Source: Armatimonadota bacterium (GTDB lineage Bacteria; Sysuimicrobiota; Sysuimicrobiia; Sysuimicrobiales; Kaftiobacteriaceae). Taken from it: a stretch of DNA of 64,000 bases. Under the pieces are notes generated by a model. The model had not been told where the DNA came from and made no database searches. It worked only from the letters and a program-made list of their open reading frames with translations. The stretch is taken from contig JAVKHY010000001.1 of the NCBI GenBank assembly GCA_031459765.1, positions 347,701 through 411,700 of the forward strand. The letters are read 5' to 3'. The first letter of the stretch is position 1, and the number at the start of each line of letters is the position of its first letter. This document shows, piece after piece, positions 1-64,000 of this stretch. A program made the position numbers and the translations under genes.

Positions 1-2
1 AG

Positions 3-1784
3 GATGTCGCGACGTTTCAGCTGTTCGCGCAGATCGGCGTCATCCTCCTGATGTTCACGATCGGGATGGAGATGACGCTGCGCGAACTGACCCGGGCCGG
101 TCCTCCGGCGCTCTTCGGCGCCCCCGTGATGGCTGTGCTGACCATCGGCCTCGCCGTGGCCGCGGGGGCGGCCCTGCACTGGCCCCTGGCGCAGGCCGCG
201 GCGGTCGGGATCGTCATCGCCAACTCCAGCAGCATGGTGGCGGCCAAGCTGCTGCTGGAGCGGGGAGCGGTCAACTCTCCGCACGGCCACGTCGTCCTGG
301 GCACGACCCTGATGGAAGACCTGCTCACCGTGGTGCTGATCGTCGTGCTGCCGATCCTGGCCCGCGGCGAGACCGGCCGCCTGGGCGCCACGGGTCTCGC
401 CGTCGCGCGCGCCGCCGCGATCCTCATCCCGTTTCTGTTCCTGGCCAACCGGGTGATTCCGCGTCTGCTGGCGCGGGTGGCCAGACAGCGCAACACGGAA
501 CTGTTCATCATCGTCGCCATGGCGATCGCCGTCGGCACCGCCGCGCTGTCCGCCGGCCTCGGTCTCTCCCTGGCTCTGGGGGCGTTTCTGGCCGGGCTGG
601 TGATCAGCGAGTCCGACGAGTTCACCCACGAGATCCTGACGCGCGTCCTGCCGCTGCGTGACCTGTTCAGCGCCCTGTTCTTTGTCTCCGTCGGGACACT
701 GATCCGGCCGCGCGATCTCCTGGCCGCTCCCTGGCTTCTGGTGCTGGTTGTGGCGCTCATCCTCGGGGGAAAGTTCGTCCTGCGGCTCCTCACCCTGCGG
801 CTGTTTCGCCTGCCCCTGAACATGGGGGCCCTGGTCAGCGTCCACCTGGCGCAGACCGGCGAGTTCACCTTCGTCATGGCCCAGGTGGCGCTGACGGCCG
901 GCCTGCTGAGTCAGGGGCTCTACCAGGCGGTCCTGGCCGCGTCGCTCGTCTCCATCCTGGTCATCTCGTTCATCTCGGACCTGGCTCATCGGTGGATCGA
1001 GGTGCCCACCCCGCGCTTCCCGCCGCCTGGCGAGGCGGAGCGCGAGGCGGGACGTGTGCTGGTGTGCGGATTCGGCCGGGTCGGCGGGACGATCGGGGAG
1101 GCGCTGGAGGCGTTTCGCATTCCTTTTACCGTCATCGACCTCAATCCCCAGGTGGTGGAGGCCCTCCGGCAGCGTGGCATTCCCGTGGTCTACGGGGACG
1201 CGGCCGGGGAGCCGGTGCTGCGCAGCGCCGGAGCCGAGCGGGCCGTCCTGGCCGTCGTCGCCACGCCGGACTTTGAGCGGACCCGTCTGGCCGTGCGGCG
1301 GCTGCGCCAGCTTAACCCCACGGTGCCCATCCTGGCGCGGTCCACCCGTCCGGGTCAGCGCCCGGCGCTGATCGCGGCGGGCGCGAGCGAGGTGATCCAG
1401 CCGGAGTTCGAAGCGGCGCAGACGCTGATCCGGCACGGGTTGGAGCAGCTGGGCATCCCCCACGAGCAGATCAAGGAGTACATGGCCGAGCAGCGGGCCG
1501 CCGCCGAACTCTCGGCGGGGCGCGCTCCCCAGCTGCCGCTGCATCATCTGCTGGAGGCGACGACGGTGCGGATCGGCCCGGGGTTCTGCGCGGACCGCTC
1601 GCTGCGGCAGGCCCGGATCCGCGAGCGGACGGGCGTCACCGTCCTGACCGTCCGCCGCGCGGACGGGGACGAAGTCATTAACCCCGGCCCGGATGTGGTG
1701 CTGCGTCCCGGCGACCTGGTGACGATCATCGGCCTGCCGGAGCAGATCACGCTCTTTGAGCGGTTGAACCAGGAGGCGGACTGA
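3..1784 (+). CDS. Kef-type cation/proton antiporter with C-terminal RCK (TrkA) domains, 5' end off window
   Basis: Inner-membrane monovalent cation/H+ antiporter (CPA2/KefB type), expected to exchange K+ or Na+ for protons. The frame is open from base 3 and reads membrane protein (DVATFQLFAQIG...) before the first Met at 51, so the true start lies outside the window. The first 310 or so residues are hydrophobic helices with the GAFLAGLVISESDE segment typical of the exchanger core. A Rossmann RCK-N domain follows (VLVCGFGRVGG, then VIDLNP and YGDA), and the last 90 residues form a TrkA-C-like beta domain (PGDLVTIIG). The RCK domain should gate transport by binding nucleotide. Its TGA overlaps the next ATG by one base, so the two genes are translationally coupled. 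Confidence 0.93.
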   Translation, partial: DVATFQLFAQIGVILLMFTIGMEMTLRELTRAGPPALFGAPVMAVLTIGLAVAAGAALHWPLAQAAAVGIVIANSSSMVAAKLLLERGAVNSPHGHVVLGTTLMEDLLTVVLIVVLPILARGETGRLGATGLAVARAAAILIPFLFLANRVIPRLLARVARQRNTELFIIVAMAIAVGTAALSAGLGLSLALGAFLAGLVISESDEFTHEILTRVLPLRDLFSALFFVSVGTLIRPRDLLAAPWLLVLVVALILGGKFVLRLLTLRLFRLPLNMGALVSVHLAQTGEFTFVMAQVALTAGLLSQGLYQAVLAASLVSILVISFISDLAHRWIEVPTPRFPPPGEAEREAGRVLVCGFGRVGGTIGEALEAFRIPFTVIDLNPQVVEALRQRGIPVVYGDAAGEPVLRSAGAERAVLAVVATPDFERTRLAVRRLRQLNPTVPILARSTRPGQRPALIAAGASEVIQPEFEAAQTLIRHGLEQLGIPHEQIKEYMAEQRAAAELSAGRAPQLPLHHLLEATTVRIGPGFCADRSLRQARIRERTGVTVLTVRRADGDEVINPGPDVVLRPGDLVTIIGLPEQITLFERLNQEAD

Positions 1785-2380
1785 TGAGGGGCGGCGAGGA
1801 GATCCTGGTCGTCCCGCGCGCGGTGCTGCTGCCGGAGCCGGTGCACGGGTTCATCACCCAGGACGCGGCGGAGTATCTGGCGCGCATTCGTGCGGAAGCC
1901 ACCTTCCGGCGGCGGAACGATGTGGAAGACGATCCTTCGATGAAGCAGATCATTCCCTACCTGATCGTCCGGCACGGCGGGCAGATTTTCGTCTTCCAGC
2001 GGACGCAGAGGATCACGGAAACGCGCCTGCGGGGCAAGTTCAGCATCGGCATCGGCGGGCACATCAACCGATCCGACGTCGCCGGGGCCGGGGACGTCCT
2101 GGAGGCGGGGCTGCGCCGCGAACTGGCCGAGGAGCTGGTGGTCGACGGGCCGTGGGCCGCGCGGTTCGCGGGCGTCCTGAACGACGACTCCAACGACGTG
2201 GGGCGGGTACACTTCGGATTGGTCTACGTTGTCGACACCGCCGCTCCGGCGATCGCGGTGCGCGAACCGGAGACCCTGGCCGGCTGGCTCACCGCCCCGG
2301 GTCGCCTCCGGGACCTGTATGATCGGATGGAGACATGGTCGCAGCTGATCCTCGATGCCGTGGATCCCATGAGGCTCTGA
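1784..2380 (+). CDS. Nudix-like phosphoesterase
   Basis: 198-residue soluble protein whose middle reads like a Nudix hydrolase: a GGHIN segment, then a helix with REL-x-EEL, the core of the Nudix box that binds the metal for pyrophosphate cleavage. The upstream half of the box (Gx5Ex7) is not canonical, which fits a divergent subfamily seen in thermophilic and Gram-positive bacteria. The substrate cannot be inferred. The start codon overlaps the antiporter stop (TGATG). The last 46 bases overlap the plausible start of the following glycosylase. Family call is good, function open. Confidence 0.8.
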   Translation: MRGGEEILVVPRAVLLPEPVHGFITQDAAEYLARIRAEATFRRRNDVEDDPSMKQIIPYLIVRHGGQIFVFQRTQRITETRLRGKFSIGIGGHINRSDVAGAGDVLEAGLRRELAEELVVDGPWAARFAGVLNDDSNDVGRVHFGLVYVVDTAAPAIAVREPETLAGWLTAPGRLRDLYDRMETWSQLILDAVDPMRL

Positions 2381-3234
2381 CCAGCACGAGCTCGACCGTC
2401 GCCTTCGCGCCGGCGCCGTACCATCTCATCCGCACCCTGTCCTGCGGTCAGGCGTTCGGGTGGCGCATCGACGGAACACTGGCGACGGGTGTCTTTGCCG
2501 GCCGCCGGATCCGGCTGCAGCAGCGCGACTCCGCCGTCGCCGTGGCCGGGTTGGACGATCCCCCGGCGCGTCGCGCCCTGCGCCGCTACCTCGGTGTCGA
2601 TCAGCCTCTCCGCGAGATCGAGAGCCGGCTGGGCCGGGATCGCGTCCTGCGGCGGCTCCTTCCCCTGACGAGCGGGATCGCCCTCCTGCGCCAGGACCCG
2701 TGGGAGTGTCTGGTGGGTTTCATCGTTTCCGCCTTCAACAACATCCCCAAGATCGAGCTGACCCTGCGCCGCCTCACCGAGCGATTCGGGCAGCCGGGAC
2801 GGGAGGGGGCGGTGACGTTCCCGACCCCCGACGCGCTGGCCGAGGCCCGGCCCGGGGAGCTTCGGTCCTGCCTCCTGGGTTACCGCGCCCCGTACGTCCG
2901 AGAGGTGGCCCGCCTGGTGTCACGGGGGACGTTCGATCTGAGCGCCCCCGGCCGCGCGCCCTACGACGACGCCCGCCGGATGCTCCTGGCGCTGCCGGGT
3001 GTGGGGGAGAAGGTGGCGGATTGCGTCCTGCTTTTCGCCTACGGCAAGGGCGAGGCCTTCCCGGTGGACGTGTGGGTGAAACGTGCGGTGGAGCAGTGGT
3101 ATCTCGGCGGCCGCGCTCGCAGTGAGCGGTGGATCAGGGAGTTCGCCCGGGACCGTTTCGGGGATCTCGCCGGGTATGCTCAGCAGCACCTCTTCTACTA
3201 CCGGCGGTCACTGGGGCGGGGACGGCCAGCTTAG
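2335..3234 (+). CDS. ogg: 8-oxoguanine DNA glycosylase/AP lyase, OGG1 type
   Basis: Base-excision repair glycosylase of the HhH-GPD superfamily that removes 8-oxoguanine opposite C and nicks by beta-elimination. The N-terminal half has the OGG1 fold signature (TLSCGQAFGW, then FNNIPKI). The helix-hairpin-helix is LPGVGEKVADC with the catalytic Lys at about residue 226, and the catalytic Asp is in FPVDVWVKR at about residue 245, with the Lys-Asp spacing seen in OGG1. Length (299) fits bacterial OGG1 homologues. The ATG at 2335 lies inside the Nudix gene; no other in-frame Met lies near the conserved start, so the first 20 residues are uncertain. Confidence 0.92.
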   Translation: MVAADPRCRGSHEALTSTSSTVAFAPAPYHLIRTLSCGQAFGWRIDGTLATGVFAGRRIRLQQRDSAVAVAGLDDPPARRALRRYLGVDQPLREIESRLGRDRVLRRLLPLTSGIALLRQDPWECLVGFIVSAFNNIPKIELTLRRLTERFGQPGREGAVTFPTPDALAEARPGELRSCLLGYRAPYVREVARLVSRGTFDLSAPGRAPYDDARRMLLALPGVGEKVADCVLLFAYGKGEAFPVDVWVKRAVEQWYLGGRARSERWIREFARDRFGDLAGYAQQHLFYYRRSLGRGRPA

Positions 3235-3245
3235 GCCAGCCCGGC

Positions 3246-4187
3246 TCAGGGCCGGGGGTGTGCGGCGAAGAACTGCCAGATCACCTCGGTGGCGTTGATC
3301 TCCCTGCTCACGCGGCCCACGATCGCTCGAGGGAGATACTGGGGGCCGCCGGGCCAGGTGTGGCCGCCGCCTTCGATGGTGTACAGGACGACCGCGGTCT
3401 GCTCCGCGCAGGCCGTGTAGGCCGTTCTCTTCACGCGGGTCCCGTCGGTCGGAGCCGTCTCGGGCAGGGCGGAGACCTCGGGCGGGCCGGGGCAGCGGTT
3501 TGCGGCCGCCCACTTCCGGATGATCTCCTCCGTGGAGATCGTCTCACCGCGGTTGCGCGCCACCGGGCCGCCCTCGTAGGGGACGAGCGGGTCGTCCGTG
3601 CCGTTGATGACGAGGACGGAGACCGGCCGCTCCGGATGCAGCGAGGCGGCCACCGCCGGCGCCATCCCGGCGGCCACGGGGGCGATGGCCGCGAGGCGCG
3701 AGGACAGGCGCGCCGCCAGCAACTGCGACATGAACCCCCCGTTGGAGATGCCGGTGGAGAAGACCCGTCGGGGATCGACGGGATACTCTGTGGACAGCCG
3801 GGTGATCAGCGCCGCGATGAATCCCACGTCGTCGATCCCCTCGGCCTGGGCCCGGATGTGGGGATCGCCCCGGCCGTCGTTCCAGTTGCGCTCCCAGGCG
3901 TCGGGATAGACCACGAGAAAGCCGTGGCGATCGGCCAGCACGTTGAATCCGAAGCGCTCCATGCGCCTGCCGGTGCCTCCGCCTCCGTGCAGCACGAACA
4001 CCAGCGGAACGGCGCGGCCCGCCGGTAACGCTGGCGGCACGTACAGGAGGAACGTGCGGCGCACCCCCCCGATGTCGATGGTGCGGCTGACCGACGCACC
4101 GGTGGCCGGCGGGAGGAGTGGCGGCCGGGCCAGAAGGGCGAGGGCCGCGAGCAGCGACGTCCCGAGAACGATTCCGGCGCGTCTCAT
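3246..4187 (-). CDS. Secreted esterase, PHB-depolymerase/LpqC family
   Basis: 313-residue alpha/beta hydrolase with an N-terminal signal segment (RR, then a hydrophobic stretch to about residue 30), so probably exported. The oxyanion region is VLHGGGGTG. The nucleophile elbow is GISNGG (Ser about 148), the acid lies in NGTDDPLVPYEGG (Asp about 198) and the His in GGGHTWPGG (about 276). These motifs together define the poly(3-hydroxybutyrate) depolymerase-like LpqC group, which also contains feruloyl and acetylxylan esterases, so the exact ester is unknown. The stop directly abuts the selD reading frame; the ATG at 4187 is next to the selD TAG, and the two genes are probably co-transcribed. 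Confidence 0.87.
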   Translation of the reverse strand: MRRAGIVLGTSLLAALALLARPPLLPPATGASVSRTIDIGGVRRTFLLYVPPALPAGRAVPLVFVLHGGGGTGRRMERFGFNVLADRHGFLVVYPDAWERNWNDGRGDPHIRAQAEGIDDVGFIAALITRLSTEYPVDPRRVFSTGISNGGFMSQLLAARLSSRLAAIAPVAAGMAPAVAASLHPERPVSVLVINGTDDPLVPYEGGPVARNRGETISTEEIIRKWAAANRCPGPPEVSALPETAPTDGTRVKRTAYTACAEQTAVVLYTIEGGGHTWPGGPQYLPRAIVGRVSREINATEVIWQFFAAHPRP

Positions 4188-5234
4188 CTACGGCGCGACC
4201 TGGATGGTGCCGTCGCCTTCACCGGTAATATGCCCGATCTGCGCGGCAAGGACGTTCCGGCGGGCCAGGGCCGCGGTCAGGGCCTGGAGCCGCGCCGGCG
4301 GGACAGCCATGAGCAACCCCCCCGACGTCTGCGCGTCACAGAGGATCAACTGGTCGCCCTCGTCGAGCCCGGCGAAGTCGACGCGGGATCGCAAATATTC
4401 GTAGTTGCGGGCCGTCCCTCCGGCGATGGCGCCCTGTCGGACGAGGGTGCGGGCTTCCGCCAGGACCGGGATGGCGGTGTACGACAGTTGGGCACGCACG
4501 CGGCTGGCGGACGTCATCTCGTACAGGTGGCCGAGCAGGCCGAATCCGGTGACGTCTGTGGCGGCGTTCACCCCCACCTCGACCATCGCCTCCGCGGCGT
4601 CCCGGTTGAGCGTCTCCATCACCCGGATGACCTCGTCGATCGCCTGGGGTGACGTCTTCTCCTGCTTGATCCCCGTGGTGATGATGCCGATGCCCAGCGG
4701 CTTGGTGAGGACCAGGCGGTCGCCCGGTTGCGCGCCGACGTTGCGCACGATCCGGTCGGGGCGCACCACCCCCGTGACGGCCAGCCCGTACTTCGGTTCC
4801 GGGTCGTCGATGCTGTGGCCGCCCGCGATGAGGACCCCCGCCTCCCGGGCCTTGTCCGCGCCCCCCTGCAGGATCTCCTCCAGGACCGCCAGCGGCAGCT
4901 TTCCGCGCGGAAAGCCGACGATGTTCAGGGCGAGGATCGGCCGGCCGCCCATGGCATAGACGTCGGACAGCGCGTTCGCCGCGGAGATCGCCCCGTAGTG
5001 GTACGGGTCGTCTACGACGGGCGTGAAGACGTCTACAGTCTGGACGAGGGCGAGGTCGTCGGCGAGGCGGTAGACTGCCGCGTCGTCGACGGTGCTCGTC
5101 CCCACCAGGAGGTTCGGGTCGCTGGGAACCGGCAACCGGCGCAGGACCTGCGCCAGGTCCTCAGGACCGAGTTTGGATGCTCACCCCGCGCAGGCCACCA
5201 GCGCGGTGAGCCGGACGCGCTCCCGTGCCGTCAC
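4188..5234 (-). CDS. selD: Selenide, water dikinase, itself a selenoprotein (in-frame UGA = Sec18)
   Basis: Makes selenophosphate from selenide and ATP, the donor for Sec-tRNA and selenouridine. The body is textbook SelD: GTSTVDDAAVYRL, ALVQTVDVFTP, YAMGGRP, a Gly-rich ATP loop (IAGGHSIDDPEPKYG), and TDVTGFGLLGHLYEM. A conventional reading would start at a TTG at 5135 and lose the N terminus. Reading on past the TGA at 5183-5181 gives TALVACAG-U-ASKLGPEDL, which is the SelD active-site segment with the essential Lys three residues after the Sec. A GTG start at 5234 with AGGGGGTG upstream gives 348 residues, the normal family length, with Sec at 18 (Cys17 in E. coli). A TACAAT -10 lies at 5276-5271. 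Selenoprotein SelDs are known in other bacteria. Confidence 0.93.
5136..5168 (-). promoter_or_regulatory. Putative bacterial SECIS hairpins downstream of the selD UGA
   Basis: Two stem-loops follow the UGA. The first (5168-5156) is GGUCC-UGA-GGACC. The second (5156-5136) is a 9-bp stem CUGGCGCAG/CUGCGCCGG closing a GUC loop; its tip, GCAGGUC, matches the tip of the E. coli fdhF SECIS, where the loop G and U are read by SelB. The two hairpins share one base at 5156, so they may be alternatives. The second loop is about 34 nt from the UGA, farther than in fdhF but within the spread seen for bacterial SECIS elements. Confidence 0.5.
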
Positions 5235-5326
5235 GCCCTCACCCCCTTCCGGAGCCGACGTCACCCGTCGATTGTAGCATGGAGGCGGAGACCCGACGAC
5301 GAAGTCGCGCAGGGGAGGCTCCGATC

Positions 5327-6007
5327 ATGACGTTGCACCAGCTCCGCGTCTTCGCCACTGTGGCGCGACTGGGCAGTTTCTCGCGCGCGGCCGAGGAGCT
5401 GGGGATCACCCAGCCCTCGGTCAGCATCCAGGTCGCCGACCTGGAGCGGGATCTGGGCGTGGAACTGTTCCGGCAGGAGGGGAAGCGGATCGCCCTGACT
5501 CCCGCCGGGCAGGCTCTGGCGGAGTACGCTCCGCGGATTCTGGCCCTGGCCGACGAGGCCGTGGCCGCCGTCCGTCAGGCCGGCCGCGAACCCGTCGCTC
5601 CCTTCGAGGTCATCGAGCACACCTCGGAAGCGGGGATCATCGCCCGGGGACGGACCCTGCCCGAGGTGTTCGCCAACGCCGCCGCGGGCATGCTCTCCTT
5701 CATCATCTCTCCAGAATCCGTCCGCCCCGTTGAGTCGCGCCGGATCGTCGTCACCGCCGACGACCGCGAGGGGCTCCTCGTGGCGTGGCTGAACGAACTG
5801 CTCATCCTGCTCAACGGGGACGGCTTCATCCCCCGGGAATTCCGCATCGAGGAGCTGGAAGCTACGCGCCTTCAGGCGGAGGTCCGGGGCGAGCCGGTGG
5901 ATCCCGGGCGGCACCGCTTCCGACTCGATGTCAAGGCGGCCACCTACCATCAGCTCGAGATCGGCCGGGACGGCGGATGGTACGCGCGGGTCATCTTCGA
6001 TGTGTGA
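5327..6007 (+). CDS. LysR-type winged-helix domain fused to an archease domain
   Basis: 226-residue two-domain protein. Residues 1-62 are a LysR-type wHTH (MTLHQLRVFATVARLGSFSR, AAEELGITQPSVS, LTPAG), followed by the usual linker helix to about residue 90. The normal LysR effector-binding domain is absent. Instead residues 93-226 match archease, the activator of the RNA ligase RtcB: FEVIEHTSEAGI, LLVAWLNELL, HRFRLDVKAATYHQL and the C-terminal VIFDV. The metal-binding Asp of the HTxD motif is Glu101 here; the terminal Asp225 is kept. ATG at 5327 is preceded by AGGGGAGG. It diverges from selD and precedes serS. Likely a DNA-binding protein with an archease-type sensor or partner domain; no rtcB is in the window. 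Confidence 0.88.
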   Translation: MTLHQLRVFATVARLGSFSRAAEELGITQPSVSIQVADLERDLGVELFRQEGKRIALTPAGQALAEYAPRILALADEAVAAVRQAGREPVAPFEVIEHTSEAGIIARGRTLPEVFANAAAGMLSFIISPESVRPVESRRIVVTADDREGLLVAWLNELLILLNGDGFIPREFRIEELEATRLQAEVRGEPVDPGRHRFRLDVKAATYHQLEIGRDGGWYARVIFDV

Positions 6008-6081
6008 AGAGGGGCCGGGACGAAGGAGCGAAGGAACAAGGAGATTCGCCGGCAGCGGGCGCAATCAGAAGTGAGACTCCC

Positions 6082-7347
6082 ATGCTCGATCTGAAGCTGA
6101 TTCGGGACGATCCGGAACTGGTGCGCGAGGGGCTGCGCAAGAAGCACGCCGATGTGGGCCTCGTCGATCGCGTCCTGGAGCTCGACCGCCGGCGGCGGGA
6201 GTGGATCCGACAGGTGGAAGCGCTGCGCGCCGAGCAAAACCAGGCCTCCGCGGCCATCCCCCGCCTGACCGGCGAGGAACGCGCCCGCCGCCTCGCGGAG
6301 CTGCGGGAGGTGGCCGACCGTCTGAAGGCGCTGGAACCCGAGCTGAAGACCCTGGAAGAGCGGCTGCACCGGACGCTGCTGCTCTTCCCCAATCTGCCCC
6401 ATCCGTCCGTCCCGCCGGGGAGAGATGCCTCGGAGAACGTGCCGCTGCGCACCTGGGGACGGAAGCCGGAGTTCACCTTCCCTCCGCTGGACCACCTCGA
6501 TCTGGGGACGCGCCTCGGCATCATCGATATGGAGCGCGGCGCCAAGGTGGCCGGGTCGCGCTTCTACTACCTGAAGGGTGCGGGGGTGCTGTTGGAGCAG
6601 GCGTTGATGCGCTTCGGGTTGGACCTGCTGGTCGCGGAGGGGTTCACGCCGGTCGTCACCCCTTTCCTGGTGCGCCCCGAAATCATCACCGGCGCCTGGG
6701 GGGGCGCGGAACTGGATACCCAGCAGGTCTACCGGATCGAGGGCGAGGATCTGGCGCTGATCGGGACCTCGGAACAGAGCCTGGCCGGCATGTATCAGGG
6801 GGAGACGCTTGAGGAGGAGACCCTGCCCCGGCGGTTCGCCGGGATCTCCTGGAATTTCCGCCGGGAAGCCGGCAGCTACGGACGCGACGTGCGCGGCCTC
6901 TACCGGGTGCATCAGTTCGACAAGCTGGAGATGTTCTCGTACGTGGTGCCCGAGCGCTCCTGGGACGAGCACGAATACCTCGTCTCGCTGGAGGAGCGCT
7001 TCCTGCAGCGGCTGGGGCTCCACCACCGGGTTGTGGCGATCTGCGGCGGCGACACGAGCATCCCGTCGGCGAAGACCTACGACGTGGAGACGTGGATGCC
7101 GGGCCGCGGCGAGTTCGGGGAGACGCAGTCCTGCAGCAACTGCACGGACTTTCAGGCCCGGCGGCTCGGGATCCGCGTGCGGCGGGCCCGCGGCACAGAG
7201 TATGTGCACACCCTGAACGGGACGCTGGTGGCGACCAGCCGGGCGCTCATCGCCGTGCTGGAGAACTACCAGCAGCCGGACGGCAGCGTCCGCATCCCCG
7301 AGGTTCTGGTCCCGTACATGAACGGGCAGGAGGAGATCCGACCGTGA
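6082..7347 (+). CDS. serS: Seryl-tRNA synthetase
   Basis: Charges tRNA-Ser, and also tRNA-Sec, which is relevant because this organism uses selenocysteine. Residues 1-110 form the antiparallel coiled-coil arm that grips the long variable arm of the tRNA. The catalytic core has motif 2 (FRREAGSYG, then LYRVHQFDKLE) and motif 3 (GTLVATSRALIAVLENYQ), with the class-II serine pocket TSEQ. The length, 421 residues, is normal. The ATG at 6082 was chosen because the LDLKLIRDDP start is conserved; its ribosome site is weak. The 74-nt gap from the archease fusion shows no T-box. The TGA overlaps the GTG of the next gene. Confidence 0.97.
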   Translation: MLDLKLIRDDPELVREGLRKKHADVGLVDRVLELDRRRREWIRQVEALRAEQNQASAAIPRLTGEERARRLAELREVADRLKALEPELKTLEERLHRTLLLFPNLPHPSVPPGRDASENVPLRTWGRKPEFTFPPLDHLDLGTRLGIIDMERGAKVAGSRFYYLKGAGVLLEQALMRFGLDLLVAEGFTPVVTPFLVRPEIITGAWGGAELDTQQVYRIEGEDLALIGTSEQSLAGMYQGETLEEETLPRRFAGISWNFRREAGSYGRDVRGLYRVHQFDKLEMFSYVVPERSWDEHEYLVSLEERFLQRLGLHHRVVAICGGDTSIPSAKTYDVETWMPGRGEFGETQSCSNCTDFQARRLGIRVRRARGTEYVHTLNGTLVATSRALIAVLENYQQPDGSVRIPEVLVPYMNGQEEIRP

Positions 7348-8873
7348 CTCTGCGCTTTGTGGTGTTCGGTTCCGGCGCGGTGCTGATGGCCCTGGAGATC
7401 GTGGGCAGCCGCGTACTGGCGCCGTACTTCGGCAGTTCGGTTTACGTGTGGGGCAGCCTGATCAGCATTTTCCTGGCCGCCCTCAGCGTCGGCTACTACC
7501 TGGGCGGCGTCGCCGCCGACCGCTGGCCCCGTCCCGGTGTCCTGGCCCTGACGCTGGGCACGGCCGGCGTCCTGATCCTCCTGTTGCCGCCGCTGGCTCG
7601 GCCCATCCTGGAGGCCTTCACGGTCTGGGATCTGGGACCGCGCCTGTCGCCGCTGCTGGCCTCCGTCGTCCTGTTTGCCCTGCCCAGCGTCCTGATGGGC
7701 GCCACCTCGCCCTTTGCCATCAAGCTGGCCGCGACGACGCTGGCCACCGTGGGCAACACCGCCGGCGTCCTGTACGCCATCTCCACCGCCGGGAGCATCG
7801 TGGGAACGCTGCTCACCGCCTTCGTGCTCATTCCGGCGATGGGCGTACGGGCGATTCTCTACACGCTGGGAGGGAGCCTGCTGGTCTTCTCGGCGTTGAT
7901 GGCGATGCTGGCCGCGCGCGGCGTCCGCCGCGCCGCGGCCGCCGTCACGGTGCTCGCCCTCGTCCTCGCCGCCCTCCCCGCCGCCGGGCAGACGCGGTGC
8001 GGCGAGCCCCGCGTGGTGTTCGAGCGCGACACCGTGTATCATCGCATCCGTGTCGCCGAGGACAACTGCTACCGCTGGCTGCACTTCGACCGCTCCCGCC
8101 AGGGCGGCATGTTCCTCACCGACCCGCGGGAGAGCCCGCTGGTCTATCCCGACTACTTCCTGCTAGCCTGGCTGTTCAACCCGAACATCAGGCGCGTGCT
8201 GGTGGTCGGGCTCGGTTCCGGCTCCGTCCCCAAGCGCCTGCTCAGCGACTTCCCGGGCGTGCAGGTGGACTCCGTCGAGCTGGACCCGGTCGTCGTCGAG
8301 GTGGCGAAACGGTACTTCGCCGTCACCGAGGGACCGCGCCACCGCATCTTCGTTCAGGACGGCCGCCAGTACATCCGACGGACGGATACCCCGTACGACC
8401 TGATTGTCATGGACGCCTACCACGCCGAGGGCGTGCCCTTTCATCTCGTCACGCAGGAGTTTTTCCGTCAGGTCAAGGCCAGGCTGACGCCGGGCGGGAT
8501 CGTGGCCGCCAACATCGTCGGGTTCCTGGGCGGCCCGGACAGCAAGCTCTTCAAAGCGATCTACAAGACCTACGCTGCGGAGTTTACGGGGCTGTACCTC
8601 TTTCCCGTGCAGGTCCAGTATTACCCCGAGGAGGATCGGGTGCGCACCATCATCCTCTTCGCCGGGGCCCGGCCGGGGCTCGGCAGGCGTGACCTGACGG
8701 CGACCCTGGGCCAGCTGCGCCGGGAGAAAAAAGTCCCCCCGGCGCTGCGCACCGACTTTCTGGGCGACTTCTATACCCGGCCCGTGGCGACGGACGAGGT
8801 GCCGGTGCTGACCGACGACCGCTCCTTCAGCGACATCCTCCCGGTGTGGGGCTGGGACCCGGAACGCAGGTAG
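7344..8873 (+). CDS. Membrane-anchored spermidine-synthase-like protein
   Basis: 509-residue fusion. The first 200 or so residues are six to seven hydrophobic helices (for example EIVGSRVLAPYFGSSVYVWG, then SIFLAALSVGYYLGG). The C-terminal half is an aminopropyltransferase-like Rossmann domain: VLVVGLGSGSVPKRL, the acidic VELDPVVVEVAKRYF, then VQDGRQYIRR and YDLIVMDAYHAEGVPFHL. Proteins with this layout are annotated as fused MFS/spermidine synthases; the true substrate is rarely known and polyamine synthesis should not be assumed. The GTG start overlaps the serS stop (GTGA). Confidence 0.85.
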   Translation: MTLRFVVFGSGAVLMALEIVGSRVLAPYFGSSVYVWGSLISIFLAALSVGYYLGGVAADRWPRPGVLALTLGTAGVLILLLPPLARPILEAFTVWDLGPRLSPLLASVVLFALPSVLMGATSPFAIKLAATTLATVGNTAGVLYAISTAGSIVGTLLTAFVLIPAMGVRAILYTLGGSLLVFSALMAMLAARGVRRAAAAVTVLALVLAALPAAGQTRCGEPRVVFERDTVYHRIRVAEDNCYRWLHFDRSRQGGMFLTDPRESPLVYPDYFLLAWLFNPNIRRVLVVGLGSGSVPKRLLSDFPGVQVDSVELDPVVVEVAKRYFAVTEGPRHRIFVQDGRQYIRRTDTPYDLIVMDAYHAEGVPFHLVTQEFFRQVKARLTPGGIVAANIVGFLGGPDSKLFKAIYKTYAAEFTGLYLFPVQVQYYPEEDRVRTIILFAGARPGLGRRDLTATLGQLRREKKVPPALRTDFLGDFYTRPVATDEVPVLTDDRSFSDILPVWGWDPERR

Positions 8874-8877
8874 CCGT

Positions 8878-9438
8878 CTACTTGGAGTGCTTGTCTGCGA
8901 CCTTAGTTGCGCCGTAGGCGTCGGGCTTGGTCACGGCCAGGTACCCTGAGCCGGTGACCATGCCGACCACCTCGCGAATGATCCGCTTGGTGTCGCCGTT
9001 GGGGCCGACGTCGAGGTGGATCTCCACCGGTAGTTCGGAGTGGCCGTTGCGGGAGAGCTCGGCGCTGATTAGCCCGGCCGTCTCCAGGGAGAGCGCGGTC
9101 TCGAAGAAGATGCGCTGGCGCAGGCTGTCCATCTTCCGGTTGTACATCTTCCGGTAGAAGTACCGCCCGCCGTGGCCCAGGCGGTGGATGATGACCGCGG
9201 TGACGAAGCAGGTCTGGTCGCTGAGCAGGGAGTCCGTGCCGATGATCAGGTGGTATTTCTGGTCGGGCTCCTCGTTCATGTAGCCCACGAGGTGCTCGAA
9301 CATCTGGCGGAAGCTGAGTCGGCCGAAAGTGGGGCTGACAAACTCCATGGCGCCCCGCGCCGTCTTGGCGGGCCGCCCCGCCGGCGCCGCGCCTGTAGGC
9401 TGCGGCCGGGCGGGTGTTGACGAGCTCTGCGCGTCCAT
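8878..9438 (-). CDS. YkuK/DUF458 family RNase H-like protein
   Basis: 186-residue protein. After a low-complexity Pro/Ala/Ser stretch of 30 residues it matches the YkuK family: FVSPTFGRLSFRQMFEHL, YHLIIGTDSL, FVTAVIIHRLGHGG and EIHLDVGPNGDTKRII. The acidic residues in IIGTDS and LDVGPNGDT are laid out like an RNase H-like metal site. The cellular role is not established. ATG 9438 is chosen over an upstream GTG at 9486 because GGAGA lies just in front. Divergent or convergent neighbours give no further clue. Confidence 0.83.
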   Translation of the reverse strand: MDAQSSSTPARPQPTGAAPAGRPAKTARGAMEFVSPTFGRLSFRQMFEHLVGYMNEEPDQKYHLIIGTDSLLSDQTCFVTAVIIHRLGHGGRYFYRKMYNRKMDSLRQRIFFETALSLETAGLISAELSRNGHSELPVEIHLDVGPNGDTKRIIREVVGMVTGSGYLAVTKPDAYGATKVADKHSK

Positions 9439-9491
9439 GACGATCTCCGTCCATTGAGTATACGGTAGGCGCGCAGCTCCCCGCAATCGGG

Positions 9492-10085
9492 CTAGATCTC
9501 CCTCCGGCCCTCCAGCGCCTTGGCCAGGGTCACTTCGTCGGCGTACTCCAGATCGCCGCCGACCGGCAGCCCGTGGGCCAGGCGCGTGACCTTGATCCCC
9601 AGAGGCTTCAGGATCCTGGCCAGGTAGATGGCCGTGGCCTCGCCCTCCACGCGGGGATTGGTGGCGACGATGACCTCTTTGACCTCACCGCCTTTCACCC
9701 GGGTGAGCAACTCGGCGATTTTCAGGTCGTCGGGCCCGACGCCGTCCAGGGGGGAGATCGCCCCGTGCAGCACGTGGTACCGTCCCTTGAATTCCCGGGT
9801 GCGCTCCATGGCCAGCACATCGCGCGGATCCTCGACGACGCAGATCACCTCGGCGCTGCGGTTCGGGGCGGTGCAGATGGCGCACGGATCGACATCGGTG
9901 ATGTGGAAGCAGATGCTGCAGTGGCGGATGCGGGCCTTGGCGTCGAGGATCGCCTGGCTGAGTCGGGCCACGTCTTCCGCCGGCAGGCCGAGGATGTAGA
10001 AGGCCAGCCGTTGCGCCGTCTTCGGCCCCACCGTGGGCATCTTGCTGAGCTCTTCGATCAGCCGCGCCAGCGGCTCGGCGTACAC
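9492..10085 (-). CDS. recR: Recombination protein RecR
   Basis: 197 residues, the usual RecR length. RecR with RecO loads RecA on gapped DNA. Visible parts in order: an N-terminal helix-hairpin-helix ([20 protein letters not shown]), a four-Cys zinc finger ([16 protein letters not shown]), and the Toprim domain ([35 protein letters not shown]). The C terminus is [20 protein letters not shown], which is nearly invariant. It is the last gene of dnaX-ybaB-recR, 14 bases after ybaB, as in many bacteria. Confidence 0.98.
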
Positions 10086-10099
10086 CGGACGTCCGCCCT

Positions 10100-10414
10100 C
10101 TAGATCAGGCCCGGCGGCAGCGGCAGCCCGCCCGTGACGGTCCGCATCTTCTCTTCCGCTCTGGTGCGCGCCGCCCGCTGCACTTCGGTGAGGGCGGCGA
10201 GGATGAGGTCCTGGAGCATGGTCACATCCGAAGGATCCACGACGGAGGGGTCGATCCGGATCTCCTGGATCTCCCCGTGCAGATTGGCCACGGCGCGCAC
10301 CACCCCGCCGCCGGCCGTGGCCTCCACGCGTTCCCCTTTCATCTCCTCCTGCACGCGGGCCATCTCGGCCTGGAGCTTCTGCACCTGCTTCATCATCTTC
10401 CCGAGGTCACGCAT
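10100..10414 (-). CDS. ybaB: YbaB/EbfC family nucleoid-associated protein
   Basis: 104-residue DNA-binding dimer that coats DNA and usually sits between dnaX and recR, as here. The N-terminal helix is [20 protein letters not shown], followed by the beta motif [20 protein letters not shown] and a C-terminal helical part. The start is ATG 10414 (MRDLGKMM); longer readings add residues with no family resemblance. The first eight bases overlap the end of dnaX, suggesting coupled translation. Confidence 0.95.
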
Positions 10415-12167
10415 CCTTGATCTCCACGACGTGGCCCCCGAACAACTCCACCGCCCTGGCCACAAGCGGGTCGCTCTGGACCGTGATCGCCGGCCCGGTG
10501 GGGGCCGGGGGCGCCGCGTCGTCGAGGACGGTGCAGCGCAGGCGCAGGTGGTGACGCAGGACGCGCTCGACGGCGCCTTCCACGACGGAACGGTTCTCCG
10601 GACGGTGCAGGTTGTCCCGATGGAAATTGTATCCCTGGCGGAGGCCGATCACGAGGTGGTCGTCCTCGACGGCCAGCGGTACGCCCTCGATCAACAGCGC
10701 GTGGCAGAACATCTTCGTGCGCTTGACTTCCTCCAGGATGCGGGCCCAGGACCGGCGGACGTCCTCGATCCCCACGGCGGGAACGGGTGGTTCAGGCGCG
10801 ACTCCCGGAGGCGAGGCCACGGCGGCGCCGACCGAGGCCGGAGCGGCCGCGGGCGGCGGAGCGGTCGCGGCGTTCTGCGGCCCCTCGGAGGGGGGTCTGC
10901 GCGGTGCGCGCGAAGGACGCTCCGCGGCGCGGGAGGGTTGCTCGGCGGCCGGTTCGCGCTCCGGGAGCGGCAGGGGAGGGGTAGCCGGCGTCTGACGCGC
11001 CGGCGGTGGAGTCCCGGGGGCCGTGCCCAGCCGTTCCTCCAGGGCATAGAGGCGCGTGCGGAGTCCCTCCAGCGTCGGATCCATCTCCGGCCGGCACAGC
11101 CGGATCAGCGCGACCTCCAGGGCCAGCCGGGGCTGCGGGCTCCAGCGGGCTTCCGCATCGGCGGCGGAGAGCACGTTGAGCGCGCGCAGGATCTCCGGAA
11201 GGTCGATCCTGCCGGCCTGCGCCTGCAGCGCCTGCAGCCGCCCTTCGGTCGTGTCCAGGACCTCCCCGCGGCCTCCTGTCCGGAGCACCAGCAGGTCGCG
11301 GAAGTGGTCGAGCAGCGTGCGCAGCACCTGGCGCACGTCCTTGCCTTCGTTGATGACCTGCCCCACCAGTTCCAGCGCCGCCGGCGCGTCGTGGGCCACG
11401 ATGGCGTCGGCCAGGCGCAGCGAGACATCCTCGGGCAGGAGGCCGAGCAGGGCCTGCACGTCGGCGGCGGTGATCGGTCCTTGCGCAAAGGCGGCGAGCT
11501 GGTCGAGGATCGACTCCGCGTCCCGGACCGACCCGTCGGCCGCGGCGACGATCAGCGCCAGTGCGGGATCGTCGATGGCGAACCCCTCGGTGGCGGCGAT
11601 GTGGCGCAGGCGGGCGATGATCTCCTTCTGAGAGACACGGCGGAAGTCGAAGCGCTGGCACCGGGACAGGATGGTCGCCGGGAGGCGGTGCGGCTCGGTG
11701 GTGACGAGGACCAGGACGGCGTGCTCGGGGGGTTCTTCCAGGGTCTTGAGCAGCGCATTCGCCGCCTCCGGGGTCAGCATGTGCGCTTCGTCGATGATGT
11801 AGACTTTCTTGCGTCCTTCGGTGGGGGCCAGGCGGATCCGGTCCCGCAGTTCGCGGATCTCCTCGATGCCGCGGTTGCTGGCCGCGTCGATCTCGATGAC
11901 GTCCACAGAGTACCCGCCGGCGATGGCCTGGCAGTTGGGGCAGGTGTTGTCGGGGGTGGGCGTAGGCCCCTGCAGGCAGTTCAGCGCCTTGGCCAGGATG
12001 CGCGCCGTGGTGGTCTTGCCCGTCCCGCGGTGGCCCGCGAACAGGTAGGCGTGCACGACCCGGCCGGTGCGGATGGCGTTCTGCAGGGTCCGCGTGACGC
12101 GTTCCTGGCCGATCACCTCCTCAAAGGTCTGGGGCCGCCACTTCCGGTAAAAGGACAGGTGGGACAT
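10407..12167 (-). CDS. dnaX: DNA polymerase III subunit gamma/tau
   Basis: Clamp-loader ATPase of the replisome, 586 residues. The AAA+ core has Walker A GHRGTGKTTTA, a zinc knuckle (CLQ...CPNC), DAASNRGIEEIRELRD, Walker B VYIIDEAHML and the Arg-finger region LSRCQRFDF. A Pro/Ala/Arg-rich linker follows, then a C-terminal tau-like domain (VRRSWARILEEVKR...). First gene of the dnaX-ybaB-recR run. No clear slippery A-run for programmed gamma production is seen. The upstream opposite-strand gene for a CPBP protease separates it from the SRP RNA gene, which is adjacent to dnaX in Bacillus. Confidence 0.97.
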   Translation of the reverse strand: MSHLSFYRKWRPQTFEEVIGQERVTRTLQNAIRTGRVVHAYLFAGHRGTGKTTTARILAKALNCLQGPTPTPDNTCPNCQAIAGGYSVDVIEIDAASNRGIEEIRELRDRIRLAPTEGRKKVYIIDEAHMLTPEAANALLKTLEEPPEHAVLVLVTTEPHRLPATILSRCQRFDFRRVSQKEIIARLRHIAATEGFAIDDPALALIVAAADGSVRDAESILDQLAAFAQGPITAADVQALLGLLPEDVSLRLADAIVAHDAPAALELVGQVINEGKDVRQVLRTLLDHFRDLLVLRTGGRGEVLDTTEGRLQALQAQAGRIDLPEILRALNVLSAADAEARWSPQPRLALEVALIRLCRPEMDPTLEGLRTRLYALEERLGTAPGTPPPARQTPATPPLPLPEREPAAEQPSRAAERPSRAPRRPPSEGPQNAATAPPPAAAPASVGAAVASPPGVAPEPPVPAVGIEDVRRSWARILEEVKRTKMFCHALLIEGVPLAVEDDHLVIGLRQGYNFHRDNLHRPENRSVVEGAVERVLRHHLRLRCTVLDDAAPPAPTGPAITVQSDPLVARAVELFGGHVVEIKDA

Positions 12168-12283
12168 GCACGCCTCCGGGGATACGCAGGTGTGGTGCTC
12201 TCTTCGCCGGAGCGGAAAGTCTCTCCTTGCCTGCGCGCCGTGCGCGCAAGGAGGCCTGTTCGGAGGCAGCGAAGCATCGGGGA

Positions 12284-13273
12284 GTGCCCCTTTCGCCCGA
12301 GCTGGCCGTCTTCCTCATCGTCTCCGCCCTGGCCGCCACCTGGGTCCACACTGACTACCGGTCCCGGACCGACGGACCGTTGTGGGAGCGGATCGCCTGG
12401 TGGCTGGGCACGCTCCTGGCCCTGCCCATTTTCCTCCCCATCTACCTCGTGGCGGCCCGGCCGCCCGGCCGCCTGGTGCGCTGCCCGTCGTGCGGGCGAC
12501 TGACCCTGGCCCACCGCGCCGCGTGCCGCCATTGCGGCAACGCCATCGCCTTCGAACCCGGCCCGCGCCTGTGGGGTCTGTCCGAGGTGGCGGGGATCAG
12601 TCTCGCCTTCATCCTCACCCTGGCACTTGTGGCGCAGACGCTGGGCGTGGGGCCGGAGGTCTCGTTGCCGGAACTGGTGGCCTTCGCCACCCTCCAGAAC
12701 GCCCTGTTCATCGGCCTCACCCTCTACGTGGCGCGCATCCGCTACCGCCTGCCCGCCGCCACGCTGGGCCTGAGGGCGCAGCGGTGGCCCCTGTGGGTGG
12801 CCGGCGGTCTGATCGCCGGCGCCCTGTCCGTCCCGGTGAGCACCGGCGCCGAAGACCTGGCCATCACCATCATCGCCTTCTTCACCGGACGGGCCAGGGC
12901 GGAGGCGATGGCGGAGGAGGAGCATCTCAGGGACGTGCTGACCGGCATCCTGCAGGGACCGCTGACGGCGGGCCAGATCGTGTTGATCTTCCTCCTGCTC
13001 TGCGCGCTCGTGCCGGTGGGGGAGGAACTGTTCTTCCGCGGATTCGTCTACGGCGCCCTGCGCCGATGGGGAATCCCGCTGGCCAACGTCCTCTCCGCTT
13101 TCTTCTTCGCCGCCGTCCACCACCAGGTGGTGCACTTCCTGCCCGTCTTCCTCCTGGGGATCATCCTCGCCTGGCTGTACGAGCGCACCGGCTCGCTGCT
13201 GCCGGCGATGCTGGTGCACGCCCTGAACAATGCCGTGGCCATCCTGCAGACCCTCTACGGCTGGAAGTTCTGA
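12284..13273 (+). CDS. CPBP family intramembrane metalloprotease with zinc ribbon
   Basis: Integral-membrane protease-like protein (Rce1/Abi family). Hydrophobic helices near the N terminus flank a zinc-ribbon-like CPSCG...CRHCGN segment. The C-terminal half has the CPBP motifs: EELFFRGFVYGAL (glutamates and Arg), FFAAVHHQ (His) and HALNNAVA (second His/Asn). Such proteins cleave membrane peptides or prenylated-type substrates; the target is unknown. GTG 12284 is preferred because it leads straight into the first helix; the frame is open back to ATG 12227. It runs opposite to dnaX and the SRP RNA gene, sitting between them. Confidence 0.85.
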   Translation: MPLSPELAVFLIVSALAATWVHTDYRSRTDGPLWERIAWWLGTLLALPIFLPIYLVAARPPGRLVRCPSCGRLTLAHRAACRHCGNAIAFEPGPRLWGLSEVAGISLAFILTLALVAQTLGVGPEVSLPELVAFATLQNALFIGLTLYVARIRYRLPAATLGLRAQRWPLWVAGGLIAGALSVPVSTGAEDLAITIIAFFTGRARAEAMAEEEHLRDVLTGILQGPLTAGQIVLIFLLLCALVPVGEELFFRGFVYGALRRWGIPLANVLSAFFFAAVHHQVVHFLPVFLLGIILAWLYERTGSLLPAMLVHALNNAVAILQTLYGWKF

Positions 13274-13327
13274 GCCGGCTGGAAGAGCTGACGGCCTCCG
13301 GCCCGGGCCGGAGGGCGCCGGGTTCGG

Positions 13328-13594
13328 CCGTGCACCCGCCGTCGTCGACCGCCCTCCAGGCGGCTTCGGCGCCGCCGGCTCGGACCAGGTCTCCCCGCGG
13401 CACACGAGAGCCCTGACGTACCGTTGCTTCCTTCCGGACCTGGCGGGGTTGGTCAGATCTCGTTGCGCGGGACCCGGTCGTCGTCGCCGCGTGCGCCGGC
13501 CCGGCCCTGCAGAGCAGCGTCTCGGGCGGGAGTTCAGCCCCGCTGTAGCGGATTGCGGGTACAGGGAACCGCTAGCTCCCCGCCTAGCACGGCC
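13328..13594 (-). ncRNA. ffs/scr: Signal recognition particle RNA, large (Bacillus) type
   Basis: About 267 nt. The domain IV loop is unmistakable: CCAGGTCCGGAAGGAAGCA at about 13443-13425. The 5' part reads GGCCGTGCTAGGCGGGGAG then GGTTCCCTGTACCCGCAATC, the conserved Alu-domain sequence of Bacillus scRNA. The 3' end, GGTGCACGGCC, pairs with the 5' GGCCGTG to close the long helix. Presence of the Alu domain separates it from the short 4.5S type of E. coli. The ends are set by the closing pairing and may be off by a few bases. It lies near dnaX as in Gram-positives. Confidence 0.93.
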
Positions 13595-13656
13595 GTCTCC
13601 ATTGTACACCCGGCGCGCCCGCAGACGCCCCCGCGGGCGGAGGACGCCGGGGCCGC

Positions 13657-14205
13657 CTAGCGGGGGAGGAGGAGCCGGATCCGCTGCGGCGGCCAGTAGA
13701 TGAGGATGGCCTGGCCCACGATCTTGTCTTTCTTCAGGGCGCCGAAGGAGCGGCTGTCCTCGCTGTTGTTGCGGTTGTCGCCCATGACGAAGACCGCATC
13801 CGCCGGGACGGTGACGGGACCGAAGTCCCCCTGCGGCACCCCATTCACGTACGGTTCGGCCACCGGCATGTTGTTGATGAAGAGCCTGCCCTCTCTGAGT
13901 TCCAGCCGATCCCCCGGAAGGGCGACGATGCGTTTGATGTAGTTGCGCTCGGGGTTGAGGGGGTACCGCAGGACGATCACGTCGCCGCGGCGGGGCTGCC
14001 GCAGGCGGTGCAGGAATTTGTCCACCAGCACACGATCGTGGGGGAGCAGCGTGGGCTCCATGGAGTACTGCTCCACCTGGAAGGCCTGCGCCACGGAGAC
14101 CATGATCAGCTGCGCCAGGATGAAGGCGATGATCAGGGTCTTGGCGAACTCCCACAACCCGCCCGCCGCCCTGCGCCAGATGGGCCTCGTCGAGGGTGCT
14201 TCCAT
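13657..14205 (-). CDS. lepB: Signal peptidase I
   Basis: 182-residue inner-membrane serine protease that removes signal peptides from secreted proteins. One N-terminal membrane helix (residues 18-40) is followed by box B with the catalytic Ser (QYSMEPTL, Ser48), box D with the catalytic Lys (NYIKRIVALPGDRLELREG, Lys91) and box E (FVMGDNRNNSEDSR). Short, single-helix form as in Gram-positives and thermophiles. ATG 14205 is chosen; the frame stays open upstream but that part is Arg/Ala-rich noise and would overlap the CRP-type site. Confidence 0.96.
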   Translation of the reverse strand: MEAPSTRPIWRRAAGGLWEFAKTLIIAFILAQLIMVSVAQAFQVEQYSMEPTLLPHDRVLVDKFLHRLRQPRRGDVIVLRYPLNPERNYIKRIVALPGDRLELREGRLFINNMPVAEPYVNGVPQGDFGPVTVPADAVFVMGDNRNNSEDSRSFGALKKDKIVGQAILIYWPPQRIRLLLPR

Positions 14206-14289
14206 AGAGCGTGTCCTATCATAGCGGCCGGCCATCGGGACCGTCAATTGCGCGTCCCGCCCTGCGGCGCCGGCCGCCCACAGCCCGAC

Positions 14290-14305
14290 TGTGATCTGCG
14301 TCACA
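14290..14305. promoter_or_regulatory. Perfect CRP/FNR-family operator
   Basis: TGTGATCTGCGTCACA: two perfect half-sites, TGTGA and TCACA, spaced by six bases, the consensus for cAMP receptor protein. It lies between divergent lepB (start 14205) and a small plus-strand gene (start 14385), and about 300 bp from a broken CRP-family gene whose recognition helix keeps the matching Arg-Glu-x3-Arg pattern. Confidence 0.7.
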
Positions 14306-14384
14306 CTCCGCCCGTGACGATGGTCATCGTCCCGACCCGCTGTAGTGGTTAGGCTGTGTTCATAGATCAAGGCGAGGGCGACCA

Positions 14385-14600
14385 ATGCAGAACCACTACG
14401 CGGTCGAACGATTCGTCCAGGAACGCCACCGGGAGGCGCTGGCGATCGCCGAGGTGCAGGCCCTGCGACGCCGGGCCACTTCCGCCCGGCGCGCCCGCCG
14501 CTGGGCGGGTCTGCTGCGGTGGTTGCGCGCAGTCTCTGCCGCAGCGGTCCTCCATCCCGGTGAAGGTGCCCGGATGGCGGGGTCTGTCCGCGAGCCCTAA
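14385..14600 (+). CDS. Small basic protein of unknown function
   Basis: 71 codons, starting MQNHYAVERFVQERHREALA, with an Arg-rich middle and no recognised domain. The N-terminal helix pattern resembles very small proteins found near regulators in high-G+C bacteria, but I cannot name a family. GGCGAGGG precedes the ATG, and a perfect TGTGA-N6-TCACA site lies 80 bp upstream, so expression under a CRP-type regulator is plausible. Its stop overlaps the end of the opposite-strand CRP-family gene by four bases. May be a chance frame. Confidence 0.42.
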   Translation: MQNHYAVERFVQERHREALAIAEVQALRRRATSARRARRWAGLLRWLRAVSAAAVLHPGEGARMAGSVREP

Positions 14601-15129
14601 GAGATCCGCTGCCGCAGACGGGGCGTGTCCAGCAGAGCGATCTTCCGCCCGCGGAGTTCCAGCAGCCCCTGGGAGCGGAAGGAGGCCAGCGCGCGGTTCA
14701 CCCGCTCGCGGGTCGCGCCCACCATGGTGGCCAGGTCGGTCTGGGTGAGGTCAAAGTCGATCTCGACCCCGCCGTCCGTCCCGACCCCGTAGCGGTCGGC
14801 CATCTCCAGAAGTATGCGGGCCAGGCGGGCGTGGACGTCCAGATAGGCCAGGCTCTCCGCGTACTCGGTGACGTGGCGCAGGCGGGTGCTGAGCAGCGCG
14901 ATCAGGGCGATGGCGAACTGCGGTGTGGCCCCTGCATACTGCAGGAACTCCTGGCGGCTGAAGGTGTAGACCGTGGTGTCCTCGAGACCTGATCCTTGTG
15001 GAAGATCACGGTGCCCCGCCGGAAGGTGCGCCGGCGCAGTTGCCGGACCAGCCCGGTCAGCGTGGCATCGTCCAGCGCGGTAAACAGCGGGACCCGCTTC
15101 AGCAGTGCGCCTAACTCCGCCCCCGCCAT
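14597..15129 (-). pseudogene. CRP/FNR-family regulator with internal deletion and frameshift
   Basis: The N-terminal part is in one frame (MAGAELGALLKRVPLFTALD, ending FRRGTVIFHKD) and the rest is in another (LEDTTVYTFSRQEFLQY, then dimerisation helix and wHTH). At about 14985-15000 the sequence jumps from FHK directly to LEDTTVYT. In family members these points are separated by about 60 residues holding most of the beta barrel and phosphate-binding cassette, so roughly 170-180 bases are missing and the frame is lost. The wHTH is intact (TQTDLATMVGATRERVNRAL), with Arg-Glu-x3-Arg as in E. coli CRP. A 180-codon frame starting at 15139 could still express the dimerisation and DNA-binding parts. 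Real decay or an assembly deletion are both possible. Confidence 0.8.
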
Positions 15130-15215
15130 CGTGGGCCAACCCTTCGGGAGAAGGCGGGGAGCTTCCTTCGAAAGTTTACGATCGGGAGCACCTGGGGTAT
15201 CATGAGGACGCGTGC

Positions 15216-15307
15216 GGTGAGGTGCAGGAGCCCGGCTGAACTGGCGGCACTGGAAATGCCGTAGGGGCGCAAGCCTCTCGAGGGTTCAAATCCCTCCCTC
15301 ACCGCCA
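15216..15307 (+). tRNA. tRNA-Ser (anticodon GGA)
   Basis: Acceptor GGTGAGG pairs with CCTCACC, followed by G and an encoded CCA. Anticodon arm CGGCA-CTGGAAA-TGCCG gives GGA, reading UCC/UCU. The long variable arm (AGGGGCGCAAGCCTCT) and the T-arm GAGGG-TTCAAAT-CCCTC mark a class II serine tRNA. Its CCA ends one base before the stop of the opposite-strand cyclase gene. Confidence 0.96.
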
Positions 15308-15308
15308 G

Positions 15309-18300
15309 TTACCCCAGGGCCCGGGCCGCCCGCGGCGATGCCAGAAAGCGCGGGCGCCACTGTTCGGGCAGCGTCTGCGCCATCCGCTCGATGAAACTCC
15401 GCAGCGCGTCGCGGTCTTCCGGACGGTCCAGCAGCTCGCGGCGCACTTCCAGGGCCCGCCACTCCCGGACCACATCCTCGCTCTGCCGGCTCCAGGCCAG
15501 CGCCTGATCCAGCAGCGCCGGCACCTGCGCGCTCCCCTCCCGGGCGGCGAGGCGCGCGTCGAGGATGGCCAGCGAGGCCAGCGCCGGCGGTGAGGCGAAA
15601 CGCAGCAGATCCGGCCGGCGCGGCTCGACATACCGCCGGAGGTCGTCCAGCCTTCCCGCGTCGAGGAAGGCCTCGCCAGCGGTGAGCACCGCCTCCACGT
15701 CGGAGGGGATGAACACCCCGCCGGGCAGGGCGGCCAGTTCGTCCAGCGCGCGCGCCAGCGCGGCCCGGTCCTTTTCCGTCAGGGCCAGCTCGACCGCGGC
15801 CAGCAGGGAGATCTGGCGCCAGGCCGGCGAATGCGACTCGGATGTGGCGGCGTTGCGCCACATCGCCCTGGCCTGTTCCTGGTCCCCGACCTGGTCGTAG
15901 GCTAGGCCGCTGAAGTAGTAGAGCCAGGGATACTGGATCCTGGCCAGCCCGTGGATGCCGATGCGGGCTGCCTCCAGGTTCCGCACGGCCTCCACCCACT
16001 GGCCGAACGCCGTCTGGATGCGACCGATGAAAAAGTGCGTGTACGCGGCGCGCCGACGGTCTCCGATCTCCTCCGCCAGAGCCAGAGCCTCAAAGCCGTG
16101 CGCCAGCGCGGCCCGGTACTGTCCCCGGAAGCCGTGGATCACGCACAGGTAACTGAGCGAGGTGGCCTGACGGGACTTGTCCCCGGCGGCGCGGGCCGAG
16201 GACAACCCGTCGGCGGCCGCCGCGACGGCCTCATCGCCGAATCCCGCGCCGACCAGCGCCATGCACAGCAGGTTGAGGCCGCGGGCCAGCGCCGCGGGAT
16301 CGCCGGATTGGCGCAGCAACTGCAGTCCCTCGGTCAGCGAGGGGTGGTCCGGCGGCAGCCGGCCGCGATCCCAGGCGACGTTGGCCAGGTCAATCAGCGT
16401 CTGCCCCAGGGCCAGCCGCGCCCCGGCCTCGCGGGCCACCTCCGCGGCTTCGCGGAACCGCCGCTCCGCCTCGTCCAGGTCCGTCAGGCGGTGATGGATC
16501 AGCCCGATCTTGTTCTGGAGGACGGCGACCAGCGTTCGATCGCCCACCGACCCCGCCGCCTGCAACCCCCTCTCGAAGTCGGCCAAAGCGCGGGCGTACT
16601 CGCCGATGAGCTGATACACATCGCCCCGATCGCGGTAGACGGCCGCCTGCAGAGCGGGGGCTCCCGGCCCGGCCGCCTCCAGGGCCTGGGTGAAGAGACG
16701 CAGCGCGTCGGCGTTCGCGTAGTGGCGGCGGGCCTTCAGACCGGCGCGGTGGAGGTAGTCGGCGGCGCGTTCGTCCCCGGCCAGGCGCAGGTGCTCGGCC
16801 AGGATCTCCACCACCTCTTCCAGGCGCGCCCCCAGGCGGGGTTCCATCCAGCGCGCCGCCGCCGCGTGCGCCCGCTGGCGCTGCCCCCGCGGCAGGAGAC
16901 TGTAGGCCACGTCGCGGGCCAGGATGTGGCGGAAGGCGTATTCCTGTTCCGCGGCGATCGAGGAGACGGGTCGAGCAACGATGAGTTCCCGTGTCACGAG
17001 CGAGTCGATCGCGGCGACGGTCTGCTCCGCGGTCAACCCGGCGATCTCGCTCACGGCCGACGGCCAGAACGTGCGGCCAACCACCGCGGCGGCCTGGAGC
17101 ACCCGCCGCTCGAGCGGCGGCAGCCGGTCGATGCGCGCCGTCAGCACCGCCTGCACCGTTTCCGGAACCACCGCACCCGGCGCGCCGCCTTCCATCATCA
17201 TGCGCACCAGCTCTTCCACGAAGAGGGCGTTGCCCCCGGCGCGCTGCGCGATCGACCGGACCGCCTCCGCGGTCAGCCCCGCTCGGGCCAGCGAGGACAC
17301 CAGCTGCTCCGCCTCCTGCAGGGAGAGGGGCGCAAGGTCGATGGTTGTGGCGTTGCGCCGTCCTCCTCCCCAGGTCGGACGGCGCTCGAGCAACTCCGGA
17401 CGCGCCAGGCAGATGATGAACAGGGGGATCCCCATCGCCTGCTCCGCCAGCATGGCGGTGAGGTCGAGGACCGCGTCGTCCGCCCAGTGGACGTCCTCCA
17501 GGGCCAGGATCACCGGGTGGTGCGCGGCCAGAGCCGTGATCAATCCCCGCCACGCCTCGAACAGCCGGTGGCGGACGAGTTCGGGATCGCCCCCGGCCTC
17601 GCCGCCGAAGGTGAGCAGGAGTCCCTCCGGCAGGTCGGCACGGCCGGGCAGCACCTCCGCCAGCCACGACGCGACCTTGGCGCGCACGACGTCCGGCGCA
17701 TCGGTGTCCATCAGCCCCGCCTGAGAGCGCAGGATGTCGAGCAGTGCGTGGTAGCCGATCTGTCCTCCGAAGGCTACGCTGCGGCCGCGCAGCACCAGCG
17801 GACGCGGCTCCCGGTCGCGGACCTCGGCCAGGAACTCGCGCAGCAGGCGGCTCTTGCCTACGCCCGGCTCGCCGATGACGGTGACCAGCTGAGCCCGGGC
17901 GTCGTCGCGGCTGCGCTGGTAGAGACTGCGCAGGATGCCCAGTTCGCCGTGGCGGCCGACCAGCGGCGCCGTGATCCGCCGGGCCTCCGCACGCTCGGGC
18001 AGCGCCGCCGTCGCGGCCCAGATCCCCAGCGGCGTCGCTTTCCCCTTGACGGACAGCGGCGGGAGAGGGCGGTACTCGATGCTGTCCTTCGTCAGGCGAT
18101 AGGTGTGCTCGCCGACGATAACCATGCCGGCGGCGGCGGTCTGCTGCAGTCGCGCTGCGGTGGTGACGGCGTCGGAGACGAGGAAGTCGCGCTGGAAGGT
18201 GGAGCCCGACTCGGCCACGACCTCGCCGGTGTCGATGCCCACACGGGTGGCCAGCTGCACGCCGTGGCTGACGGCGAGGTGCGTGTTCAACACGGGCATC

Positions 18301-18758
18301 GCCTGCTGGATGGCCAGCCCGGCCCGCACTGCGCGCTCGGGATCGTCCTCGTGGGCGACGGGCAGGCCGAAGACGGCGAGGACGGCGTCGCCCAGGTAGT
18401 TGGCGACCGTGCCTTCGTACCATCCTTCGACCACGCCCTGCACCACGGTGTAGAACTTGCCGACGACCTCGCGGGCCTCTTCCGGATCCAGCCGCTCGGT
18501 CAGGGCGGTCGAGCCCACCAGATCGGCGAACAGGACGGTGACCACCTTGCGGGTTTCGGCGGTGAGGACCGGCGCCTCGCGCCGGGGCGGCTCCCGGCGC
18601 AGGCGGATCCCGCAGTTCCCGCAGAAGCGCGCCTCCTCCGTCACGGATGCGCCGCATTCGGGGCAACGGGTCGCCAGCGGCTTCCCGCAGTGGCTGCAGA
18701 AGCGGGCCCCCGGTGGATTGGAGGCCCCGCAGTTCCGGCAGGCAGGGGAAGCGTCCAT
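15309..18758 (-). CDS. Class III adenylate/guanylate cyclase - AAA ATPase - TPR protein with double zinc ribbon
   Basis: 1149 residues. Residues 7-50 hold two zinc ribbons (CRNCG..CSHCG and CPECG..CGNCG). Residues 70-245 are a class III cyclase: metal Asp79 in VLFADLVGST and Asp124 in GDAVLAVFG. The transition-state Asn (normally VNxAAR) is Thr199 in DAVTTAARLQ, while Arg203 remains. Residues 265-560 are a STAND-type ATPase (Walker A GEPGVGKSR at about 296-303, Walker B ILALEDVHWADD). The rest, about 560 residues, is TPR-like helical repeat. Such proteins couple a protein-interaction sensor to cyclic-nucleotide synthesis. It lies beside a CRP-family gene and a perfect CRP site. The Asn to Thr change could lower activity. 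Confidence 0.9.
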   Translation of the reverse strand: MDASPACRNCGASNPPGARFCSHCGKPLATRCPECGASVTEEARFCGNCGIRLRREPPRREAPVLTAETRKVVTVLFADLVGSTALTERLDPEEAREVVGKFYTVVQGVVEGWYEGTVANYLGDAVLAVFGLPVAHEDDPERAVRAGLAIQQAMPVLNTHLAVSHGVQLATRVGIDTGEVVAESGSTFQRDFLVSDAVTTAARLQQTAAAGMVIVGEHTYRLTKDSIEYRPLPPLSVKGKATPLGIWAATAALPERAEARRITAPLVGRHGELGILRSLYQRSRDDARAQLVTVIGEPGVGKSRLLREFLAEVRDREPRPLVLRGRSVAFGGQIGYHALLDILRSQAGLMDTDAPDVVRAKVASWLAEVLPGRADLPEGLLLTFGGEAGGDPELVRHRLFEAWRGLITALAAHHPVILALEDVHWADDAVLDLTAMLAEQAMGIPLFIICLARPELLERRPTWGGGRRNATTIDLAPLSLQEAEQLVSSLARAGLTAEAVRSIAQRAGGNALFVEELVRMMMEGGAPGAVVPETVQAVLTARIDRLPPLERRVLQAAAVVGRTFWPSAVSEIAGLTAEQTVAAIDSLVTRELIVARPVSSIAAEQEYAFRHILARDVAYSLLPRGQRQRAHAAAARWMEPRLGARLEEVVEILAEHLRLAGDERAADYLHRAGLKARRHYANADALRLFTQALEAAGPGAPALQAAVYRDRGDVYQLIGEYARALADFERGLQAAGSVGDRTLVAVLQNKIGLIHHRLTDLDEAERRFREAAEVAREAGARLALGQTLIDLANVAWDRGRLPPDHPSLTEGLQLLRQSGDPAALARGLNLLCMALVGAGFGDEAVAAAADGLSSARAAGDKSRQATSLSYLCVIHGFRGQYRAALAHGFEALALAEEIGDRRRAAYTHFFIGRIQTAFGQWVEAVRNLEAARIGIHGLARIQYPWLYYFSGLAYDQVGDQEQARAMWRNAATSESHSPAWRQISLLAAVELALTEKDRAALARALDELAALPGGVFIPSDVEAVLTAGEAFLDAGRLDDLRRYVEPRRPDLLRFASPPALASLAILDARLAAREGSAQVPALLDQALAWSRQSEDVVREWRALEVRRELLDRPEDRDALRSFIERMAQTLPEQWRPRFLASPRAARALG

Positions 18759-18822
18759 GTGCGGCAGGATTAGACGGGGCGTGGGAACAGTCCTGTGAAG
18801 CGAACGTTACAAAAGGAGGCTA

Positions 18823-18873
18823 GTGGTGAGAAAGATTCCCTTGGGGGAGAGGTCAACTCCGGCGAGGAGGTAG
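18823..18873 (+). CDS. Possible 16-codon leader peptide
   Basis: An ideal ribosome site, AAAGGAGG, sits eight bases before GTGGTGAGAAAG, giving a 16-residue basic peptide (VVRKIPLGERSTPARR) that stops seven bases before the cupredoxin ATG. The stop-start spacing would allow translational coupling. Alternatively the site is a chance or belongs to a decayed gene. No support beyond the ribosome site and spacing. Confidence 0.25.
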   Translation: MVRKIPLGERSTPARR

Positions 18874-18879
18874 GTGCCG

Positions 18880-19326
18880 ATGCGAATGCGTGTTGTCCTG
18901 ACGCCGCTCGTGCTCACGGCGGTCCTGATCCTGCCGGCGCTCACGGCGCCGGCCCGGGCGCAGAGCGGGGCCCGCAAAGTCTTCCAGATCAGCATGACGT
19001 CCTACAAGTTCACCCCCGCCCTCATTACGGTGAACCGGGGGGATACCGTCATCCTGCAGATGAGCAACGACGATCCCGAACGTCGCAATCACAGTATTGC
19101 GGCGCGCCTCTTCACCCAGATCGAGGTCAAGGCGACCGGGCAGTTTCGCACCGGCGTGGGCGACGAGCGACGCTTCTTCGCCGCGGAGCCGGGGCAGAAG
19201 TTCGAGCTGGAGTTCGTCGCCTCCCAGGCCGGGACGTTTCCCTTCGTCTGCGGCGTCTTCGACCATGGGGCGCGCGGCCAGACCGGAGCGATCAACGTCC
19301 TGCCCGCTCCCGCCGGACAGCGCTGA
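18880..19326 (+). CDS. Secreted cupredoxin-like protein
   Basis: 148 residues with a Sec signal peptide (MRMRVVLTPLVLTAVLILPA, cleavage near ARAQ). The rest is a plastocyanin/azurin-like beta sandwich: YKFTPALITVNRGDTVILQM, His71 in RRNHSIA, and Cys124-x4-His129 in FVCGVFDH, the azurin spacing. No axial Met follows; Gln134 is nearby, as in stellacyanin-type sites. Likely an exported mononuclear copper electron carrier or copper-binding protein. GAGGAGG lies before ATG 18880; an in-frame GTG at 18874 is too close to that site. It diverges from the cyclase gene. Confidence 0.85.
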   Translation: MRMRVVLTPLVLTAVLILPALTAPARAQSGARKVFQISMTSYKFTPALITVNRGDTVILQMSNDDPERRNHSIAARLFTQIEVKATGQFRTGVGDERRFFAAEPGQKFELEFVASQAGTFPFVCGVFDHGARGQTGAINVLPAPAGQR

Positions 19327-19351
19327 GCCCGCTCTGAAGCGTCCGCGAGAA

Positions 19352-19416
19352 CAGGCAGCCGGTCGGGCGGTCCAGACCTCACCCCCCACAGGCTGAGACC
19401 GCCGGCCGGCTGCCTG
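19352..19416 (+). terminator. Long imperfect inverted repeat, probable terminator
   Basis: CAGGCAGCCGG at 19352 begins an arm that pairs over about 20 bp with its complement ending CCGGCTGCCTG at 19416, around a 24-nt loop. One bulge and one G-T pair. It lies 25 bases after the cupredoxin stop. There is no U-run, so it may be a 3'-end stabilising or Rho-assisted structure. The rest of 19327-19598 shows no gene. Confidence 0.5.
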
Positions 19417-19598
19417 CTGGCGTGACCTGTCCCGAGGACCTCGTCCAGAACCTCGGTCGAAAGAGGCTACGCTCGCTGCACTTGGTGGCTTCAGCAACGC
19501 GCGAGCTCTTCGCTCGGTTATCGAGCCGGCTGGCGGCGCTGACTCGGGCGCGAGGGTGGGGTTCGTTTCACCCGATGCCCCACCCTCAGGGACGTGGA

Positions 19599-19877
19599 CT
19601 ACGCGGCTTTCATGAACTGCGGGGCGACGCGCAGTCCCTCTTCTGCCGTGATGACCGGAGCGATAGTAAAGTCGTACAGGTCAGACCACGGCGCGGTTGC
19701 GGCAAGCAACGAAACGGCACTATCCGCCTCCGCGATGACGATCACATTGTAGTCCCCGCCTTGCGGCCAGTACTCGGCCACAACGCGCAACCCCGGAGGG
19801 TACTGCCACTGCGCGCGCCGGGCGAGGCGTTCCTGGACGGTCCCGGCCTTGGCCTTCCCAAAGGCGATGACCAGCAT
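19599..19877 (-). CDS. DUF3303-like small dimeric alpha/beta-barrel protein
   Basis: 92 residues: MLVIAFGKAKAGTVQERLAR, then PPGLRVVAEYWPQGGDYNVIVIAEADS and a C-terminal helix-strand. The pattern of a first strand, amphipathic helix, and VVAEYWPQGG..VIVIAEADS is that of DUF3303, a ferredoxin-like barrel family without a known reaction. A strong GGAGGTGA precedes the ATG at 19877. It stands alone between a noncoding stretch and tRNA-Ser(CGA). Confidence 0.75.
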   Translation of the reverse strand: MLVIAFGKAKAGTVQERLARRAQWQYPPGLRVVAEYWPQGGDYNVIVIAEADSAVSLLAATAPWSDLYDFTIAPVITAEEGLRVAPQFMKAA

Positions 19878-20178
19878 GGCTGCTCACCTCCGGTCAGTAT
19901 CGCGCTACCTCGGCCGTCACCTGCGATGGGATAACTCCCGGCATCACCTCCCTCCCCGGCGGCTCCCGCTCAAGGCTGATGAGCACGCGTATGCCGCCCG
20001 ATGTCGGAACGCGTATCCATCGCGATGAGGAGTCAGAGCAGGCTGTGTCTCTCCGGGTGTGGCGGGCCGGTGGGACGATGCTGTGTTTAGAATTTAGGAT
20101 AGAGCAGTCCCGGCGAGTGCCACAATCGGGCGCAAAGAGTATTCTCACGGAGATCGCTGCGTCCGACAGGGCGAGGGA
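19878..20178. other. Intergenic stretch, no gene seen
   Basis: About 300 bases between the DUF3303 gene and tRNA-Ser(CGA). Long frames run through it on both strands but have no family resemblance and continue through the tRNA. An A+T-rich patch at about 20085-20103 (TTTAGAATTTAGGATAGA) could hold a promoter. Nothing else is supported. Confidence 0.5.
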
Positions 20179-20268
20179 TGGCGGAGGGGGTGGGACTCGA
20201 ACCCACAAGGGGCTTGCGCCCCGCCGGTTTTCGAGACCGGTCCCTTGGCCAGTTCGGGGCACCCCTCC
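20179..20268 (-). tRNA. tRNA-Ser (anticodon CGA)
   Basis: Acceptor GGAGGGG pairs with CCCCTCC, discriminator G, encoded CCA. Anticodon arm CCGGT-CTCGAAA-ACCGG gives CGA, reading UCG. A long variable arm (CGGGGCGCAAGCCCC) is present. Confidence 0.96.
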
Positions 20269-20309
20269 AGGCCGCGACTATTATACTCGACGGTGCGCGC
20301 CGGCGCACT

Positions 20310-21242
20310 CTAAGGGCGGGCCCGGGCTAGGATCCAGGTGCTGAGCGTGTCGAGGAACCCCGGCGCGAAGCGCGGCGCGAACCCCGCGGCGAGGAACTCG
20401 CGCGTCGTGCCCTCCCGCGCTTCCGCGAACCAGTGGTTGGCGCGCGGCAGGGTGACGATCGTCACGTCGTCGTTGCCCGCATCGCGCAACCAGGCGCGGA
20501 GGGCGTCGGCGTTGCGGTCGGGCGGCACCTGGGTGTCGAGGGCGCCGAAGAGGGCGAGCACCGGGACGCGCAGCGTGCTCAGCGCCGGACGGGGATCGTA
20601 GTCCACAACGTAGCAGATGTAGCTGGCGCCCAGGGCGCGGCACAGCGGCCCGAGCGCGGAGGCCGCGCGGAGGATGAGGTCCAGGCGGCGGACGCGCCCG
20701 CGCACCGCCGCCGCGCTTACCCCGCGGCGGGAGGCCTCCACCGCCTCGTACGTGAGCGCCTGCGCGCGGACGGACTCCGCGGGACCGGCCAGCATGACGA
20801 GGGACGCCACCGGGGCGCGTTGGGCGACAAGCGGGACGACGTACCCGCCCTGGCTGTGACCGATCAGCCCGATCCGGCGGCGGTCGATCTCGCCGCGCCG
20901 GCCGAGCCACCCGATCAGCGCCGCGACGTCCTCGGCCCGCCCCGCGAAGGTCTCCCGCTTCCAGGTCCCCGTCGATCCGCCCACGCCCCGCTTGTCGTAG
21001 AGCAGGACGGCGATGCCGCGGGCGGCGAGGTGGCCGGCGATGAGCCGGTAGATGGGGAACCGCCGCCCCCCGTTGCGGGTGGCGGGTCCGGACCCTGAGA
21101 TCACGACCACCGCGGGGAAGGGGCCGTCCCCGCGCGGCAGGATCAGCGTCCCGGCCAGCGTGGCGCCCGCCACAGGCACGCGCACTTCCTGCGCCCCAGC
21201 CGCCGGCGAGGCGAGCGAGGCCTGGGCGATCAGGCCGATCAA
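20310..21242 (-). CDS. Alpha/beta hydrolase, probably exported
   Basis: 310 residues. After a short hydrophobic start (IGLIAQASLASPAAGAQ) comes a serine-hydrolase fold: oxyanion loop VVVISGSGPATRNGG, LLYDKRGVGGSTG, nucleophile in GHSQGGYVVPL, an acid in FGALDTQVPP and the His in PRANHWF. This is the family of prolyl-oligopeptidase-like and dienelactone-hydrolase-like enzymes; the substrate is unknown. The TTG at 21242 is the first start in frame; an Arg-rich run upstream (DRARRGD) would make a better signal-peptide n-region, so the real start may be higher, inside the 3' end of maf. Confidence 0.8.
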   Translation of the reverse strand: MIGLIAQASLASPAAGAQEVRVPVAGATLAGTLILPRGDGPFPAVVVISGSGPATRNGGRRFPIYRLIAGHLAARGIAVLLYDKRGVGGSTGTWKRETFAGRAEDVAALIGWLGRRGEIDRRRIGLIGHSQGGYVVPLVAQRAPVASLVMLAGPAESVRAQALTYEAVEASRRGVSAAAVRGRVRRLDLILRAASALGPLCRALGASYICYVVDYDPRPALSTLRVPVLALFGALDTQVPPDRNADALRAWLRDAGNDDVTIVTLPRANHWFAEAREGTTREFLAAGFAPRFAPGFLDTLSTWILARARP

Positions 21243-21264
21243 CAGATCGCCACGAGCGGCGCGA

Positions 21265-21873
21265 TCACGGCAGCACCATGCCGGCCGTGGCGAGTAATCG
21301 GCCGAGCACGGCCAGCGGCAGGCCGACCACCGTGAAGTAATCGCCTTCGATGCGCTCCACGAACAGGGCCGCGCGACCCTGGATGCCGTAGGCGCCGGCT
21401 TTGTCCATGGGCTCGCCCGAGGCCACGTAGCGCGCGATCTCCTCGTCGGTCAGGTGTCGGAACCACACCCGCGTCACGGAGCTCTCGGTCAGCCGCAGCG
21501 GCGGTTGTTTGCGCAGGAGGGCGATCCCGGTGACCACGTGGTGCGGGCGCCCGGAGAGCAGCCGGAGCATGGCGGCGGCCTCGGCGGCGTCGGTGGGCTT
21601 GCCCAGAAATCGCCCCTCGGCGACGACGATGGTGTCGGCCCCGATGACGCACGCCGCGGGATAGACCTGCATCGCGGCCTCCGCTTTGGTCTCGGCCAGC
21701 CGGCGTGCCGCGGCTTCCGCCGCGCGCACAGGATCCTCCCCCGGCTGCGGGCCGGGGGGCGCGAGATCTTCCCCGTCCCGTCCTTGCCCGGGGGCGAAGA
21801 CGGTGAAGGGGAGGCCCAGCTGGCGCAGCAGATCAGCGCGCCGGGGCGAGGCGGAAGCCAGAACGATTTCCAC
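21265..21873 (-). CDS. maf: Maf-family nucleotide pyrophosphatase
   Basis: 202 residues. Maf proteins hydrolyse dTTP, UTP or modified nucleoside triphosphates to monophosphates. Signatures: the start IVLASASPRRADLLRQLGLPF, the catalytic Asp region CVIGADTIVV, LGKPTDAAEA, GRPHHVVTGIAL, and the end DKAGAYGIQGRAALFVERIEGDY, which gives the YhdE-like (dTTP/UTP) branch by its KAGAYGIQG motif. It lies nine bases downstream of the HD-GYP gene and just before the hydrolase, probably in one transcript. Confidence 0.95.
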   Translation of the reverse strand: MEIVLASASPRRADLLRQLGLPFTVFAPGQGRDGEDLAPPGPQPGEDPVRAAEAAARRLAETKAEAAMQVYPAACVIGADTIVVAEGRFLGKPTDAAEAAAMLRLLSGRPHHVVTGIALLRKQPPLRLTESSVTRVWFRHLTDEEIARYVASGEPMDKAGAYGIQGRAALFVERIEGDYFTVVGLPLAVLGRLLATAGMVLP

Positions 21874-21881
21874 CGCGAGCC

Positions 21882-23135
21882 CTAGGAGGGTTTCGACGGC
21901 ACGCGCCAGGGATGGCGGAAGAGGCGGCCGCTCGCCGCGCGGGGCACGATGGGGGCCTGCCCCTCGATCCGCAGGGCGCGGATGAAGGCCTCCACCACGT
22001 CGGGATCGAACTGCCGTCCCGCCTCGCGTCGCAGGTGGGCCACGGCCTCCGTCGGCGCAATGGCCTGCCGGTACGGCCGCGAAGAGGTCATCGCCTCATA
22101 AGCGTCGGCGACCATGAGGATCCGGGCATGGATCGGAATCCGGTTGCCGGTCAATCCGTCCGGATATCCGGTGCCGTCCCACCGCTCGTGGGTGTGCAGC
22201 ACGGCCAGCTTGATCCGATCGTCGACGGGGATCGGTCGCAGGATGCGGTAGCCGATCACGGAGTGATGGCTCACTCTCTCCCGTTCCAGCGGGTCCAGCG
22301 GTCCGGCCTTGCGCAGGATCTGATCGGGGATCCCGATTTTGCCCAGGTCGTGCAGGTATCCGGCGATGCGCACGGCCTCGACGTCCCCCGCCGGCAGGCG
22401 CAGCGCGCGCGCCGTCGCCTCGGCGTGCCGCGACACCTCCGCGGAGTGGCCGCCCGTGTACGCGTCCTTGGCGTCGATCGCGGCGGCCAGGGCCTGGATC
22501 GTCCCCTCGAAGGCCGCCTGCAGAGAAGCCTGCTGCTCGACCAGCGTGCGGGAGGCCCGGTAGACCAGTCCCACCAGCACAGCGTAGAGGAGCAGGATGC
22601 CCCCCAGCACGTAGGCCCAGGCGCGGACCCGGGCCTGCTGAATGTGGGCCAGCAGCGGCGCGGCGCTTAAGGTGACTTCGTACACTCCGTTGGGGACGCT
22701 CTCCCCGACCAGGCGCACCGGGGCAAACACATGCAGGAACTGGCGGGTGGTGCCCAGCACGGCAATCGGTCGTCCGGCGAGTGCCTCCCAGACCTGCGGT
22801 GCCGTCGCCGTCTCCATCGCGATGTGCTCGGGGTTGTTGGAGTAGACGATCCTGCCGTCCCGACCCCACAGCCGCACTTCCCGGATCCCGTTCTCGAGGA
22901 GGTGCGGTTGCAGCAGGCCGGTCAGGTCGTTCATGCGCGCCGGCCACAGGGGGTGGACGAAATCCCCCTTGACGAGATAGGGGGTAAGCAGGCTGTCCGC
23001 GGCCTGGACGGTCGTGGCCGCCGCCTCCCTCAGCGCGGCCTGGCCGACCTGGCCGGAGACGAAGATTCCCAGGGCGACGGCCAGGATGATCGCCAGCGCG
23101 GCGCTGGTGACGGTGAATCGCCCCAGAAGCGTCAA
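21882..23135 (-). CDS. Membrane-bound HD-GYP domain phosphodiesterase
   Basis: 417 residues. One N-terminal helix (about 8-28), an extracytoplasmic sensor of 140 residues, a second helix (about 183-203), then the HD-GYP domain: KDAYTGGHSAEVSRHA, the metal-binding HDLGKIGIPD, HHSVIGYRIL, HTHERWDGTGYPDG and SRPYR. It should hydrolyse cyclic di-GMP in response to an outside signal. The start is TTG 23135 with GAGGAGG seven bases upstream. Maf and a hydrolase follow. Confidence 0.92.
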   Translation of the reverse strand: MTLLGRFTVTSAALAIILAVALGIFVSGQVGQAALREAAATTVQAADSLLTPYLVKGDFVHPLWPARMNDLTGLLQPHLLENGIREVRLWGRDGRIVYSNNPEHIAMETATAPQVWEALAGRPIAVLGTTRQFLHVFAPVRLVGESVPNGVYEVTLSAAPLLAHIQQARVRAWAYVLGGILLLYAVLVGLVYRASRTLVEQQASLQAAFEGTIQALAAAIDAKDAYTGGHSAEVSRHAEATARALRLPAGDVEAVRIAGYLHDLGKIGIPDQILRKAGPLDPLERERVSHHSVIGYRILRPIPVDDRIKLAVLHTHERWDGTGYPDGLTGNRIPIHARILMVADAYEAMTSSRPYRQAIAPTEAVAHLRREAGRQFDPDVVEAFIRALRIEGQAPIVPRAASGRLFRHPWRVPSKPS

Positions 23136-23266
23136 CTGCCGCCTCCTCGCCGGATTCTGTGGCTGGCTGGGGACAAACCCCGCCCGGGGGGAATATCCCT
23201 GGTGTTGGACCCCGGGCGCGAAAACCCCTGCCGGGCCCCGGTGATCTTCCCCCGGGGGCGAGGGAT

Positions 23267-24595
23267 CTACTGTCGGGGGGCTCGGTCGGGCCGCTCTGTA
23301 CTGATGGCCATGGCGAGGTAATCGGCGGCCTCGGCGTGCTCGCCGCGTTCTTTGAGCAGCATGCCGAGCTCGCGGGCCGTCTCGCCCACTTCGGCGGTCA
23401 TCTTCGCTTTGCGGAAGATCTCCAGCGCTTCTTTGAAGAGGTCCGCGGCCTGTTTGAAGCGGCGCTGGTGGCGGGCGATGCGCGCGGTAGTCACCAGGAT
23501 CTCCGCCCGCTGCGCCTGGTCGTGCTGGCTCTCGGCCAGTTCCAGCGCCGCTTTGGCCTGCGCCTGCGCCTCGGCGGCCTTTCCCTGATGGAGCAGGACG
23601 CGGGCCAGATCGTTGAGGATCGCCGCGCGGCCGCGCGTCTCCCCGGAGGCCTCCTGGAGCCGAAGGGCCTGGTGCAGGAGGCCGAGGGCTTCGGCGGCCA
23701 GCCCGGTCCGGAAGAGCAGCACCCCGGCGGTGCGCAGGATCTGTGCCCCTTCCGCTCCTTCGGCACCGGCCTCCAGCGCGGTGCGCGCCTCCTGCAGCGC
23801 CTCCCGGGCCTCAGCAATCTGCCCGGTGGCCACCCGTACGGCGGCGGCTCCGACCAGCGCTCTGCCCAGGATGAGCGGTAGGTCATGACGGCGCGCGACC
23901 TGCGCCACCTCCTCGAAGATGCGCACCGCCCGGGCCGTGCGGCCTGAAGAGTTGAGCAACTCCCCGTAGGCCAGCATCGCTTCGCACCCTTCAACGGAGC
24001 GCAGCGTGCGGGTCGTCCGGAAGGCCTCGATGGCCGCTTCCAGCGTCTGGCGTCCGGTCGTCTCGTCGCCCCGCTTCAGGGCCAGCATAGCCAGGCGGGC
24101 CTGGGCCCGCGGCTCGTAGGCGGGGAGCTTGTGCCGGCGCGCCCAGGTCAGCGCCTCCTCGAAGAGCCGCTCCGCGTCCCGCGCCTTCCCCTGGGCCAGG
24201 GCGATGTCGCCGCGCGTCAGGATCAGATCGGCGCGCAGGTCATCCGCATTGGCCGAAAGCACCTCGCTGGCGGCGAGCAGACGTTCCGCGTCGGCCGGTG
24301 CGGTCTCCGCCACGGTCCGGGCCAGCGTGAGCAGGGTGAGCGTCGTCTCCCGCGGCAGTTCCGCCGTGTCCAGGAGCAGCAGCGCAAGGGAGGTCTGGAG
24401 GCGGTTGGCGATGTTGATGAGCGTGGCCACCGAAGGATAGGTGCGGCCGGATTCCAGCAGGCTGATGAAGCTCTTGGTCAGGTTGGGTTCGGCCAGGTCC
24501 GTCTGCGTGAGGCCGCGGAGGCGCCGGACGCGGCGGATGCGGTTGCCCAGGCGCTTCAGCCAGGGCGGGTTTCGGGGTGTCTTCTGTTCGGTCAT
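23267..24595 (-). CDS. XRE-family HTH regulator with TPR repeats
   Basis: 442 residues. Residues 10-70 form a Cro/C1-type HTH (GNRIRRVRRLRGLTQTDLAE, then TKSFISLLESGRTYPSVATL). The remainder is a run of 34-residue TPR-like helix pairs. This layout is typical of Gram-positive peptide-sensing or stress regulators (PlcR/Rgg-like). The Met at 24595 is chosen because the HTH follows; the frame is open to 24667 with a Pro-rich extension. It diverges from the PAS protein, sharing a 230-bp intergenic region. Confidence 0.85.
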   Translation of the reverse strand: MTEQKTPRNPPWLKRLGNRIRRVRRLRGLTQTDLAEPNLTKSFISLLESGRTYPSVATLINIANRLQTSLALLLLDTAELPRETTLTLLTLARTVAETAPADAERLLAASEVLSANADDLRADLILTRGDIALAQGKARDAERLFEEALTWARRHKLPAYEPRAQARLAMLALKRGDETTGRQTLEAAIEAFRTTRTLRSVEGCEAMLAYGELLNSSGRTARAVRIFEEVAQVARRHDLPLILGRALVGAAAVRVATGQIAEAREALQEARTALEAGAEGAEGAQILRTAGVLLFRTGLAAEALGLLHQALRLQEASGETRGRAAILNDLARVLLHQGKAAEAQAQAKAALELAESQHDQAQRAEILVTTARIARHQRRFKQAADLFKEALEIFRKAKMTAEVGETARELGMLLKERGEHAEAADYLAMAISTERPDRAPRQ

Positions 24596-24826
24596 CGCGC
24601 TGCGGTGTTTCGCGGGCGGAGGGAGATTGGCCTCTCGCGGGGGAACGCCGCGCTGTCGAGTGTTCATGCGGATATTCCCCTCGACGAGAAAAGTCGAGTT
24701 CTATGCGATAGCGGCGGAAGACGGGGATCCGGTGACATATCCTTGCTTCGAAACGTGCGGTGAAGGTCCTGCCCTATCGCCCAACTCCGCAGGTCGGACG
24801 TCGTCCAGGAGCGCTCCGAGCAGGCG

Positions 24827-25129
24827 ATGCACCTCTATCTCGACGACGTGCACAAGACATGCAACAAGCGGTTTGCCGACCTGCTCGGCTACCGCTCGCC
24901 GCATGAGTGGGCGTCGATCGACGAGCCCTTCCCCATGGTCTTCGTCGCGGAGCGGAGCCGGCGGCCGCTGGTCACGGCCTACCGGAACGCGGTCGAGCGC
25001 TTCGTGGGGACGACGCTGGATGTGACCTGGCGGACGAAGTCGGGCCGGACCGTGGATACGAGCGTGATGCTGGTGTCCATCACCTACGAAGGGCATGTCC
25101 TGGCGCTGCACTACATCAGCCAGAAGTGA
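24827..25129 (+). CDS. Small PAS-domain-like protein, start uncertain
   Basis: At least 100 residues: HKTCNKRFADLLGYRSPHEW, then a long helix and TWRTKSGRTVDTSVMLVSITYEGH, LALHYISQK. The asparagine-rich core and final beta strands resemble a PAS sensor fold. Coding-like sequence continues in frame upstream of the ATG (QLRRSDVVQERSEQA) up to a TGA at 24761 but offers no ATG, GTG or TTG. A GTG at 24760 in another frame reads VKVLPY, so a one-base shift near 24775 may separate the real start from the body. It ends four bases from the convergent TSUP gene. Confidence 0.6.
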   Translation: MHLYLDDVHKTCNKRFADLLGYRSPHEWASIDEPFPMVFVAERSRRPLVTAYRNAVERFVGTTLDVTWRTKSGRTVDTSVMLVSITYEGHVLALHYISQK

Positions 25130-25132
25130 AGA

Positions 25133-25942
25133 TCACCCCGAGGTGAGCGCGGGCCGACGGACGCGGAGACGGAGCCATGCGCCCAGCCCCAGGTAGCGCA
25201 GGCCCAGCCAGAGCAGGACGGCGGCGAAGAGCAGCCGCAGCGCCCACCCCGACGCGCCGAGCGCGCCGTGACCTCCCAGCCAGCAGCCCAGGATAACGCC
25301 GGGCAGCAGCATGACCAGGATGTGCCTCCGGAGGTGCCCGTGTCTGGCGTAGACCCAGGTGCCCGTCACGCCGGTCAGAACGAGGGCGGCCAGCGACGTG
25401 CCCTGCGCGGTGTGCTGGGAGAGACCGGTGCCGAGCACGAGGAGCGGAACGATCAGGACCCCGCCGCCGACCCCGAGCAGCCCGGCGATGCCCCCGGCCA
25501 GGGCGCCGATGGCCAGCAGCACCAGCGGGAGCGCCGCGCCGCTCAGCCCCCCGTTCCAGAACAGCCGGTTCTTCAGGACGAGCAGCACGGCGACGACGAG
25601 CAGGAAGGCGCCGAAGTACTTCCGCAGGCGCATCCCGGGGACCCGGGACGCGTAGCGCGCCGAGACGTACGACGCGCTGACCGCGGCCGCGGCCAGCCAG
25701 GCCGCGGCGGACCAGTTTACCGCGCCGCGGCCGGCGTACACCCACGCGCCGACGATGCCCGTGGCGATTACCGCGGCCAGGCTGGTGCCGTGGGCTTCAT
25801 GCTGCGACAGGCCGGCCCACAGCGTGAGCAGCGGGACCATCACCACGCCGCCGCCCAATCCGACCAGCCCGCCGAAGATGCCGCCGATGAAGCCGATGAC
25901 CAGCGCCCGGATCTGAGCCGGCACCGCGATTCCCCGACCCAC
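25133..25942 (-). CDS. TSUP family (TauE/SafE) membrane transporter
   Basis: 269 residues, about eight hydrophobic helices in two similar halves, each opening with a Gly-rich loop: GGIFGGLVGLGGGVVMVPLL and GGIAGLLGVGGGVLIVPLL, and each followed by a repeat of SQHxAxGTSLAA. This duplication is diagnostic for sulfite/sulfonate exporters and related anion transporters. Substrate not predictable. It may be co-transcribed with the downstream side only weakly; a 116-bp gap separates it from the dehydrogenase gene. Confidence 0.9.
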   Translation of the reverse strand: MGRGIAVPAQIRALVIGFIGGIFGGLVGLGGGVVMVPLLTLWAGLSQHEAHGTSLAAVIATGIVGAWVYAGRGAVNWSAAAWLAAAAVSASYVSARYASRVPGMRLRKYFGAFLLVVAVLLVLKNRLFWNGGLSGAALPLVLLAIGALAGGIAGLLGVGGGVLIVPLLVLGTGLSQHTAQGTSLAALVLTGVTGTWVYARHGHLRRHILVMLLPGVILGCWLGGHGALGASGWALRLLFAAVLLWLGLRYLGLGAWLRLRVRRPALTSG

Positions 25943-26058
25943 CGTATCCCCGCCAACCGGGGTTGCCCATCGGGCGCGCGTCGGATTTGCCTACCCTAAA
26001 GGTGTGGGTGGGAGGATACGTACCCCTCTCCGGGGGGCGTCGAATGCGCGGCAGAACG

Positions 26059-27018
26059 TCAGCTGGAAGCGGGGCGGTCACCGGCGCGTTTGCGCTCGGC
26101 TAGTGTTTTCATCAAGTGCTCGGTCAACCGCTCCCGGATCGAGCCCATCGCCGCCTCGGACCACTCCAGGAACCCCTGACCGGTCTTGAACCCGAGACGT
26201 CCTTTCCCCACCAGGGTCCGCAGGGTGGTCGATGGAGTGGGGTCCGCGTTGAGATGCTTGAGCAGATAGTCGTGGATGGCGAAGGTGAGATCAAGGCCGA
26301 CCAGGTCCGCATTCGCCACCGGTCCGAGGACGGGAAGCCGCAGGCCGAAGCTGTTGCACACAACCTCATCGACGGTGGCCGCGTCGCACACGCCGGCGTC
26401 GATCAGGGCGAAGGCCTCGCGCCAGAGGGCGTGCTGCAGGCGGTTCCCGATAAATCCGGGGACGTCCCGTCTCACCCGCACGGGATGCTTGCCGGCCCGG
26501 GCCAGGAGGTTGTAGACGGCCTCCACGGCCCACTCGGCCGTCTCCTCCGTCCGCACCACCTCAACCAGAGGGATCAGGAAGGGCGGGTTCCAGAAGTGGG
26601 TGCCCAGGACCCGCTCCCGACCCTTCGTACTCGCCGCGATTTCGGCGATGCGGATGGCCGAGGTGTTGGTGCAGAGTACGGCCCGCGGCGGAGCGTACCG
26701 TCCAAGATCCGAGAAAAGGCGTTGCTTGAGGGAGAGGTCCTCAGGTACGGCTTCGATCACCACGTCGCAGCCTGCGCAGGCTCTGGCCAGATCGGAGGTC
26801 GGAACGACGCGTTGCACAACCGCTTCTATTTGCCGGTCCTCCACCAACGCGTGGCGGGCCATCCGAAAGAGGTTCTGCCGGATCCGGTCCCGCGCCGAGG
26901 CCCGGGCTGCGGGGTCGGTCTCCACTAGCCAGACGTCGTGGCCGGCCGTGGCAAAGACCTGGGCGATGCCATGGCCCATCAACCCCGCGCCGACCACGGT
27001 GACGCGCTCTCCCGCCAT
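26059..27018 (-). CDS. 3-hydroxyacyl-CoA dehydrogenase family protein
   Basis: 319 residues. N-terminal Rossmann fold for NAD (VTVVGAGLMGHGIAQVFA, then Asp/Glu in WLVETDP), CDVVIEAVPEDLSLKQ, LCTNTSAI, the catalytic His in GTHFWNPP and VPGFIGNRLQHAL. No enoyl-CoA hydratase part, so it belongs to the stand-alone 3-hydroxybutyryl-CoA dehydrogenase/lambda-crystallin group, which oxidises 3-hydroxyacyl-CoA or hydroxy acids. MAGERV at 27018 is chosen; the longer start at 27045 would overlap the SDR gene by 20 bases. Last gene of the catabolic set. Confidence 0.88.
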   Translation of the reverse strand: MAGERVTVVGAGLMGHGIAQVFATAGHDVWLVETDPAARASARDRIRQNLFRMARHALVEDRQIEAVVQRVVPTSDLARACAGCDVVIEAVPEDLSLKQRLFSDLGRYAPPRAVLCTNTSAIRIAEIAASTKGRERVLGTHFWNPPFLIPLVEVVRTEETAEWAVEAVYNLLARAGKHPVRVRRDVPGFIGNRLQHALWREAFALIDAGVCDAATVDEVVCNSFGLRLPVLGPVANADLVGLDLTFAIHDYLLKHLNADPTPSTTLRTLVGKGRLGFKTGQGFLEWSEAAMGSIRERLTEHLMKTLAERKRAGDRPASS

Positions 27019-27025
27019 GGCGCCC

Positions 27026-27808
27026 CTACCCGGCGGTGTATCCACCGTCGACGTGGAGCACGGCCCCGGTCATGAAGTCAGAGGCCGGCGAGGCCAGGAA
27101 GATCACGGCCCCGACCATGTCCGTAGGTTCGCCGAGCCGACCGATGGGGATACGGGCGAGGAGCCGTTTGTACACCTCCTCGTTCCCCCACATCCACTCC
27201 GTCAGCGATGAGCGGAAGAGGCCCGGAGCGATGCAGTTGACGCGGATGCCGTAGGGCCCCCACTCCCAGGCCAGCGTCTTGGCCAGGAGGTGCACCGCCG
27301 CCTTGGCCGGCGAATAGGCGGAGTACTGGGCCATGCCCAGGTCGCCGCGCTGCGAACCGATCAGGATCACCGCGCCTCCGCGGCCCTGATGGATCATCAC
27401 CCGGCCGACTTCCCGGCAGAACAGCCAGGTCGCTTTCAGGTGGGAATCGACGATCGCTTCCCACTCTTCCACGGATTGGTCGATGATGGGTTTGGGGCGG
27501 TTCATCCCCTGGGCGGTGACGAGGATGTCGATGCCCCCCAGCCGCTCGGAGGTGGCTTCCACGACGCGCCGCACATCGTCCACCCGATCGGGCTGTCCGG
27601 CGCAGAAGTCGGCGATCCCGCCGGCCCCGACAATCTCTTCCGCGAGCGGCCGGAGGGTGTCCGGGTTTCGGCCGGTCAGCATCACCCTGGCCCCCACCCC
27701 GGCCAGCCCCCTGGACACGGCCGTACCCAGCGACCCGGTGGCTCCCGTCACCAGCGCCACCTTTCCCTGGATGTCAAACAGGTTCCGTGCGGTGTGAACC
27801 GCCGTCAT
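27026..27808 (-). CDS. Short-chain dehydrogenase/reductase
   Basis: 260 residues, classical SDR: cofactor loop GATGSLG with LTGRNP (Arg suggests NADP or mixed use), LVTAQGMN, the catalytic Ser in LIGSQRGD and Tyr-x3-Lys in YSAYSPAKAAV, then RVNCIAPGLF. The family acts on alcohols, sugars or hydroxy acids; the substrate must come from the pathway. It lies between the cupin and the hydroxyacyl-CoA dehydrogenase in a tightly packed minus-strand run. Confidence 0.92.
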   Translation of the reverse strand: MTAVHTARNLFDIQGKVALVTGATGSLGTAVSRGLAGVGARVMLTGRNPDTLRPLAEEIVGAGGIADFCAGQPDRVDDVRRVVEATSERLGGIDILVTAQGMNRPKPIIDQSVEEWEAIVDSHLKATWLFCREVGRVMIHQGRGGAVILIGSQRGDLGMAQYSAYSPAKAAVHLLAKTLAWEWGPYGIRVNCIAPGLFRSSLTEWMWGNEEVYKRLLARIPIGRLGEPTDMVGAVIFLASPASDFMTGAVLHVDGGYTAG

Positions 27809-27824
27809 GGGCCCCGACCTCTTC

Positions 27825-28169
27825 TCAGCCGGGCGGGTAAGGCATGATCACGAGCATCGACGCCACCCGGTTGGTGTCGTTGCGCACCTCGCGCTTCTCG
27901 TTGGGCCCGATCCAGATGGAATCCAGCGGGCGCAGGCGCACCTCGGTCCCTTCGAAGGCGATCGTCAGCTCGCCTTCCAGCGCGACGTAGATCTTGTGCA
28001 GCGGGCTGGCGTCCCATTCCGCCCTGGCCCCCGGGAGGTAGTAGGACAGGCCCACCCAGTAGGGGGCTTCGCAGCCCAGACGCGCGTGCTGCAGGTGCAT
28101 GGCGTGGACCGTCTCGGTGTGCTTGGGCGGACTGTACTTCACCGCTTCTTCCAGTCGTGTGACCTTCAT
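27825..28169 (-). CDS. Cupin-domain protein
   Basis: 114 residues. Single cupin barrel: GLSYYLPGARAEWD, LHKIYVALEGELTIAFEG, LRPLDSIWIGPNEKREVRN. Of the usual metal ligands one His is present (LHKIYV) and the others are weak, so it may be a non-metal isomerase, a binding protein or a regulatory partner. ATG 28169 lies two bases beyond the stop of the upstream cyclase-family gene (28172), so the two are coupled. Confidence 0.82.
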   Translation of the reverse strand: MKVTRLEEAVKYSPPKHTETVHAMHLQHARLGCEAPYWVGLSYYLPGARAEWDASPLHKIYVALEGELTIAFEGTEVRLRPLDSIWIGPNEKREVRNDTNRVASMLVIMPYPPG

Positions 28170-28171
28170 CG

Positions 28172-28966
28172 TCAGCCCCTCTCGATCCGGAACTCGCCCG
28201 TCTTGTCCAGGATGGCGACCATACGGACGATGCACCCGTCGCCCCCCACCCAGCGCCAGGGGAAGGCCGCCACCGTCACGCGCTTTCCGGTCACCTTGTC
28301 GATGTCCCCTCCGACGTTCTCGAAGCCCACGATCCCGTTGCTCAGGAGGAGGCGGTGGCACGGCTCCCACTCGGGGAAAACCTCTTCGACGCGCCGCCCC
28401 GTCTCGCGGCGAAACTCCTCACAGACGTCGGGCAGCAGGGGGCCTCCGGGGCCGTGGGGGCCGATGGCCGTGGCCAGGGGGTGGTCCAGCGCCTGCTGGT
28501 CCACGCCCACCGCCTTGACCCCCCGTTCCACCAGCCACTCTCCCGCCTCGCGATAGAGTCCGGGGGAGTAGGCGAAATACTGCCGGCTGTCGCCGTAGTA
28601 CCGGTGCCAGCCGCTGTTGATGATGACGATATCGCCCCGCTCGATCCGGGGCCGCGCGCGCTCCAGGTCCTCGGGCATGATCTTTTCCCACCGGCCCTTG
28701 GGGATTGAAACCACGACGGCCGTGCCGAAGAACCGGTCCAGCGGGATCTGATCGACAAAGGGCATGCCCTCCAGGACATGGGCGGGAGCGTCGGTGTGGG
28801 TGGTCGTGTGCATGAAGGTGGTGATCTGCTGGGAGAGCACGCCGGACTTGGCGTGGTAGTGGAACCGTTCGATCTTGATGTCGGGGAAGTACGGCCACAG
28901 TGGGGCGTCGCGCCCCCACGGATGGCTCAGGTCGTAGAACTCGAGCCCATCGGTCGAAGACGCCAT
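28172..28966 (-). CDS. Cyclase-family metal-dependent hydrolase (kynurenine formamidase-like)
   Basis: 264 residues. The family motif HxGTHxDxPxH appears as HTTTHTDAPAH, with LSHPWG at the start and GDIVIINSGWHRYY in the middle. Members hydrolyse amide bonds such as N-formylkynurenine or act on cyclic intermediates. The Gly of the motif is Thr here. AAAGGAGGAG precedes ATG 28966. Located between the HMGL-like gene and the cupin in the catabolic run, so probably opens or deformylates an intermediate of the imported substrate. Confidence 0.87.
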   Translation of the reverse strand: MASSTDGLEFYDLSHPWGRDAPLWPYFPDIKIERFHYHAKSGVLSQQITTFMHTTTHTDAPAHVLEGMPFVDQIPLDRFFGTAVVVSIPKGRWEKIMPEDLERARPRIERGDIVIINSGWHRYYGDSRQYFAYSPGLYREAGEWLVERGVKAVGVDQQALDHPLATAIGPHGPGGPLLPDVCEEFRRETGRRVEEVFPEWEPCHRLLLSNGIVGFENVGGDIDKVTGKRVTVAAFPWRWVGGDGCIVRMVAILDKTGEFRIERG

Positions 28967-28988
28967 CTCTCCTCCTTTCCCGACGGGG

Positions 28989-30260
28989 CTATTCCCCGCC
29001 GTCGAGGATCTCGGCGACGATCCCCTCCACAACCTCGGGGGGTAGCCCGTTCTTCCACACCAGCGCAGTCTGCTTGATGCGTTCGGCGATGGCGCCGATC
29101 TGCTCCTTGGTCGCCGTCCGCCCCTTCTTCGCCAGCAGCATCTCGACGTAGTGATGTCCGCTCCCCCGGCCCGCGATAAACTCCACTCCGGGTTGCCCGA
29201 CCAGGGTGGGCGGATACGGCATCATCCCCAGGGTACCGATCGGGGTGTCTTGAAACTGCCGGAGGATGTGGATGATGATCCCGGACTCCACCTCGAACAG
29301 GCGACTGCCGACGATTGGCTTGTTCGTGGCCGGGCGAACTTTGGAGACCTCAGCGACCATCTGCGACAGGCGGGTGAGCCCCTGCAGGCGGATCCCGGTG
29401 GGGACACCCAGCAGGTACTCTGCCGCCACAGCCACCTCCTCGGTGGCGACGTTGCCCGCCCGCTCGCCCAGGCCGTTCACAGAGCAGTGCACCTCGTCCA
29501 CACCGGACGCGATCGCCGTGAGCGCACTGGCCGTGGCCAGACCGAAGTCGTTGTGGATGTGCAGGCCCAGGGGGGTCTCGGGGAACCAGGCGCGAAGCTG
29601 CCGGATGAAGAACTGCATGGCCAGCGGATGGGCCATGCCGAAGGTGTCCGAGACCGTGATCCGATCGACGCGGCCCCGCTCGATGATCTCCCCGAAGAAC
29701 CGTTTGATGTAGTCGAGGCTCGGGATGCGGAATGTGTCCCATCCCATGAACTCGACGTACATTCCCGCCTCATCCTTTGCCCGGCGACTGAACTGGACGA
29801 TGCGATCGATGAGCGCCTCCGGGGTCAGGTTGTAAGCGTACTTGACGAGATAGGGGTTGATTCCGAACTCCAGGACCATCGCCGGCGCCCCGGCGGCGAT
29901 CGCCGCTTCCAGATCGTCTTCCCGAACGCGGACCAGGGGCGTCACACGTGTGCGCAGCTTCATCCGGGAAAGCGTGCGGATGACTTCCCGGTCTTCCTCC
30001 GTCGCGGGCAGGCCGGGTTCGATGGACGGGATGCCGAGGCGGTCCATCTCCAGGGCCAGATGGATCTTCTCCTCTACGGTGAAGGCGACGCGCGCGGTCT
30101 GTTCACCGTCGCGGAGGGTGACATCGTGGATGGTCAGCCGTTGGGGGAGGGTCATCGTCCGGCGGACATCGGGCAGGTAGTTGAGCGGTGAGGCCCAGCG
30201 GCCGGGGGAGAAGTACGGACCCTCCAGGCTCACGCCGAACGCCGGTGCAAGCTTCTCCAT
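28989..30260 (-). CDS. HMGL-like DRE-TIM family enzyme (isopropylmalate/homocitrate synthase-like)
   Basis: 423 residues. TIM barrel with the DRE-TIM signature: LTIHDVTLRDGEQTARVAF at the front, the metal HxH in LGLHIHNDFGLATASAL and CSVNGLGERAGNVATEE. These enzymes make or break a C-C bond next to a carboxylate, as in isopropylmalate, homocitrate and citramalate synthases or HMG-CoA lyase. A separate cimA exists at 51-53 kb, and this copy lies among catabolic genes under IclR, so an aldol lyase role or a pathway-specific condensation is more likely than leucine synthesis. GGAGGG precedes ATG 30260. Confidence 0.85.
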   Translation of the reverse strand: MEKLAPAFGVSLEGPYFSPGRWASPLNYLPDVRRTMTLPQRLTIHDVTLRDGEQTARVAFTVEEKIHLALEMDRLGIPSIEPGLPATEEDREVIRTLSRMKLRTRVTPLVRVREDDLEAAIAAGAPAMVLEFGINPYLVKYAYNLTPEALIDRIVQFSRRAKDEAGMYVEFMGWDTFRIPSLDYIKRFFGEIIERGRVDRITVSDTFGMAHPLAMQFFIRQLRAWFPETPLGLHIHNDFGLATASALTAIASGVDEVHCSVNGLGERAGNVATEEVAVAAEYLLGVPTGIRLQGLTRLSQMVAEVSKVRPATNKPIVGSRLFEVESGIIIHILRQFQDTPIGTLGMMPYPPTLVGQPGVEFIAGRGSGHHYVEMLLAKKGRTATKEQIGAIAERIKQTALVWKNGLPPEVVEGIVAEILDGGE

Positions 30261-30304
30261 ACGTCCCTCCTGTATCCCGACATGGCCGGAGGCAACGAGA
30301 CCGA

Positions 30305-31102
30305 TCAGCTGGGGGAGGCGCCGGTAGCGGGGTAGCCCAGCTCCTGCGAGATCGCCTCGGCGCATCGCTTCACGGCCTGGGCGAAAGTTGTTGCTTCCGA
30401 TGGCCCAAACCGGTCCGCCGGCGCGACCACGGCCAGGCTCGCCCTGACCGTGCCCGGCGGGCCCCAGATTGGCGCGGCCACGGCACACACGCCGACGGTG
30501 TGCTCCTGAAGGTCGTAGGCGACCCCTTCAACGGCGACCCTACGGATCGTCTCGGCCAGCTTTTCGGCATCGGTGATGCTGTACGGCGTGAGGGGAAGCA
30601 GTGGTCTGGCCAGAATCGATGCCCGCTCGTCCTCCGGCATGAACGCCAGGAACACCTTGCTGTGGGCGTTGCTCAAGTCCGCGAAGACGCGTCCCACGCG
30701 GGAGACGGGTTTGAAGGGGCGCGACGTGCGCACCTGGTCGATAAACAGGGCGCCTTCGTTGGTCCAGACCGCAAGATCGACGCTCTCCCCGGTCTCCTCG
30801 GCCAGTCGCACCAGGAACGGGCGGGCGATCCGCATCAGCTCCGACTGCAGGACCCCGACGTAGGCGATCCGCAAGAGGGCCGGACCCACGCGGTACCTGC
30901 CGTTGCCGGGATCCGACACCAGGAACCCCGCCGCCTCCAGGGTCTTCACGAGTCGGAAGACCGTGGCCTTGTCCAGGTTCACCCGCCTGCTCAGGTCGCT
31001 GACGCCCCACTCAGGCTGTTCGACGGTGAAGCAGCTCAGAATGCGCAGGCCACGGGCCAGCGAGCGCACGGCATACTCCGGCTTCTTCGCCGCCTCCACC
31101 AT
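30305..31102 (-). CDS. IclR-family transcriptional regulator
   Basis: 265 residues. N-terminal wHTH (AVRSLARGLRILSCFTVEQP, LSRRVNLDKATVFRLVKTLE, then GFLVSD) and C-terminal effector domain (DSGESVDLAVWTNEG-like segment ETGESVDLAVW, FADLSNAHSKVFLAFM, GVCAVAAPIWGPPG). IclR proteins usually control catabolic operons by binding a pathway intermediate. It stands between the minus-strand catabolic genes and the divergent transport operon, so it likely controls both. Confidence 0.93.
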   Translation of the reverse strand: MVEAAKKPEYAVRSLARGLRILSCFTVEQPEWGVSDLSRRVNLDKATVFRLVKTLEAAGFLVSDPGNGRYRVGPALLRIAYVGVLQSELMRIARPFLVRLAEETGESVDLAVWTNEGALFIDQVRTSRPFKPVSRVGRVFADLSNAHSKVFLAFMPEDERASILARPLLPLTPYSITDAEKLAETIRRVAVEGVAYDLQEHTVGVCAVAAPIWGPPGTVRASLAVVAPADRFGPSEATTFAQAVKRCAEAISQELGYPATGASPS

Positions 31103-31479
31103 CTCTCACCATCAGCCCGCCGGCCGAATCGAGTCCTCTCCCTGCCCTACGCTGCCCTCATCCACTCCCTGTGCATACCGCCTTCCCGCGGGGAGGAAGA
31201 ATGCAGAGCATGCATATCAAGCGTTGTGGAATCGGGATGAGGTCGCAACGGGCGATGAGAAAGTTGCATAGCAAGGTCGAGGAAAGAACTGTCTCTGTGG
31301 ACGAAACAATCGTTGCATGGTATAATCTAGCGCACTTACATGCGTCGAGTCAAGGTGCGCGGCTCCCGGCTGCTGCGGACGCATTTGGTAGGCCTGCCCG
31401 TGGACTCTCCCACGGCAACCCCCTTCTCACCGGACGGTCGCGCATCCCCGGCGGGACCATTCTCGAAGGGAGGTGAGGC
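31103..31479. promoter_or_regulatory. Divergent control region with promoter for the first Liv-type operon
   Basis: 377-bp intergenic region. A good plus-strand promoter has -10 TATAAT at 31321-31326 and a -35-like TGGACG at 31298-31303, 17 bp apart. TTGCATAGCAA (31264-31274), an imperfect inverted repeat, and a second GTTGCAT copy at about 31312 lie around it and could be IclR sites. A hairpin GCCCGTGG-ACTCTC-CCACGGC occurs at about 31396-31417. GAAGGGAGGTGAGG precedes the transporter start. No gene seen here. Confidence 0.6.
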
Positions 31480-32817
31480 ATGAGGAGGCCTGCGCTCGCC
31501 ATTGCGGCGGTAGTGGTGGTGGTTGTGGCGGTCGTGCTGATCCTCGTCTTCCGTCCGACCCGGCCGACGGCGCCGGCGGAGATCCTCGTCGGCGTCCCGG
31601 CCCCGTTGACCGGTATCTACGCTGGGTTCGGCGAAGGCTTTGTGTTCGGGATGAGAGCCGCTGTGGACGATGTGAACCGGCAGGGCGGGGTACGGGTCCA
31701 GCAGTATGGGGCGCGGATCCCGATGCGGCTCATCGTGGTCAACACGGAGAGCGACCCGGCCAAGGCCGGTGCCCTGGCCGAAGATCTCGTGACCCGCAGC
31801 AAGGTACACTTCCTGGCGGCAGGCGACCAGCCGCCGCCGATGCACCCCGGCGTCGCCACCGTGGCCGATCGGTACGAGATCCCCTACGTCATGTCCACGG
31901 GGCCGCTCGAGCCCTCCACGGCCATGCGCAACGAGGTCGAAGGCCGCTGGAAGTATACCTGGGCCACCGGATTGTTCGCGATCGTGACACCGGCTCCGGC
32001 CGGAGACTTCAGGGCCGGACCCGGATATACCATCGTCGATACCTGGAAGGCGATGCTCGACCTGTACGGCAATCAGACGAACAAGAAGGTGGCCGTTTTC
32101 GCCTCCGACGATCCGGACGGTGTCGGTTGGTTCGCCCTCTTCTCCAAGACGCTGCAGGAGTGGGGATACACCGTGATCGGCACGGAGAGGAAGCTCGGCC
32201 TGACCCCGATGGATACCGCCGACTTCAGCCCGATCATTCGAAGGTGGAAGGATGAGCAGGCGGAGATCCTCTGGGGCAACGCGCCTGCGCCCTTCGTGGG
32301 GACCCTCCTCAGGCAGGCCGCGGCGCTGGGGTTCAAGCCGAAGATGGTCTCGATCGGCCGTGCCCCTCTGTTCTACGAGGACGTCTCGGCCTGGGGCGGG
32401 GATCTGCCCTTGGGCATCGGCGTGGAGATCTGGTGGGATCCCTCCTTCCAGAATTCTCCCGGGATCGGCGGGACGACCCCCCAGTCCCTGGCCGAGCGGT
32501 GGGCCAAGGATACGGGCCGGCAGCTGAACCGCAACATCGGCCCCGGGTACCGCATCATCCAGGTCCTCATCGATGCCATCGAGCGCGCCGGGGTACTGGA
32601 TGGGCCGGCGGTCAACGCCGCCCTGGCCAAGACCGACCTGCTCACCATCGGGCACCGGGTCAAGTTCGATGAGAATCAGTTCAGCCGGGGCCCCCTCGTC
32701 TTCGGGCAATGGGTGAAGACGGACAAACCGTGGGTGTGGGAGTTGCCCGTGGTCTTTTCGAAGCATGACTTCATAAAGGCCACCGCCGCCCCAATCTTCC
32801 CCATCCCCTCCAGGTAG
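31480..32817 (+). CDS. Branched-chain-amino-acid-type ABC transporter substrate-binding protein
   Basis: 445 residues with an N-terminal membrane segment (about 5-24, very Val-rich) serving as signal or anchor. Type I periplasmic fold of the LivK/urea/amide family: LVGVPAPLTGIYAGFGEGF, ADDVNRQGG-like AVDDVNRQGG, and KVAVFASDDPDG. The family binds amino acids, amides, aromatic acids and many other small ligands. First gene of a complete operon divergent from IclR, so the ligand is probably the substrate broken down by the minus-strand enzymes. Confidence 0.9.
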   Translation: MRRPALAIAAVVVVVVAVVLILVFRPTRPTAPAEILVGVPAPLTGIYAGFGEGFVFGMRAAVDDVNRQGGVRVQQYGARIPMRLIVVNTESDPAKAGALAEDLVTRSKVHFLAAGDQPPPMHPGVATVADRYEIPYVMSTGPLEPSTAMRNEVEGRWKYTWATGLFAIVTPAPAGDFRAGPGYTIVDTWKAMLDLYGNQTNKKVAVFASDDPDGVGWFALFSKTLQEWGYTVIGTERKLGLTPMDTADFSPIIRRWKDEQAEILWGNAPAPFVGTLLRQAAALGFKPKMVSIGRAPLFYEDVSAWGGDLPLGIGVEIWWDPSFQNSPGIGGTTPQSLAERWAKDTGRQLNRNIGPGYRIIQVLIDAIERAGVLDGPAVNAALAKTDLLTIGHRVKFDENQFSRGPLVFGQWVKTDKPWVWELPVVFSKHDFIKATAAPIFPIPSR

Positions 32818-32851
32818 GACGGAGGCACCCCGGGGTCTGCTCGGGTCGCGG

Positions 32852-33580
32852 GTGGTGGGTGTGGATCGCCCCCTGCTCTCGCTGGTCCGGGTCACCAAGC
32901 GCTTCGGGGGCCTGGTGGCCGTCCGGGAACTGGACTGCACCGTGCAATCCGGCGAAGTCGTCGGCCTGATCGGTCCCAACGGGGCGGGCAAGACGACCGT
33001 GCTCAACATCATCTCCGGCGAGCAGCGGTGTGACTCCGGAAGGGTGTGGTTTCGAGGGCGGGAGACGACCGGGTACCCGCCCCACCGCATCTGCCGTCTG
33101 GGGATCGCCAGGACCTACCAGATTCCCCAGCCCTTTGCCAGCCTGACGGTTCGGCAGAACGTTTTGGTCGCCGCGACCTTCGGGGCCCGTCTGGCTCCGG
33201 TGGAGGCCGAGCGCGAGACCGCGCGGGTTCTCGATCTCGTTGAGCTCGCGGCCTGGCAGGAGGCGCGGGCGGGAGGGTTGCTGGGCGATGCGTTGAGGCG
33301 ATTGGAACTGGCCAGGAGTCTTGCCGCCAGGCCCAGCCTGATCCTGTTGGACGAGGTGGGGGCCGGTCTGACCGAGCCGGAGATCGCAAAGTTCCTGGCC
33401 ATCCTCAAACGAGTGCGTGATGCGGGCGTGACCATCCTGCTGGTAGAGCACGTCATGAGGGTGATCACGGACGCCGTGGACCGGGTGATTGTGATGGCTC
33501 AGGGCGCCAAGATCGCCGAGGGCACGCCGGCCGAGGTCATGCGCAGCCGCAGCGTGATGGAAGCCTACCTGGGACAGTAG
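32852..33580 (+). CDS. livG: ABC transporter ATPase, LivG type
   Basis: 242 residues. Walker A GPNGAGKTTV, Q-loop region ARTYQIPQPFASLT and Walker B LILLDEVGAGL. The ABC signature is degenerate: where LivG proteins normally have a Gly-rich LSGG-like motif the sequence is LLGDALRRLELARSLA. The switch His lies in LLVEHVM. Energises the permeases encoded just downstream. The GTG at 32852 follows the binding-protein gene by 34 bases. Confidence 0.92.
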   Translation: MVGVDRPLLSLVRVTKRFGGLVAVRELDCTVQSGEVVGLIGPNGAGKTTVLNIISGEQRCDSGRVWFRGRETTGYPPHRICRLGIARTYQIPQPFASLTVRQNVLVAATFGARLAPVEAERETARVLDLVELAAWQEARAGGLLGDALRRLELARSLAARPSLILLDEVGAGLTEPEIAKFLAILKRVRDAGVTILLVEHVMRVITDAVDRVIVMAQGAKIAEGTPAEVMRSRSVMEAYLGQ

Positions 33581-33594
33581 CGGGGAGCCGCCCG

Positions 33595-34326
33595 ATGGCC
33601 GGGGGACAACCTCAAACCACACTGCTCAAAGTCAGCGAGATCGACGTCCTCTACGGCTCCTTCCAGGCGTTGTGGGGCGTATCCCTGGAGGTGAGGGCCG
33701 GGGAGATGGTCGCCCTCGTCGGTGCCAACTCCTCGGGCAAATCGACGCTGCTGAACGCGATCTCGGGGTTTCTGCGCCCGGCCCGGGGCCGCATCGAGTT
33801 CGAGGGCAGGGACATCACCCGGGACGACCCCTGGCGCACGGTCGATCTCGGTATCGCCCATGTCCCGGAGGGACGGCGCCTGTTTCCCGACCTCACCGTG
33901 CTGGACAATCTCATCCTGGGGTCCTACAGCGCCAGGGCCAGAGCGCGGAGGGCGGCCAATCTGGACGCCGTCTTCACCCTCTTCCCCAGGCTGGCCCAGC
34001 GCAGGCACCAGGTTGCCAAGACCCTCAGCGGAGGGGAGCAGCAGATGCTGGCGCTGGGGCGCGGTTTGATGTCCGCTCCGGCGTTGCTGCTCCTGGACGA
34101 GATGTCCCTGGGTCTCGCGCCGGTCGTCGTCGGTGAGCTGTATCGGACGCTGCAGCAGATCAGGGCCGCGGGCGTGGCCATCCTCTTCGTCGAACAGAAC
34201 GTGAAGCAGAGTCTTGGGCAGGCCGACCGGGCGTACATTCTGGAGAAGGGACGCATCGTCCTGAGCGGGGAGGCGGCGGTCCTCCGAGAAACGGAAGAGG
34301 TCAAGCGGGCCTATTTCGGTGTGTGA
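33595..34326 (+). CDS. livF: ABC transporter ATPase, LivF type
   Basis: 243 residues. Walker A VGANSSGKSTLL, HVPEGRRLFPDLTVLDNL, a canonical LSGGEQQMLALGRGLM signature, Walker B LLLLDEMSLGLAP and switch FVEQNV. Partners LivG in the same operon; the canonical signature here contrasts with the degenerate one in the preceding gene. Confidence 0.94.
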   Translation: MAGGQPQTTLLKVSEIDVLYGSFQALWGVSLEVRAGEMVALVGANSSGKSTLLNAISGFLRPARGRIEFEGRDITRDDPWRTVDLGIAHVPEGRRLFPDLTVLDNLILGSYSARARARRAANLDAVFTLFPRLAQRRHQVAKTLSGGEQQMLALGRGLMSAPALLLLDEMSLGLAPVVVGELYRTLQQIRAAGVAILFVEQNVKQSLGQADRAYILEKGRIVLSGEAAVLRETEEVKRAYFGV

Positions 34327-34348
34327 CCGCCCCAACGGGTACTGAGCG

Positions 34349-35218
34349 ATGAGTGCAGCCGTACCCTGGGACCTGGTCGCGCCCATGATCATGGGCGCTC
34401 TTTTGGGCGGACTCTACGCCCTGGTCGCCCTGGGCCTGTCTCTGGTCTTCGGTGTGATGAAGCTCATCAACGTGGCCCACGGCGACTTCGTGGTGTTGGG
34501 CAGCTACGCCGCCTATGCCGGGATGTCCCTGGGCCTGGATCCCATCCTCAGTCTCCTCGTGGGCGTCCCCGCCTTCGGGGTGTTGGGTTTTTTGTTGTAC
34601 CGGTTCCTGATGCACCGCGCCTCCGGGATCTCGGCGGAGGCCCCGCTGATCGTGGCCTTCGGCCTTTCCATCGTCCTGCAGAATGCGATCCAGATCGCCT
34701 GGTCCCCGTTGTCCAGAGGGCTGACGACGTCCTACATCCTGGTCAGCCTCAGGTTCGGGTCTGCCGACATTCCTCTGGTCTACCTGCTCGATCTCGTCGC
34801 CGCGCTCATCGTCATGGCCGCGCTGGACGGATTCCTCCGCCGGACCTACCTGGGGAGGGCGGTCACCGCCGCCTCGCAGGATGCCAGGGCCGCGCAGCTC
34901 GTGGGCATCAACACCGACACCATCCACGCGCTGGCCTTTGCCATCGCCACGGCCACCGCCGCCATCGCCGGTGTCTTCCTCGGGTTGACCTATCCCTTCA
35001 CCCCGTCGTCGGGCGTGGCCTACCTGATCATCGCCTTTGGGGTCGTGATCATCGGCGGCCTGGGCAGTATGCTAGGCACGTTCCTGGGAGGGATCATCCT
35101 GGGGCTGGCCCAGTCGCTGGGGGGCCACTTCTTCGGCGCCGCAGCGCAGATGCTGCCCGTCTACCTCACGGTGCTCGTGTTGCTGGCCCTGAGGCCGCAG
35201 GGACTCTTTGGTCGCTAG
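34349..35218 (+). CDS. livH: ABC transporter permease, LivH type
   Basis: 289 residues, about eight membrane helices. LivH features: GLLGGLYALVALGLSLVFGVM-like start, INVAHGDFVVLGSYAAY, TYLGRAVTAASQDARAAQLVGI (the loop that contacts the ATPase) and AFGVVIIGGLGSMLGTFLGG. Forms the membrane channel with LivM. Confidence 0.93.
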   Translation: MSAAVPWDLVAPMIMGALLGGLYALVALGLSLVFGVMKLINVAHGDFVVLGSYAAYAGMSLGLDPILSLLVGVPAFGVLGFLLYRFLMHRASGISAEAPLIVAFGLSIVLQNAIQIAWSPLSRGLTTSYILVSLRFGSADIPLVYLLDLVAALIVMAALDGFLRRTYLGRAVTAASQDARAAQLVGINTDTIHALAFAIATATAAIAGVFLGLTYPFTPSSGVAYLIIAFGVVIIGGLGSMLGTFLGGIILGLAQSLGGHFFGAAAQMLPVYLTVLVLLALRPQGLFGR

Positions 35219-35225
35219 GGTGAGG

Positions 35226-36215
35226 ATGAAGGCTGGTGTCCGACCCCGCGGGGTCGAAGCGGCAGCGTTCCTGGCAGGGGCGGTCGCCCTGGCCGCGCTG
35301 CCCCTGGCCGGCGTCCCCCGAAGCTGGCTCCTCTACCTGGTGTACTTCTCCCTCTACCTGGCCATGGCCAACATGTGGAACCTGCTGGCCGGCTACTCCG
35401 GTCTCGTCTCACTCTGCCAGCCGGCCTTCATCGGGCTGGCCGGGTACACCCTCGCCGTGGTGACCTGGGTCAATCTGCCGTTCTCTCTGGGGATCGTCGG
35501 CGGGGGCGCAATCGCGGCGCTTTTCGCCCTCGTGATCTCCGTCCCGGTCTTTCGGCTGCGGGGGATGTACTTCGCCATCGGCACGCTGGTCATCCCGGAA
35601 GCGCTGCGGACCGTTTTCTTGCTCTGGAAGCCCGTGGGGGGGGAGCTCCAGGGGCGGGGCGCGGGCTACGTGATCAAGGGCATCGCCGGGGTATCCATGA
35701 CGGAACTCTACTGGCTCGCCCTCGCCGTCGGGGTGGCTTCGGTTTTCCTGATGCGCCGCCTCCTGAGGTCGCGATTCGGATTGGGTCTCTGGGCGATTCG
35801 CGACAACGAGAGGACGGCGGCCAGCGCCGGGGTGCCCGTCTTCCAGCTGAAGCTGTACGCTTTCATCGTGGCCGCCTTCATCACCGGGCTGGCCGGCGCC
35901 ATCTTCTACGTGTACCAGGGGTACGTGGAGCCCACCAGCGCCTTCGGCGTGCGGTGGACGATGATCGTGATCCTGTGCACCGTGATCGGCGGCATGGGTA
36001 CCGAGGGGGGCCCCCTGGCCGGGACGCTCATCGTCCTGTTCTTGAATTTCCTTCTGGCCAGATATGGAGGAGTGAGCCTGCTCATCCAGGGCGCGGTGCT
36101 GGTGGGGATCATGCTTCTGGCGCCGCGGGGAGTGATGGGGGTTGTCGGTCAGCTGCGGGCTGCGCAGCGCCTGTCACCTCCGAATGGTCAGGGTTCCCTT
36201 CCCCGGGAGACCTAG
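35226..36215 (+). CDS. livM: ABC transporter permease, LivM type
   Basis: About 329 residues, eight to nine membrane helices. LivM features: NMWNLLAGYSGLVSLCQPAF, VFRLRGMYFAIGTLVIPEALR, RDNERTAASAGVPVFQLKL and VIGGMGTEGGPLAGTLIVLF. ATG 35226 lies eight bases beyond the livH stop; an in-frame TTG at 35208 would overlap livH. Last gene of the first Liv operon. Its end overlaps the stop of the convergent vWA lipoprotein gene by four bases. Confidence 0.92.
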   Translation: MKAGVRPRGVEAAAFLAGAVALAALPLAGVPRSWLLYLVYFSLYLAMANMWNLLAGYSGLVSLCQPAFIGLAGYTLAVVTWVNLPFSLGIVGGGAIAALFALVISVPVFRLRGMYFAIGTLVIPEALRTVFLLWKPVGGELQGRGAGYVIKGIAGVSMTELYWLALAVGVASVFLMRRLLRSRFGLGLWAIRDNERTAASAGVPVFQLKLYAFIVAAFITGLAGAIFYVYQGYVEPTSAFGVRWTMIVILCTVIGGMGTEGGPLAGTLIVLFLNFLLARYGGVSLLIQGAVLVGIMLLAPRGVMGVVGQLRAAQRLSPPNGQGSLPRET

Positions 36216-39103
36216 CGCGGCATGAGGACGAACCGGTCGCCCCGGAGGGAGATCGCGAACACGGCGGTCTGGTCGGCGACGACCGTGACGTTCGCCGTCA
36301 GTGTATCGTCGGCCGCCTGGACGACGACCTTGTAGCGTCCGGGTGGCAGCTCGTCGCCGAGGTCTCCGGCCTCGCCTTGGGCCACGACACGTCCGGCGGT
36401 GTCGAAGATCTTGTACGGGAACCGGTCGGTGGTGGCCAGCCGCAGCGCCCGGGCCAGCGCGGCGCCGCTCGGCGCGCTGTAGTAGCGCCCTCCGGTGGCC
36501 CCGGCGAACGTCGCGAGCTGACGCTCGGCCTGCTGCCCTTTCAACGTGAAGCCCACAATGTTCAAGGTGACGTCGAGGCCGGCGGCTTTCATCTGGGCCG
36601 CCGCCTTTGCCGGGTCGCCCCGGCAGGACTCCTCTCCGTCGGTGATCAGGACAATGAATCCGCCGCCGAGCGGCCTGAGGTCGGCCGCCGCCTGGAGCGC
36701 CGAGTAAACTAGCGGCGTTTCTCCTCGCGGGCGGAGGGAGGTCAGGGCGGAGAGGAACCGGGTCCGATCCAGCCTGCTGATGGGCACCATGAGTTCGCTG
36801 TCCCGGCAGGTCTGCGGGGACGTGGAGGGCAGTCGGTGTCCGTAGACGCGCAGGCCGACGTTGAAGTCGTCCGGCAGTCTGGCCACGACGCTCCTGAGGA
36901 CGGTGAGCGCGGTTTGCCAGCGGGTGCTGGTTCCCAGCCGCGCGTTCATCGAACCGGAGACGTCCAGGACGATTTCAAGGTTACGCCGGACCGGTCCGAC
37001 GCGGCGGAGCGCACTGGTTACCTGGATCCGCCCCGTCAGTGCGGCGGTGATCTGCTCCGGCCCCCCGGCGAGACAGATGGCGGCCCACATGGTGTGGGCG
37101 AAGTCGGATTCGCCGGCGGTATTCATGCGCGGCCAGGCGCCGATCGGTTTCTGGTGGGCGAGCAGGAAGCGTACTGCCTTCTGGAGCGGCGGGCTCCCTA
37201 TGTCTCCCCCGGCATCGCGCAGCGCGCAGAGGGCCTGGCCTGTGGCGAAGGCGTTTGAGCCACTCTGTGTGCCGGCCTCTTTCCACCCACCGTCCGCAGC
37301 CTGCTCGGTCACCAGTTCCTGCGCGAGAGCGGCGGCGGCGCGCCGCTGCTCCGGATTGCCCAGGCGGGACAGCGCCATGATCTTGAATGCTTTGTCCTGG
37401 GTGGTCTGGGTGGCGGCGTCGGCGATCCACGCCACCGCGCAGTCGGCGGCCCGCCTGAACTGCGGATCACCGGTCTCCGCGGCCGCGCGGGCGAATGCCG
37501 CCGCGCTGTTTGCCGTGGTCAATATCGACCCCTGGTTGATCGGCGGCCGCACATTGTCTATCGTGATCTCGCCGGCCGGCTGCTGCCGTGGGAGCAGCCA
37601 GCGCAGGGCTTTGAGCAAGGTGGCGTCCTCGCGGACGCTGGCGAATTGATCGACGGCGGTCAGCCCGACGGCGGCGAACTGCGTGGCGGTCACCTGGCCG
37701 TCGTTGTGGTAGCTCCCGTCGGGATTCTGGCGCTCGCGTGTGAGCTGGATCAGCTGCTGGTAGGCGTCCTCGTTGATGATGTAGTCGTTGGCCCGGGCCT
37801 CCGCGAGGCCCATGATCACCTGCCCCTGGACGTGGCAGCCGAAACACTTGTGCGTCCGCTGCCAGCTCACCGATTGAGACTGCAGCCATTCCAGGCCGGC
37901 CTGCGCCGCCTGCCTGCTCGTACGCCTCCAGTGGCGCTGCGCCGCGGCGTGGCTGAGGTAGCGCGGGTCGATCGGTACGTGGTCACGATCCCCGGGCCCT
38001 TTCCACAGTAGAGAGAGTCTGCCCCTCGGGACCTCCTCCACGGTGCCCAGTCGTATGGTGTGCGGGGAGGAATCGAGCGTGAGAGTTCTCTCGTCTGCCG
38101 GCGCCTGCATGGGATGCGGCAGAATCAACCGACCGTCGATGTACAGGAACGAGACGCCGTCGCCCAGGAACAGAAACTCGTAGCGGCCGGACGTGGGCGG
38201 GGTCAGCAATCCCTCCCACTCTATCCAGAACTTGTTTTCGATGAGGGGCGTCACCGGCGGCGTGTTCCACTCGAGCGCGAACGTTTGGGCAAGGCCGGTC
38301 TTCCTCATGCTGTTGTACGTGTGGTCGGCGAAGAGGCGAATCACCAGGCCGGGGTGGACGGCGCCGATCGCGGTGACGACAAACTCGGCGCCCCGCGTGG
38401 CGCCTGAGCGCGCGGTGATCTCGACACGGTAGCGCCCGGCCTTCCACCCACCCGCCGGGCGGACCAGCGACGCCGCTCCCTCGGTGTCCCGGTCCACAGC
38501 GGCCGACGAGGTGGACATCACCGTCCCCGGCGCAACCCCCTCGACCTTTAGCGCAATCCACTTCACCTGCACCTCGCTGCGGGCGCTCACCTCTGCGACC
38601 TTCCACACCGCGTAGACGGCGGGCGCCGTCGCCGGCACCGCATAGACGGGACGCACTCCCGCCGCATCGAGCGCGACGACGGCCCGTGCGATGCGCATCC
38701 CCCGGGGCGGTGCGGGCTGCGCCAGCGGAGAACCGGACGGCGGCGTGAGACACGCCCGGGATGCGGCGGAGGAAGCCGGGCCGGCGGGCGCAGCCGCTGC
38801 AGGTGCCGACGGCAAGGACCGCGTGGCGGATGACTGCGCGCCGGCGGCCGCAGGCGGAGCGGGCGACTGCCCTTGCGCTCCCGCCTCCTCACCGGCTGGA
38901 GGGGGTGCGACGGCCGAGGGTTCCCCGGGAGCATCCGGAGGCCGCGGAGCGGCGGCCGGGGCGGGGCGAGCTGGACTCTCGCCGGAGGGAGGCCGGGCAG
39001 GTGACTGGCATCCGGCGGCGGCGATGGCCAGCGCCAGGCTCAGGACCAGCCCGGCCCGCAGCGCGCCCGCGCTAGAGCGGGATCCCCGCTGACTTCCGGT
39101 CAC
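36212..39103 (-). CDS. Lipoprotein with PA14-like, haem-c motif, alpha-toroid repeat and vWA domains
   Basis: 963 residues. Signal peptide ending AIAAAGC (lipid Cys32), then a long Pro/Ala-rich linker. A beta domain near residue 200-260 precedes a PA14-like domain (IEWEGLLTPPTSGRYEFLFL, GVSFLYIDGRLIL). A CFGCH haem-c motif follows (residues 420-424). About 250 residues of helical repeats (LEWLQSQ, QNPDGSYHND, LLPRQQ, DGGWKEAG, LLAHQKPIGAWP) resemble the alpha/alpha toroid of squalene-cyclase-like proteins. Then a vWA domain with the MIDAS DVSGS (Asp714, Ser716, Ser718) and ITDGEESC, and a short PEGA-like end. GTG 39103 is chosen; it avoids overlap with the upstream gene. I know no named family with this order. 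Outer-surface, possibly haem- and Mg-dependent adhesion or sensing. Confidence 0.85.
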   Translation of the reverse strand: MTGSQRGSRSSAGALRAGLVLSLALAIAAAGCQSPARPPSGESPARPAPAAAPRPPDAPGEPSAVAPPPAGEEAGAQGQSPAPPAAAGAQSSATRSLPSAPAAAAPAGPASSAASRACLTPPSGSPLAQPAPPRGMRIARAVVALDAAGVRPVYAVPATAPAVYAVWKVAEVSARSEVQVKWIALKVEGVAPGTVMSTSSAAVDRDTEGAASLVRPAGGWKAGRYRVEITARSGATRGAEFVVTAIGAVHPGLVIRLFADHTYNSMRKTGLAQTFALEWNTPPVTPLIENKFWIEWEGLLTPPTSGRYEFLFLGDGVSFLYIDGRLILPHPMQAPADERTLTLDSSPHTIRLGTVEEVPRGRLSLLWKGPGDRDHVPIDPRYLSHAAAQRHWRRTSRQAAQAGLEWLQSQSVSWQRTHKCFGCHVQGQVIMGLAEARANDYIINEDAYQQLIQLTRERQNPDGSYHNDGQVTATQFAAVGLTAVDQFASVREDATLLKALRWLLPRQQPAGEITIDNVRPPINQGSILTTANSAAAFARAAAETGDPQFRRAADCAVAWIADAATQTTQDKAFKIMALSRLGNPEQRRAAAALAQELVTEQAADGGWKEAGTQSGSNAFATGQALCALRDAGGDIGSPPLQKAVRFLLAHQKPIGAWPRMNTAGESDFAHTMWAAICLAGGPEQITAALTGRIQVTSALRRVGPVRRNLEIVLDVSGSMNARLGTSTRWQTALTVLRSVVARLPDDFNVGLRVYGHRLPSTSPQTCRDSELMVPISRLDRTRFLSALTSLRPRGETPLVYSALQAAADLRPLGGGFIVLITDGEESCRGDPAKAAAQMKAAGLDVTLNIVGFTLKGQQAERQLATFAGATGGRYYSAPSGAALARALRLATTDRFPYKIFDTAGRVVAQGEAGDLGDELPPGRYKVVVQAADDTLTANVTVVADQTAVFAISLRGDRFVLMPR

Positions 39104-39125
39104 CGCGGGCCCCGGCGGCGGATGA

Positions 39126-39470
39126 TCACGCCGCGTATCGCTTCGCGTACATGCTGACGAACGGGATGGTGAACGTCCTGCCGTTGTACGCCTGGACCGC
39201 ATAGTAGATCGACAGGATCAGCCAGGCCAGCCAGAAGATGGGCGCCGTGAACAGGAAGATGAGCCATCCCAGAAACGGGATGCGCACGAAGATCTGCAGC
39301 GCCACCCAGACGATAAACCAGGCGATCCCCCAGAACAGCGCGGTCCACCCGTGGAGCCGCATGAAGGGATCTTTCTTCATGTCGGTGACGACGATGATGA
39401 GAGCGATGATCCAGATCGGATACCCCAGCGCGGCCAGCAGGCGATTCTCGTTGCCTTTGGTCTCTTCCAT
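39126..39470 (-). CDS. DUF4870-like small membrane protein
   Basis: 114 residues with three to four hydrophobic helices (GYPIWIIALIIVVTD, ALFWGIAWFIVWVALQIFV, LIFLFTAPIFWLAWLILSIYY). The pattern of an N-terminal ENRLLAALGYPIW, then KKDPFMRLHGWTALFWG matches the Tic20/DUF4870-like group. No reaction is known. It sits between two lipoprotein genes in the same direction. Confidence 0.75.
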   Translation of the reverse strand: MEETKGNENRLLAALGYPIWIIALIIVVTDMKKDPFMRLHGWTALFWGIAWFIVWVALQIFVRIPFLGWLIFLFTAPIFWLAWLILSIYYAVQAYNGRTFTIPFVSMYAKRYAA

Positions 39471-39566
39471 GGACGAACCCCCCTCGCTGTGTGATCGATG
39501 CCGGCGCCCCTCCGGGGGAGCCTTGGAGGCAGCCTTCCAGACCGGTGCCCTGACCTCCTGGGGATT

Positions 39567-41999
39567 TCACGGCCCCCAGGGCAGCGTCGGCATCTCCGGG
39601 ATCGTATCCGAGAATCCTGGGAGCGTCGGCAGCTCAGGATGGGTGGGAGCGTAAGGGAGCGACGGTTCCCGCCATGTGAGGCGGGGATCGAAGCGGGGAG
39701 GGCCGCCTCCGGCCGGCGGTCCATAGATCGGGCCTCGTGGGGGCGCTGGGGCCGGTGCTCCGCCCGGGGGCCCTGGCGGAGAGCCTGCTCCGCCCGCGCC
39801 GCCTCCGGGTTGCGCGGACGACCCCCAACAGGCGATCGTCATCATTCCCAGTCCGACCGCGGCCGCCGTCGCTCCGCCCATCGCCATCTCGAGATCTCCG
39901 CCTCCTCCGCCGTCCGAGAACGCGCGATCGATCCCGACCTTGGCCACATACAGCCCCGCGGCGAGGATTGCCGCGCCGGCGACCACACATCCCAGTTCCT
40001 TGACCCGCTCGGCGTTGACGACCGCGATGGACCGGGTGGACGTGCCGTACTCGGGCGCGGCCTGATGGCCGCCGTCTTCGGTGGCATCCTCGGTCCACCC
40101 CGTCCGCTGGTCGACGCTCCACCAGCCGAGCAACGACGTCCAGTCCTTCGGCCGGCCGTCCGGGATGACGGCCACCTGTCCCCGGCCGAGTACATCGGAC
40201 ACGCGGAGCCGTCCGTCGTCCGTGAAGAGCCCGCTCGGGATTTCTGCCGCGGTCTTGACCAGCCGCGCGGGCACCTTCTGCATGGCGGCCGTCTCGAAGA
40301 GCGCCCCGACGCTCCCGGAGGCCTGTGCCGTTCCGAGGAGCCATCGCTCGGCGGTGTGGTCCAGGACGCCGCTGGCGAGGTGGTCGTAGAACGGCCCGCG
40401 TCGTGTGAACGAGTCGTCCGGAGGCCTCAGCAGGCGGTAGCTCTTGAGCGTCAGGTCCATCGACAGAGAGGCGGCCGCCGGAGAGGCGCGGGGTTGCGCG
40501 CGTGCGACGACGATGGAGGGCGAGTCGATGTACCATAGCGGCCGCGGGGTGAGGAAGGACGAGGGGAGGGCTCCGCGGACCGCGTGGTAGGTTGAAGCGA
40601 TCAGCGCAAGAAGACGGACGACGCCGGTTTCGCTCTGTGGATCGCCGACCTCGGCGGCCATCGCCGAGAGCAGAGCCGGCGGCGTGGAGCCGGTGGCGAT
40701 GCCGATGCCCAGGAACGCATCGAGGGAGGCGAGGATCACTTGGAGGCCCTCGGCGGAGAGGTCCTTCGGAGCGTTGCCGGACTGCCGCGCGGCCGGGCCG
40801 TCGACGTCGAACACGGTATAGGCCGCTGCCCGTTCTCCCGACGGTGTGATGATGCGGAACTTGAGCCACTCTGCGTTGAGCCGATCGCCGCCTCCGCCGA
40901 ACGGATTCAGCACGGGCGCCCGGGCCGGGCCCACGCCGATGAACACGGGCGACGGGAAAGATTCGCCGGTGAGGCGCGTCTCGCCAACCATTAGCACCGG
41001 GATCGACGCGTCGGGCTTGCGCTCGTGGAACATACCGATGGGCACTGCGGCCAGGTCCGCGGCGCGGACGGCGTGTCGAAGTACCGTCCTCACCTCTCGC
41101 CTGCCGTCCTGGAGCATCTCGACCTCCACGCTGATCTCGACGACGGGGAAAACAGCCGTGTCGAGCTCGTCTCTCACGAACTCGGCCGGGACGAGGCTGT
41201 GGCCGTAGGCAACTCCAGGGGAGGTGTCGAGGTCCAGCCAGCGGCCATCGCGCTCCACCTGCACCCAGACGTGCCGCCTGGCCTCCTCTACCGTCCTCGC
41301 CCAGGCGCCGGCATCACCCTCGGGTGGTCCGAACCGCGCCTGGGACAGGGCGTTCCCCAGGAGAAGGAAGTGCTGCAGGGCGCGCCGCGTGATGGTCATC
41401 AGGCCGGAGCCGCTCTTGAACGACGGCTCACGGGCCGGGAATGCGGCACGTACGAGCTGTTCCGCCTGGGCCGGCGAGAGTGCTCCCTGAGCGAAGCGGA
41501 CTCTGTGCCCGGCCGTCCGCAGCATCGCGGCCAGCAGCAGGGCACGATCGAGGGAGTTGCCGGCGCGGGCCAGCAGGGTTCCGCGCGGCCCGCGCACCGC
41601 GCCGGCGTATGGCTCATAGCGGATCTCCGCCTGCACGAAGCCGGCCAGCACCGCCGGGTCCGTGCCGATCTTCGCCTGAGCAGCGCGGACATCCAGCCGC
41701 GAGTAGTCCAGCGAATCCCGCAGCCGGGCCCGCGTGTCCTCGTAGTCCTTTCTGGCTTTCCCAAGGTCTTGAGGCGACGCGTCCGGGGATGCCGCCGGAG
41801 TCGAGTTTGCAGGAGGAGCGGCGGGAACCCCGGGCGAGCCGACAGGGTTCGCCGGACCCCCCGGAAGCGCCGGGGGTTGTCCCGCGGGCGCGGGAGTCTG
41901 CGCAGCGGGACCGGCCGGCCGTGGGGTGCTCTGGGGACTGCATCCCTGCGCGATGAGCGCGAGGACGATCAGGAGAGACGCGACCGGCCCGGCCCTCAC
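39567..41999 (-). CDS. Transglutaminase-like lipoprotein
   Basis: 810 residues. The GTG at 41999 overlaps the TGA of the upstream gene and opens a lipoprotein signal (LLIVLALIAQGC, lipid Cys20) followed by a Pro-rich linker. Residues about 120-250 resemble a transglutaminase-like fold: GNSLDRALLLAAMLRTAGHR, then HVWVQVERDGRWLDLDTSPG, with the His and Asp of the triad. The position of the nucleophilic Cys is Ser (GNS), so catalysis is doubtful. The middle has no recognised domain. The C terminus has two Gly/Ala helices and a Pro/Gly-rich tail. Probably a cell-surface structural or binding protein. Confidence 0.8.
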   Translation of the reverse strand: MRAGPVASLLIVLALIAQGCSPQSTPRPAGPAAQTPAPAGQPPALPGGPANPVGSPGVPAAPPANSTPAASPDASPQDLGKARKDYEDTRARLRDSLDYSRLDVRAAQAKIGTDPAVLAGFVQAEIRYEPYAGAVRGPRGTLLARAGNSLDRALLLAAMLRTAGHRVRFAQGALSPAQAEQLVRAAFPAREPSFKSGSGLMTITRRALQHFLLLGNALSQARFGPPEGDAGAWARTVEEARRHVWVQVERDGRWLDLDTSPGVAYGHSLVPAEFVRDELDTAVFPVVEISVEVEMLQDGRREVRTVLRHAVRAADLAAVPIGMFHERKPDASIPVLMVGETRLTGESFPSPVFIGVGPARAPVLNPFGGGGDRLNAEWLKFRIITPSGERAAAYTVFDVDGPAARQSGNAPKDLSAEGLQVILASLDAFLGIGIATGSTPPALLSAMAAEVGDPQSETGVVRLLALIASTYHAVRGALPSSFLTPRPLWYIDSPSIVVARAQPRASPAAASLSMDLTLKSYRLLRPPDDSFTRRGPFYDHLASGVLDHTAERWLLGTAQASGSVGALFETAAMQKVPARLVKTAAEIPSGLFTDDGRLRVSDVLGRGQVAVIPDGRPKDWTSLLGWWSVDQRTGWTEDATEDGGHQAAPEYGTSTRSIAVVNAERVKELGCVVAGAAILAAGLYVAKVGIDRAFSDGGGGGDLEMAMGGATAAAVGLGMMTIACWGSSAQPGGGAGGAGSPPGPPGGAPAPAPPRGPIYGPPAGGGPPRFDPRLTWREPSLPYAPTHPELPTLPGFSDTIPEMPTLPWGP

Positions 42000-42823
42000 C
42001 GCGGGCCCGCCTTCCGCCGGTCCGCGATCGCCTTGGTCAGCTTGAGCGCAATCGCGCCCCCGGGGACGACCAGGTTCAGCGTCTCCCCGCCGATGTCGAA
42101 GAGGACGTCGCGGTTGAGCACCTTCCGCAGCTTCTCGCCGAAGAGGCTGCCCGCGGCGCGGAACTCGCCCGTCAGCGCGTCCACCTCCGCCACGGCGCGC
42201 TTGCCCTTGCTCTCCCACCTGTACTCGAAGGCGTAGACCGGCCGGTAGTAGAGATTGAGGGCGGGGACGGCGACGGTCTCCTCGAGGACCTTGTCCGCGG
42301 ACGGTGGGTGGAGCACGTCGCCCAGGACGCGGCGGATCACATCGGCGGCGCGCACTTCCGGCGGAACGAGGGCGACATCGTGCCCGATCCCGTCTCCCAC
42401 CGCCTGCGGATCGAACTGCAGGTAACCGCTCAGATCCTTTGCGTCGCTGCTCAACCCGTCCAGGAAGAGCTCGTTCCGCTCCTCGATTAGGCAGTCTTCC
42501 TGCCCGGGCAGCACAATCGTTCCGCCGGACGGCGCGTACGCCTGCCCGGCGATCTCGACGGACTGCACCTCTTTGGCGATCGACACGCGATACTGCGCGC
42601 GGCGCGCGAATCGAAACCGCTTGTGACCGACGGCGTGCCAGAACGGATGGTATCGGAACTCGGAGAGGCCGATCTGGATCTCTTCGCCCTTCGGGCGGAT
42701 GAGCAACTTGGAGAGCGTGCCGAAGACGTTGAACTTCTGCTCCAGCACCCGTTCCCGCGCCTGCTCCGGGGTGAGGCGGGTCGGCAGGAGAAAGATGCCC
42801 TGGTCCGCGATCGTGACCTCCAT
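41996..42823 (-). CDS. Conserved-looking cytoplasmic protein, function unknown
   Basis: 275 residues with no signal peptide. Starts MEVTIADQGIFLLPTRLTPE, contains YRVSIAKEVQSVEIAGQAYA and RPVYAFEYRWESKGKRAVAEVD, then a hydrophobic end (LNLVVPGGAIALKLTKAI). No family recognised. Rich in beta strands by eye, with one Cys. The longer frame upstream (to 43135) lacks protein-like character and would overlap the next gene. Co-directional and overlapping (GTGA) with the transglutaminase-like lipoprotein gene, so a cytoplasmic partner of that protein is plausible. Confidence 0.72.
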   Translation of the reverse strand: MEVTIADQGIFLLPTRLTPEQARERVLEQKFNVFGTLSKLLIRPKGEEIQIGLSEFRYHPFWHAVGHKRFRFARRAQYRVSIAKEVQSVEIAGQAYAPSGGTIVLPGQEDCLIEERNELFLDGLSSDAKDLSGYLQFDPQAVGDGIGHDVALVPPEVRAADVIRRVLGDVLHPPSADKVLEETVAVPALNLYYRPVYAFEYRWESKGKRAVAEVDALTGEFRAAGSLFGEKLRKVLNRDVLFDIGGETLNLVVPGGAIALKLTKAIADRRKAGPR

Positions 42824-42837
42824 CTCCGGGCCTCTGT

Positions 42838-43392
42838 CTACGGCGCGCGCCGCGCCGCCTGGTCGAGCAGAGCCTTCACACGCTGAGGAGCCACCGGCGC
42901 GTTCGACTGGATGGTGACCTCCATGGACAGCGCAAGCCCCCTGCCGATGATGAGGCACCAGGTCTGCTGCACGGTCCCCAGCAGCGGATGCTTCCCGTTT
43001 CGGAAGAGCCGGCATTCCGCCCCGGGGAGCCTGACGGTTTCGATCGCCGCGCCATCCTGTCGGGCCAACGCTTCCTTCGGCGGATACCAGAAGGCGGCGA
43101 GCTGCGGGAGCGGGGCCGCCGCGCGGGTGGCCCACAGCACGACGCCCACATCAGCCTGACCCGCGCGCAGGACCCAGGCGCAGTGGTCCAACACCTCGCC
43201 CTGGAGCGGCGTGCCCTGAGTATCCGTGTCCTCGCCTTCCTGCGCTCCTCGGCTCACTTTCGCGCCGAGCGCGGCCTCGAGATCGGCCGAGGTCAGCAGC
43301 GAGCAGGGTTTGTATTTTGTCGCCGCCGTGCTGGGGACGGGCGCCACCAGGGCCACTGCGGCGATCAGCACCATTGCCACGGCAATCCGCAT
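42838..43392 (-). CDS. Secreted protein, paralogue A of a three-gene tandem family
   Basis: 184 residues. Signal peptide (MRIAVAMVLIAAVALVAPVP, cleavage near STAA), then YKPCSLLTSADLEAALGAKV. This C-xLLT-x-ADLEAALG opening resembles DUF3558-type exported proteins. Four Cys remain after the signal (CSLL, HCAW, ECRL, TWCL), so two disulfides are likely. The two upstream genes have the same design. Function unknown. Confidence 0.75.
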   Translation of the reverse strand: MRIAVAMVLIAAVALVAPVPSTAATKYKPCSLLTSADLEAALGAKVSRGAQEGEDTDTQGTPLQGEVLDHCAWVLRAGQADVGVVLWATRAAAPLPQLAAFWYPPKEALARQDGAAIETVRLPGAECRLFRNGKHPLLGTVQQTWCLIIGRGLALSMEVTIQSNAPVAPQRVKALLDQAARRAP

Positions 43393-43447
43393 CTTCGTTT
43401 CCCCCCTGACATCAGCGCTCTCCGTAGCCTCGATCTGGCCGGCCGTG

Positions 43448-43963
43448 CTAGTTGGGGAGCCTGGCGTAGACGATCGCAGCCAGCTTGAGCGATGCGTCAA
43501 TGTTCGACTTGCCTCCCGTCACGGCGCGGAGGTGCACCCACCAGCGGCCCTTTCCGAACTTCACGGTGATCAGTTCCTTCTTGCCGGGGCCGATGCCGAC
43601 GGGGCCGATCACGTAGTACCCGTTGCTGCCCAAGGACGGCAGGGGCGTGACCTTCCGGTTCTTGTCGAAGAACTCCCGCTGCTGCCGCACGGCGGCGTTT
43701 CCATCCTCCACCGGCCCGAACACCAGGACCTCGGCGTAGTTCTCGGGTCCCTTCATGTAGGCACAGGCCTGCGTGGTGAGCGCGGCGACCTCTTGCTGGG
43801 CCTTCCGGTACCCTGCTCCCAGCGCGCCGGTCACGTCCTGCGCGGTCAACAACCTGCAGGGATCCGGGCGCGCGGGCTGGGCGGTTCCGACTGCGGCCCG
43901 CCAGGCCAGAGCGAGCAGCAGGGTCACACCCACCAACCCCGTGGCGCGGACCACCTTCCTCAT
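43448..43963 (-). CDS. Secreted protein, paralogue B of a three-gene tandem family
   Basis: 171 residues. Signal peptide MRKVVRATGLVGVTLLLALA, then RPDPCRLLTAQDVTGALGAGY, equivalent to the start of its neighbours, and QACAYMKGPE. Two Cys in the mature part. The body ends with ELITVKFGKGRWWVHLRAV and a helix. MRKVV at 43963 is chosen since it opens the signal peptide. Function unknown. Confidence 0.73.
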   Translation of the reverse strand: MRKVVRATGLVGVTLLLALAWRAAVGTAQPARPDPCRLLTAQDVTGALGAGYRKAQQEVAALTTQACAYMKGPENYAEVLVFGPVEDGNAAVRQQREFFDKNRKVTPLPSLGSNGYYVIGPVGIGPGKKELITVKFGKGRWWVHLRAVTGGKSNIDASLKLAAIVYARLPN

Positions 43964-44007
43964 GCTCTCGCCTCGCGTCATGGCAGGGGTGATCATCCTT
44001 CAGGGGA

Positions 44008-44556
44008 TCACGGCAGTCTCGCCGCCACTTTGCCGGCCAGCGCGGCCACCTGCCGGGCGGTCACAGCGGCCGGCCCCACCACCGTCACCGAGAAGGCCAG
44101 GCCCTTGCTCTCCATGAAGCAGCCGGTGCTCGGGCGCGCGGTGGTTTCGCTTGCCGGCGGGACCATGCGCGTGCAGGAGGCGCCCCCGGTCTGCGTGGAT
44201 TCGACCGTCCAGCCCTGCTGCTTCAGCCTGTCGGCCGCTCCGCGCAGCTGAGCCAGACCGTAGTCCCGCTCCTGGGGCGTCCGGGGTGCCCGGATGATGG
44301 CAACGCTGGCCACTCCCCCGGCAAAGACCCAGGTGCAGCTGGACTGGGTCTCGCCGGTATACGGCCCGTTGTTGATGACGACGTCTTGCTCGATCGTGCG
44401 GTCGACCTTCGCATGGACTTCTGCCTCCACTTCCCCGGCCGTCAGCTTCGCGCAGGCATTGTACTTGGTGCCGGCCGCGGCCGGCAGAGGCGGAGCCAGA
44501 GCGCTCAGGATCAGCGCCAGGACAACCAGATCGGCGGATTTCCCCACGGCGATCAC
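44008..44556 (-). CDS. Secreted protein, paralogue C of a three-gene tandem family
   Basis: 182 residues, GTG start. Signal peptide (LVVLALILSALAPPLPAAA), then YNACAKLTAGEVEAEVHAKV, SSCTWVFAGGVASVAIIRAP, GASCTRMV and TGCFMESKG: four Cys spaced like paralogue A. Similar length and layout argue for tandem duplication followed by divergence. Function unknown. Confidence 0.74.
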   Translation of the reverse strand: MIAVGKSADLVVLALILSALAPPLPAAAGTKYNACAKLTAGEVEAEVHAKVDRTIEQDVVINNGPYTGETQSSCTWVFAGGVASVAIIRAPRTPQERDYGLAQLRGAADRLKQQGWTVESTQTGGASCTRMVPPASETTARPSTGCFMESKGLAFSVTVVGPAAVTARQVAALAGKVAARLP

Positions 44557-44565
44557 CCTCCCGAC

Positions 44566-44763
44566 TCAGGTCGTGTCCATTTCCGTTCCGGGGGCCCTTT
44601 CCATGACCAGCCGCCGCAACTCCCCGTCCCGGAACGAGGCGATCTCGGCGGGGGACAGGGCGTAGCCGGCGACGGCGCCGGCGGGGTCCTCCACCAGACG
44701 GGTCCGGAACTCCGCATCCTCTACGGCGCGGGCCAGGACCTCGGCGACGGCTTCCAGACTCAC
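44566..44763 (-). CDS. Small NHLP-leader-like protein (Os1348/Franean1_4349-like)
   Basis: 65 codons from GTG 44763: SLEAVAEVLARAVEDAEFRT, then LVEDPAGAVAGYALSPAEIA and a short acidic tail. The pattern of an amphipathic helix, EFRxRLxEDPAGAxxGYxLSPxEIAxF resembles the nitrile-hydratase-like leader part of small putative peptide precursors such as the Os1348 and Franean1_4349 families. The tail after the leader is only about 15 residues without an evident core peptide, and no modification enzyme is nearby, so it may be a stand-alone protein of that fold. Divergent from the SARP-like regulator. Confidence 0.55.
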   Translation of the reverse strand: MSLEAVAEVLARAVEDAEFRTRLVEDPAGAVAGYALSPAEIASFRDGELRRLVMERAPGTEMDTT

Positions 44764-44897
44764 CGCCTCAGGATGCCAGACCGTTCTGCACAAAACCTTT
44801 ACCAGACGAGCCTCCCGACCGGCCCGACACGGCGGCGGCAGGCTCCAACCGCGCGCCGCGGCGGGAAAAGGTGTATGATGTCGGATCAAAGACCCTG

Positions 44898-47831
44898 ATG
44901 GACGAGAGCTCGCCGCTGCTGCCGCTCATCGGCCGCGAGGCCGAAACCGCGGGCATTCGGGACCTGCTGACCCGCCGCACCACCCGTCTGGTCACCGTGG
45001 TCGGTCCTCCGGGAGTCGGGAAGACCCGGCTGGCGCAGGCCGCATCCGACGGGCTGGAAGGAACCTTTGCGGAGGGACGCGCCTTCGTCGATCTTGCTCC
45101 CGTCGCCGACGCCGCGGGCGTGCTGTCCGCCATTGCCCAGACGCTGCGCCTTCGCGAGGGCGCCGGTTCGACCCCCCTGGACACGCTTCGGGAGCATCTC
45201 GCCGAGCGGCGGCTGCTGCTGGTTCTCGACAACTTCGAACACGTCCTGGCCGCGCGTGGGGAAGTGGCCGGACTCCTCGCCGCCTGCCCCGGACTCAGGG
45301 TGCTCGTCACCAGCCGCGTCCCGTTGAATGTCCGCTGGGAGCAGCGCTATCCCGTGGCGCCGCTCGCCTGTCCGGACCCGCGCCGCGTCTACGACCCGCA
45401 GGACCTGGCGAGCTATCCGGCCGTGGCCCTGTTCGTGGAGCGGGCACGGACGCTGGACCCCGCTTTTGCGCTCGATGCCCGCAACGCGAGGGCGGTGGCC
45501 GCGATCTGCGCCCAGCTCGATGGCCTCCCCCTGGCCATCGAACTGGCGGCGGCGCGCGTGAACGTCCTCTCGCCGCAGGCGATTCTGGAGCGGCTGGGCG
45601 GGGTGCTCGACCTCCTGACCGAGGCGCCGGGGGACGTGCCCGGCCGCCATCGCACGCTCCGCGCCGCCGTGGAGTGGAGCTACCGGCTGCTCAGCCCCGG
45701 AGATCAGCGGCATTTCCGTCAGCTGTCCGTCTTTGCCGGCGGCTTCACGCTTGAGGCGGCCGAGGCCCTCACCGGCGCCGCGCTCGATGCCCTGGTTCCC
45801 CTGGCCAACCACAACCTGCTCTCGCGCGACCAGAACCCCGGTGCCGATGGGCGGTTCCGCATCCTGGAGACGGTGCGGGCGTTCGCCGCGGAGGTCCTGG
45901 CGGCAAGCGGCGAGGAGGAGGATGCGCGGCGCCGCCATGCGGTGTTCTTCTGCGACCTCGCGGAGCGGGCCGAACCGGAGCTCACCGGATCGCGTCAGGC
46001 GGAGTGGCTGTCGCGGCTGGACGCCGATGCGGACAATCTTCTGGCGGCGATGCGGTGGGCCGCCGGGCGGGATCCGTCACGGCTCCTGCGACTCGCCGGA
46101 TCTCTGGCCCGATACTGGCTGCTGCGCGGCCGGCTGTCCGAAGGTCGCCGGTGGTTGGAGGCCGCCGTCGCCGCATCCGAGGGACGCTCCGAGGCGGACC
46201 TGGCGAAAGCCCTCGGCGGCGCGGCGACGCTCATGGTGGAAACGGGGGAATTCGCTCGGGCGGCGGAGGCGGCCGTGCGCAGCCTCGAGATCTGCCGGCG
46301 CCTGGGCGATGAGCGAGGCCAGACCCGGGCGCTGAGCGCCCTGGGAAATGCCCGGCTGCGCCAGGCCCGCTACGATGAGGCCCGGGCGATTCATGAGGAG
46401 GGCCTGGCACTCTTTCAAAAGATGGGGGACCCGCGGGGGACGGCCCAGGCGCTGAACAATCTGGGGGCGATCGCCCGGCTGCAGGGCGACCTGGACAGCG
46501 CCCGGCGGTTCTACGAGGAGAGCCTGCGGCTCAAGCGGGAAGAAGGAAGTCCCTCCCGCGTGGCGCTGGCGTTGAACAACCTCGGCGAGGTGGAACTGGA
46601 CGCCGCGAATGTCGAACGCGCCGAGCTGACCTTGCGCGAGAGCCTGGAGATCTTCGAGAGTGCCGGGGCCCGTGCGTTCGTGGTCGGCGTGCTGGCCAAC
46701 CTCGGACGCGCCTCGCGCCTGGCCGACGATCTGGACACCGCCGAGGAGCGCTACCGACGCAGCCTCGTCCTTTCCGAGGAGACGCAGCAGCGCGCCTACG
46801 TCAGCGAGTGCCTGGAAGGACTGGCCGCCGTCGCCGTGGAGCGGGGGCATCTCGCCGGAGCGGCCTGGCTGCTGGGCGCGGCGACCGCCCTCCGGGACGC
46901 GGCGCAATCCCCGGTGCCCCCGGTGGCCCGGGAGGAGTATGACCGGCTCCTGCAACGGATCCGCTCCGGGGCCGAGTTCGCCGCCGCGTACAGTCGGGGC
47001 TACGCGACCCCCGCCGAGGAGATCATCGCGAAGACGCTGTCCGGAGCCGCCGACGCCGGCGCGCCTGCTTCCAATACGCGGGTGGAGATCAACCTGCTCG
47101 GCCCGTTCCGGTTCCGCGTGGGCGGCGAAGATGTCTCCGACGGCACGTGGGGACGGCCGCGCGCACTGGCCATCCTCCAGTACCTGCTGCTCCGCCGCCC
47201 CCGCCCGGTGCCGGCGGAAGAGCTGGCCGAGGTCTTCTGGCCCGAGGCGCCCTCGGTGGAGCGCACCACCCTCTACGCCACGCTCACGCGTCTGCGAAAC
47301 GGACTGGAGGCCTCCGGCCTCGGCGCGTCCGCGTTGCGGCGGGAGCGAGGAGGCTACCGGATCGACCTGCCGGCGGGCGCCGTCGTGGACTTCGACGCCT
47401 TCAACGCCGCCCTCCGGCCGGGCCCGAGGGAGATGATGGCGGCGGATGCGCTGTCACGCTATGAAGGCGCCCTTCTTCGATACAGCGGAGAGCTGCTCGA
47501 GGATGCGCCGTACGCCGGGTGGGCGGCGCTGGAGCGCGACGCGGTGCGCGCCCGCTGGGTCGAGGCCTGCCTGGCCGTGGCCAGCAGCCACAAACGCGCG
47601 GGACGGGTGGAGCGGGCTCTGGAGTGGTATCAGCGTGCGCTGAGCCGCGATGCCACGCTGGAGGATGCCCACCGCGGGGCGATGCGCTGCTACGCCGGCC
47701 TGGGCCACCGCGATCTGGCGCTGCGCCAGTACGACCGCTGCGTCCGGATCCTGCGGGACGAACTGGACGCGCCGCCCGACGCGGAAACCGTGGCGCTGCG
47801 CGACGCGATCGCCCGGCCCGCAGCGCCGTGA
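44898..47831 (+). CDS. STAND ATPase - TPR regulator with C-terminal SARP-like (wHTH-BTAD) module
   Basis: 977 residues. Residues 15-330 are a P-loop ATPase like AfsR/NB-ARC regulators (Walker A VVGPPGVGKTRL, Walker B LLLVLDNFEH, VTSRVPL, GLPLAIELAAARV, LLSPGDQRHFRQLSVFAGGF). Residues 400-690 are TPR repeats (ALNNLGAIARLQGDLDSAR). The last 260 residues start with an OmpR-type winged helix (INLLGPFRFRVGGED, LAILQYLLLRRPRPVPAEEL, TLYATLTRLRNGLE) and continue as a bacterial transcriptional activation domain. AfsR-type proteins carry this SARP part at the N terminus; here it is C-terminal. Divergent from the secreted-protein genes, so probably their activator. Confidence 0.85.
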   Translation: MDESSPLLPLIGREAETAGIRDLLTRRTTRLVTVVGPPGVGKTRLAQAASDGLEGTFAEGRAFVDLAPVADAAGVLSAIAQTLRLREGAGSTPLDTLREHLAERRLLLVLDNFEHVLAARGEVAGLLAACPGLRVLVTSRVPLNVRWEQRYPVAPLACPDPRRVYDPQDLASYPAVALFVERARTLDPAFALDARNARAVAAICAQLDGLPLAIELAAARVNVLSPQAILERLGGVLDLLTEAPGDVPGRHRTLRAAVEWSYRLLSPGDQRHFRQLSVFAGGFTLEAAEALTGAALDALVPLANHNLLSRDQNPGADGRFRILETVRAFAAEVLAASGEEEDARRRHAVFFCDLAERAEPELTGSRQAEWLSRLDADADNLLAAMRWAAGRDPSRLLRLAGSLARYWLLRGRLSEGRRWLEAAVAASEGRSEADLAKALGGAATLMVETGEFARAAEAAVRSLEICRRLGDERGQTRALSALGNARLRQARYDEARAIHEEGLALFQKMGDPRGTAQALNNLGAIARLQGDLDSARRFYEESLRLKREEGSPSRVALALNNLGEVELDAANVERAELTLRESLEIFESAGARAFVVGVLANLGRASRLADDLDTAEERYRRSLVLSEETQQRAYVSECLEGLAAVAVERGHLAGAAWLLGAATALRDAAQSPVPPVAREEYDRLLQRIRSGAEFAAAYSRGYATPAEEIIAKTLSGAADAGAPASNTRVEINLLGPFRFRVGGEDVSDGTWGRPRALAILQYLLLRRPRPVPAEELAEVFWPEAPSVERTTLYATLTRLRNGLEASGLGASALRRERGGYRIDLPAGAVVDFDAFNAALRPGPREMMAADALSRYEGALLRYSGELLEDAPYAGWAALERDAVRARWVEACLAVASSHKRAGRVERALEWYQRALSRDATLEDAHRGAMRCYAGLGHRDLALRQYDRCVRILRDELDAPPDAETVALRDAIARPAAP

Positions 47832-47851
47832 GCGGGCATCTTCGTCTCGGA

Positions 47852-48442
47852 TCAGTCCTGGAGTAACACCCGGATGTCGTGGGCGACATCCTCCGCCGGG
47901 CCCCCCCAGTTGTAGGACACCCGCAGATAGCCCGTCCGGTCGATGACGTAGATGGCCGGGGGATGGTTGACGACGAGCCGATGGGCGTCGAGCATGTACC
48001 GTTCCGGCACGACGCCAAAACTTTTGTACACCCGGAGGCGTTCCGGTTCCGGGCCGGTCAGCCCGATGAAGTCCGGGTGGAACGACGCCAGATACGTCTT
48101 CAGCCGCGTCGGAGTGTCCCGCCGCGGATCGACGGTGATGAGCGCGACGCGGACGCGTCGGCGTTCCGGGCCCAGAGCATTGTAGGCGCGCTTCAGCGTG
48201 CCCAGCGTCAGCGGGCACAGGTCGAGGCAGGAGGTGAAGCCGAAGGTCAGCACGACCAGGGACCCGCGCTGATCGCGCAGCCGGAAGGGCCGGCCGTGTT
48301 GATCGACGAGGGTGAAGTCAATCACCGGCTCAGGCGGCAGGATGGGGAGGCCGCGGAGCATTCCGTGGGGCGCGGCCCGAGCTGCTCCCCCGCCCCACTC
48401 CAGCAGGAGCGCGCTCAACAGGACAGCAAGGGGGCCTCGCAC
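47852..48442 (-). CDS. SCO1/SenC-family copper chaperone-like protein
   Basis: 196 residues with a signal or anchor segment at the N terminus. Thioredoxin-like SCO fold: the CxxxC copper motif at Cys72/Cys76 (TSCLDLCP) and the third ligand His160 in LVVNHPPAIYVID. Usual function is delivery of copper to the CuA site of oxidase or related copper enzymes. It is the last gene of a minus-strand pair with the cupredoxin/propeller gene, four bases downstream of it. Confidence 0.93.
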   Translation of the reverse strand: MRGPLAVLLSALLLEWGGGAARAAPHGMLRGLPILPPEPVIDFTLVDQHGRPFRLRDQRGSLVVLTFGFTSCLDLCPLTLGTLKRAYNALGPERRRVRVALITVDPRRDTPTRLKTYLASFHPDFIGLTGPEPERLRVYKSFGVVPERYMLDAHRLVVNHPPAIYVIDRTGYLRVSYNWGGPAEDVAHDIRVLLQD

Positions 48443-48446
48443 CTTC

Positions 48447-49943
48447 TCAGTGCGCCGGACGCGGGTGGATGACCACCACCCCGTTCCCGCCCCAGGCGTC
48501 GGGACCGAGGAAGACGTCGCCGGCTTTCCCGGGAGTGGGGCGGGACAGGTCGATTACGGTCAACACGGGCGCGTACTTGTTCGTGACGTAGGCCAGGAAC
48601 CCGCCCCCCTGCTTGAATCCATAGGCCACGCCGTGGGCCCCTTTGTAGGCCTTCGCCTCGGCGACCACGCGGATGTTGCTCGGATTGGCCTGGTCCACGG
48701 CGATGATGCTCGCCGTGGCCGACCCGGTGTTCGCCACGACCACCCACTTGCCGTCGGGACTGAAGGGTGACTGGATCGGGACCGCGCCGACGCGCACGAC
48801 CTTGACGACTTTGGGACTGGCCGGAGCGCGCAGGTCCAGGAACACCACCCGCCCCTGCAGCAGTTTGTCCGCCGTGAGCAGGACGGTGGTGGTGGCGGCC
48901 AGGCGGCCGGTGCGCGAAACGGAGGCATACAGCGGAAGGTTCGCGCCGAAGGGCTTCCCGTCGGTGTCGGTGACCTTGCTGAGGTCGACGGTCGTGAGCA
49001 GCTTCTCGGTGTTCATGTCCACCACGGACATCTTGCCGGAGAGGGCGTTGGCCACGACGAGGATCTTGCCGTCCGGCGAGATCCAGCCGCCGTGAGGGCC
49101 CAGGGGGACCTCGATGTATCGGATCGGGATCTGGGCCGCCGGGATCGCCGGATCGACCAGTTTGCTCACATCCAGGACGGCGAGTCGGTCCTGGGCGTTG
49201 ATCGTCACCACGGCTTTGCCCTGGGGCGTGGTGTGCGTGTGCGCGGGAGACTCGCCGACGCGAATCCGGTTCTTCACCACCCGTCCCGTCCTGGCGTCCA
49301 GCACCGTGATGTAGTTGGCGTGCCAGTTCGTCTGGATCACGTAGCGCTCGTCCCAGGAGACCATCAGGTTGTGCGGGTTATCGAAGTCGCCTTCGATGAC
49401 CCGTTTCACCTTCATCGTCGCTGCGTCCACGACGGTGATCGTGCCGGCGGTCATCTTGCCGGGGCGTGTCTGGAACTGCGTATCGACCCACACCTCCCCG
49501 CGCCCGCGCACGCGCGGGGGGGAGAGCGGTCCGGGGGAGGCCGGAGGCCAGGGCTTCATGAACTGCGGGGCGGGGTCGGTGCCGACGGCGATCTGGCCGT
49601 CCATGTAAGGGTGGATGGCGCAGACGTAGACGTAGAGCCCGGGCTTGGTGAAGGTGAATCGGACGGTGCCCTTGCGCCCGACGAAGCCCACGGTCTTGGC
49701 AGGTTCGTCGAAGCCGGTGAGAAAAGTGATGGTGTGCAGCGTGTGCGCCTCGCTGAAGGACCACACCACTTCCTGCCCGGGTTCGATGCGGAGGGTCTGG
49801 GGTGTGAACCATGGGGCCAGCTCCCCGACCGTGACGGCATTGCTCACCGGCGGTGGCGCCTGCCCGGCACCGGGTGTCGACGCCCCCAGGAGTATGAGGG
49901 CGACAATGGCGAGCCCTGCCGTCCCTGCCCTCGTCCGCCGCAT
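48447..49943 (-). CDS. Exported cupredoxin - beta-propeller protein
   Basis: 498 residues. Signal peptide (MRRTRAGTAGLAIVALILLG). Residues 35-125 form a cupredoxin with a full type 1 copper set: His67 or His70, Cys108, His111 and Met114 in VCAIHPYM. A linker with Pro/Arg follows, then a seven-bladed-propeller-like set of repeats (ITVVDAATMKVKRVIEG, YITVLDARTGRVVKN, MSVVDMNTEKLLTTV). Such fusions recall nitrite reductase and nitrous-oxide-type electron-transfer proteins without their catalytic residues. Met 49943 opens the signal peptide. Forms one unit with the SCO1-like gene. Confidence 0.86.
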   Translation of the reverse strand: MRRTRAGTAGLAIVALILLGASTPGAGQAPPPVSNAVTVGELAPWFTPQTLRIEPGQEVVWSFSEAHTLHTITFLTGFDEPAKTVGFVGRKGTVRFTFTKPGLYVYVCAIHPYMDGQIAVGTDPAPQFMKPWPPASPGPLSPPRVRGRGEVWVDTQFQTRPGKMTAGTITVVDAATMKVKRVIEGDFDNPHNLMVSWDERYVIQTNWHANYITVLDARTGRVVKNRIRVGESPAHTHTTPQGKAVVTINAQDRLAVLDVSKLVDPAIPAAQIPIRYIEVPLGPHGGWISPDGKILVVANALSGKMSVVDMNTEKLLTTVDLSKVTDTDGKPFGANLPLYASVSRTGRLAATTTVLLTADKLLQGRVVFLDLRAPASPKVVKVVRVGAVPIQSPFSPDGKWVVVANTGSATASIIAVDQANPSNIRVVAEAKAYKGAHGVAYGFKQGGGFLAYVTNKYAPVLTVIDLSRPTPGKAGDVFLGPDAWGGNGVVVIHPRPAH

Positions 49944-50019
49944 CGCGGTCCCCCCCCCATCCCCGCCTGTTTCGGCGGGCAGTTCGTCGAAAGTAATGAG
50001 GACTCCTTCCGATGGAATG

Positions 50020-50688
50020 TCACTGAGCCTCGCCCCGGCCTGTCCGGAACTGCTCCCACCGCCGGCGCTGGGTGCCCGCATCCGCCGGTTGGTGGTCGCT
50101 GCAATCCACCCGCAGCAACCGGTCGCCGAAGGGGGCGTCGACAAAGGCGCAGTGGTGCGGACGCGCGGGGTTCTTGTGTACGTAGGGGCGGAAGAACCGG
50201 CAGGTCACGCAGATCCGGGAGACCGGGATCTCGCCCCGGTCCTGCAGAATACGGATCATACTCACCAGGGCGCGCAGGAAGATAGCCTGTTCATCAGGGT
50301 CCAGCGCTTCCACAGCGGGGACAAGGAAATCAGTCCAGTCGCCTATGCGGCGCGCCACCCGGCGACCCTGCGGGGTGACGGTGATCGACCGCACCCGGGC
50401 GTCTCGCGGGGACCGGCCCTTACGGAGGAGTTGCTTGCGGACCAGCGCCTCCACGGCGTCGCTGGCCGTCGGTGCCGTCACCCCCAGCCGAGAGGCCACC
50501 TCGCCCACGGTCACCCCCTCCGGAGCATTCCCGACCAGGGACAGGATCTGCGCTTGCGTGGGGGTCACGGCCCGGGCTCCGGCTTCCCGCCAGGCATGGA
50601 TCTTCAGGGCGAGGCCGATCTTGGCCAGTCCGGTGGCGATCCGCCGCTCCACCGGCCCTGAGACTAGGTCAAATGATCTCCGGCGCAT
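50020..50688 (-). CDS. MarR-family regulator with Cys-rich C-terminal extension
   Basis: 222 residues. Residues 20-150 form the MarR winged helix (TPTQAQILSLV, VTVGEVASRLGVTAPTASDAV, RKGRSPRDARVRSITVTPQG). The last 65 residues add Cys160-x2-Cys163, His178/His179-Cys180 and Cys196 (ICVTCRFFRP, ARPHHCAFVD, VDCSDH), a plausible zinc or iron-sulfur site that could sense redox or metals. Divergent from a cupredoxin gene across a perfect palindromic operator, and upstream of the copper-protein pair. Confidence 0.9.
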   Translation of the reverse strand: MRRRSFDLVSGPVERRIATGLAKIGLALKIHAWREAGARAVTPTQAQILSLVGNAPEGVTVGEVASRLGVTAPTASDAVEALVRKQLLRKGRSPRDARVRSITVTPQGRRVARRIGDWTDFLVPAVEALDPDEQAIFLRALVSMIRILQDRGEIPVSRICVTCRFFRPYVHKNPARPHHCAFVDAPFGDRLLRVDCSDHQPADAGTQRRRWEQFRTGRGEAQ

Positions 50689-50732
50689 CGCTGTTCCTTT
50701 CGTCGCCGCGCCCCGGCGCCTCCTGGCGGCTC

Positions 50733-50783
50733 TTGACAGCCCGGCCCGGCGACGCTAATTTAATTAGGACGCCTAATTAAATT
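50733..50783 (+). promoter_or_regulatory. Promoter and perfect palindromic MarR operator
   Basis: TTGACA at 50733-50738 is followed 17 bp later by a -10-like TAATTT (50756-50761). Overlapping that -10 is a perfect 12-bp inverted repeat, AATTTAATTAGG (50757-50768) and CCTAATTAAATT (50772-50783), around ACG. The A+T-rich repeat stands out in high-G+C DNA. A dimeric MarR bound here would block the cupredoxin promoter and could autoregulate its own gene. Confidence 0.85.
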
Positions 50784-50800
50784 CTTCGCGGAGGTGGACT

Positions 50801-51211
50801 GTGCGCAAGAGGGTGGTTTTGGCGGCGGTCGTCGTACTGATGGCCGCCGGGGCCTTTGCTCTGACCGGAGCACGCGGGCAGGCGGCCGCGTCGCGGACAC
50901 GCGAGTACCGGGTGACGATGAAATTCTGGAAGGCGACGGTGGCGGAGGTCCCGACCGTGGCCGTCACCAATCTGCCGGCGGACGCGGTCGCCTATGCCGG
51001 CGACACCGTGGTCTTCCGCGTGACCAACGAGAGCCCCATCGCGGAAGGGTTCTCCGTTGACGCCTACGGGGTGAGGGAAGTGCTGGAACCCAAGCAGACT
51101 AAGGTCATCCGGATTGCGGGCGTGCGACCGGGAGCCTTCGTTATCTATTGCCAGTTGCACCCCTTCAGCGTCCACTATACCGGGACTTTACTGGTGCTGC
51201 CTCGACCGTGA
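50801..51211 (+). CDS. Exported cupredoxin-like protein lacking one usual ligand
   Basis: 136 residues, GTG start with GCGGAGG in front. Signal peptide (KRVVLAAVVVLMAAGAFALT). Cupredoxin strands VAYAGDTVVFRVTN, then AEGFSVDAYGV and YCQLHPFSVHYTG. Cys117, His120 and His125 are present; the first His ligand usually found in an H-GF-x-I segment is Glu82 (AEGF). So a copper site, if any, is altered. Under the MarR operator just upstream; the product is exported and probably works with the neighbouring copper proteins. Confidence 0.83.
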   Translation: MRKRVVLAAVVVLMAAGAFALTGARGQAAASRTREYRVTMKFWKATVAEVPTVAVTNLPADAVAYAGDTVVFRVTNESPIAEGFSVDAYGVREVLEPKQTKVIRIAGVRPGAFVIYCQLHPFSVHYTGTLLVLPRP

Positions 51212-52813
51212 TCATGCCGGCGGCGGCCCCGCCCGGGCGGTCGTGGCGTCATCGTGGTGGAGCAGGCCGTACTCGAAGCTGTCCACGAGCGCCAGCCAGC
51301 TGGCTTCCACGACGTTCTCCGAGACGCCGACCGTGCCCCAGCTGCGCCGGCCGTCGGACGACTCGATGAGCACGCGCACCCGGGCGGCGGTCGCGGCCTC
51401 GGCGTTGAGCACGCGGACCTTGTAGTCGGTGAGCCGGATGGTCCGCAGCGCGGGATAGAACCCTTCCAGCGCCTTGCGCAGGGCGCGGTCCAGCGCGTGC
51501 ACCGGCCCGTTGCCCTCGGCCGCGGTGTGCTCTTCCACGCCGTTGACCGATAGTTTGACCGTGGCCTCGGCGCGCACCGCGCCGCCCTCGCCGCCAACCA
51601 CGCGGACGTGGAACCAGCAGAGGTCGAAGAGGGGGCGGTGCACGCCCAGCAGCCGCCGCATGATGAGCGCGAAGCTCGCCTCGGCTCCGTCGAACTGGTA
51701 GCCCTCGTGTTCCATGCGTTTCACGCGGGCCAGAATCTCCTTCACTTCCGGCCGCGAGCGGTCCAGCGACAGGCCCATCTCGCCAGCCTTGTAGAGCACG
51801 TTGGCCTGTCCGGAGAGATCCGAGACGACGACCCGACGCTCGTTGCCCACGCTGGCCGGGTCGATGTGCTCGTAGGTCCGCGCATCCGCCATCACCGCGC
51901 TGACGTGGACGCCCCCCTTATGCGCAAAGGCGTTGCGCCCGACGAAGGGCTGGTAGTCGTCAGGCGCCAGGTTGGCCATCTCGCTGACGAAGCGTGACAC
52001 CTCGACTAGGCGCGAGAGGGCGTCCGGCCGCAGACACTCGTATCCCAGTTTGAGGCGCAGGTTGGCGACGACGGCGCAGAGGTCGGCGTTGCCGCACCGT
52101 TCGCCATAGCCGTTAATGGTGCCCTGGACGTGCTCGGCGCCGGCCTGTACCGCGGTCAGGGTGTTGGCCACCGCGAGCGCGCCGTCGTTGTGGGCGTGAA
52201 TGCCCACCGGCCCGCCGACCCGCTCCAGGACGGTCCGGATGATGCGCCGAATTTCGTCGGGCAACGTCCCTCCGTTCGTATCGCAGAGCACCAGGACGTC
52301 CGCGCCGGCCTGCCGGGCGGCACGCAGCGTCTCTAGCGCGTAGACGGCGTCGTGCCGGTAACCGTCGAAGAAGTGCTCGGCATCGTAGACGACCTCCCGG
52401 CCGTGGCGCTTCAGATAGGCGACCGAGTCGGCGATCATGCGCAGATTCTCGTCCCGCGTGGTGCGCAGAGCGACGGTGACATGATGATCCCAGCTCTTGC
52501 CGAAGATGGCCACGGCCGGCGCGCCCGACTGGATCAACATCTGGAGGTTCGGATCGTCGTCGGGTCGCGTGTTGGGGCGTCGGGTGCTGCCGAAGGCCGT
52601 AATTTTGCAGTGTTGCCACGACAGTTCGCGGGCCCGGGTGAAAAAGGCGAGGTCCTTGGGATTGCTGCCCGGCCACCCGCCTTCCACGTAGTCGACACCC
52701 AACTCGTCCAGGCGGAGGGCGATCTTCACTTTATCGTCCGTGGAAAAATTGATACCCGCGCCCTGGGTGCCGTCGCGGAGCGTGGTGTCAAAGACGGTCA
52801 CACGGTTGCTCAT
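51212..52813 (-). CDS. cimA: (R)-citramalate synthase
   Basis: 533 residues. Condenses pyruvate and acetyl-CoA to citramalate for threonine-independent isoleucine synthesis. DRE-TIM signature VFDTTLRDGTQGAGINFST, YVEGGWPGSNPKD (typical of CimA rather than LeuA), VGIHAHNDGALAVANTL metal His residues, GTINGYGERCGNADL, and the HKGGVHVSAVM segment. A C-terminal LeuA-like regulatory domain (about 390-520) should bind isoleucine. ATG 52813 follows GGGTGAGG; the frame extends upstream through the leader but without family sequence. Confidence 0.93.
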   Translation of the reverse strand: MSNRVTVFDTTLRDGTQGAGINFSTDDKVKIALRLDELGVDYVEGGWPGSNPKDLAFFTRARELSWQHCKITAFGSTRRPNTRPDDDPNLQMLIQSGAPAVAIFGKSWDHHVTVALRTTRDENLRMIADSVAYLKRHGREVVYDAEHFFDGYRHDAVYALETLRAARQAGADVLVLCDTNGGTLPDEIRRIIRTVLERVGGPVGIHAHNDGALAVANTLTAVQAGAEHVQGTINGYGERCGNADLCAVVANLRLKLGYECLRPDALSRLVEVSRFVSEMANLAPDDYQPFVGRNAFAHKGGVHVSAVMADARTYEHIDPASVGNERRVVVSDLSGQANVLYKAGEMGLSLDRSRPEVKEILARVKRMEHEGYQFDGAEASFALIMRRLLGVHRPLFDLCWFHVRVVGGEGGAVRAEATVKLSVNGVEEHTAAEGNGPVHALDRALRKALEGFYPALRTIRLTDYKVRVLNAEAATAARVRVLIESSDGRRSWGTVGVSENVVEASWLALVDSFEYGLLHHDDATTARAGPPPA

Positions 52814-52832
52814 CGGCCTCACCCGGCTCAGA

Positions 52833-52881
52833 AGAAAACCTGAGGGACAGATTCCGCAAGGAACCTCTCCCTCAGGTTTCT
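52833..52881 (-). promoter_or_regulatory. Hairpin in the cimA leader, terminator- or attenuator-like
   Basis: AGAAACCTGAGGGA at 52881-52868 pairs with TCCCTCAGGTTTTCT at 52847-52833 on the cimA strand, a 14-bp stem with a 20-nt loop ending in a short U-rich tail, 20 bases ahead of the start codon. The position suggests control of readthrough or translation of cimA. No T-box core motif was found in the leader. Confidence 0.5.
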
Positions 52882-53019
52882 CTCCTGACGGTGTAGCGGC
52901 CGCCCTGGACCGCCTGCGCCGCTTGGACCCAACCAGCCCCTTGTGAAAGCTGTGGAACCCTAGGCGCACTTCCCTGCCGGCCCGCCTGGGGGCCGGAACG
53001 CTGCCCCGGTTTTCCACGC

Positions 53020-53049
53020 ACTGTACCCAAGCGCCGGCGGGTCTGTCAA
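53020..53049 (-). promoter_or_regulatory. cimA promoter
   Basis: TTGACA (53049-53044), an 18-bp gap and TACAGT (53025-53020). Transcription would give a leader of about 200 nt before cimA. It lies 10 bp outside the end of the insertion sequence. Confidence 0.6.
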
Positions 53050-53058
53050 GCGCCCGCA

Positions 53059-54346
53059 TTGCCTCAGAATAAATCCGAGCGAGGCCGGGGCCGTTGCCTC
53101 ATAGAAAACCTGAGGCAACTTCTCGCCACCTTTGGAGGTCCGACCGGCCCCATGACCCCTCTCGCCAAGCGCCAACTGGCCCAGGCCCTGCACCCCCACT
53201 ACCGCACAGCCCGGCGAGCCGAGAAGACCCAGATCCTGACCGCCTTCGTCAAGGCCACCGGCTACCATCGGACGTACGCCATCACCCTCCTCCGCCACGG
53301 GCCACCCCGCCGCCCGGGCGAACGCCGAGGGCGACGGGTCCGGTACGACCGTCCCGTCGTGGAGGCCCTCCACCGCCTCTGGGAGGCTTCCGGCTATCTG
53401 TGCAGCAAGCGCTTGCGCCCGTTCCTGGCGCCCTGGCTCGAGGCCCTGCGGCGGTGCGGCGAACTTACCTCCCCCCGGCGGTCGAAGCCGCGCTGCTGCG
53501 GATGAGTGCCGCCACCATCGACCGGAAGCTCGCCCCCTATCGACGGCAGCTCAAACCCCGAGGCCTCACGACCACCCGCCCGGGACGTCTGCTCAAGCCG
53601 CACGTCCCGGTACGCACCTTCACCCCCTGGGACGAGCGCCACCCCGGCTTCACCGAACTGGACCTGGTCGCCCACTGCGGCGAGGCGACGCACGGCGAGT
53701 ACCTCCACAGCCTCTCGCTGGTGGACGTCGCTACCGCGTGGTTCGAGCCCCGCGCAGTGGTCAACCGCAGCCAACGTTGGGTCTTTGAGGCGCTCACCAT
53801 CATCCGCGATCGGCTCCCCTTCCCCCTCCTGGGCATCGATGCCGACAATGACAGCGCCTTCATCAACACCAACCTCCTCGCCTACTGTCGCGCCCCGCGC
53901 CTCACGTTCACCCGCTCCCGGGAGTATTGCAAGAACGACCAGGCCCACGTGGAAGAACGCAATGGGGCAGTGATCCGCCGCCTCATCGGCTACGAACGGT
54001 ACGAGGGGGAGCAGGCTGCTGCCGCGCTCAATGCCGTCTACGATGTGCTGCGACTCTGGATCAACTTCTTCCAACCGACCATGCGCCTTGTCGCCAAGGA
54101 GCGTGTGGGGGCCAAGGTGATCAGGCGCTACGATCAGGCCCGGACCCCTTACCAGCGCGTCCTGGAGGCCCCGGAGGTCTCGCCCTCCGCCACGCAGGCC
54201 CTCCGGGCTCTCTACCAAACCCTCAACCCCGTCCAGGTGCGCCGGGAGCTTGAGCGGCACCTGGCGACTCTGTGGCGCCACGGCCTTCACTCAGGAGGGT
54301 CCGTGAGGCAACGGGCCCCGGAAACTCAGGTTTCCCGATGAGTCAA
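53059..54346 (+). mobile_element. Insertion sequence with DDE integrase-type transposase
   Basis: About 1.29 kb. The left end starts TTGCCTCAGAATAAATCCGA and the right end, read inward, TTGACTCATCGGGAAACCTG; both continue to CCGGGGCC and GTTGCCTCA, giving imperfect terminal repeats of about 42 bp. No target duplication is evident. The left 50 bases also form a GTTGCCTCA...TGAGGCAAC hairpin. Inside is one transposase in two frames. Inserted between cimA and tRNA-Arg(CCT), just upstream of the cimA promoter. Boundaries are by eye. Confidence 0.7.
53152..54341 (+). pseudogene. DDE integrase-core transposase split by a -1 frameshift
   Basis: The first part (TPLAKRQLAQALHPHYRTAR, ILTAFVKATGYHRTYAITLL) is in frame from 53152 to about 53470. 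The rest is in the -1 frame: TELDLVAHCGEATHGEYLHS (first Asp), GIDADNDSAFIN (second Asp), NDQAHVEERNGAV (Glu), so the catalytic DDE triad is complete. The frames meet at a run of six C (53471-53476, CCTCCCCCCGG). It could be programmed -1 frameshifting, as in several IS families, or an inactivating indel. The fold is that of IS481/ISNCY-like integrase-core transposases. Confidence 0.78.
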
Positions 54347-54382
54347 CACGGAACACGAAGCCGGGCACGGAAGGCCTGAGTC

Positions 54383-54458
54383 TGGCGGGCCCGGAGGGAA
54401 TCGAACCCCCGACCAGAGGCTTAGGAGTCCCCTGCTCTATCCACTGAGCTACGGGCCC
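54383..54458 (-). tRNA. tRNA-Arg (anticodon CCT)
   Basis: Acceptor GGGCCCG pairs with CGGGCCC, then G and an encoded CCA. D arm GCTCAGTGGATAGAGC, anticodon loop CTCCTAA giving CCT (reads AGG), T arm TTCGATT. One mismatch in the anticodon stem next to the loop. Confidence 0.95.
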
Positions 54459-54955
54459 GCACCTTCAGATTATACGCTACAGACGTGGGTTTCCGCGCGG
54501 CTCCCCTCACCCAGGGGCTTCCTCTCGGACCCGCTGCTGTAGCCTAACTGTAGCCGATCTTGGAAGGAGGAGAATGAAGAGCAACGAGGGGAGGGTGCAT
54601 AAGGCCGAGCGGATGCCGGCGTGGCCTCCGCTGACTGGGTCTGGCCCGCAGGCGGAGCCTCTCATGCCCACTTGCCGGGGACGATACCCTCACCGCCCGA
54701 TGGGCGGCATCGGCCGGAGCCGGTGAGGTGAAATGATAAGATAATGAAATTAATGAATCAGGTTGGGGCGGGAGGCAGGTTTCGGCGGCACGGTCCGAGG
54801 GCTCAGCACCCGCACCGGTGGAGCGGGTTTCTTTGGGGTAGCAATTGAGGACGTCGAGAATACTTGCCTTGGGCCAGCACAGAGAAGGAAGGGAGATGGG
54901 AGTGCGCCTGCGGGCGGGCGGCAATGAGTTCTCGCGGAGGTGAGGAGGCGGAGCC
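54459..54955 (+). other. Structured intergenic region before the second Liv-type operon
   Basis: Nearly 500 bases without a convincing gene. A nested stem-loop at 54688-54728 has outer arms CCTCACCG/CGGTGAGG and an inner CCGATG/CATCGG. An A+T-rich patch follows (GATAAGATAATGAAATTAATG, 54734-54754), possibly a promoter. A second hairpin, CCCGC-N9-GCGGG followed by TTTCTTT (54809-54834), is terminator-like. The order, structure then A+T patch then terminator-like hairpin, would suit a leader or small RNA. The ribosome site GAGGTGAGGAGG belongs to the next gene. Confidence 0.45.
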
Positions 54956-56218
54956 ATGAAGACGTTGCGCTGGTGGGCGATCCGCTGGTTTGCTAGCGTC
55001 CTGGCCCTGTATCTAGTCGGCGCCGCGGGGCTGGTGGCGGCGCAGCAGGCGGCCGAGTACAAGGTGGGGGTGGTCACCTCGCTGTCCGGCGAGCTGGCCT
55101 TCGGCGGCAACGTGACCAAGCGCGGCTACGACCTCTGGGCGGAAACCCTGAACAAGGCAGGCGGCATCCTGATCGGCGGCAAACCCTACAAGGTCAGGCT
55201 GATCTACGCCGATGACCAGAGCACGCCGGCTACCGCCGCCGTGGCCGGAGAACGGCTGATCACCCAGGAGAAGGTGGACTTCATCCTAGGCCCCTACGCC
55301 AGCGGCACAACCCTGGCCCTGGCACCCATCACCGAGAAGTACCGCGTTCCACACATCACCGGATCGGCGGAGTCCCCGCTCATCTGGAAGGGGAAGTTCA
55401 AGTACACCTTCGGGACCATCCCCACGGTGACCATCATCGCCCAGGCGTCCATCCAGACCCTGGCGCAAGACGTGTCCCCCAAGCCGCAGACCATTGCCAT
55501 TCTGGGGATCGACGATGCCTTCTCCAAGTTCGCCGCCGAGGCGTTCCGCACCGCCGCCCAGAAGTTTGGCATCAAGGTGCTGCGCTTCGACATCGTGCCG
55601 GAGGGCAGCGACTACACGCCGGCGGTGAGCGCGGCCAAGGCGCTGACCCCGGACATCTTCGCGATGGGATCGCACGAGAAGGCGGCCATTGAGATGATCA
55701 AGGCCGCCAAGGAGCTCAAGTTCAACCCCAAGGCGTTCGTGCAGCACTACGGGATGACTACCCCCGACTTCCGCAAGGGGCTGGGCAAGGACGCCGAGTA
55801 CGTCTTCGGTACCTCGGTATGGACCCCCAACCTAAACTACCAGGCGAAGATCCTCTTCAAGACTCCGCAGGAGTACGCCGCTGCGTTCAAGGCCCGCTTC
55901 GGCAGCGATCCGGACTACACCGAGGCGGCCTCTACCGCAGCGGGCATCGCCTTCCAGGAGGCGCTGCGGGCCATTAACGCCGCGCCGCCACTGACGCAGG
56001 CGCAGAAGGACGCGCTGATCGGAGCCCTGGAGCGGCTGGACCTGATGACCTTCTACGGGCCGATCAAGTTCGCCACTTCCGGGGACTACTACCATGACAA
56101 CGCGGGGCTGCAGCCCATTGCCCTGCAGTACCAGGGCGGCGTGATCGTGGAGGTCGGCCCGGGCAAGCTGCGCCTGAAGGCCCCCAAATATCCCACGCCC
56201 AGCTGGGACAAGCGCTAA
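54956..56218 (+). CDS. Branched-chain-amino-acid-type ABC substrate-binding protein (second system)
   Basis: 420 residues. Signal peptide (WFASVLALYLVGAAGLVAAQ). Type I fold: YKVGVVTSLSGELAFGGNVT, GYDLWAETLNKAGGI, RLIYADDQSTPATAA, FILGPYASGTTLALAPI, IAILGIDDAFSKFAAEAF. The ligand set cannot be read from sequence, but a GABA-type aminotransferase ends this operon, so an amino acid or amino-carboxylate is likely. Sequence is not closely similar to the binding protein at 31.5 kb. Confidence 0.91.
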   Translation: MKTLRWWAIRWFASVLALYLVGAAGLVAAQQAAEYKVGVVTSLSGELAFGGNVTKRGYDLWAETLNKAGGILIGGKPYKVRLIYADDQSTPATAAVAGERLITQEKVDFILGPYASGTTLALAPITEKYRVPHITGSAESPLIWKGKFKYTFGTIPTVTIIAQASIQTLAQDVSPKPQTIAILGIDDAFSKFAAEAFRTAAQKFGIKVLRFDIVPEGSDYTPAVSAAKALTPDIFAMGSHEKAAIEMIKAAKELKFNPKAFVQHYGMTTPDFRKGLGKDAEYVFGTSVWTPNLNYQAKILFKTPQEYAAAFKARFGSDPDYTEAASTAAGIAFQEALRAINAAPPLTQAQKDALIGALERLDLMTFYGPIKFATSGDYYHDNAGLQPIALQYQGGVIVEVGPGKLRLKAPKYPTPSWDKR

Positions 56219-56225
56219 GTCAGGA

Positions 56226-56254
56226 GGCCGGGGACGGCGACCCCGTCCCCGGCC
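56226..56254 (+). terminator. Strong hairpin after the binding-protein gene
   Basis: GGCCGGGGACGG (56226-56237), a five-base loop and CCGTCCCCGGCC (56243-56254): a perfect 12-bp stem eight bases past the stop. There is no U-run. It probably stabilises the abundant binding-protein mRNA or partially terminates, lowering expression of the permease genes, a common pattern in such operons. Confidence 0.6.
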
Positions 56255-56289
56255 GCTCGGCAGCATGTCCAGGAATTCCTGCGCAGACC

Positions 56290-56502
56290 GACCGGGGCTC
56301 CCAGAAATTCGCGGGCGCGAATTCTCAGGGTGCGCTGGCTGTCGACGGCGAGGTGCAGGACTTCGGACGGTCCAGCGTGCGCAACTGCGAGACCCATGGC
56401 GGTGGAAGCAGCGGACTGGCTCGCAGGCCAAGGCAGGTGCTGTATGCGTTGGACCAGCAGCAGACGGCCAAAGGGCGTGAGCTTGCTGTGTGGGTGAGCC
56501 AT
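56290..56502 (-). pseudogene. Relic of an IS481-family transposase N terminus
   Basis: Reading on the minus strand from ATG 56502: MAHPHSKLTPFGRLLLVQRI, the opening of IS481-type transposases (MxHxxxxLTPxGRLxLVxR). After about 20 residues resemblance is lost in this frame and continues only weakly in another (WVSQLRTLDRPKS). No catalytic domain follows. The region 56255-56597 otherwise has no gene. A dead fragment lying inside the second Liv operon between binding protein and permease genes. Confidence 0.55.
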
Positions 56503-56597
56503 GACTGCCTCCCCGGGCGAACCTGTGCATTCCGTCCCAGAACCAGCGTCAAGAGGCAGTCTTATGTCAACAACCTAGTTAGGCAGTCCGGCTAGCC

Positions 56598-57470
56598 GTG
56601 GAGCTGTTCCTACAGACCCTTATTGACGGCGGCCTCATCGGCGGGCTGATCATCGTCGTCGGCGTGGGCTTCTCCCTCTGTTTCGGTGTCATGCACATCG
56701 TGGACTTCGCCGTGGGGGAGTGGGTCATGCTGGGCGCGTATGCGGCCTACTGGCTGGTGCGTTACCTCAGGCAGGACCCCATGGTCTACCTGCCCCTGAT
56801 CTTCGCCTTGTTCTTTGCCGCTGGCTGGCTGGTCTACCCGTTGATCTACCGGGCGGTTAGCGGGCGACGGCATCACCCGGCGCTGATGGGCCTAGTCTTC
56901 ACCTTTGGGCTCTCCACCCTGATCAAGGGGGGCGCCCTCTCCGCCTGGGGCTACCATGTGCGCTCGGTGAGCACCTGGCTCTCCGGACAGAGCGTCACCC
57001 TGGGGGTGACCACGTTCCCGGCGCTGCGCTTGGCCGGCTTCGTCTTCGGCGTCCTGGCCACTGTGCTATTTATGGTCTTCCTCTACGGCACCCGTCTGGG
57101 CGTCTCCATCCGGGCCACCGCCCAGGACCGGGAGACGGCGGCGCTCCTGGGTGTAGACGTGCGACGGGTCGGCGCCCTGGTCTACGGCACCTATGCGGGA
57201 TTGACCGGGATGACGGGGGTGCTCATCGGCGCGCTTTTTTCCATCCACGCGGCCATGGGGGCGAAGTACGTTATCTTCGCCTTCTTCGTGGTGGTGCTGG
57301 CCGGGATGGGCTACGTTCCCGGGGTGATCGTGGCCGGCCTCCTCCTGGGCCTGATTCAGTCCTTCGTGGGCGTCTACATCAGCGGCCGCTACACCCTCCT
57401 TGCCCTCTTCCTCCTCATGTACCTGAGCCTGCTGGTTGCGCCGCGGGGCATCCTCCGCCGCGGGTTGTGA
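56598..57470 (+). CDS. livH: ABC transporter permease, LivH type (second system)
   Basis: 290 residues, about eight helices. FGVMHIVDFAVGEWVMLGAYAAY-type start (cut: MHIVDFAVGEWVMLGAYAAY), TRLGVSIRATAQDRETAALL for ATPase contact and VLAGMGYVPGVIVAGLLLG. The GTG start follows 380 bases of noncoding and IS relic sequence, which is unusual inside a Liv operon. Confidence 0.92.
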   Translation: MELFLQTLIDGGLIGGLIIVVGVGFSLCFGVMHIVDFAVGEWVMLGAYAAYWLVRYLRQDPMVYLPLIFALFFAAGWLVYPLIYRAVSGRRHHPALMGLVFTFGLSTLIKGGALSAWGYHVRSVSTWLSGQSVTLGVTTFPALRLAGFVFGVLATVLFMVFLYGTRLGVSIRATAQDRETAALLGVDVRRVGALVYGTYAGLTGMTGVLIGALFSIHAAMGAKYVIFAFFVVVLAGMGYVPGVIVAGLLLGLIQSFVGVYISGRYTLLALFLLMYLSLLVAPRGILRRGL

Positions 57471-57471
57471 T

Positions 57472-58476
57472 GTGACCACGCCAGCCATCGAGGTCCGGTC
57501 ACCTGCCCGCAGCGCCGCTCCCCGCTGGACGCTGGGAATCCTCCTGGGGACCGCACTGCTCCTCTTGCCCTTTGCCGTCTCTTCTTTCTGGATCCGTATC
57601 GCCACCGAGGTCCTGCTGTGGGCGGGGCTGGCCCAGAGCTGGAACATCATCGGCGGCTACACCGGCTATCTCAGCTTCGGCCACGGCGCCTTCTTCGGCC
57701 TAGGCGCCTACATCACCGGGATCGGCATGACCGTCCTGGGATGGTCCTTCCCCGCCGGTCTGGTGGTCTCCGGGGTGCTGGCTGCCGCCCTGGCTGCGGC
57801 CATCGGCTATCCCACCCTGCGGCTGCGCGGAGCGTACTTCGCCATCGCCACCTGGGCCTTCGGGGAGATGCTGCGGCAGGTGGCCACGGTGCTGGACATC
57901 ACCGGAGGAGCGTTTGGCATGCGCCTGCCGGCGTTGCTCAACCTGCCGTTCTTCTACTACGTCACCCTGGGGACAAGCGCCCTGGTCTACGTGACCACCT
58001 ACCTGCTTCTAGAGCGCTCGCCCTTCGGCTACAAACTGCTGGCCATTCGGGAGCACGAGGAGGCCGCCGAGATGGTAGGGGTCAACACGGTGGCGGTGAA
58101 GATCAATGCCTTCGCCCTGAGCGCGTTCTTCCCCGGGGTGCTGGGAGGCATCTACGCCTACTGGCTGACCTACATCCACCCGGACAGCGTCCTAGGCGGG
58201 ATTATTACTGACCTGATGGTGGTCATGGTCTTCCTGGGGGGAATGGGCACCTTCTGGGGGCCGCTGCTGGGCGCCTTCCTGGTGCAGCTGGTCAGCCGTA
58301 GCCTCTGGCTCGTCTGGGGCGAGAGCACCCTCTACCTGGTGATCATCGGCGCGGCCATCTGCATCGTCGTCCTGTTCATGCCGGGGGGGATCGTCGGCCT
58401 GCTGGAGGGTCGGCGCACGCCTCTGCTGGCCCCCCACGCGGCTTGGCGCTGGTGGCGGGAGCGGATGAGGTGGTGA
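57472..58476 (+). CDS. livM: ABC transporter permease, LivM type (second system)
   Basis: 334 residues. SWNIIGGYTGYLSFGHGAFF (classic LivM), TLRLRGAYFAIATWAFGEML, REHEEAAEMVGVNTVAVKI and VVMVFLGGMGTFWGPLLGAF. GTG 57472 lies one base after the livH stop; longer readings would overlap livH. Partner of LivH in the channel. Confidence 0.93.
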   Translation: MTTPAIEVRSPARSAAPRWTLGILLGTALLLLPFAVSSFWIRIATEVLLWAGLAQSWNIIGGYTGYLSFGHGAFFGLGAYITGIGMTVLGWSFPAGLVVSGVLAAALAAAIGYPTLRLRGAYFAIATWAFGEMLRQVATVLDITGGAFGMRLPALLNLPFFYYVTLGTSALVYVTTYLLLERSPFGYKLLAIREHEEAAEMVGVNTVAVKINAFALSAFFPGVLGGIYAYWLTYIHPDSVLGGIITDLMVVMVFLGGMGTFWGPLLGAFLVQLVSRSLWLVWGESTLYLVIIGAAICIVVLFMPGGIVGLLEGRRTPLLAPHAAWRWWRERMRW

Positions 58477-58482
58477 TCGCCG

Positions 58483-59205
58483 GTGCTAGAGACGGAGGAT
58501 CTAACCAAGCGCTTCGGCGGCCTCCTGGCCCTGGACGGCCTCTCCCTCACCGTCCCCGCGGGGGCCATCATCGGCTTGATCGGCCCCAACGGCAGCGGCA
58601 AGACCACCTTTTTTAACCTGGTTACCGGGATCTACCCGCCGGACCGCGGCTTCGTGCGCTTCCGGGGTCAGGTCATCACCGGCCTCCGCCCGCACCGCAT
58701 CGCCCGCCTGGGCATCGGCCGGACTTTCCAGATTCCCGCCCCGTTTGTCAAGATGACCGTCCTGGACAACGTGGCGGTGGGCGCCCTGATCCATGCGAGG
58801 ACCATGGCCGCAGCCCGGCGCGCCGCCACGGAGATCCTGGAATTCGTCGGGCTGGCGGAGAAGGCCCGGGAGCTAGTCAGCCAGGTGACCCTGGAGGACC
58901 GGAAACGCCTGGAGCTGGCGCGCGCCCTGGCCACACGGCCGGAGCTGCTGCTGCTGGATGAGGTTATGGCCGGGCTGAACCCCGCAGAGGTGCGGGCGGC
59001 GGTGGAGCTGATTAGGGCCATTCGCGCCCGTGGGATTACCATTGTGGTGGTGGAGCACGTGATGGACGCCATCCTGTCCCTGTGCGAGCGCATCGTGGTG
59101 CTGGATGAGGGACGAAAGATCGCCGAGGACATTCCAGAGCGGATCGTCACCGACGAGGCGGTCATCCGCGCCTACCTCGGGGAGCGGCGTCATGCTCCGC
59201 GTTGA
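58483..59205 (+). CDS. livG: ABC transporter ATPase, LivG type (second system)
   Basis: 240 residues. TKRFGGLLALDGLSLTVPAG, Walker A GPNGSGKTTFF, GRTFQIPAPFVKMTV, LEDRKRLELARALATRPELL in place of a canonical signature (usual for LivG) and Walker B LLLLDEVMAGLNP, switch VVVEHVM. GTG start six bases past livM. Confidence 0.94.
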   Translation: MLETEDLTKRFGGLLALDGLSLTVPAGAIIGLIGPNGSGKTTFFNLVTGIYPPDRGFVRFRGQVITGLRPHRIARLGIGRTFQIPAPFVKMTVLDNVAVGALIHARTMAAARRAATEILEFVGLAEKARELVSQVTLEDRKRLELARALATRPELLLLDEVMAGLNPAEVRAAVELIRAIRARGITIVVVEHVMDAILSLCERIVVLDEGRKIAEDIPERIVTDEAVIRAYLGERRHAPR

Positions 59206-59896
59206 GGGCATAACCGTAGCCTACGACCAGGTGGCCGCGCTGCGTGAGGCCTCGTTGCTGGTCTCTCCGGGGGAGATTGTCTCCATCATCGGCGCCAACG
59301 GCGCGGGGAAGACCACGCTGCTGCGCACCGTCTCAGGGCTGCTCCACCCCCTGGCCGGCAGCATTCACTTCGAGGCCAAGCGCATCGACCGCATGGAACC
59401 GCACCAGATCGCCCGCCTGGGCATCGGGCACGTGCCCGAGGGACGGCGCATCTTCCCCTACCTCAGCGTGCAGGAGAACCTATGGATGGGCGGGCTACAG
59501 ATCAGAGATCGGAGCCAGATCCAGGCCCGCCTGGAGGAGGTATTTGACCTCTTTCCCGTGCTGGCGGAGCGTCGCCGCCAGGCGGGCGGGACGCTCTCCG
59601 GCGGGGAGCAGCAGATGCTGGCCGTCGGTCGGGCGCTGATGGCCAACCCCAAACTGTTGTTGCTAGACGAGCCGTCCCTTGGGCTGGGCCCCAAGGTGGT
59701 GGACACGGTTTTCGACGCAATCGTCAGGCTCCACGAGCAGAAGCGCACCGTGCTCCTCGTCGAGCAGAATGCCTACCTCTCATTGGAGGTCGCGGACCGC
59801 GCCTATGTTCTGGAGACCGGACGCGTTGTCCTGGAGGGAAGAGCGGCGGAGCTATTCGACCATCCCCACGTCAGACGCGCCTACCTGGGTCGCTGA
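59192..59896 (+). CDS. livF: ABC transporter ATPase, LivF type (second system)
   Basis: 234 residues. Starts MLRVEGITVAYDQVAALREA, Walker A GANGAGKTTLL, HVPEGRRIFPYLSVQENL, signature LSGGEQQMLAVGRALM, Walker B LLLLDEPSLGLGP, switch LLVEQNAY. ATG 59192 overlaps the livG end by 14 bases. Confidence 0.95.
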   Translation: MLRVEGITVAYDQVAALREASLLVSPGEIVSIIGANGAGKTTLLRTVSGLLHPLAGSIHFEAKRIDRMEPHQIARLGIGHVPEGRRIFPYLSVQENLWMGGLQIRDRSQIQARLEEVFDLFPVLAERRRQAGGTLSGGEQQMLAVGRALMANPKLLLLDEPSLGLGPKVVDTVFDAIVRLHEQKRTVLLVEQNAYLSLEVADRAYVLETGRVVLEGRAAELFDHPHVRRAYLGR

Positions 59897-59933
59897 CGTC
59901 TCCGCGGCCGTCCCTCGGAGAAGGGAGGAGAGC

Positions 59934-61262
59934 ATGCCTCGCACCAGAGTTGCCCTGCCCGGGCCCCGGGCCCAGGAGCTCTTGCGCCTGCGCGAACAAT
60001 ACGTCCCCCGCGGGGTGGCCACCACAGTCCCCACATTCGTCGCCTGGGCGGAGGGGGCCCGCCTGCGGGACGTGGATGGTAACGAGTTCATCGACTTCGC
60101 TGCCGGCATCAGCGTGGTCAACGTGGGGCACCGCCCCGCGCCAGTGGTGGAGGCTGTGCGCGACCAGACGGACCGCTTCCTGCACACCTGCGCCCACGTG
60201 GCCATGTACGAACTGTATCTGCGCTTAGCAGAACGCTTGGCCACGATCACGCCCGGTGGCTGGGCGAAGAAGGTCCTCCTGGTGAACAGCGGCGCTGAGG
60301 CGGTGGAGAACGCCGTAAAGATAGCCCGCGCGGCCACAGGGCGCCGCGCCCTGGTCTGCTTCGAGTATGCCTTCCACGGGCGGACACTGCTGGCCCTCAG
60401 CCTGACCAGCAAGATCAAGCCCTACAAATTCGGCTTCGGCCCCTTCGCTCCCGAGATCTACCGGGCGCCGTACTCCTACCCGTACCGTTGCCCGCGGGGC
60501 GGAGATCCTGGTGACTGCCCCATCTGCACCGGTCAGGCCTTGGAGGCCTTCCTGAAGACGCACGTCGACGCGGAGGATGTGGCCGCGGTCATCGTGGAAC
60601 CGGTGGCCGGTGAGGGCGGCTTCGTCGTGCCGCACCCGCGATTCCTGCCCACCGTGGCGGAGGTCTGCCGCCGTCACGGGATCCTCCTCATCGCGGATGA
60701 GATCCAGACAGGCTTCGGCCGCACGGGAAGCCTCTTTGCCGTAGAGCACGCCGGCGTGGCTCCCGATCTGCTGGTCCTCTCCAAATCTCTGGCCGCCGGT
60801 CTACCTCTGGCGGCGGTGGTGGGACGGGCGGAGGTGATGGATGCTCCGGTGGTGGGAGGCCTGGGAGGGACGTTTGGCGGCAACCCCGTAAGCTGTGCGG
60901 CGGCGCTGGCCGTGCTCGACCTGGTGACCGATCCCGCATTCCTGGAGCGGGCCGGCCGGGTGGGTGCCGCCGTCCAGGCCCGCCTGCGCCAGATGGCCGA
61001 ACGTTACCCGCTGGTGGGAGAGGCTCGGGGCCTGGGAGCCATGGCGGCGCTGGAGCTGGTGCGGGACCGGAGCACCAGGGAGCCCGCGGTCGAGGAGACG
61101 ACAGCGGTGCTGCGCGGCTGCCACCAGCGCGGCCTGTTCATCCTCAAGGCCGGTGTCTACGACAATGTGGTCCGCCTGCTGCCCCCGCTGACCATCAGCG
61201 ACGAGGAGCTGGAGACCGGCCTGCAGATTCTGGAAGAAGCACTGGCGGCTGCGGCCGCCTGA
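59934..61262 (+). CDS. gabT: Class III aminotransferase, 4-aminobutyrate aminotransferase type
   Basis: 442 residues, PLP-dependent. NEFIDFAAGISVVNVGHRPA, LVNSGAEAVENAVKIAR, FEYAFHGRTLLALSLT, the Asp for the PLP ring in LLIADEIQTGFGRTG, and the Schiff-base Lys in LLVLSKSLAAGLPLAA. FGGNPVSCAAALAVLD near the end. The length and the SGAEAVENAVKIAR/ADEIQTGFGR pair fit GabT or an omega-aminotransferase; acetylornithine or diaminobutyrate use cannot be excluded. Follows livF by 37 bases with AAGGGAGGAG, so it probably acts on the imported compound. Confidence 0.88.
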   Translation: MPRTRVALPGPRAQELLRLREQYVPRGVATTVPTFVAWAEGARLRDVDGNEFIDFAAGISVVNVGHRPAPVVEAVRDQTDRFLHTCAHVAMYELYLRLAERLATITPGGWAKKVLLVNSGAEAVENAVKIARAATGRRALVCFEYAFHGRTLLALSLTSKIKPYKFGFGPFAPEIYRAPYSYPYRCPRGGDPGDCPICTGQALEAFLKTHVDAEDVAAVIVEPVAGEGGFVVPHPRFLPTVAEVCRRHGILLIADEIQTGFGRTGSLFAVEHAGVAPDLLVLSKSLAAGLPLAAVVGRAEVMDAPVVGGLGGTFGGNPVSCAAALAVLDLVTDPAFLERAGRVGAAVQARLRQMAERYPLVGEARGLGAMAALELVRDRSTREPAVEETTAVLRGCHQRGLFILKAGVYDNVVRLLPPLTISDEELETGLQILEEALAAAAA

Positions 61263-61352
61263 ATGAAGCCACGAAAGCATGGCACGTATGGAATGTGCTC
61301 GGAGGTACTTGGTTTTGGGATGTCGCCGTATCTTGTCTGCTTCGCAAGGTAG

Positions 61353-61428
61353 TGGCGCGCCCGGCGGGACTTGAACCCACGGCCTTTGGCTCCGCAGGCC
61401 AACGCTCTATCCACTGAGCTACGGGCGC
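61353..61428 (-). tRNA. tRNA-Arg (anticodon GCG)
   Basis: Acceptor GCGCCCG pairs with CGGGCGC, discriminator G, encoded CCA. D arm GCTCAGTGGATAGAGC; anticodon arm TTGGC-CTGCGGA-GCCAA gives GCG, read as the CGC/CGU codon box. Most bacteria use ACG modified to ICG here. The T arm is GTGGG-TTCAAGT-CCCGC with one mismatch. Confidence 0.93.
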
Positions 61429-61595
61429 GCACGCAAGGAGCCAACCGCAGGCCGATTATAACACGTCCGATCCGCCCTCCGCAGTCGCACGGCTCCGGCG
61501 AAACGCGGTATGGGCGAATATGGTAGAGTAGACGTTACGCTTCCGGGGTACTCTCCCCGGTAGCATCTCATCCCAGGCGACAAGAAGGTGCGATT

Positions 61596-62105
61596 ATGAG
61601 AGGGGTTGCGTGGGCCGTGCTGGTGGTCCTGGCCCTGCTGGGGGAACCGGCTTTCGCCCAGGCCAATACGACTATCTCCGCCGGAGTGCACGTGGCCGGC
61701 GTGCGGATCGGGGGGGTGGCGAGCGAGGCCATCGCGGCCTTCGGCAGCCTCTACAACCAGGCCGACTCGCGCTCCGGGAAATACACGCTGTACGAGTGGC
61801 CGCTGCGGCCCTTCGTCGTCATCACCGAGAAGGAGTCGGGGCGCATCGTCCTCTGCGTGATCGTCCTGAGCGACCTCTACCGGACCGACAAAGGGAACAT
61901 CACCGGCGGCAGCGAGCGGGCGGCGGTGGAGGCGGCCTACGGCCGGGAGTTCACCACCGAGGAGGACGAGAGCTCGACCACCCTGGTCTACGACGGCCAG
62001 GGGATCGCCTTCGACATCGGCAAGCGGGGGGCGATGAGCGGCCGCGTCGTCCAGATCGTCGTCTTCGTCCCCGGCCAGTGGAAGGCCATCACCCAGGGAT
62101 TGTAG
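61596..62105 (+). CDS. Exported protein of unknown function
   Basis: 169 residues. Signal peptide MRGVAWAVLVVLALLGEPAF, likely cut after AFA-QA. The mature part, GVHVAGVRIGGVASEAIAAF then TLYEWPLRPFVVITEKESG and TTLVYDGQGIAFDIG, looks like a small alpha/beta sensor or repeat domain. No Cys after the signal and no named family. AAGAAGGTGCG precedes the ATG. Monocistronic between two tRNA genes; an A+T-rich TATGGTAGAGTAG at about 61515 may hold the -10. Confidence 0.72.
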   Translation: MRGVAWAVLVVLALLGEPAFAQANTTISAGVHVAGVRIGGVASEAIAAFGSLYNQADSRSGKYTLYEWPLRPFVVITEKESGRIVLCVIVLSDLYRTDKGNITGGSERAAVEAAYGREFTTEEDESSTTLVYDGQGIAFDIGKRGAMSGRVVQIVVFVPGQWKAITQGL

Positions 62106-62140
62106 GGCCGGACGGCGGGTGTGGTAGGATAGATGCGTCC

Positions 62141-62234
62141 GGAGGGGTGACCGAGTCGGCCGAAGGTAGCCGCCTGCTAAGCGGTTGAGCGGGCAAAACC
62201 CGCTCCGTGGGTTCGAATCCCACCCCCTCCGCCA
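62141..62234 (+). tRNA. tRNA-Ser (anticodon GCT)
   Basis: Acceptor GGAGGGG pairs with CCCCTCC, discriminator G, encoded CCA. Anticodon arm CCGC-CTGCTAA-GCGG gives GCT (reads AGC/AGU). Long variable arm GAGCGGGCAAAACCCGCTC marks class II. Confidence 0.96.
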
Positions 62235-62303
62235 GGTCCGGCCGGCCAGGTCTAGCCGCAGGGCTCTTGGGGAATCCCTCAGATAAGGGAGCTCCGTCCC
62301 CCG

Positions 62304-63065
62304 CTACCCCCTCCAACGCAGACCCGTTACCCCCGCGGAGCTCCCTTTAGTGTTTGGCGCGGAGGTCAACCGGGGGAAGGCGGCGGGCCGCGGCCCGCCG
62401 TCGAAGTGCTCCGCCCAGGCGGCCAGCTCCTTGCGGAACCGCTCCAGCTCGAGCCCCAGGTAGGTGGCCGGGTAAGAAGCCAGCCGTCCCCGTCCCCTGG
62501 CCAGCAGGGCGCGACGGCCGTGGTGGTTGCCCTTCTCGTGGTGGTAGAAGGCGGCCGCCACCTGGACGAGACCGTGGAAGAGCTCTCGGGAAGCGCCCGT
62601 CTCCTTCTTCCAGAGGGCTTCGGTCCACTCGTGGCACTCGAAGAAGAGGCCGGCATTGAAGAGGATGGCGGCGACGCGGACCGCCTGCTCGGTGCCGCCG
62701 CTTCCGGCTTCCCGCCGCAGGGCCGCCAGGGCGTCGAGGAGACGGCTCAGCTGGCGCTCCGCGTACTCGTAGTACGGCGCAAAACGCGCGGCGAGTCGGA
62801 CAACGTCGACGTCGCCTTCGAGCAGCCCGGCGCGCTCCAGGTGTCCGATGTCCCGCGGCTCCGGGCGGCTCCCCAGCGGCGCGGCCAGGACCGCGGCGCG
62901 GGTCAGGCACTCCCCCCGCGTCAGGGCCGGTGCGCTTCCGTCCGACCCACGGGAAGCCTCCCGGGCACAGGCGGCGGCGACGGCCACCCGGGAGACCCGG
63001 GCGGGATCGCCGATCGCATCCAGCGCCAGATCGGCCAGCAGGTGCTTCAGCTCGACGTAGGACAT
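62304..63065 (-). CDS. DUF309 domain protein
   Basis: 253 residues. The C-terminal half holds the DUF309 signature: FNAGLFFECHEWTEALWK, FHGLVQVAAAFYHHEKGNHH and GRRALLARG, which places His and Glu residues in a possible metal site. The N-terminal half is a helical part without a named domain (LADLALDAIGDPARVSR...YYEYAERQLSRLL). ATG 63065 overlaps the stop of the upstream YyaL-like gene by one base (ATGA), so they form one operon. Function unknown. Confidence 0.85.
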   Translation of the reverse strand: MSYVELKHLLADLALDAIGDPARVSRVAVAAACAREASRGSDGSAPALTRGECLTRAAVLAAPLGSRPEPRDIGHLERAGLLEGDVDVVRLAARFAPYYEYAERQLSRLLDALAALRREAGSGGTEQAVRVAAILFNAGLFFECHEWTEALWKKETGASRELFHGLVQVAAAFYHHEKGNHHGRRALLARGRGRLASYPATYLGLELERFRKELAAWAEHFDGGPRPAAFPRLTSAPNTKGSSAGVTGLRWRG

Positions 63066-64000
63066 CAGCTTCCGCGGAATGCGGCCAGCGTCTCGACGAG
63101 CGCCTGGGGGGTGGTGACCGGCGGGGCACAGAAGGCGCCGGCGCAGACGAAGGCGGTGGGGACCCGGGCGTGGCCCAGCATCGCCCGCGCGGCTTCCGGT
63201 ACGGGGACGTCCTCCTCACCGTCGGCGCGATGATGGCTGATCAGGCGTCCCGGCCGCCAGGCGCGCAGCGCCGCCCCGTGCAGGGCCTGCGTGCGCGGAT
63301 CATCCGGCGCGCCGACGATGGCGATGTGCGCCGGTTCGTAGAGCAGGTGGTCGAGGGCGATGAACAGCGTGGACGCATACACGGCGTGCGGAGCCAGGCC
63401 CGGAACGAAAGCCGCCAGGAGCCGTGCGGCGAGCGAGCGATAGCCGTCCAGCCCGAGCAGCCGGGACAACCGCAGCAGGACCAGGGCGCCGACCCCATTG
63501 GGCGACGGCGTGGGCGAATCCTGGAGCGGCCTGTAGGGCGTACTCAGCCCGGCCTCGTCGCTCTTCCCCGCGTCGCGGAATCCCGGATCCTCCCAGAAGT
63601 CACGGAGCGCGGCGTCCGTGACGTCCCGTGCAATGCGCAGATAGCGGGTCCGGCCGGTGACCTCGTACGCGTCGAGGAGGGCCTGCGCCATCTGCACCTG
63701 ATCGTCGGCCAGACGCAATCCGTCCCCGCCCAGGACGTGGACGAACCCGCGCCCCGGCGCATACCCCTCGGCGATGAACCGCTCCAGCGAGCGCAGCGCC
63801 GGATCGCGGTACGCCGGTTCGTCCAGCGCGGCGGAGGCCGTCAGGAAGGCCGAGATGGCCAGGCCGTTCCAGTTCGCATAGCAGGCGGTGTCCACGTAGG
63901 GCGCCGGGCGGCGGCTGCGGGCCTCGGCGAGTTTGCGGCGGCCCGAGGCGAGGAGGGTGTGGACCTCCTCCACCGGGCGCCCGGTCAGGGCGGCGACGAC
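63065..64000 (-). CDS. YyaL/DUF255 (spermatogenesis-associated protein 20-like) protein, C-terminal part
   Basis: At least 311 residues; the frame is open to the window edge (VVAALTGRPVEEVHTLL), so the N-terminal thioredoxin-like domain lies beyond. Visible part is the alpha/alpha barrel: WNGLAISAFLTASAALDEPA, ADDQVQMAQALLDAYEVTG, FRDAGKSDEAGLSTPYRPLQ, DSPTPSPNGVGALVLLRLSR. The end has CAGAFCAPPVTTPQAL. Family members are large and of unknown reaction, with resemblance to N-acylglucosamine epimerases. A GTG at 63973 is not the true start. Confidence 0.88.
   Translation of the reverse strand, partial: VVAALTGRPVEEVHTLLASGRRKLAEARSRRPAPYVDTACYANWNGLAISAFLTASAALDEPAYRDPALRSLERFIAEGYAPGRGFVHVLGGDGLRLADDQVQMAQALLDAYEVTGRTRYLRIARDVTDAALRDFWEDPGFRDAGKSDEAGLSTPYRPLQDSPTPSPNGVGALVLLRLSRLLGLDGYRSLAARLLAAFVPGLAPHAVYASTLFIALDHLLYEPAHIAIVGAPDDPRTQALHGAALRAWRPGRLISHHRADGEEDVPVPEAARAMLGHARVPTAFVCAGAFCAPPVTTPQALVETLAAFRGS

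Follow-up and report, generated by a model that had tools for sequence, protein, structure and literature searches.

Selenophosphate synthetases (SelD) that carry selenocysteine (Sec) in the active site are encoded by a well-known kind of bacterial gene. In the described bacterial enzymes (TIGR00476; PMC1794560, PMC13188914), a catalytic Sec near the N-terminus is followed three residues later by a Lys, an arrangement that a 2026 review gives as the SelD motif UxxK, the bSECIS element lies inside the coding region and the genome encodes the Sec machinery. It has also been reported that all Sec-decoding organisms without the formate dehydrogenase FdhA have a Sec-containing SelD (PMC1794560). 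For the bacterial phylum CSP1-3, named Sysuimicrobiota in a survey of its genomes (PMC11604079), we found no report of selenoproteins in the literature searched, and the words "seleno", "selenium" and "SelD" are absent from the main text of that survey. Here we describe a selD gene from a member of this phylum, located in a 64,000-nucleotide stretch of DNA that was analysed as a whole (the window) and belongs to a 2.8 Mb genome that is 99% complete in 29 contigs. The gene shares with the described enzymes the protein family, the N-terminal catalytic position, the Lys at +3, a hairpin inside the coding region and a genome equipped for Sec, and we consider it nearly certain that it is a selenoprotein gene whose UGA codon 18 is decoded as Sec by the organism's own SelA, SelB and tRNASec(UCA), with a bSECIS directing the insertion. 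What is new is the description of such a gene in Sysuimicrobiota, the sketch of a selenoproteome and a CxxU arrangement of the active-site loop. An earlier inspection of the letters alone, hereafter the sequence-only reading, had likewise seen the novelty in the host lineage and the implied selenoproteome.

The selD gene and its in-frame TGA

The selD gene occupies positions 4188-5234 on the minus strand, running from a GTG start (5234-5232) to a TAG stop (4190-4188) and encoding a predicted protein of 348 residues. Its frame reads VTARERVRLTALVACAG-U-ASKLGPEDLAQVL... and contains a single in-frame TGA, codon 18 (5181-5183, minus strand), within the motif ACAG-U-ASK. When U was treated as Cys, the protein matched TIGR00476 with 409.8 bits (cut-off 125) over residues 8-314, and U18 aligned with the active-site Cys of the SelD structures 3u0o and 2yye, with Lys21 three residues further on. 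Frame, motif, family match and structure alignment thus agree with the sequence-only reading, which had put the TGA on the catalytic Cys/Sec position and the Lys three residues beyond it in CAG-U-ASKLGPEDL. It had also been right that, without Sec, the gene would seem to begin at a TTG and lose its active site, as the longest open reading frame under the standard code comprises 315 residues from the TTG at 5135 and lacks the active-site motif. Its proposal of a GTG start with a strong ribosome site held for the start codon and the length of 348 residues, but the site itself is only fair, the purine-rich stretch GGAAGGGGGTGAGGGC-GTG being plausible and imperfect; a relative from the same genus (L095) has a perfect GGAGG-type site ahead of the ATG of selD. 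Two features count against the Sec reading: the frame ahead of the TGA is just 17 codons long, and codon usage by itself would miss the gene, its TGA having ranked 31st of 587 in a codon-usage scan for TGA-containing genes in the window. The two best candidates of that scan were rejected as gene ends running into the next gene.

We compared SelD across 43 genomes of the order, the window's genome included. The N-terminus was covered in 37 of these, and all 37 carry TGA at the same codon, which excludes a TGA arisen by chance. Moreover, the 17 codons that make up the whole coding stretch upstream of the TGA are conserved as protein across the order, so that the N-terminal comparison proposed along with the sequence-only reading came out in its favour. 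In two further genomes (G002, G042) the match comprised just a C-terminal piece of SelD, and the search of the 43 genomes yielded no clear SelD in G022, G031, G036 and G040. Outside Sysuimicrobiota, many bacteria likewise have TGA at this codon, and Nitrospirae, Bacteroidales and others have TGC or TGT.

Divergent from selD, the plus strand at 5324-6007 encodes a LysR-type helix-turn-helix (PF00126, residues 4-63) fused to an archease (PF01951, residues 94-227), with no LysR effector domain. The same fusion occurs in G001, G006, G008 and G009; G004, G005 and relatives more distant than these have a full LysR protein and a separate archease side by side, adjoining selD. Judged by their titles, none of the papers that our search returned had an archease-LysR fusion as its subject.

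Sec machinery and the hairpin downstream of the TGA

The search for selA, selB and a tRNASec with UCA anticodon that had been suggested together with the sequence-only reading was successful in the window's genome. All three are clustered on the minus strand of contig C4 (242123-245481, open frames), apart from selD on contig C1. The selA match scored 578 bits, selB 350 bits (in two pieces within one frame) and the tRNASec 81 bits, with anticodon tca. Across the order, 33 of the 43 genomes gave a tRNASec match above 60 bits. The near-complete genome G011 counts against the Sec reading of selD: its selD keeps the TGA, its selA is split over three overlapping frames (L156 = G011:C12:37000-47000), and no tRNASec was found near this locus, nor any above 47.3 bits genome-wide. 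Either the Sec trait has decayed in this relative or its sequence contains errors. Among the other relatives, neither selA nor a clear selD was found in G022 (95% complete), and G028 has TGA in selD and fdhA, yet no selA match was found there; either the Sec trait was lost or contigs are missing. Contig C34 of G039 harbors a second, distant SelD without TGA (3962-4954), a second tRNASec-like match (5051-5142) and an FdhA with TGA (13205-13978), forming a separate Sec island that derives either from transfer or from contamination.

In the fdhF gene of E. coli, the bSECIS consists of a short G+C-rich stem and a small apical loop starting with GGUC. A hairpin of the same build lies in selD, where UGGCGCA-GGUCC-UGCGCCG (5137-5155, minus strand) forms a 7-bp stem and a 5-nt loop at nucleotides 26-44 past the UGA, and the GGUC apical loop is also present in the phylum's own Sec-fdhA genes. 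Unlike in the fdhF type, the selD loop is farther from the UGA, at 32 nt, close to the maximum under the published bSECIS rule, which allows 16-37 nt and calls for an apical loop of 3-9 nt with a G at one of its first two positions, then G or U. The loop GGUCC conforms to this rule, and its base pattern is kept in 33 of 36 distinct sequences and broken in the other three. Among selD relatives, UGGCGCA-loop-UGCGCCA recurs at the same distance from the UGA. Over 24 sequences, 93.5% of cells were paired as compared to 19-51% when the structure was slid, a control that allows for kinship but favours a structure drawn from the same sequences. None of 500 shuffles, which ignore kinship, reached the covariation score; two pairs changed on both sides, with U-A or C-G replacing G-C, as exemplified by the Pedosphaera record L051, a count that 70 of the 500 shuffles also reached. 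We therefore rate the covariation as good but not overwhelming. Synonymous sites point to the same element: their diversity at stem codons 26-28 and 31-32 was 0.12-0.33 of expectation vs a mean of 0.91 in the rest of selD, and the reduction over codons 19-34 had a permutation p of 0.01. We relied on covariation and synonymous-site conservation because folding energy gave a weak signal in a selD of such high GC content, which counts against the Sec reading. Compared with synonymous recoding, it was only weakly lower (mean z -0.93) than elsewhere in the gene (-0.19), and the window's own sequence gave a value close to zero. A proximal hairpin, GGUCC-UGA-GGACC, was rejected as the SECIS core; it is present in the window's family and lost in L103, L109 and L113.

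These data bear on three other explanations of the TGA. Were it a true stop, SelD would be a shortened protein starting downstream, for example at TTG 5135, and missing the active-site loop. This is what the standard code yields, and later-starting SelD-like paralogues do exist as weak matches in the wider AIRS superfamily. We nevertheless regard a true stop as very improbable, given that the 17 codons ahead of the TGA are conserved as protein throughout the order, that the active-site Sec/Cys and the Lys would be missing from every genome, and that the window's genome has the complete Sec machinery. A pseudogene or sequencing error would take a single base change from TGC or TGT, but the recurrence of the TGA in all 37 covered genomes, each assembled separately, as well as across many other phyla already refutes this idea, and its probability is negligible.

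Just as remote is the view that TGA serves as an ordinary sense codon, such as Trp or Cys, through an altered code or a suppressor tRNA. A sense reading would open the selD frame equally well, but the genome has a dedicated tRNASec, SelA and SelB, and TGA falls at chemically apt sites, namely in SelD and in the TPGU motif of a peroxiredoxin, and in formate dehydrogenase and GrdA of relatives. Furthermore, the best other TGA-joined frames of the window are merely the end of one gene plus the next gene. Decoding of codon 18 as Sec is thus the preferred reading, and the predicted selenoprotein would carry Sec at position 18 and act as a selenophosphate synthetase.

Placement of the partner cysteine

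The sequence-only reading had the Sec and the Lys of the SelD motif in place, but the unusual placement of the accompanying cysteine, CxxU and not UxCK, had gone unnoticed; it is the most unexpected trait of the gene. Whereas most sampled Sec- and Cys-SelDs have a Cys at +2 relative to the catalytic residue, the window's SelD has Ser at +2 and a Cys at -3 (Cys15, codon 5190-5192, minus strand). Among 93 SelDs, a sample drawn by similarity to the window's SelD, 36 have the Cys at -3 without one at +2 (C-A-G-U-A-S/A/G-K), 55 have it at +2 without one at -3, two carry no Cys at either site and no SelD carries it at both. Sec is encoded in every one of the 36 members of the -3 class. According to the SelD tree, three to five changes of Cys placement are needed, with one independent pair on supported branches, and with this single pair the mutual exclusion of the two placements fell short of significance once kinship was taken into account; the pattern may reflect true exclusion, being suggestive, not proven. 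The SelDs of Desulfosporosinus (L044, L053) and Geomesophilobacter (L064) share the -3 arrangement, reading SCAGUAAK with TGA-encoded Sec and no Cys at +2, but form a supported tree group separate from Sysuimicrobiota.

One tentative interpretation, which we think somewhat less probable than its converse, is that in a subgroup of Sec-SelDs including all sampled Sysuimicrobiota the partner Cys has moved from +2 (UxCK) to -3 (CxxU), where Cys15 and Sec18 would pair as a thioredoxin-like CxxU redox couple. If true, CxxU enzymes would be reduced, or given selenide by a carrier protein, through an exchange route that differs from that of UxCK enzymes. The choice between CxxU and UxC provides a simple handle for testing the way in which the SelD loop becomes reduced or loaded.

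Selenoproteins of the genome and its relatives

To place selD among other selenoprotein genes, the genome-wide selenoproteome was sampled family by family. The window's genome encodes a BCP/PrxQ-like peroxiredoxin (C3:318231-318611) with TGA at the peroxidatic position, RDATPG-U-TAEATAFRDD, and the six further genomes that this search covered in the family all have TGA there too. Its FdhA is a Cys form (NVDCCARVCHAPS), and formate dehydrogenase alpha subunits with TGA occur in many other CSP1-3 genomes. The window's genome thereby resembles the Sec-decoders without FdhA described in PMC1794560, combining a Sec-SelD with an FdhA in Cys form. For glycine reductase, GrdA with TGA was found in 11 of the 43 genomes (G008, G013, G015, G018, G026, G027, G030, G032, G037, G039 and G042, with two matches each in G039 and G027), and no GrdA was found in the window's genome in this search. 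Several relatives have AhpD/CMD-like genes with TGA, at weak scores; in the window's genome, no TGA-containing member of the thioredoxin and CMD/AhpD families was found. Since no selenouridine synthase exceeded the cut-off in any of the 43 genomes, SelD appears to be used mainly for Sec in these bacteria. With FdhA in Cys form, GrdA absent and no selenouridine synthase, we had considered that SelD might be the sole selenoprotein, serving itself, an idea refuted by the TGA-containing peroxiredoxin. SelD would instead make the selenophosphate required both for the Sec that it contains itself and for one or more other selenoproteins, this peroxiredoxin among them.

A practical consequence for this phylum is that SelD would be truncated by standard gene callers, and the genes for the peroxiredoxin, formate dehydrogenase and GrdA would be broken as well. 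The phylum survey assigns formate dehydrogenase and the reductive glycine pathway to these bacteria (PMC11604079), and its main text mentions neither selenium nor "glycine reductase" or "grd". With TGA in formate dehydrogenase and GrdA genes, formate metabolism in many members and glycine reduction in some are probably selenium-dependent, which would bear on metabolic reconstruction and on the choice of cultivation media.

Follow-up and report, generated by a model that had tools for sequence, protein, structure and literature searches.

A LysR-type DNA-binding domain and an archease are joined in one continuous open frame of 226 residues (positions 5327..6007, plus strand) in the 64,000-nucleotide stretch of DNA analysed here, referred to below as the window. 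The fusion is a real two-domain protein. To judge from the relatives, the sensing half of a selenium-type regulator was apparently swapped for archease, probably twice, and the resulting chain looks capable of both DNA binding and activation of RNA ligation. Anatomy, origin and selection pattern of the fusion are established by the comparisons described here. Neither half is unusual in itself; what is out of the ordinary is their combination, and that it apparently arose more than once. Archease is known as an activator of the RNA ligase RtcB, and the fusion would be a natural construct in which activation of an RNA ligase and binding of DNA are predicted for a single chain.

Domain anatomy of the fusion

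The original prediction, made from the nucleotide sequence alone, had proposed the continuous frame and had placed archease where a LysR-type regulator has its ligand-binding half; both proposals hold. A winged helix-turn-helix occupies residues 1-62 (5327..5512, plus strand), with a Pfam match to HTH_1 at residues 3-62 (84.7 bits, cut-off 26.6, E 4.4e-24). A complete archease domain follows at residues 93-226 (5603..6004, plus strand), where all 136 of the 136 positions of the Archease model are matched (136.3 bits, cut-off 25, E 1.1e-39); lack of a significant match to these residues had been named as one outcome that would speak against the fusion. Beyond HTH_1 and Archease no Pfam model exceeds its cut-off on the fusion protein, and LysR_substrate, the effector domain, has no match in the window protein or in the four other fusions described below. 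The two domains are connected by the LysR linker (dimerisation) helix (residues 59-86, 5501..5584, plus strand), which is present in all five fusions, and by a joint delimited by alignment (residues 87-92, 5585..5602, plus strand). The protein thus has the N-terminal winged helix-turn-helix and the predicted linker helix of LysR-type regulators, but not their LysR_substrate domain.

Structure prediction, which had been suggested as a check, recovered both domains. The AlphaFold2 model of the window fusion (52 aligned rows, mean pLDDT 95.8, pTM 0.69) has helices at residues 3-15, 18-25 and 29-43, the last being the recognition helix, wing strands at 48-51 and 54-57, an unbroken helix at 59-86 and the archease fold after it. 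Confidence was high for both domains and the linker helix in this model as well as in that of the fusion from genome G008; the pTM of 0.69 leaves the relative orientation of the two domains open. With Foldseek, the model matched archease in the human RTCB complex and the DNA-binding domains of CbnR and BenM solved with DNA. The solved structures closest in sequence are the archeases 4n2p from Pyrococcus horikoshii (E 3e-18) and 1jw3 (E 3.7e-18), with LysR regulators next. The joint varies in length and sequence among the fusions. It comprises six residues in the window and is longer in the others; in G008 it is long and has a pLDDT of 44-54 over its middle, in a model whose alignment contains badly placed distant LysR rows (12-23% identical to the first row) and which leans on the remaining rows. 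A joint that is short in one protein and long and of low confidence in another favours two independent functions over a rigid allosteric switch.

In ModE-type regulators, too, the C-terminal partner of a LysR-like winged helix-turn-helix is not the LysR effector domain. It is a molybdate-binding domain, hence a small-molecule sensor, whereas the partner in the fusion is the activator of an RNA enzyme. The original prediction knew of no described protein of this design, and this agrees with the open-licence full-text literature that was matched: the archease passages of PMC4275035, PMC12699882, PMC2474590 and PMC4378268 contain no description of such a protein, and in two of the matches to LysR the name stands for lysyl-tRNA synthetase.

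Relatives and origin

A survey of 43 genomes from the phylum, counting that of the window (G000), found the fusion in five genomes of two genera. The four more genomes that carry it, which had been proposed as a place to look, are G001, G006, G008 and G009, and the frame is intact in each. Since the same frame occurs in five genomes of two genera, the fusion is neither an assembly error nor due to chance.

Eleven other genomes (G003, G004, G005, G010, G011, G012, G016, G019, G022, G025 and G028) encode the two parts separately, with archease immediately downstream of a LysR gene. Eight of these loci were inspected, and G028 was assigned from coordinates alone. In the eight, the archease match begins 6 to 114 bases after the LysR stop, and the LysR proteins have 297-309 residues, except for that of G003, which is cut by the contig end. 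A seryl-tRNA synthetase gene (serS) starts within 75 bases after archease in four of the eight (G003, G004, G005 and G010). Divergently oriented selD lies beside LysR in seven of the eleven genomes (G004, G005, G010, G011, G012, G016 and G019); none was present in 20 kb around the G022 pair, and the G003 locus stops at the contig end. G007 has an unfused LysR, again cut by the contig end, and no archease was found in this genome.

The unfused regulators carry what the fusion lacks. LysR_substrate, about 200 residues long, was detected with Pfam in all three unfused LysRs tested (G004, G005 and G012). NF040786, the model of the selenium-metabolism LysR, was the best NCBIfam model for all five unfused LysRs tested, of which four belong to the eleven pairs and the fifth to G014, where no archease was found. 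The scores were 278.6 (G004), 262.2 (G014), 247 (G005), 239.7 (G012) and 230.5 bits (G019), two of them above the cut-off of 250. The same model matches the window fusion over residues 1-88 only, with 82.1 bits and thus under the cut-off. As described in passages of PMC5322559, this LysR subfamily was proposed from comparative genomics, and its archaeal member HrsM controls selenium-related genes, with selenophosphate suggested as effector. DNA-binding domain and linker helix of the fusion are closest to this type (LysR_Se/HrsM), and the locus lies next to selD; where these regulators have an effector-binding domain, the fusion has archease.

Because the effector domain is kept in the unfused neighbours and gone from the fusion, the fusion arose by in-frame loss of the LysR effector domain. 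An ancestral lysR-archease pair divergent from selD lost the effector domain of about 200 residues together with the intergenic gap, and this loss joined the LysR DNA-binding domain and dimerisation helix to the N terminus of archease. Separate genes for the two parts at this locus in relatives had been regarded as an argument against the fusion. Such genes do occur, in the eleven genomes mentioned, but they mark the ancestral state, in which LysR keeps its effector domain.

Two of the eleven, G025 and G028, at first resemble further fusions, with matches to the query from residues 13 and 10, respectively, to 226. These matches read across a TAG, which is where the LysR gene stops (the LysR end was seen for G025), and both were rejected as fusions. 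Other arrangements occur as well. Archease of family f7 lies beside rtcB in 7 of 12 genomes (G015, G021, G024, G033, G035, G037 and G039). Family f5 has loci where archease and selD are neighbours and a LysR gene is absent, for example L135 (G017) and L136 (G023), and these loci look as if the regulator had been wholly lost.

Beyond the phylum survey, a collection of 84,980 species gave at least 99 relatives; among 80 of these, three match the query from residue 1 to 226 (L031, L032 and L033), and the LysR rows L049, L068 and L072 among the matches listed reach residues 117-141 of the query. A search of viral contigs gave 82 pattern matches with no relative among them. In one other phylum a profile of the fusion matched 101 of 132 genomes, and none of the matches listed spans both HTH_1 and archease; the furthest-reaching one, in G175, starts at model position 61 and was discarded for a stop codon inside.

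The number of fusion events was addressed with a tree of ten concatenated proteins from nine of the ten genomes of the family and two outgroups; G002, without a match at the locus, was omitted, and all rows listed passed the identity filter of 35%. The fused pair G000 and G001 groups with the unfused G005 (support 93/95) and the fused G006, G008 and G009 group with the unfused G003 (100/100). Two changes of fusion state are the fewest possible on this tree, and the starred branches force two. Constraining all fused genomes to one clade costs 215.85 log-likelihood units (p-AU 4.8e-59), and a single origin is thereby rejected on the ten-protein tree. The genes of nine of the ten proteins surround the fusion, so the tree leaves room for a transfer of the whole locus; only rpoB comes from elsewhere, and it is absent for G004 and G009. 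For G001, G007 and G012 less than half of the columns are filled. A tree of archease only needs two changes as well; in a tree of the HTH part only, the fused rows group weakly (70/61), and G000 and G001 sit on long terminal branches. Two independent fusions, one per genus, are probably the best reading of these data. Transfer of the fusion between the two genera is unlikely, and transfer, or regain of the effector domain after its loss, is less likely than two fusions. Apparently, a regulator lost its sensor domain twice in one family with its DNA-reading helix still under selection, and the ancestral unfused state is still present in neighbouring genomes.

Genes and intergenic region next to the fusion

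Upstream of the fusion and divergent from it lies selD (4188..5234, minus strand), with a GTG start at 5234 and AIRS and AIRS_C domains in Pfam. Its frame passes an in-frame TGA at 5181-5183 in the motif CAG-TGA-ASKLG, which we take to be a predicted selenocysteine codon. In a plain listing of open reading frames selD starts at a TTG at 5135 and its N terminus is lost. Downstream of the fusion, serS follows after a gap of 75 bases (6082..7347, plus strand; assigned with Pfam). A gene for SelA is found elsewhere in the same genome (G000:C4).

The intergenic region between selD and the fusion (5235..5326) contains ATTGTAGCAT at 5271-5280, which read on the minus strand is an extended -10 of selD (ATGCTACAAT); it has one match in the 64 kb window where 0.02 are expected. 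ATTGTANCAT is found in 11 of 17 selD/LysR intergenic stretches compared. These include four of the five fused genomes (G000, G006, G008 and G009) and the unfused G004, G005, G014, G018, G027, G030 and G039; it is missing in the fused G001 and in the unfused G007, G010, G011, G012 and G016. As a LysR box, ATTGTANCAT was set aside, since it is better read as the -10 of selD. No LysR box or other operator was found on inspection of the selD/fusion intergenic region.

Tandem GAATCAC heptamers stand by the promoter in G006, G008 and G009. They were rejected as operators because they are genome-wide repeats and absent from G000: the heptamer has 137, 54 and 140 overlapping matches in G006, G008 and G009, respectively, with up to 2 mismatches. 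Such tandem heptamers occur genome-wide, in dozens of places per genome, in G004, G006, G008 and G009, often as inverted pairs about 40-100 bp apart (for example in L127, around 15844-15962); G007 has four matches and G000, G001, G003 and G005 have none.

In G001, selD is about 0.7 kb away from the fusion with an open reading frame between them, and for this reason a control of selD by the fusion cannot be general; autoregulation is still possible there. The intervening frame (L133, 1246-1830, plus strand) has 194 residues and no Pfam match.

Selection and possible function

Two tendencies are seen in the DNA-binding half. Its DNA-reading helices remain, as far as codon comparisons tell, under purifying selection: in all five fusions, the recognition helix (residues 29-44) agrees with the consensus of six unfused relatives at 15 of 16 positions, and pN/pS over helices 1-3 is 0.00 for G008/G009, 0.09 for G006/G008 and 0.18 for G000/G001. 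The underlying amino-acid-changing versus silent differences are 0 versus 4 (Fisher p 0.003), 5.5 versus 21.5 (p 2e-11) and 9.2 versus 18.8 (p 3e-7), respectively. Wing and linker helix are more relaxed, with pN/pS of 0.35 (G008/G009; p 0.08, not significant), 0.36 (G006/G008) and 0.43 (G000/G001), and 10-17 of the 28 linker-helix positions deviate from the unfused consensus in the fusions, versus 3-9 in the unfused proteins. For the DNA-binding part as a whole, dN/dS of fused pairs (G008/G009 0.177, G006/G008 0.122, G006/G009 0.128, G000/G001 0.187) is slightly higher than that of nine unfused pairs (0.021-0.151).

The second tendency is a higher rate. On a fixed tree, the HTH part accumulated 0.42-0.60 changes per site in G001 and G000 since the split from G005, versus 0.089 in G005 itself, and 0.22-0.37 in G006, G008 and G009 versus 0.093 in G003, which lacks the first 32 residues and was compared over 52. 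The corresponding values for archease are 0.30 and 0.30 versus 0.26, and 0.16-0.27 versus 0.19. In fused lineages, the rate of the DNA-binding half is about 2 to 7 times that of the nearest unfused relatives, with no comparable speed-up of archease. The fast changes are mainly in wing and linker helix, so that dimerisation or DNA affinity may be altered. This pattern would be expected if packing against the effector domain is gone and DNA reading is still wanted; it would fit a slow decay of the DNA-binding half, too.

The archease half appears complete. For P. horikoshii archease, His9, Asp12, Lys117, Asp141 and the C-terminal Ile142 are given as essential for RtcB activation in passages of PMC3973293; in human archease, the metal-coordinating Asp51 and the phosphate-binding Lys156 are needed for guanylylation, as stated in passages of PMC10944509. 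The P. horikoshii residues correspond to H98, E101, K203, D225 and the C-terminal V226 of the window fusion. H98, K203 and D225 are invariant across the five fusions. In an alignment of 30 archease rows that contains the five fusions, the histidine is kept in 28, the lysine and the equivalent of Asp141 in all 30, and the C terminus is V, I or L. The fusion differs from archease at the first metal-binding aspartate, the most sensitive of the metal ligands, where the window protein has glutamate, which speaks against the bifunctional reading given below; the other four fusions have aspartate, and glutamate is also found at this position in the stand-alone archeases of G017, G016, G019 and G025. 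Compared with known archeases (PF01951; 4N2P; the human protein with RTCB, 8ODO/8ODP), the fusion shares the full-length domain, the fold and nearly all residues essential for RtcB activation. Its score with the NCBIfam archease model NF001617 (104 bits) is below the equivalog cut-off of 126.

The fusion is the only archease match in the window's genome, where a search with the whole fusion gave no second place, and each of the five fused genomes has one match only. RtcB is present in all five (in pieces in G009). Across the 43 genomes of the phylum, several of them incomplete, RtcB and archease occur together in 31; 4 have neither, RtcB is alone in 4 and archease in another 4. Archease is a 16-kDa protein encoded mostly beside rtcB, according to passages of PMC3973293. 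For the fusion this neighbourhood, which the original prediction had suggested to look for, was not found: the only rtcB found in the window's genome is on another contig (G000:C6:10401-11708).

Since the fusion is the sole archease found and RtcB is present, we infer that it would be the RtcB activator of the cell. The reading we prefer, and to which we give an even chance, is that of a bifunctional archease, an RtcB activator that still binds DNA, has no selenium sensor and probably regulates its own gene. The protein would dimerise through the linker helix and bind its former operator, within or close to the promoter of its own gene; continued binding as a dimer is suggested because helices 1-3 are under purifying selection. 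As the effector domain is gone, selenium would no longer be sensed and the protein may act as a ligand-independent repressor or autorepressor, which would set the level of archease and, where it is still adjacent, of selD. In the least certain step, RtcB binding to the archease domain would compete with DNA binding, and such a competition would make RtcB or the demand for RNA repair the new input. RtcB as new effector of the fusion is speculative.

It is possible, if doubtful, that only archease matters and that the LysR part is a passenger, useful for the frame, the translation start, solubility or dimerisation, that regulates nothing. The faster evolution of the HTH part in fused lineages, not matched by archease, the concentration of changes in wing and linker helix, and the fusion of G001, no longer beside selD, would all suit a vestigial head. 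However, a passenger would have no need to conserve a surface that reads DNA, and both the 15 of 16 recognition-helix positions kept in all five fusions and the purifying selection on helices 1-3 in all three comparisons argue against this reading.

The original prediction had also considered a link from RNA repair or tRNA splicing status to transcription, or archease as a sensor domain. In such a transcription factor, bound RtcB, RNA ends, GTP or metal would alter DNA binding and couple RNA repair to transcription. Archease sits where the sensory domain was, the dimerisation helix is kept and the fusion seems to have occurred twice; moreover, archease is a metal-binding protein that reaches into the active site of RtcB, as described in passages of PMC3973293 and PMC10944509. 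We consider a sensor unlikely nevertheless, with the variable joint, which in the G008 model is long and has a low pLDDT, arguing against a rigid allosteric link and with no operator found between selD and the fusion. A no less improbable extension makes RtcB the ligand of the transcription factor: the archease domain would hand the protein between RtcB and operator, and the demand for RNA ligation would set the expression of archease and of the neighbouring genes for selenium metabolism and tRNA charging, an arrangement evolved twice by sensor swap. If this were true, an RNA-repair-responsive regulator would have evolved twice from a selenium-sensing LysR. The fusion makes control of transcription by RtcB occupancy a testable question.

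That an internal start yields free archease beside the fusion protein from the same frame is very improbable. An in-frame ATG or GTG does lie in or near the joint of all five fusions, in the window a GTG at residue 79 closely preceded by GAGG, but its position varies by species, high-GC DNA is rich in GTG, and the window GTG is poorly spaced from the GAGG. A chimeric assembly or a lost stop between two genes, brought to mind by the separate adjacent genes of the relatives, can practically be dismissed given that a whole effector domain is missing, that both genera, five genomes in all, have clean frames and conserved flanks and that the fusion is under purifying selection.

The RtcB proteins of some relatives have a peculiarity of their own. 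RtcB frames of 936-961 residues are found in G007, G013, G026 and G032 and are broken right before the metal-binding cysteine, with the motifs YDIN / C...VVSN / CGVR (L200, G013:C8:59600-62500; L201, G007:C41:9300-12300). The RtcB of G004 has the same gap in a shorter frame, and that of G036 comprises only the first 50 positions. By their sequence, the interrupted frames have the look of a candidate intein.

Follow-up and report, generated by a model that had tools for sequence, protein, structure and literature searches.

The genes encoding an exported transglutaminase-fold protein without its catalytic Cys (TG) and a vWA protein with an intact MIDAS form a pair which is the new and solid part of these findings. 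Both genes are adjacent wherever both were found, even in distant bacteria, and therefore their products probably work together at the cell surface. In the window (the whole stretch of 64,000 nucleotides that was analysed), the pair is contained in an array of eight co-directional genes opposed to a gene encoding a STAND-TPR-SARP regulator. With a probability of about one half, the array is a single operon for a surface-assembled complex of the vWA protein and the pseudo-transglutaminase, which would be adhesive or sensory and activated by the SARP.

Gene content and organization of the array

The window, with a GC content of about 69%, lies in a contig of 561 kb from a genome of 2.8 Mb that is 99% complete. 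The comparison set for the phylum contains 43 genomes, all of one order, which would fit Sysuimicrobiota (CSP1-3), a phylum with a single class and a single order (PMC11604079). The eight genes on the minus strand and the regulator gene on the plus strand, which had been proposed from the sequence-only reading, all show open frames and coding-type GC3. In operon direction, the order is the Os1348-like gene, sec1, sec2, sec3, cyto, TG, DUF4870 and the vWA lipoprotein gene. The Os1348-like gene is separated by 18 bp from sec1, which is followed after 44 bp by sec2, after another 55 bp by sec3 and, after 14 bp, by cyto. The cyto and TG genes overlap by 4 bp, and 96 bp separate TG from DUF4870 and 22 bp DUF4870 from the vWA lipoprotein gene. 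These gaps of 14-96 bp, with a single overlap, support the likely single operon suggested earlier, and the mostly membrane or secreted nature of the products agrees with the secreted or surface composition that had been put forward. The end of the vWA lipoprotein gene overlaps by 4 bp with the convergent permease gene of a liv-type ABC transporter operon (31480-36215, plus strand), and the array is thus naturally bounded on this side; on the other flank, beyond the regulator, there is a SCO1 gene (47852-48361, minus strand). An empty site is not definable against members of the same family, whose flanks are too divergent. Elsewhere, the window contains a bacterial large SRP RNA (13328-13592, minus strand) and, at 53152-54341 near a tRNA-Arg (54383), two overlapping ORFs resembling a split transposase-type gene, the second of which shows no Pfam match.

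The TG and vWA proteins

The TG gene (39567..41999, minus strand) encodes an exported protein whose match to PF01841 reaches 26.8 bits (cut-off 23). The catalytic Cys is replaced by Ser in the window protein, which retains the His and Asp, and it is Ser or Ala in all seven aligned homologues; two Burkholderiaceae copies also lack the His and Asp. Since the catalytic Cys is missing, TG probably acts as a binding pseudoenzyme. Inactive transglutaminase domains that immediately follow a signal peptide or a TM helix have been proposed as peptide-binding anchors of surface proteins (PMC3482391). A PDB profile search with TG gave no meaningful match.

The vWA lipoprotein gene (36212..39103, minus strand) encodes a protein with a lipobox, a PA14 domain, a CxxCH motif, a squalene-cyclase-like alpha/alpha toroid and one vWA. 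Two large lipoproteins had been announced at this locus: a lipobox is found in the vWA protein (AAGC), but that of TG is weak (AQGC). All eight proteins, that of the window included, have an intact MIDAS (DxSxS..T..D) in the C-terminal vWA, the alignment to the partner proteins covering this C-terminal part. The vWA proteins of the phylum relatives contain two F5/8C-type domains and two vWAs, and the window protein, with PA14, a CxxCH toroid and one vWA, looks from its domain composition as if the ligand-binding head had been swapped. The CxxCH, a putative c-type heme motif, is encoded at 37832-37846 (residues 420-424), behind PA14 and at the start of the toroid, and is missing in the seven vWA relatives compared. 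In bacterial adhesins, binding is mediated through vWA domains (PMC9430717).

Distribution of the TG-vWA pair

The pair was defined as a Cys-less TG-like exported protein encoded on the same strand as, and at most about 1.2 kb from, a vWA protein whose MIDAS is intact and which has the conserved C-terminal vWA, a definition that includes the window. Among the 43 phylum genomes searched, full-length vWA relatives are present at five loci of three genomes; TG relatives share these five loci, and the remaining genomes contain neither. If both distributions were independent, the three genomes would agree by chance with a probability of about 1/12341. These loci are the window, G000:C2, G017:C6, G029:C25 and G029:C41. 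Outside the phylum, the pair is found at L033 and L118, which belong to Burkholderiaceae MAGs, and at L087, on an Indioceanicola plasmid (Indioceanicola profundi, record strain SCSIO 08040). At 8/8 loci with a full-length vWA partner, TG and vWA genes are 8-1150 bp apart. The pair is bare, without the other families, in G017:C6, G029:C41 and the proteobacteria, and the window TG clusters in the tree with the two bare-pair copies of the phylum (support 100/100). A further TG at L032 starts at a contig edge, where the neighbour on that side is not visible, and has no vWA downstream. A scan of genome contigs with narrow patterns returned only the two Burkholderiaceae MAGs and an unrelated transglutaminase that retains its Cys (L034), and scans of viral contigs returned no relatives. 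At L033:1914-3152 and L118:9235-10482, the pair is preceded by a gene whose product, of about 412 aa, has no Pfam match and is perhaps a third partner there. No description of the TG-vWA pair was found in the literature searched, which covers part of the published work.

The remaining genes of the array

The first gene (44566..44763, minus strand) encodes a small protein of the Os1348 family, NHLP clan (NF038399, 46.3 bits, cut-off 40). The small leader-like gene noted earlier is present, most likely with 65 aa from the GTG at 44763, since the ORF of 107 aa just adds an upstream extension. The family profile matches PDB 6lk7 (85 aa, E=4.7e-7), which is Os1348 of Pseudomonas sp. Os17, a small antibiotic-related protein of the same NCBIfam family (PMC7726476). 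However, Os1348 neighbours acetyltransferase and peptidase-like genes, while the window gene heads a set of surface-protein genes. At L082:4240-5527 and L083:1121-2486, Os1348-like genes adjoin genes encoding an ECF-type sigma factor and a zf-HC2 anti-sigma-like protein, with no recognised RiPP enzyme in the vicinity; this hints that the small protein is a regulator there and not a precursor.

The next three genes encode secreted proteins. Sec1 (44008..44547, minus strand) has a signal-type N-terminus and four Cys (32/71/125/143), sec2 (43448..43963, minus strand) has two Cys and sec3 (42838..43392, minus strand) has four. They had been read as three Cys-paired paralogues, which is clear for sec1 and sec3 (34% identity, four Cys each), whereas sec2 is a distant relative (20%, two Cys). 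Matches to DUF3558 (PF12079) are below the cut-off (best 14.4 versus 34.1 bits; sec2 E=0.09, sec3 E=0.04). The trio was found elsewhere only in G015 (L096), in the same order, with 49, 36 and 44% identity for sec1, sec2 and sec3, respectively, and with equal Cys counts, and this conservation of order and Cys number indicates that it is a real unit of its own. In G015 there is no Os1348-like or SARP gene just upstream of the trio, and the contig breaks off on the downstream side.

The cyto gene (41996..42823, minus strand) encodes a cytoplasmic protein of 275 aa from an unnamed family with six aligned members, four of which show a weak match to PepSY, as a stretch of the window protein does. 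The window copy groups with stand-alone copies (support 100/100), and the gene occurs alone in G038, G032 and G034. A PDB profile search with cyto gave no meaningful match, and AlphaFold2 gave models too poor for use, with a pLDDT of 35 for cyto (from one sequence) and of 37 for TG (from three). The small membrane protein (39126..39470, minus strand) belongs to DUF4870 (PF09685, E=5.9e-10) and is 73% identical to a stand-alone copy of G034 and 46-48% to the cluster copies in G029 and G017; about 20 other genomes contain a single copy without the remaining families of the array. A DUF4870 lineage specific to the clusters was considered and rejected, as the scoring model had been derived from the cluster copies and direct comparison gave the opposite result.

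The regulator and the divergent region

The regulator gene (44871..47831, plus strand; a later start is possible at 44898) encodes a protein of 986 aa. The STAND-TPR-SARP class assigned earlier holds, with a STAND/NB-ARC ATPase followed by TPR and by a C-terminal SARP part made of an OmpR-type winged helix and then the BTAD output domain, with PF00486 and PF03704 both over the cut-off. AfsR-type large SARPs (NF053617) likewise combine STAND NTPase, TPR, winged helix and BTAD within one protein. The window regulator differs from AfsR in its C-terminal BTAD, in an equivalog score of 73.8 bits against a cut-off of 1430, and in adjoining genes that are not biosynthetic. SARPs are mainly known from secondary metabolism.

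Full-length relatives of the regulator adjoin the related loci L026 (44%) and L015 (41%), and the full architecture recurs near relatives of the array in G029:C25 and G017:C24, convergent there and divergent in the window. This recurrence supports the idea of a dedicated regulator, and the array is probably under the control of the adjacent SARP. Adjacency alone is weak evidence, because the STAND-TPR half belongs to a family heavily expanded across the 43 genomes of the phylum (G015 alone shows 18 matches with E<1e-60). In G001, a short contig contains a full-length homologue (36-37%) but no gene of the array.

The binding sites of SARPs are direct repeats ahead of the regulated genes. In the region of 107 bp between the regulator and Os1348-like genes (44764..44870), the only repeats found are a 10-nt inverted repeat (44808-44817/44836-44845) and an 11-nt direct repeat, both imperfect and short, the direct one overlapping the start of the small gene. 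The promoter scan showed no sigma-70-like site in these 107 bp, and promoter and terminator scans of the locus gave nothing above chance level.

The larger gene set in relatives

The eight families were not found together at any other locus, and cyto, DUF4870, the sec trio and the TG-vWA pair each occur separately elsewhere. The full set thus does not keep together in relatives, an outcome which the sequence-only reading had named as counting against it, and the eight families as one system are borne out only in part. Co-occurrence does hold for the pair and, in one other genome, for a set of six: G029:C25 (L015) contains the Os1348-like, DUF4870, vWA, TG, cyto and STAND-SARP genes, together with genes encoding RDD, PrsW, DUF350, a coiled-coil protein and further exported proteins. 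At this locus, the TG gene is split across two frames (L015:6961-8956), by a frameshift or an assembly error. The genome of the window itself contains a second, paralogous cluster (L012, G000:C2:154000-172000) with PrsW, DUF350, DUF3592, coil, Os1348-like, vWA and TG genes and a MalT-like regulator with a C-terminal BTAD. In G017, pieces are distributed over two contig ends, C24 with SARP, PrsW, cyto, DUF350 and RDD, and C12 with a lipoprotein, DUF4870 and an Os1348-like gene. Beyond the pair, variable envelope and regulatory genes thus gather around TG-vWA at two loci at least, and the other genes of the array look like interchangeable add-ons.

The cyto, DUF4870 and TG lineages of the window differ from those of the G029 cluster, and the window array is thus a re-assembled composite; because its cyto and DUF4870 lineages stand alone elsewhere, part of the array may be chance juxtaposition. 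The locus was either acquired or retained singly, since no TG, Os1348-like or full-length vWA match was found in the nine other genomes searched from the same family, several of which are only 77-87% complete.

Comparison with known systems

No catalogued system matches the array, as the sequence-only reading had stated. The inactive transglutaminases of polymorphic toxins (Zhang et al. 2012, PMC3482391) have also lost catalytic residues and follow an export signal or membrane anchor directly. The window TG, in contrast, shows no Pfam match to RHS repeats or to a C-terminal toxin domain, has a long conserved C-terminal region and is encoded by a gene paired with that of a vWA protein. In the BTLCP (LapG)-vWA adhesin pairs, such as ArtA (PMC9430717), the gene of a transglutaminase-like protein likewise adjoins that of a large surface protein with vWA. 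The BTLCP is an active Cys protease, by which RTX adhesins are released (PMC9430717), whereas TG lacks the Cys of the Cys-His-Asp triad and matches PF01841 only, and its vWA partners show no match to RTX repeats, with PA14 and toroid in the window and F5/8C in relatives instead. The MoxR-vWA ternary conflict systems (PMC7159879) share with the locus a vWA-containing protein and a STAND-type NTPase nearby; here the vWA protein is exported, and neither a MoxR AAA+ ATPase nor a VMAP/iSTAND partner is present at the locus or in the flanking genes scanned.

Discussion

In the operon proposed, a single transcript would start at the divergent region, its synthesis being activated by the neighbouring STAND-TPR-SARP protein. 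The conserved pair would be the core, with the lipidated vWA protein as ligand-binding arm, because its MIDAS metal site is intact, and TG as an exported scaffold that binds peptides or proteins and not as an enzyme, because the catalytic Cys is lost. The pair would most likely attach the cell to a surface or to a neighbour, or sense one, and the replacement of the F5/8C-type modules and first vWA of relatives by PA14 and the CxxCH toroid suggests that the ligand has probably changed. DUF4870, in the membrane, cyto and the Os1348-like protein may be accessory or regulatory parts on the inner side, and the three Cys-paired secreted proteins may be a separate exported cassette recruited into the operon.

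It is unlikely, if still worth weighing, that TG-vWA is the functional unit and that the remaining genes are unrelated envelope genes sharing direction and spacing by chance. The lack of a second locus with all eight, the separate occurrence of their parts and the tree positions of cyto, DUF4870 and TG, unlike those of the G029 cluster, would fit such an assembly, but eight genes with such short gaps and an overlap do not, and the same six families gather twice through different cyto, DUF4870 and TG copies, which is hard to obtain by chance and supports a functional linkage, albeit from two loci only. A role as envelope-stress sensor, in which the lipoproteins and membrane proteins would survey the state of the envelope and relay signals to the inside via the Os1348-like protein, cyto and the STAND-SARP, with adhesion as a secondary function, is rather improbable. 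It would account for PrsW, RDD, DUF350 and the coiled-coil protein in related loci and for the sigma/anti-sigma neighbours of Os1348-like genes elsewhere; the window copy, however, is devoid of PrsW, DUF350 and RDD, its locus has neither an anti-sigma factor nor a sensor kinase, and PrsW is known in toxin-export contexts too (PMC3482391).

The Os1348-like protein might also be a precursor or bacteriocin-like product of a RiPP or antibiotic cluster, with the other proteins exporting or tethering it under the SARP. The family match to the antibiotic-related Os1348 points in this direction, as does the common activation of antibiotic clusters by SARPs (PMC7040171). This is very improbable, since a scan of the eight genes and of ten flanking ones detected no RiPP modification enzyme, and the small protein contains neither Cys nor a double-glycine site or core cassette and its C-terminus varies freely among family members in the alignment. 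An inter-cell conflict system akin to polymorphic toxins, which include inactive transglutaminases and PrsW (PMC3482391), or to the MoxR-vWA systems, with their vWA and STAND NTPases (PMC7159879), is hardly credible at a locus where a toxin domain, an immunity gene, RHS repeats, MoxR and VMAP are all absent. A defence-system reading was rejected, as generic TPR is the sole match in the defence library.

A wider interpretation, starting from the SARP-activated surface complex, is tentative and somewhat doubtful: the dead transglutaminase would be the dedicated partner of MIDAS-vWA proteins in a two-part surface apparatus, widespread and undescribed, which would have spread across phyla and repeatedly formed SARP-controlled operons together with genes of the Os1348-like, DUF4870, cyto and STAND-SARP types. 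If true, several families without a known role would receive a concrete class of function, the transglutaminase fold would acquire a non-enzymatic job as structural partner of integrin-like vWA domains, and an operon for surface proteins would come under a SARP, a type of regulator mostly known for the control of antibiotics.
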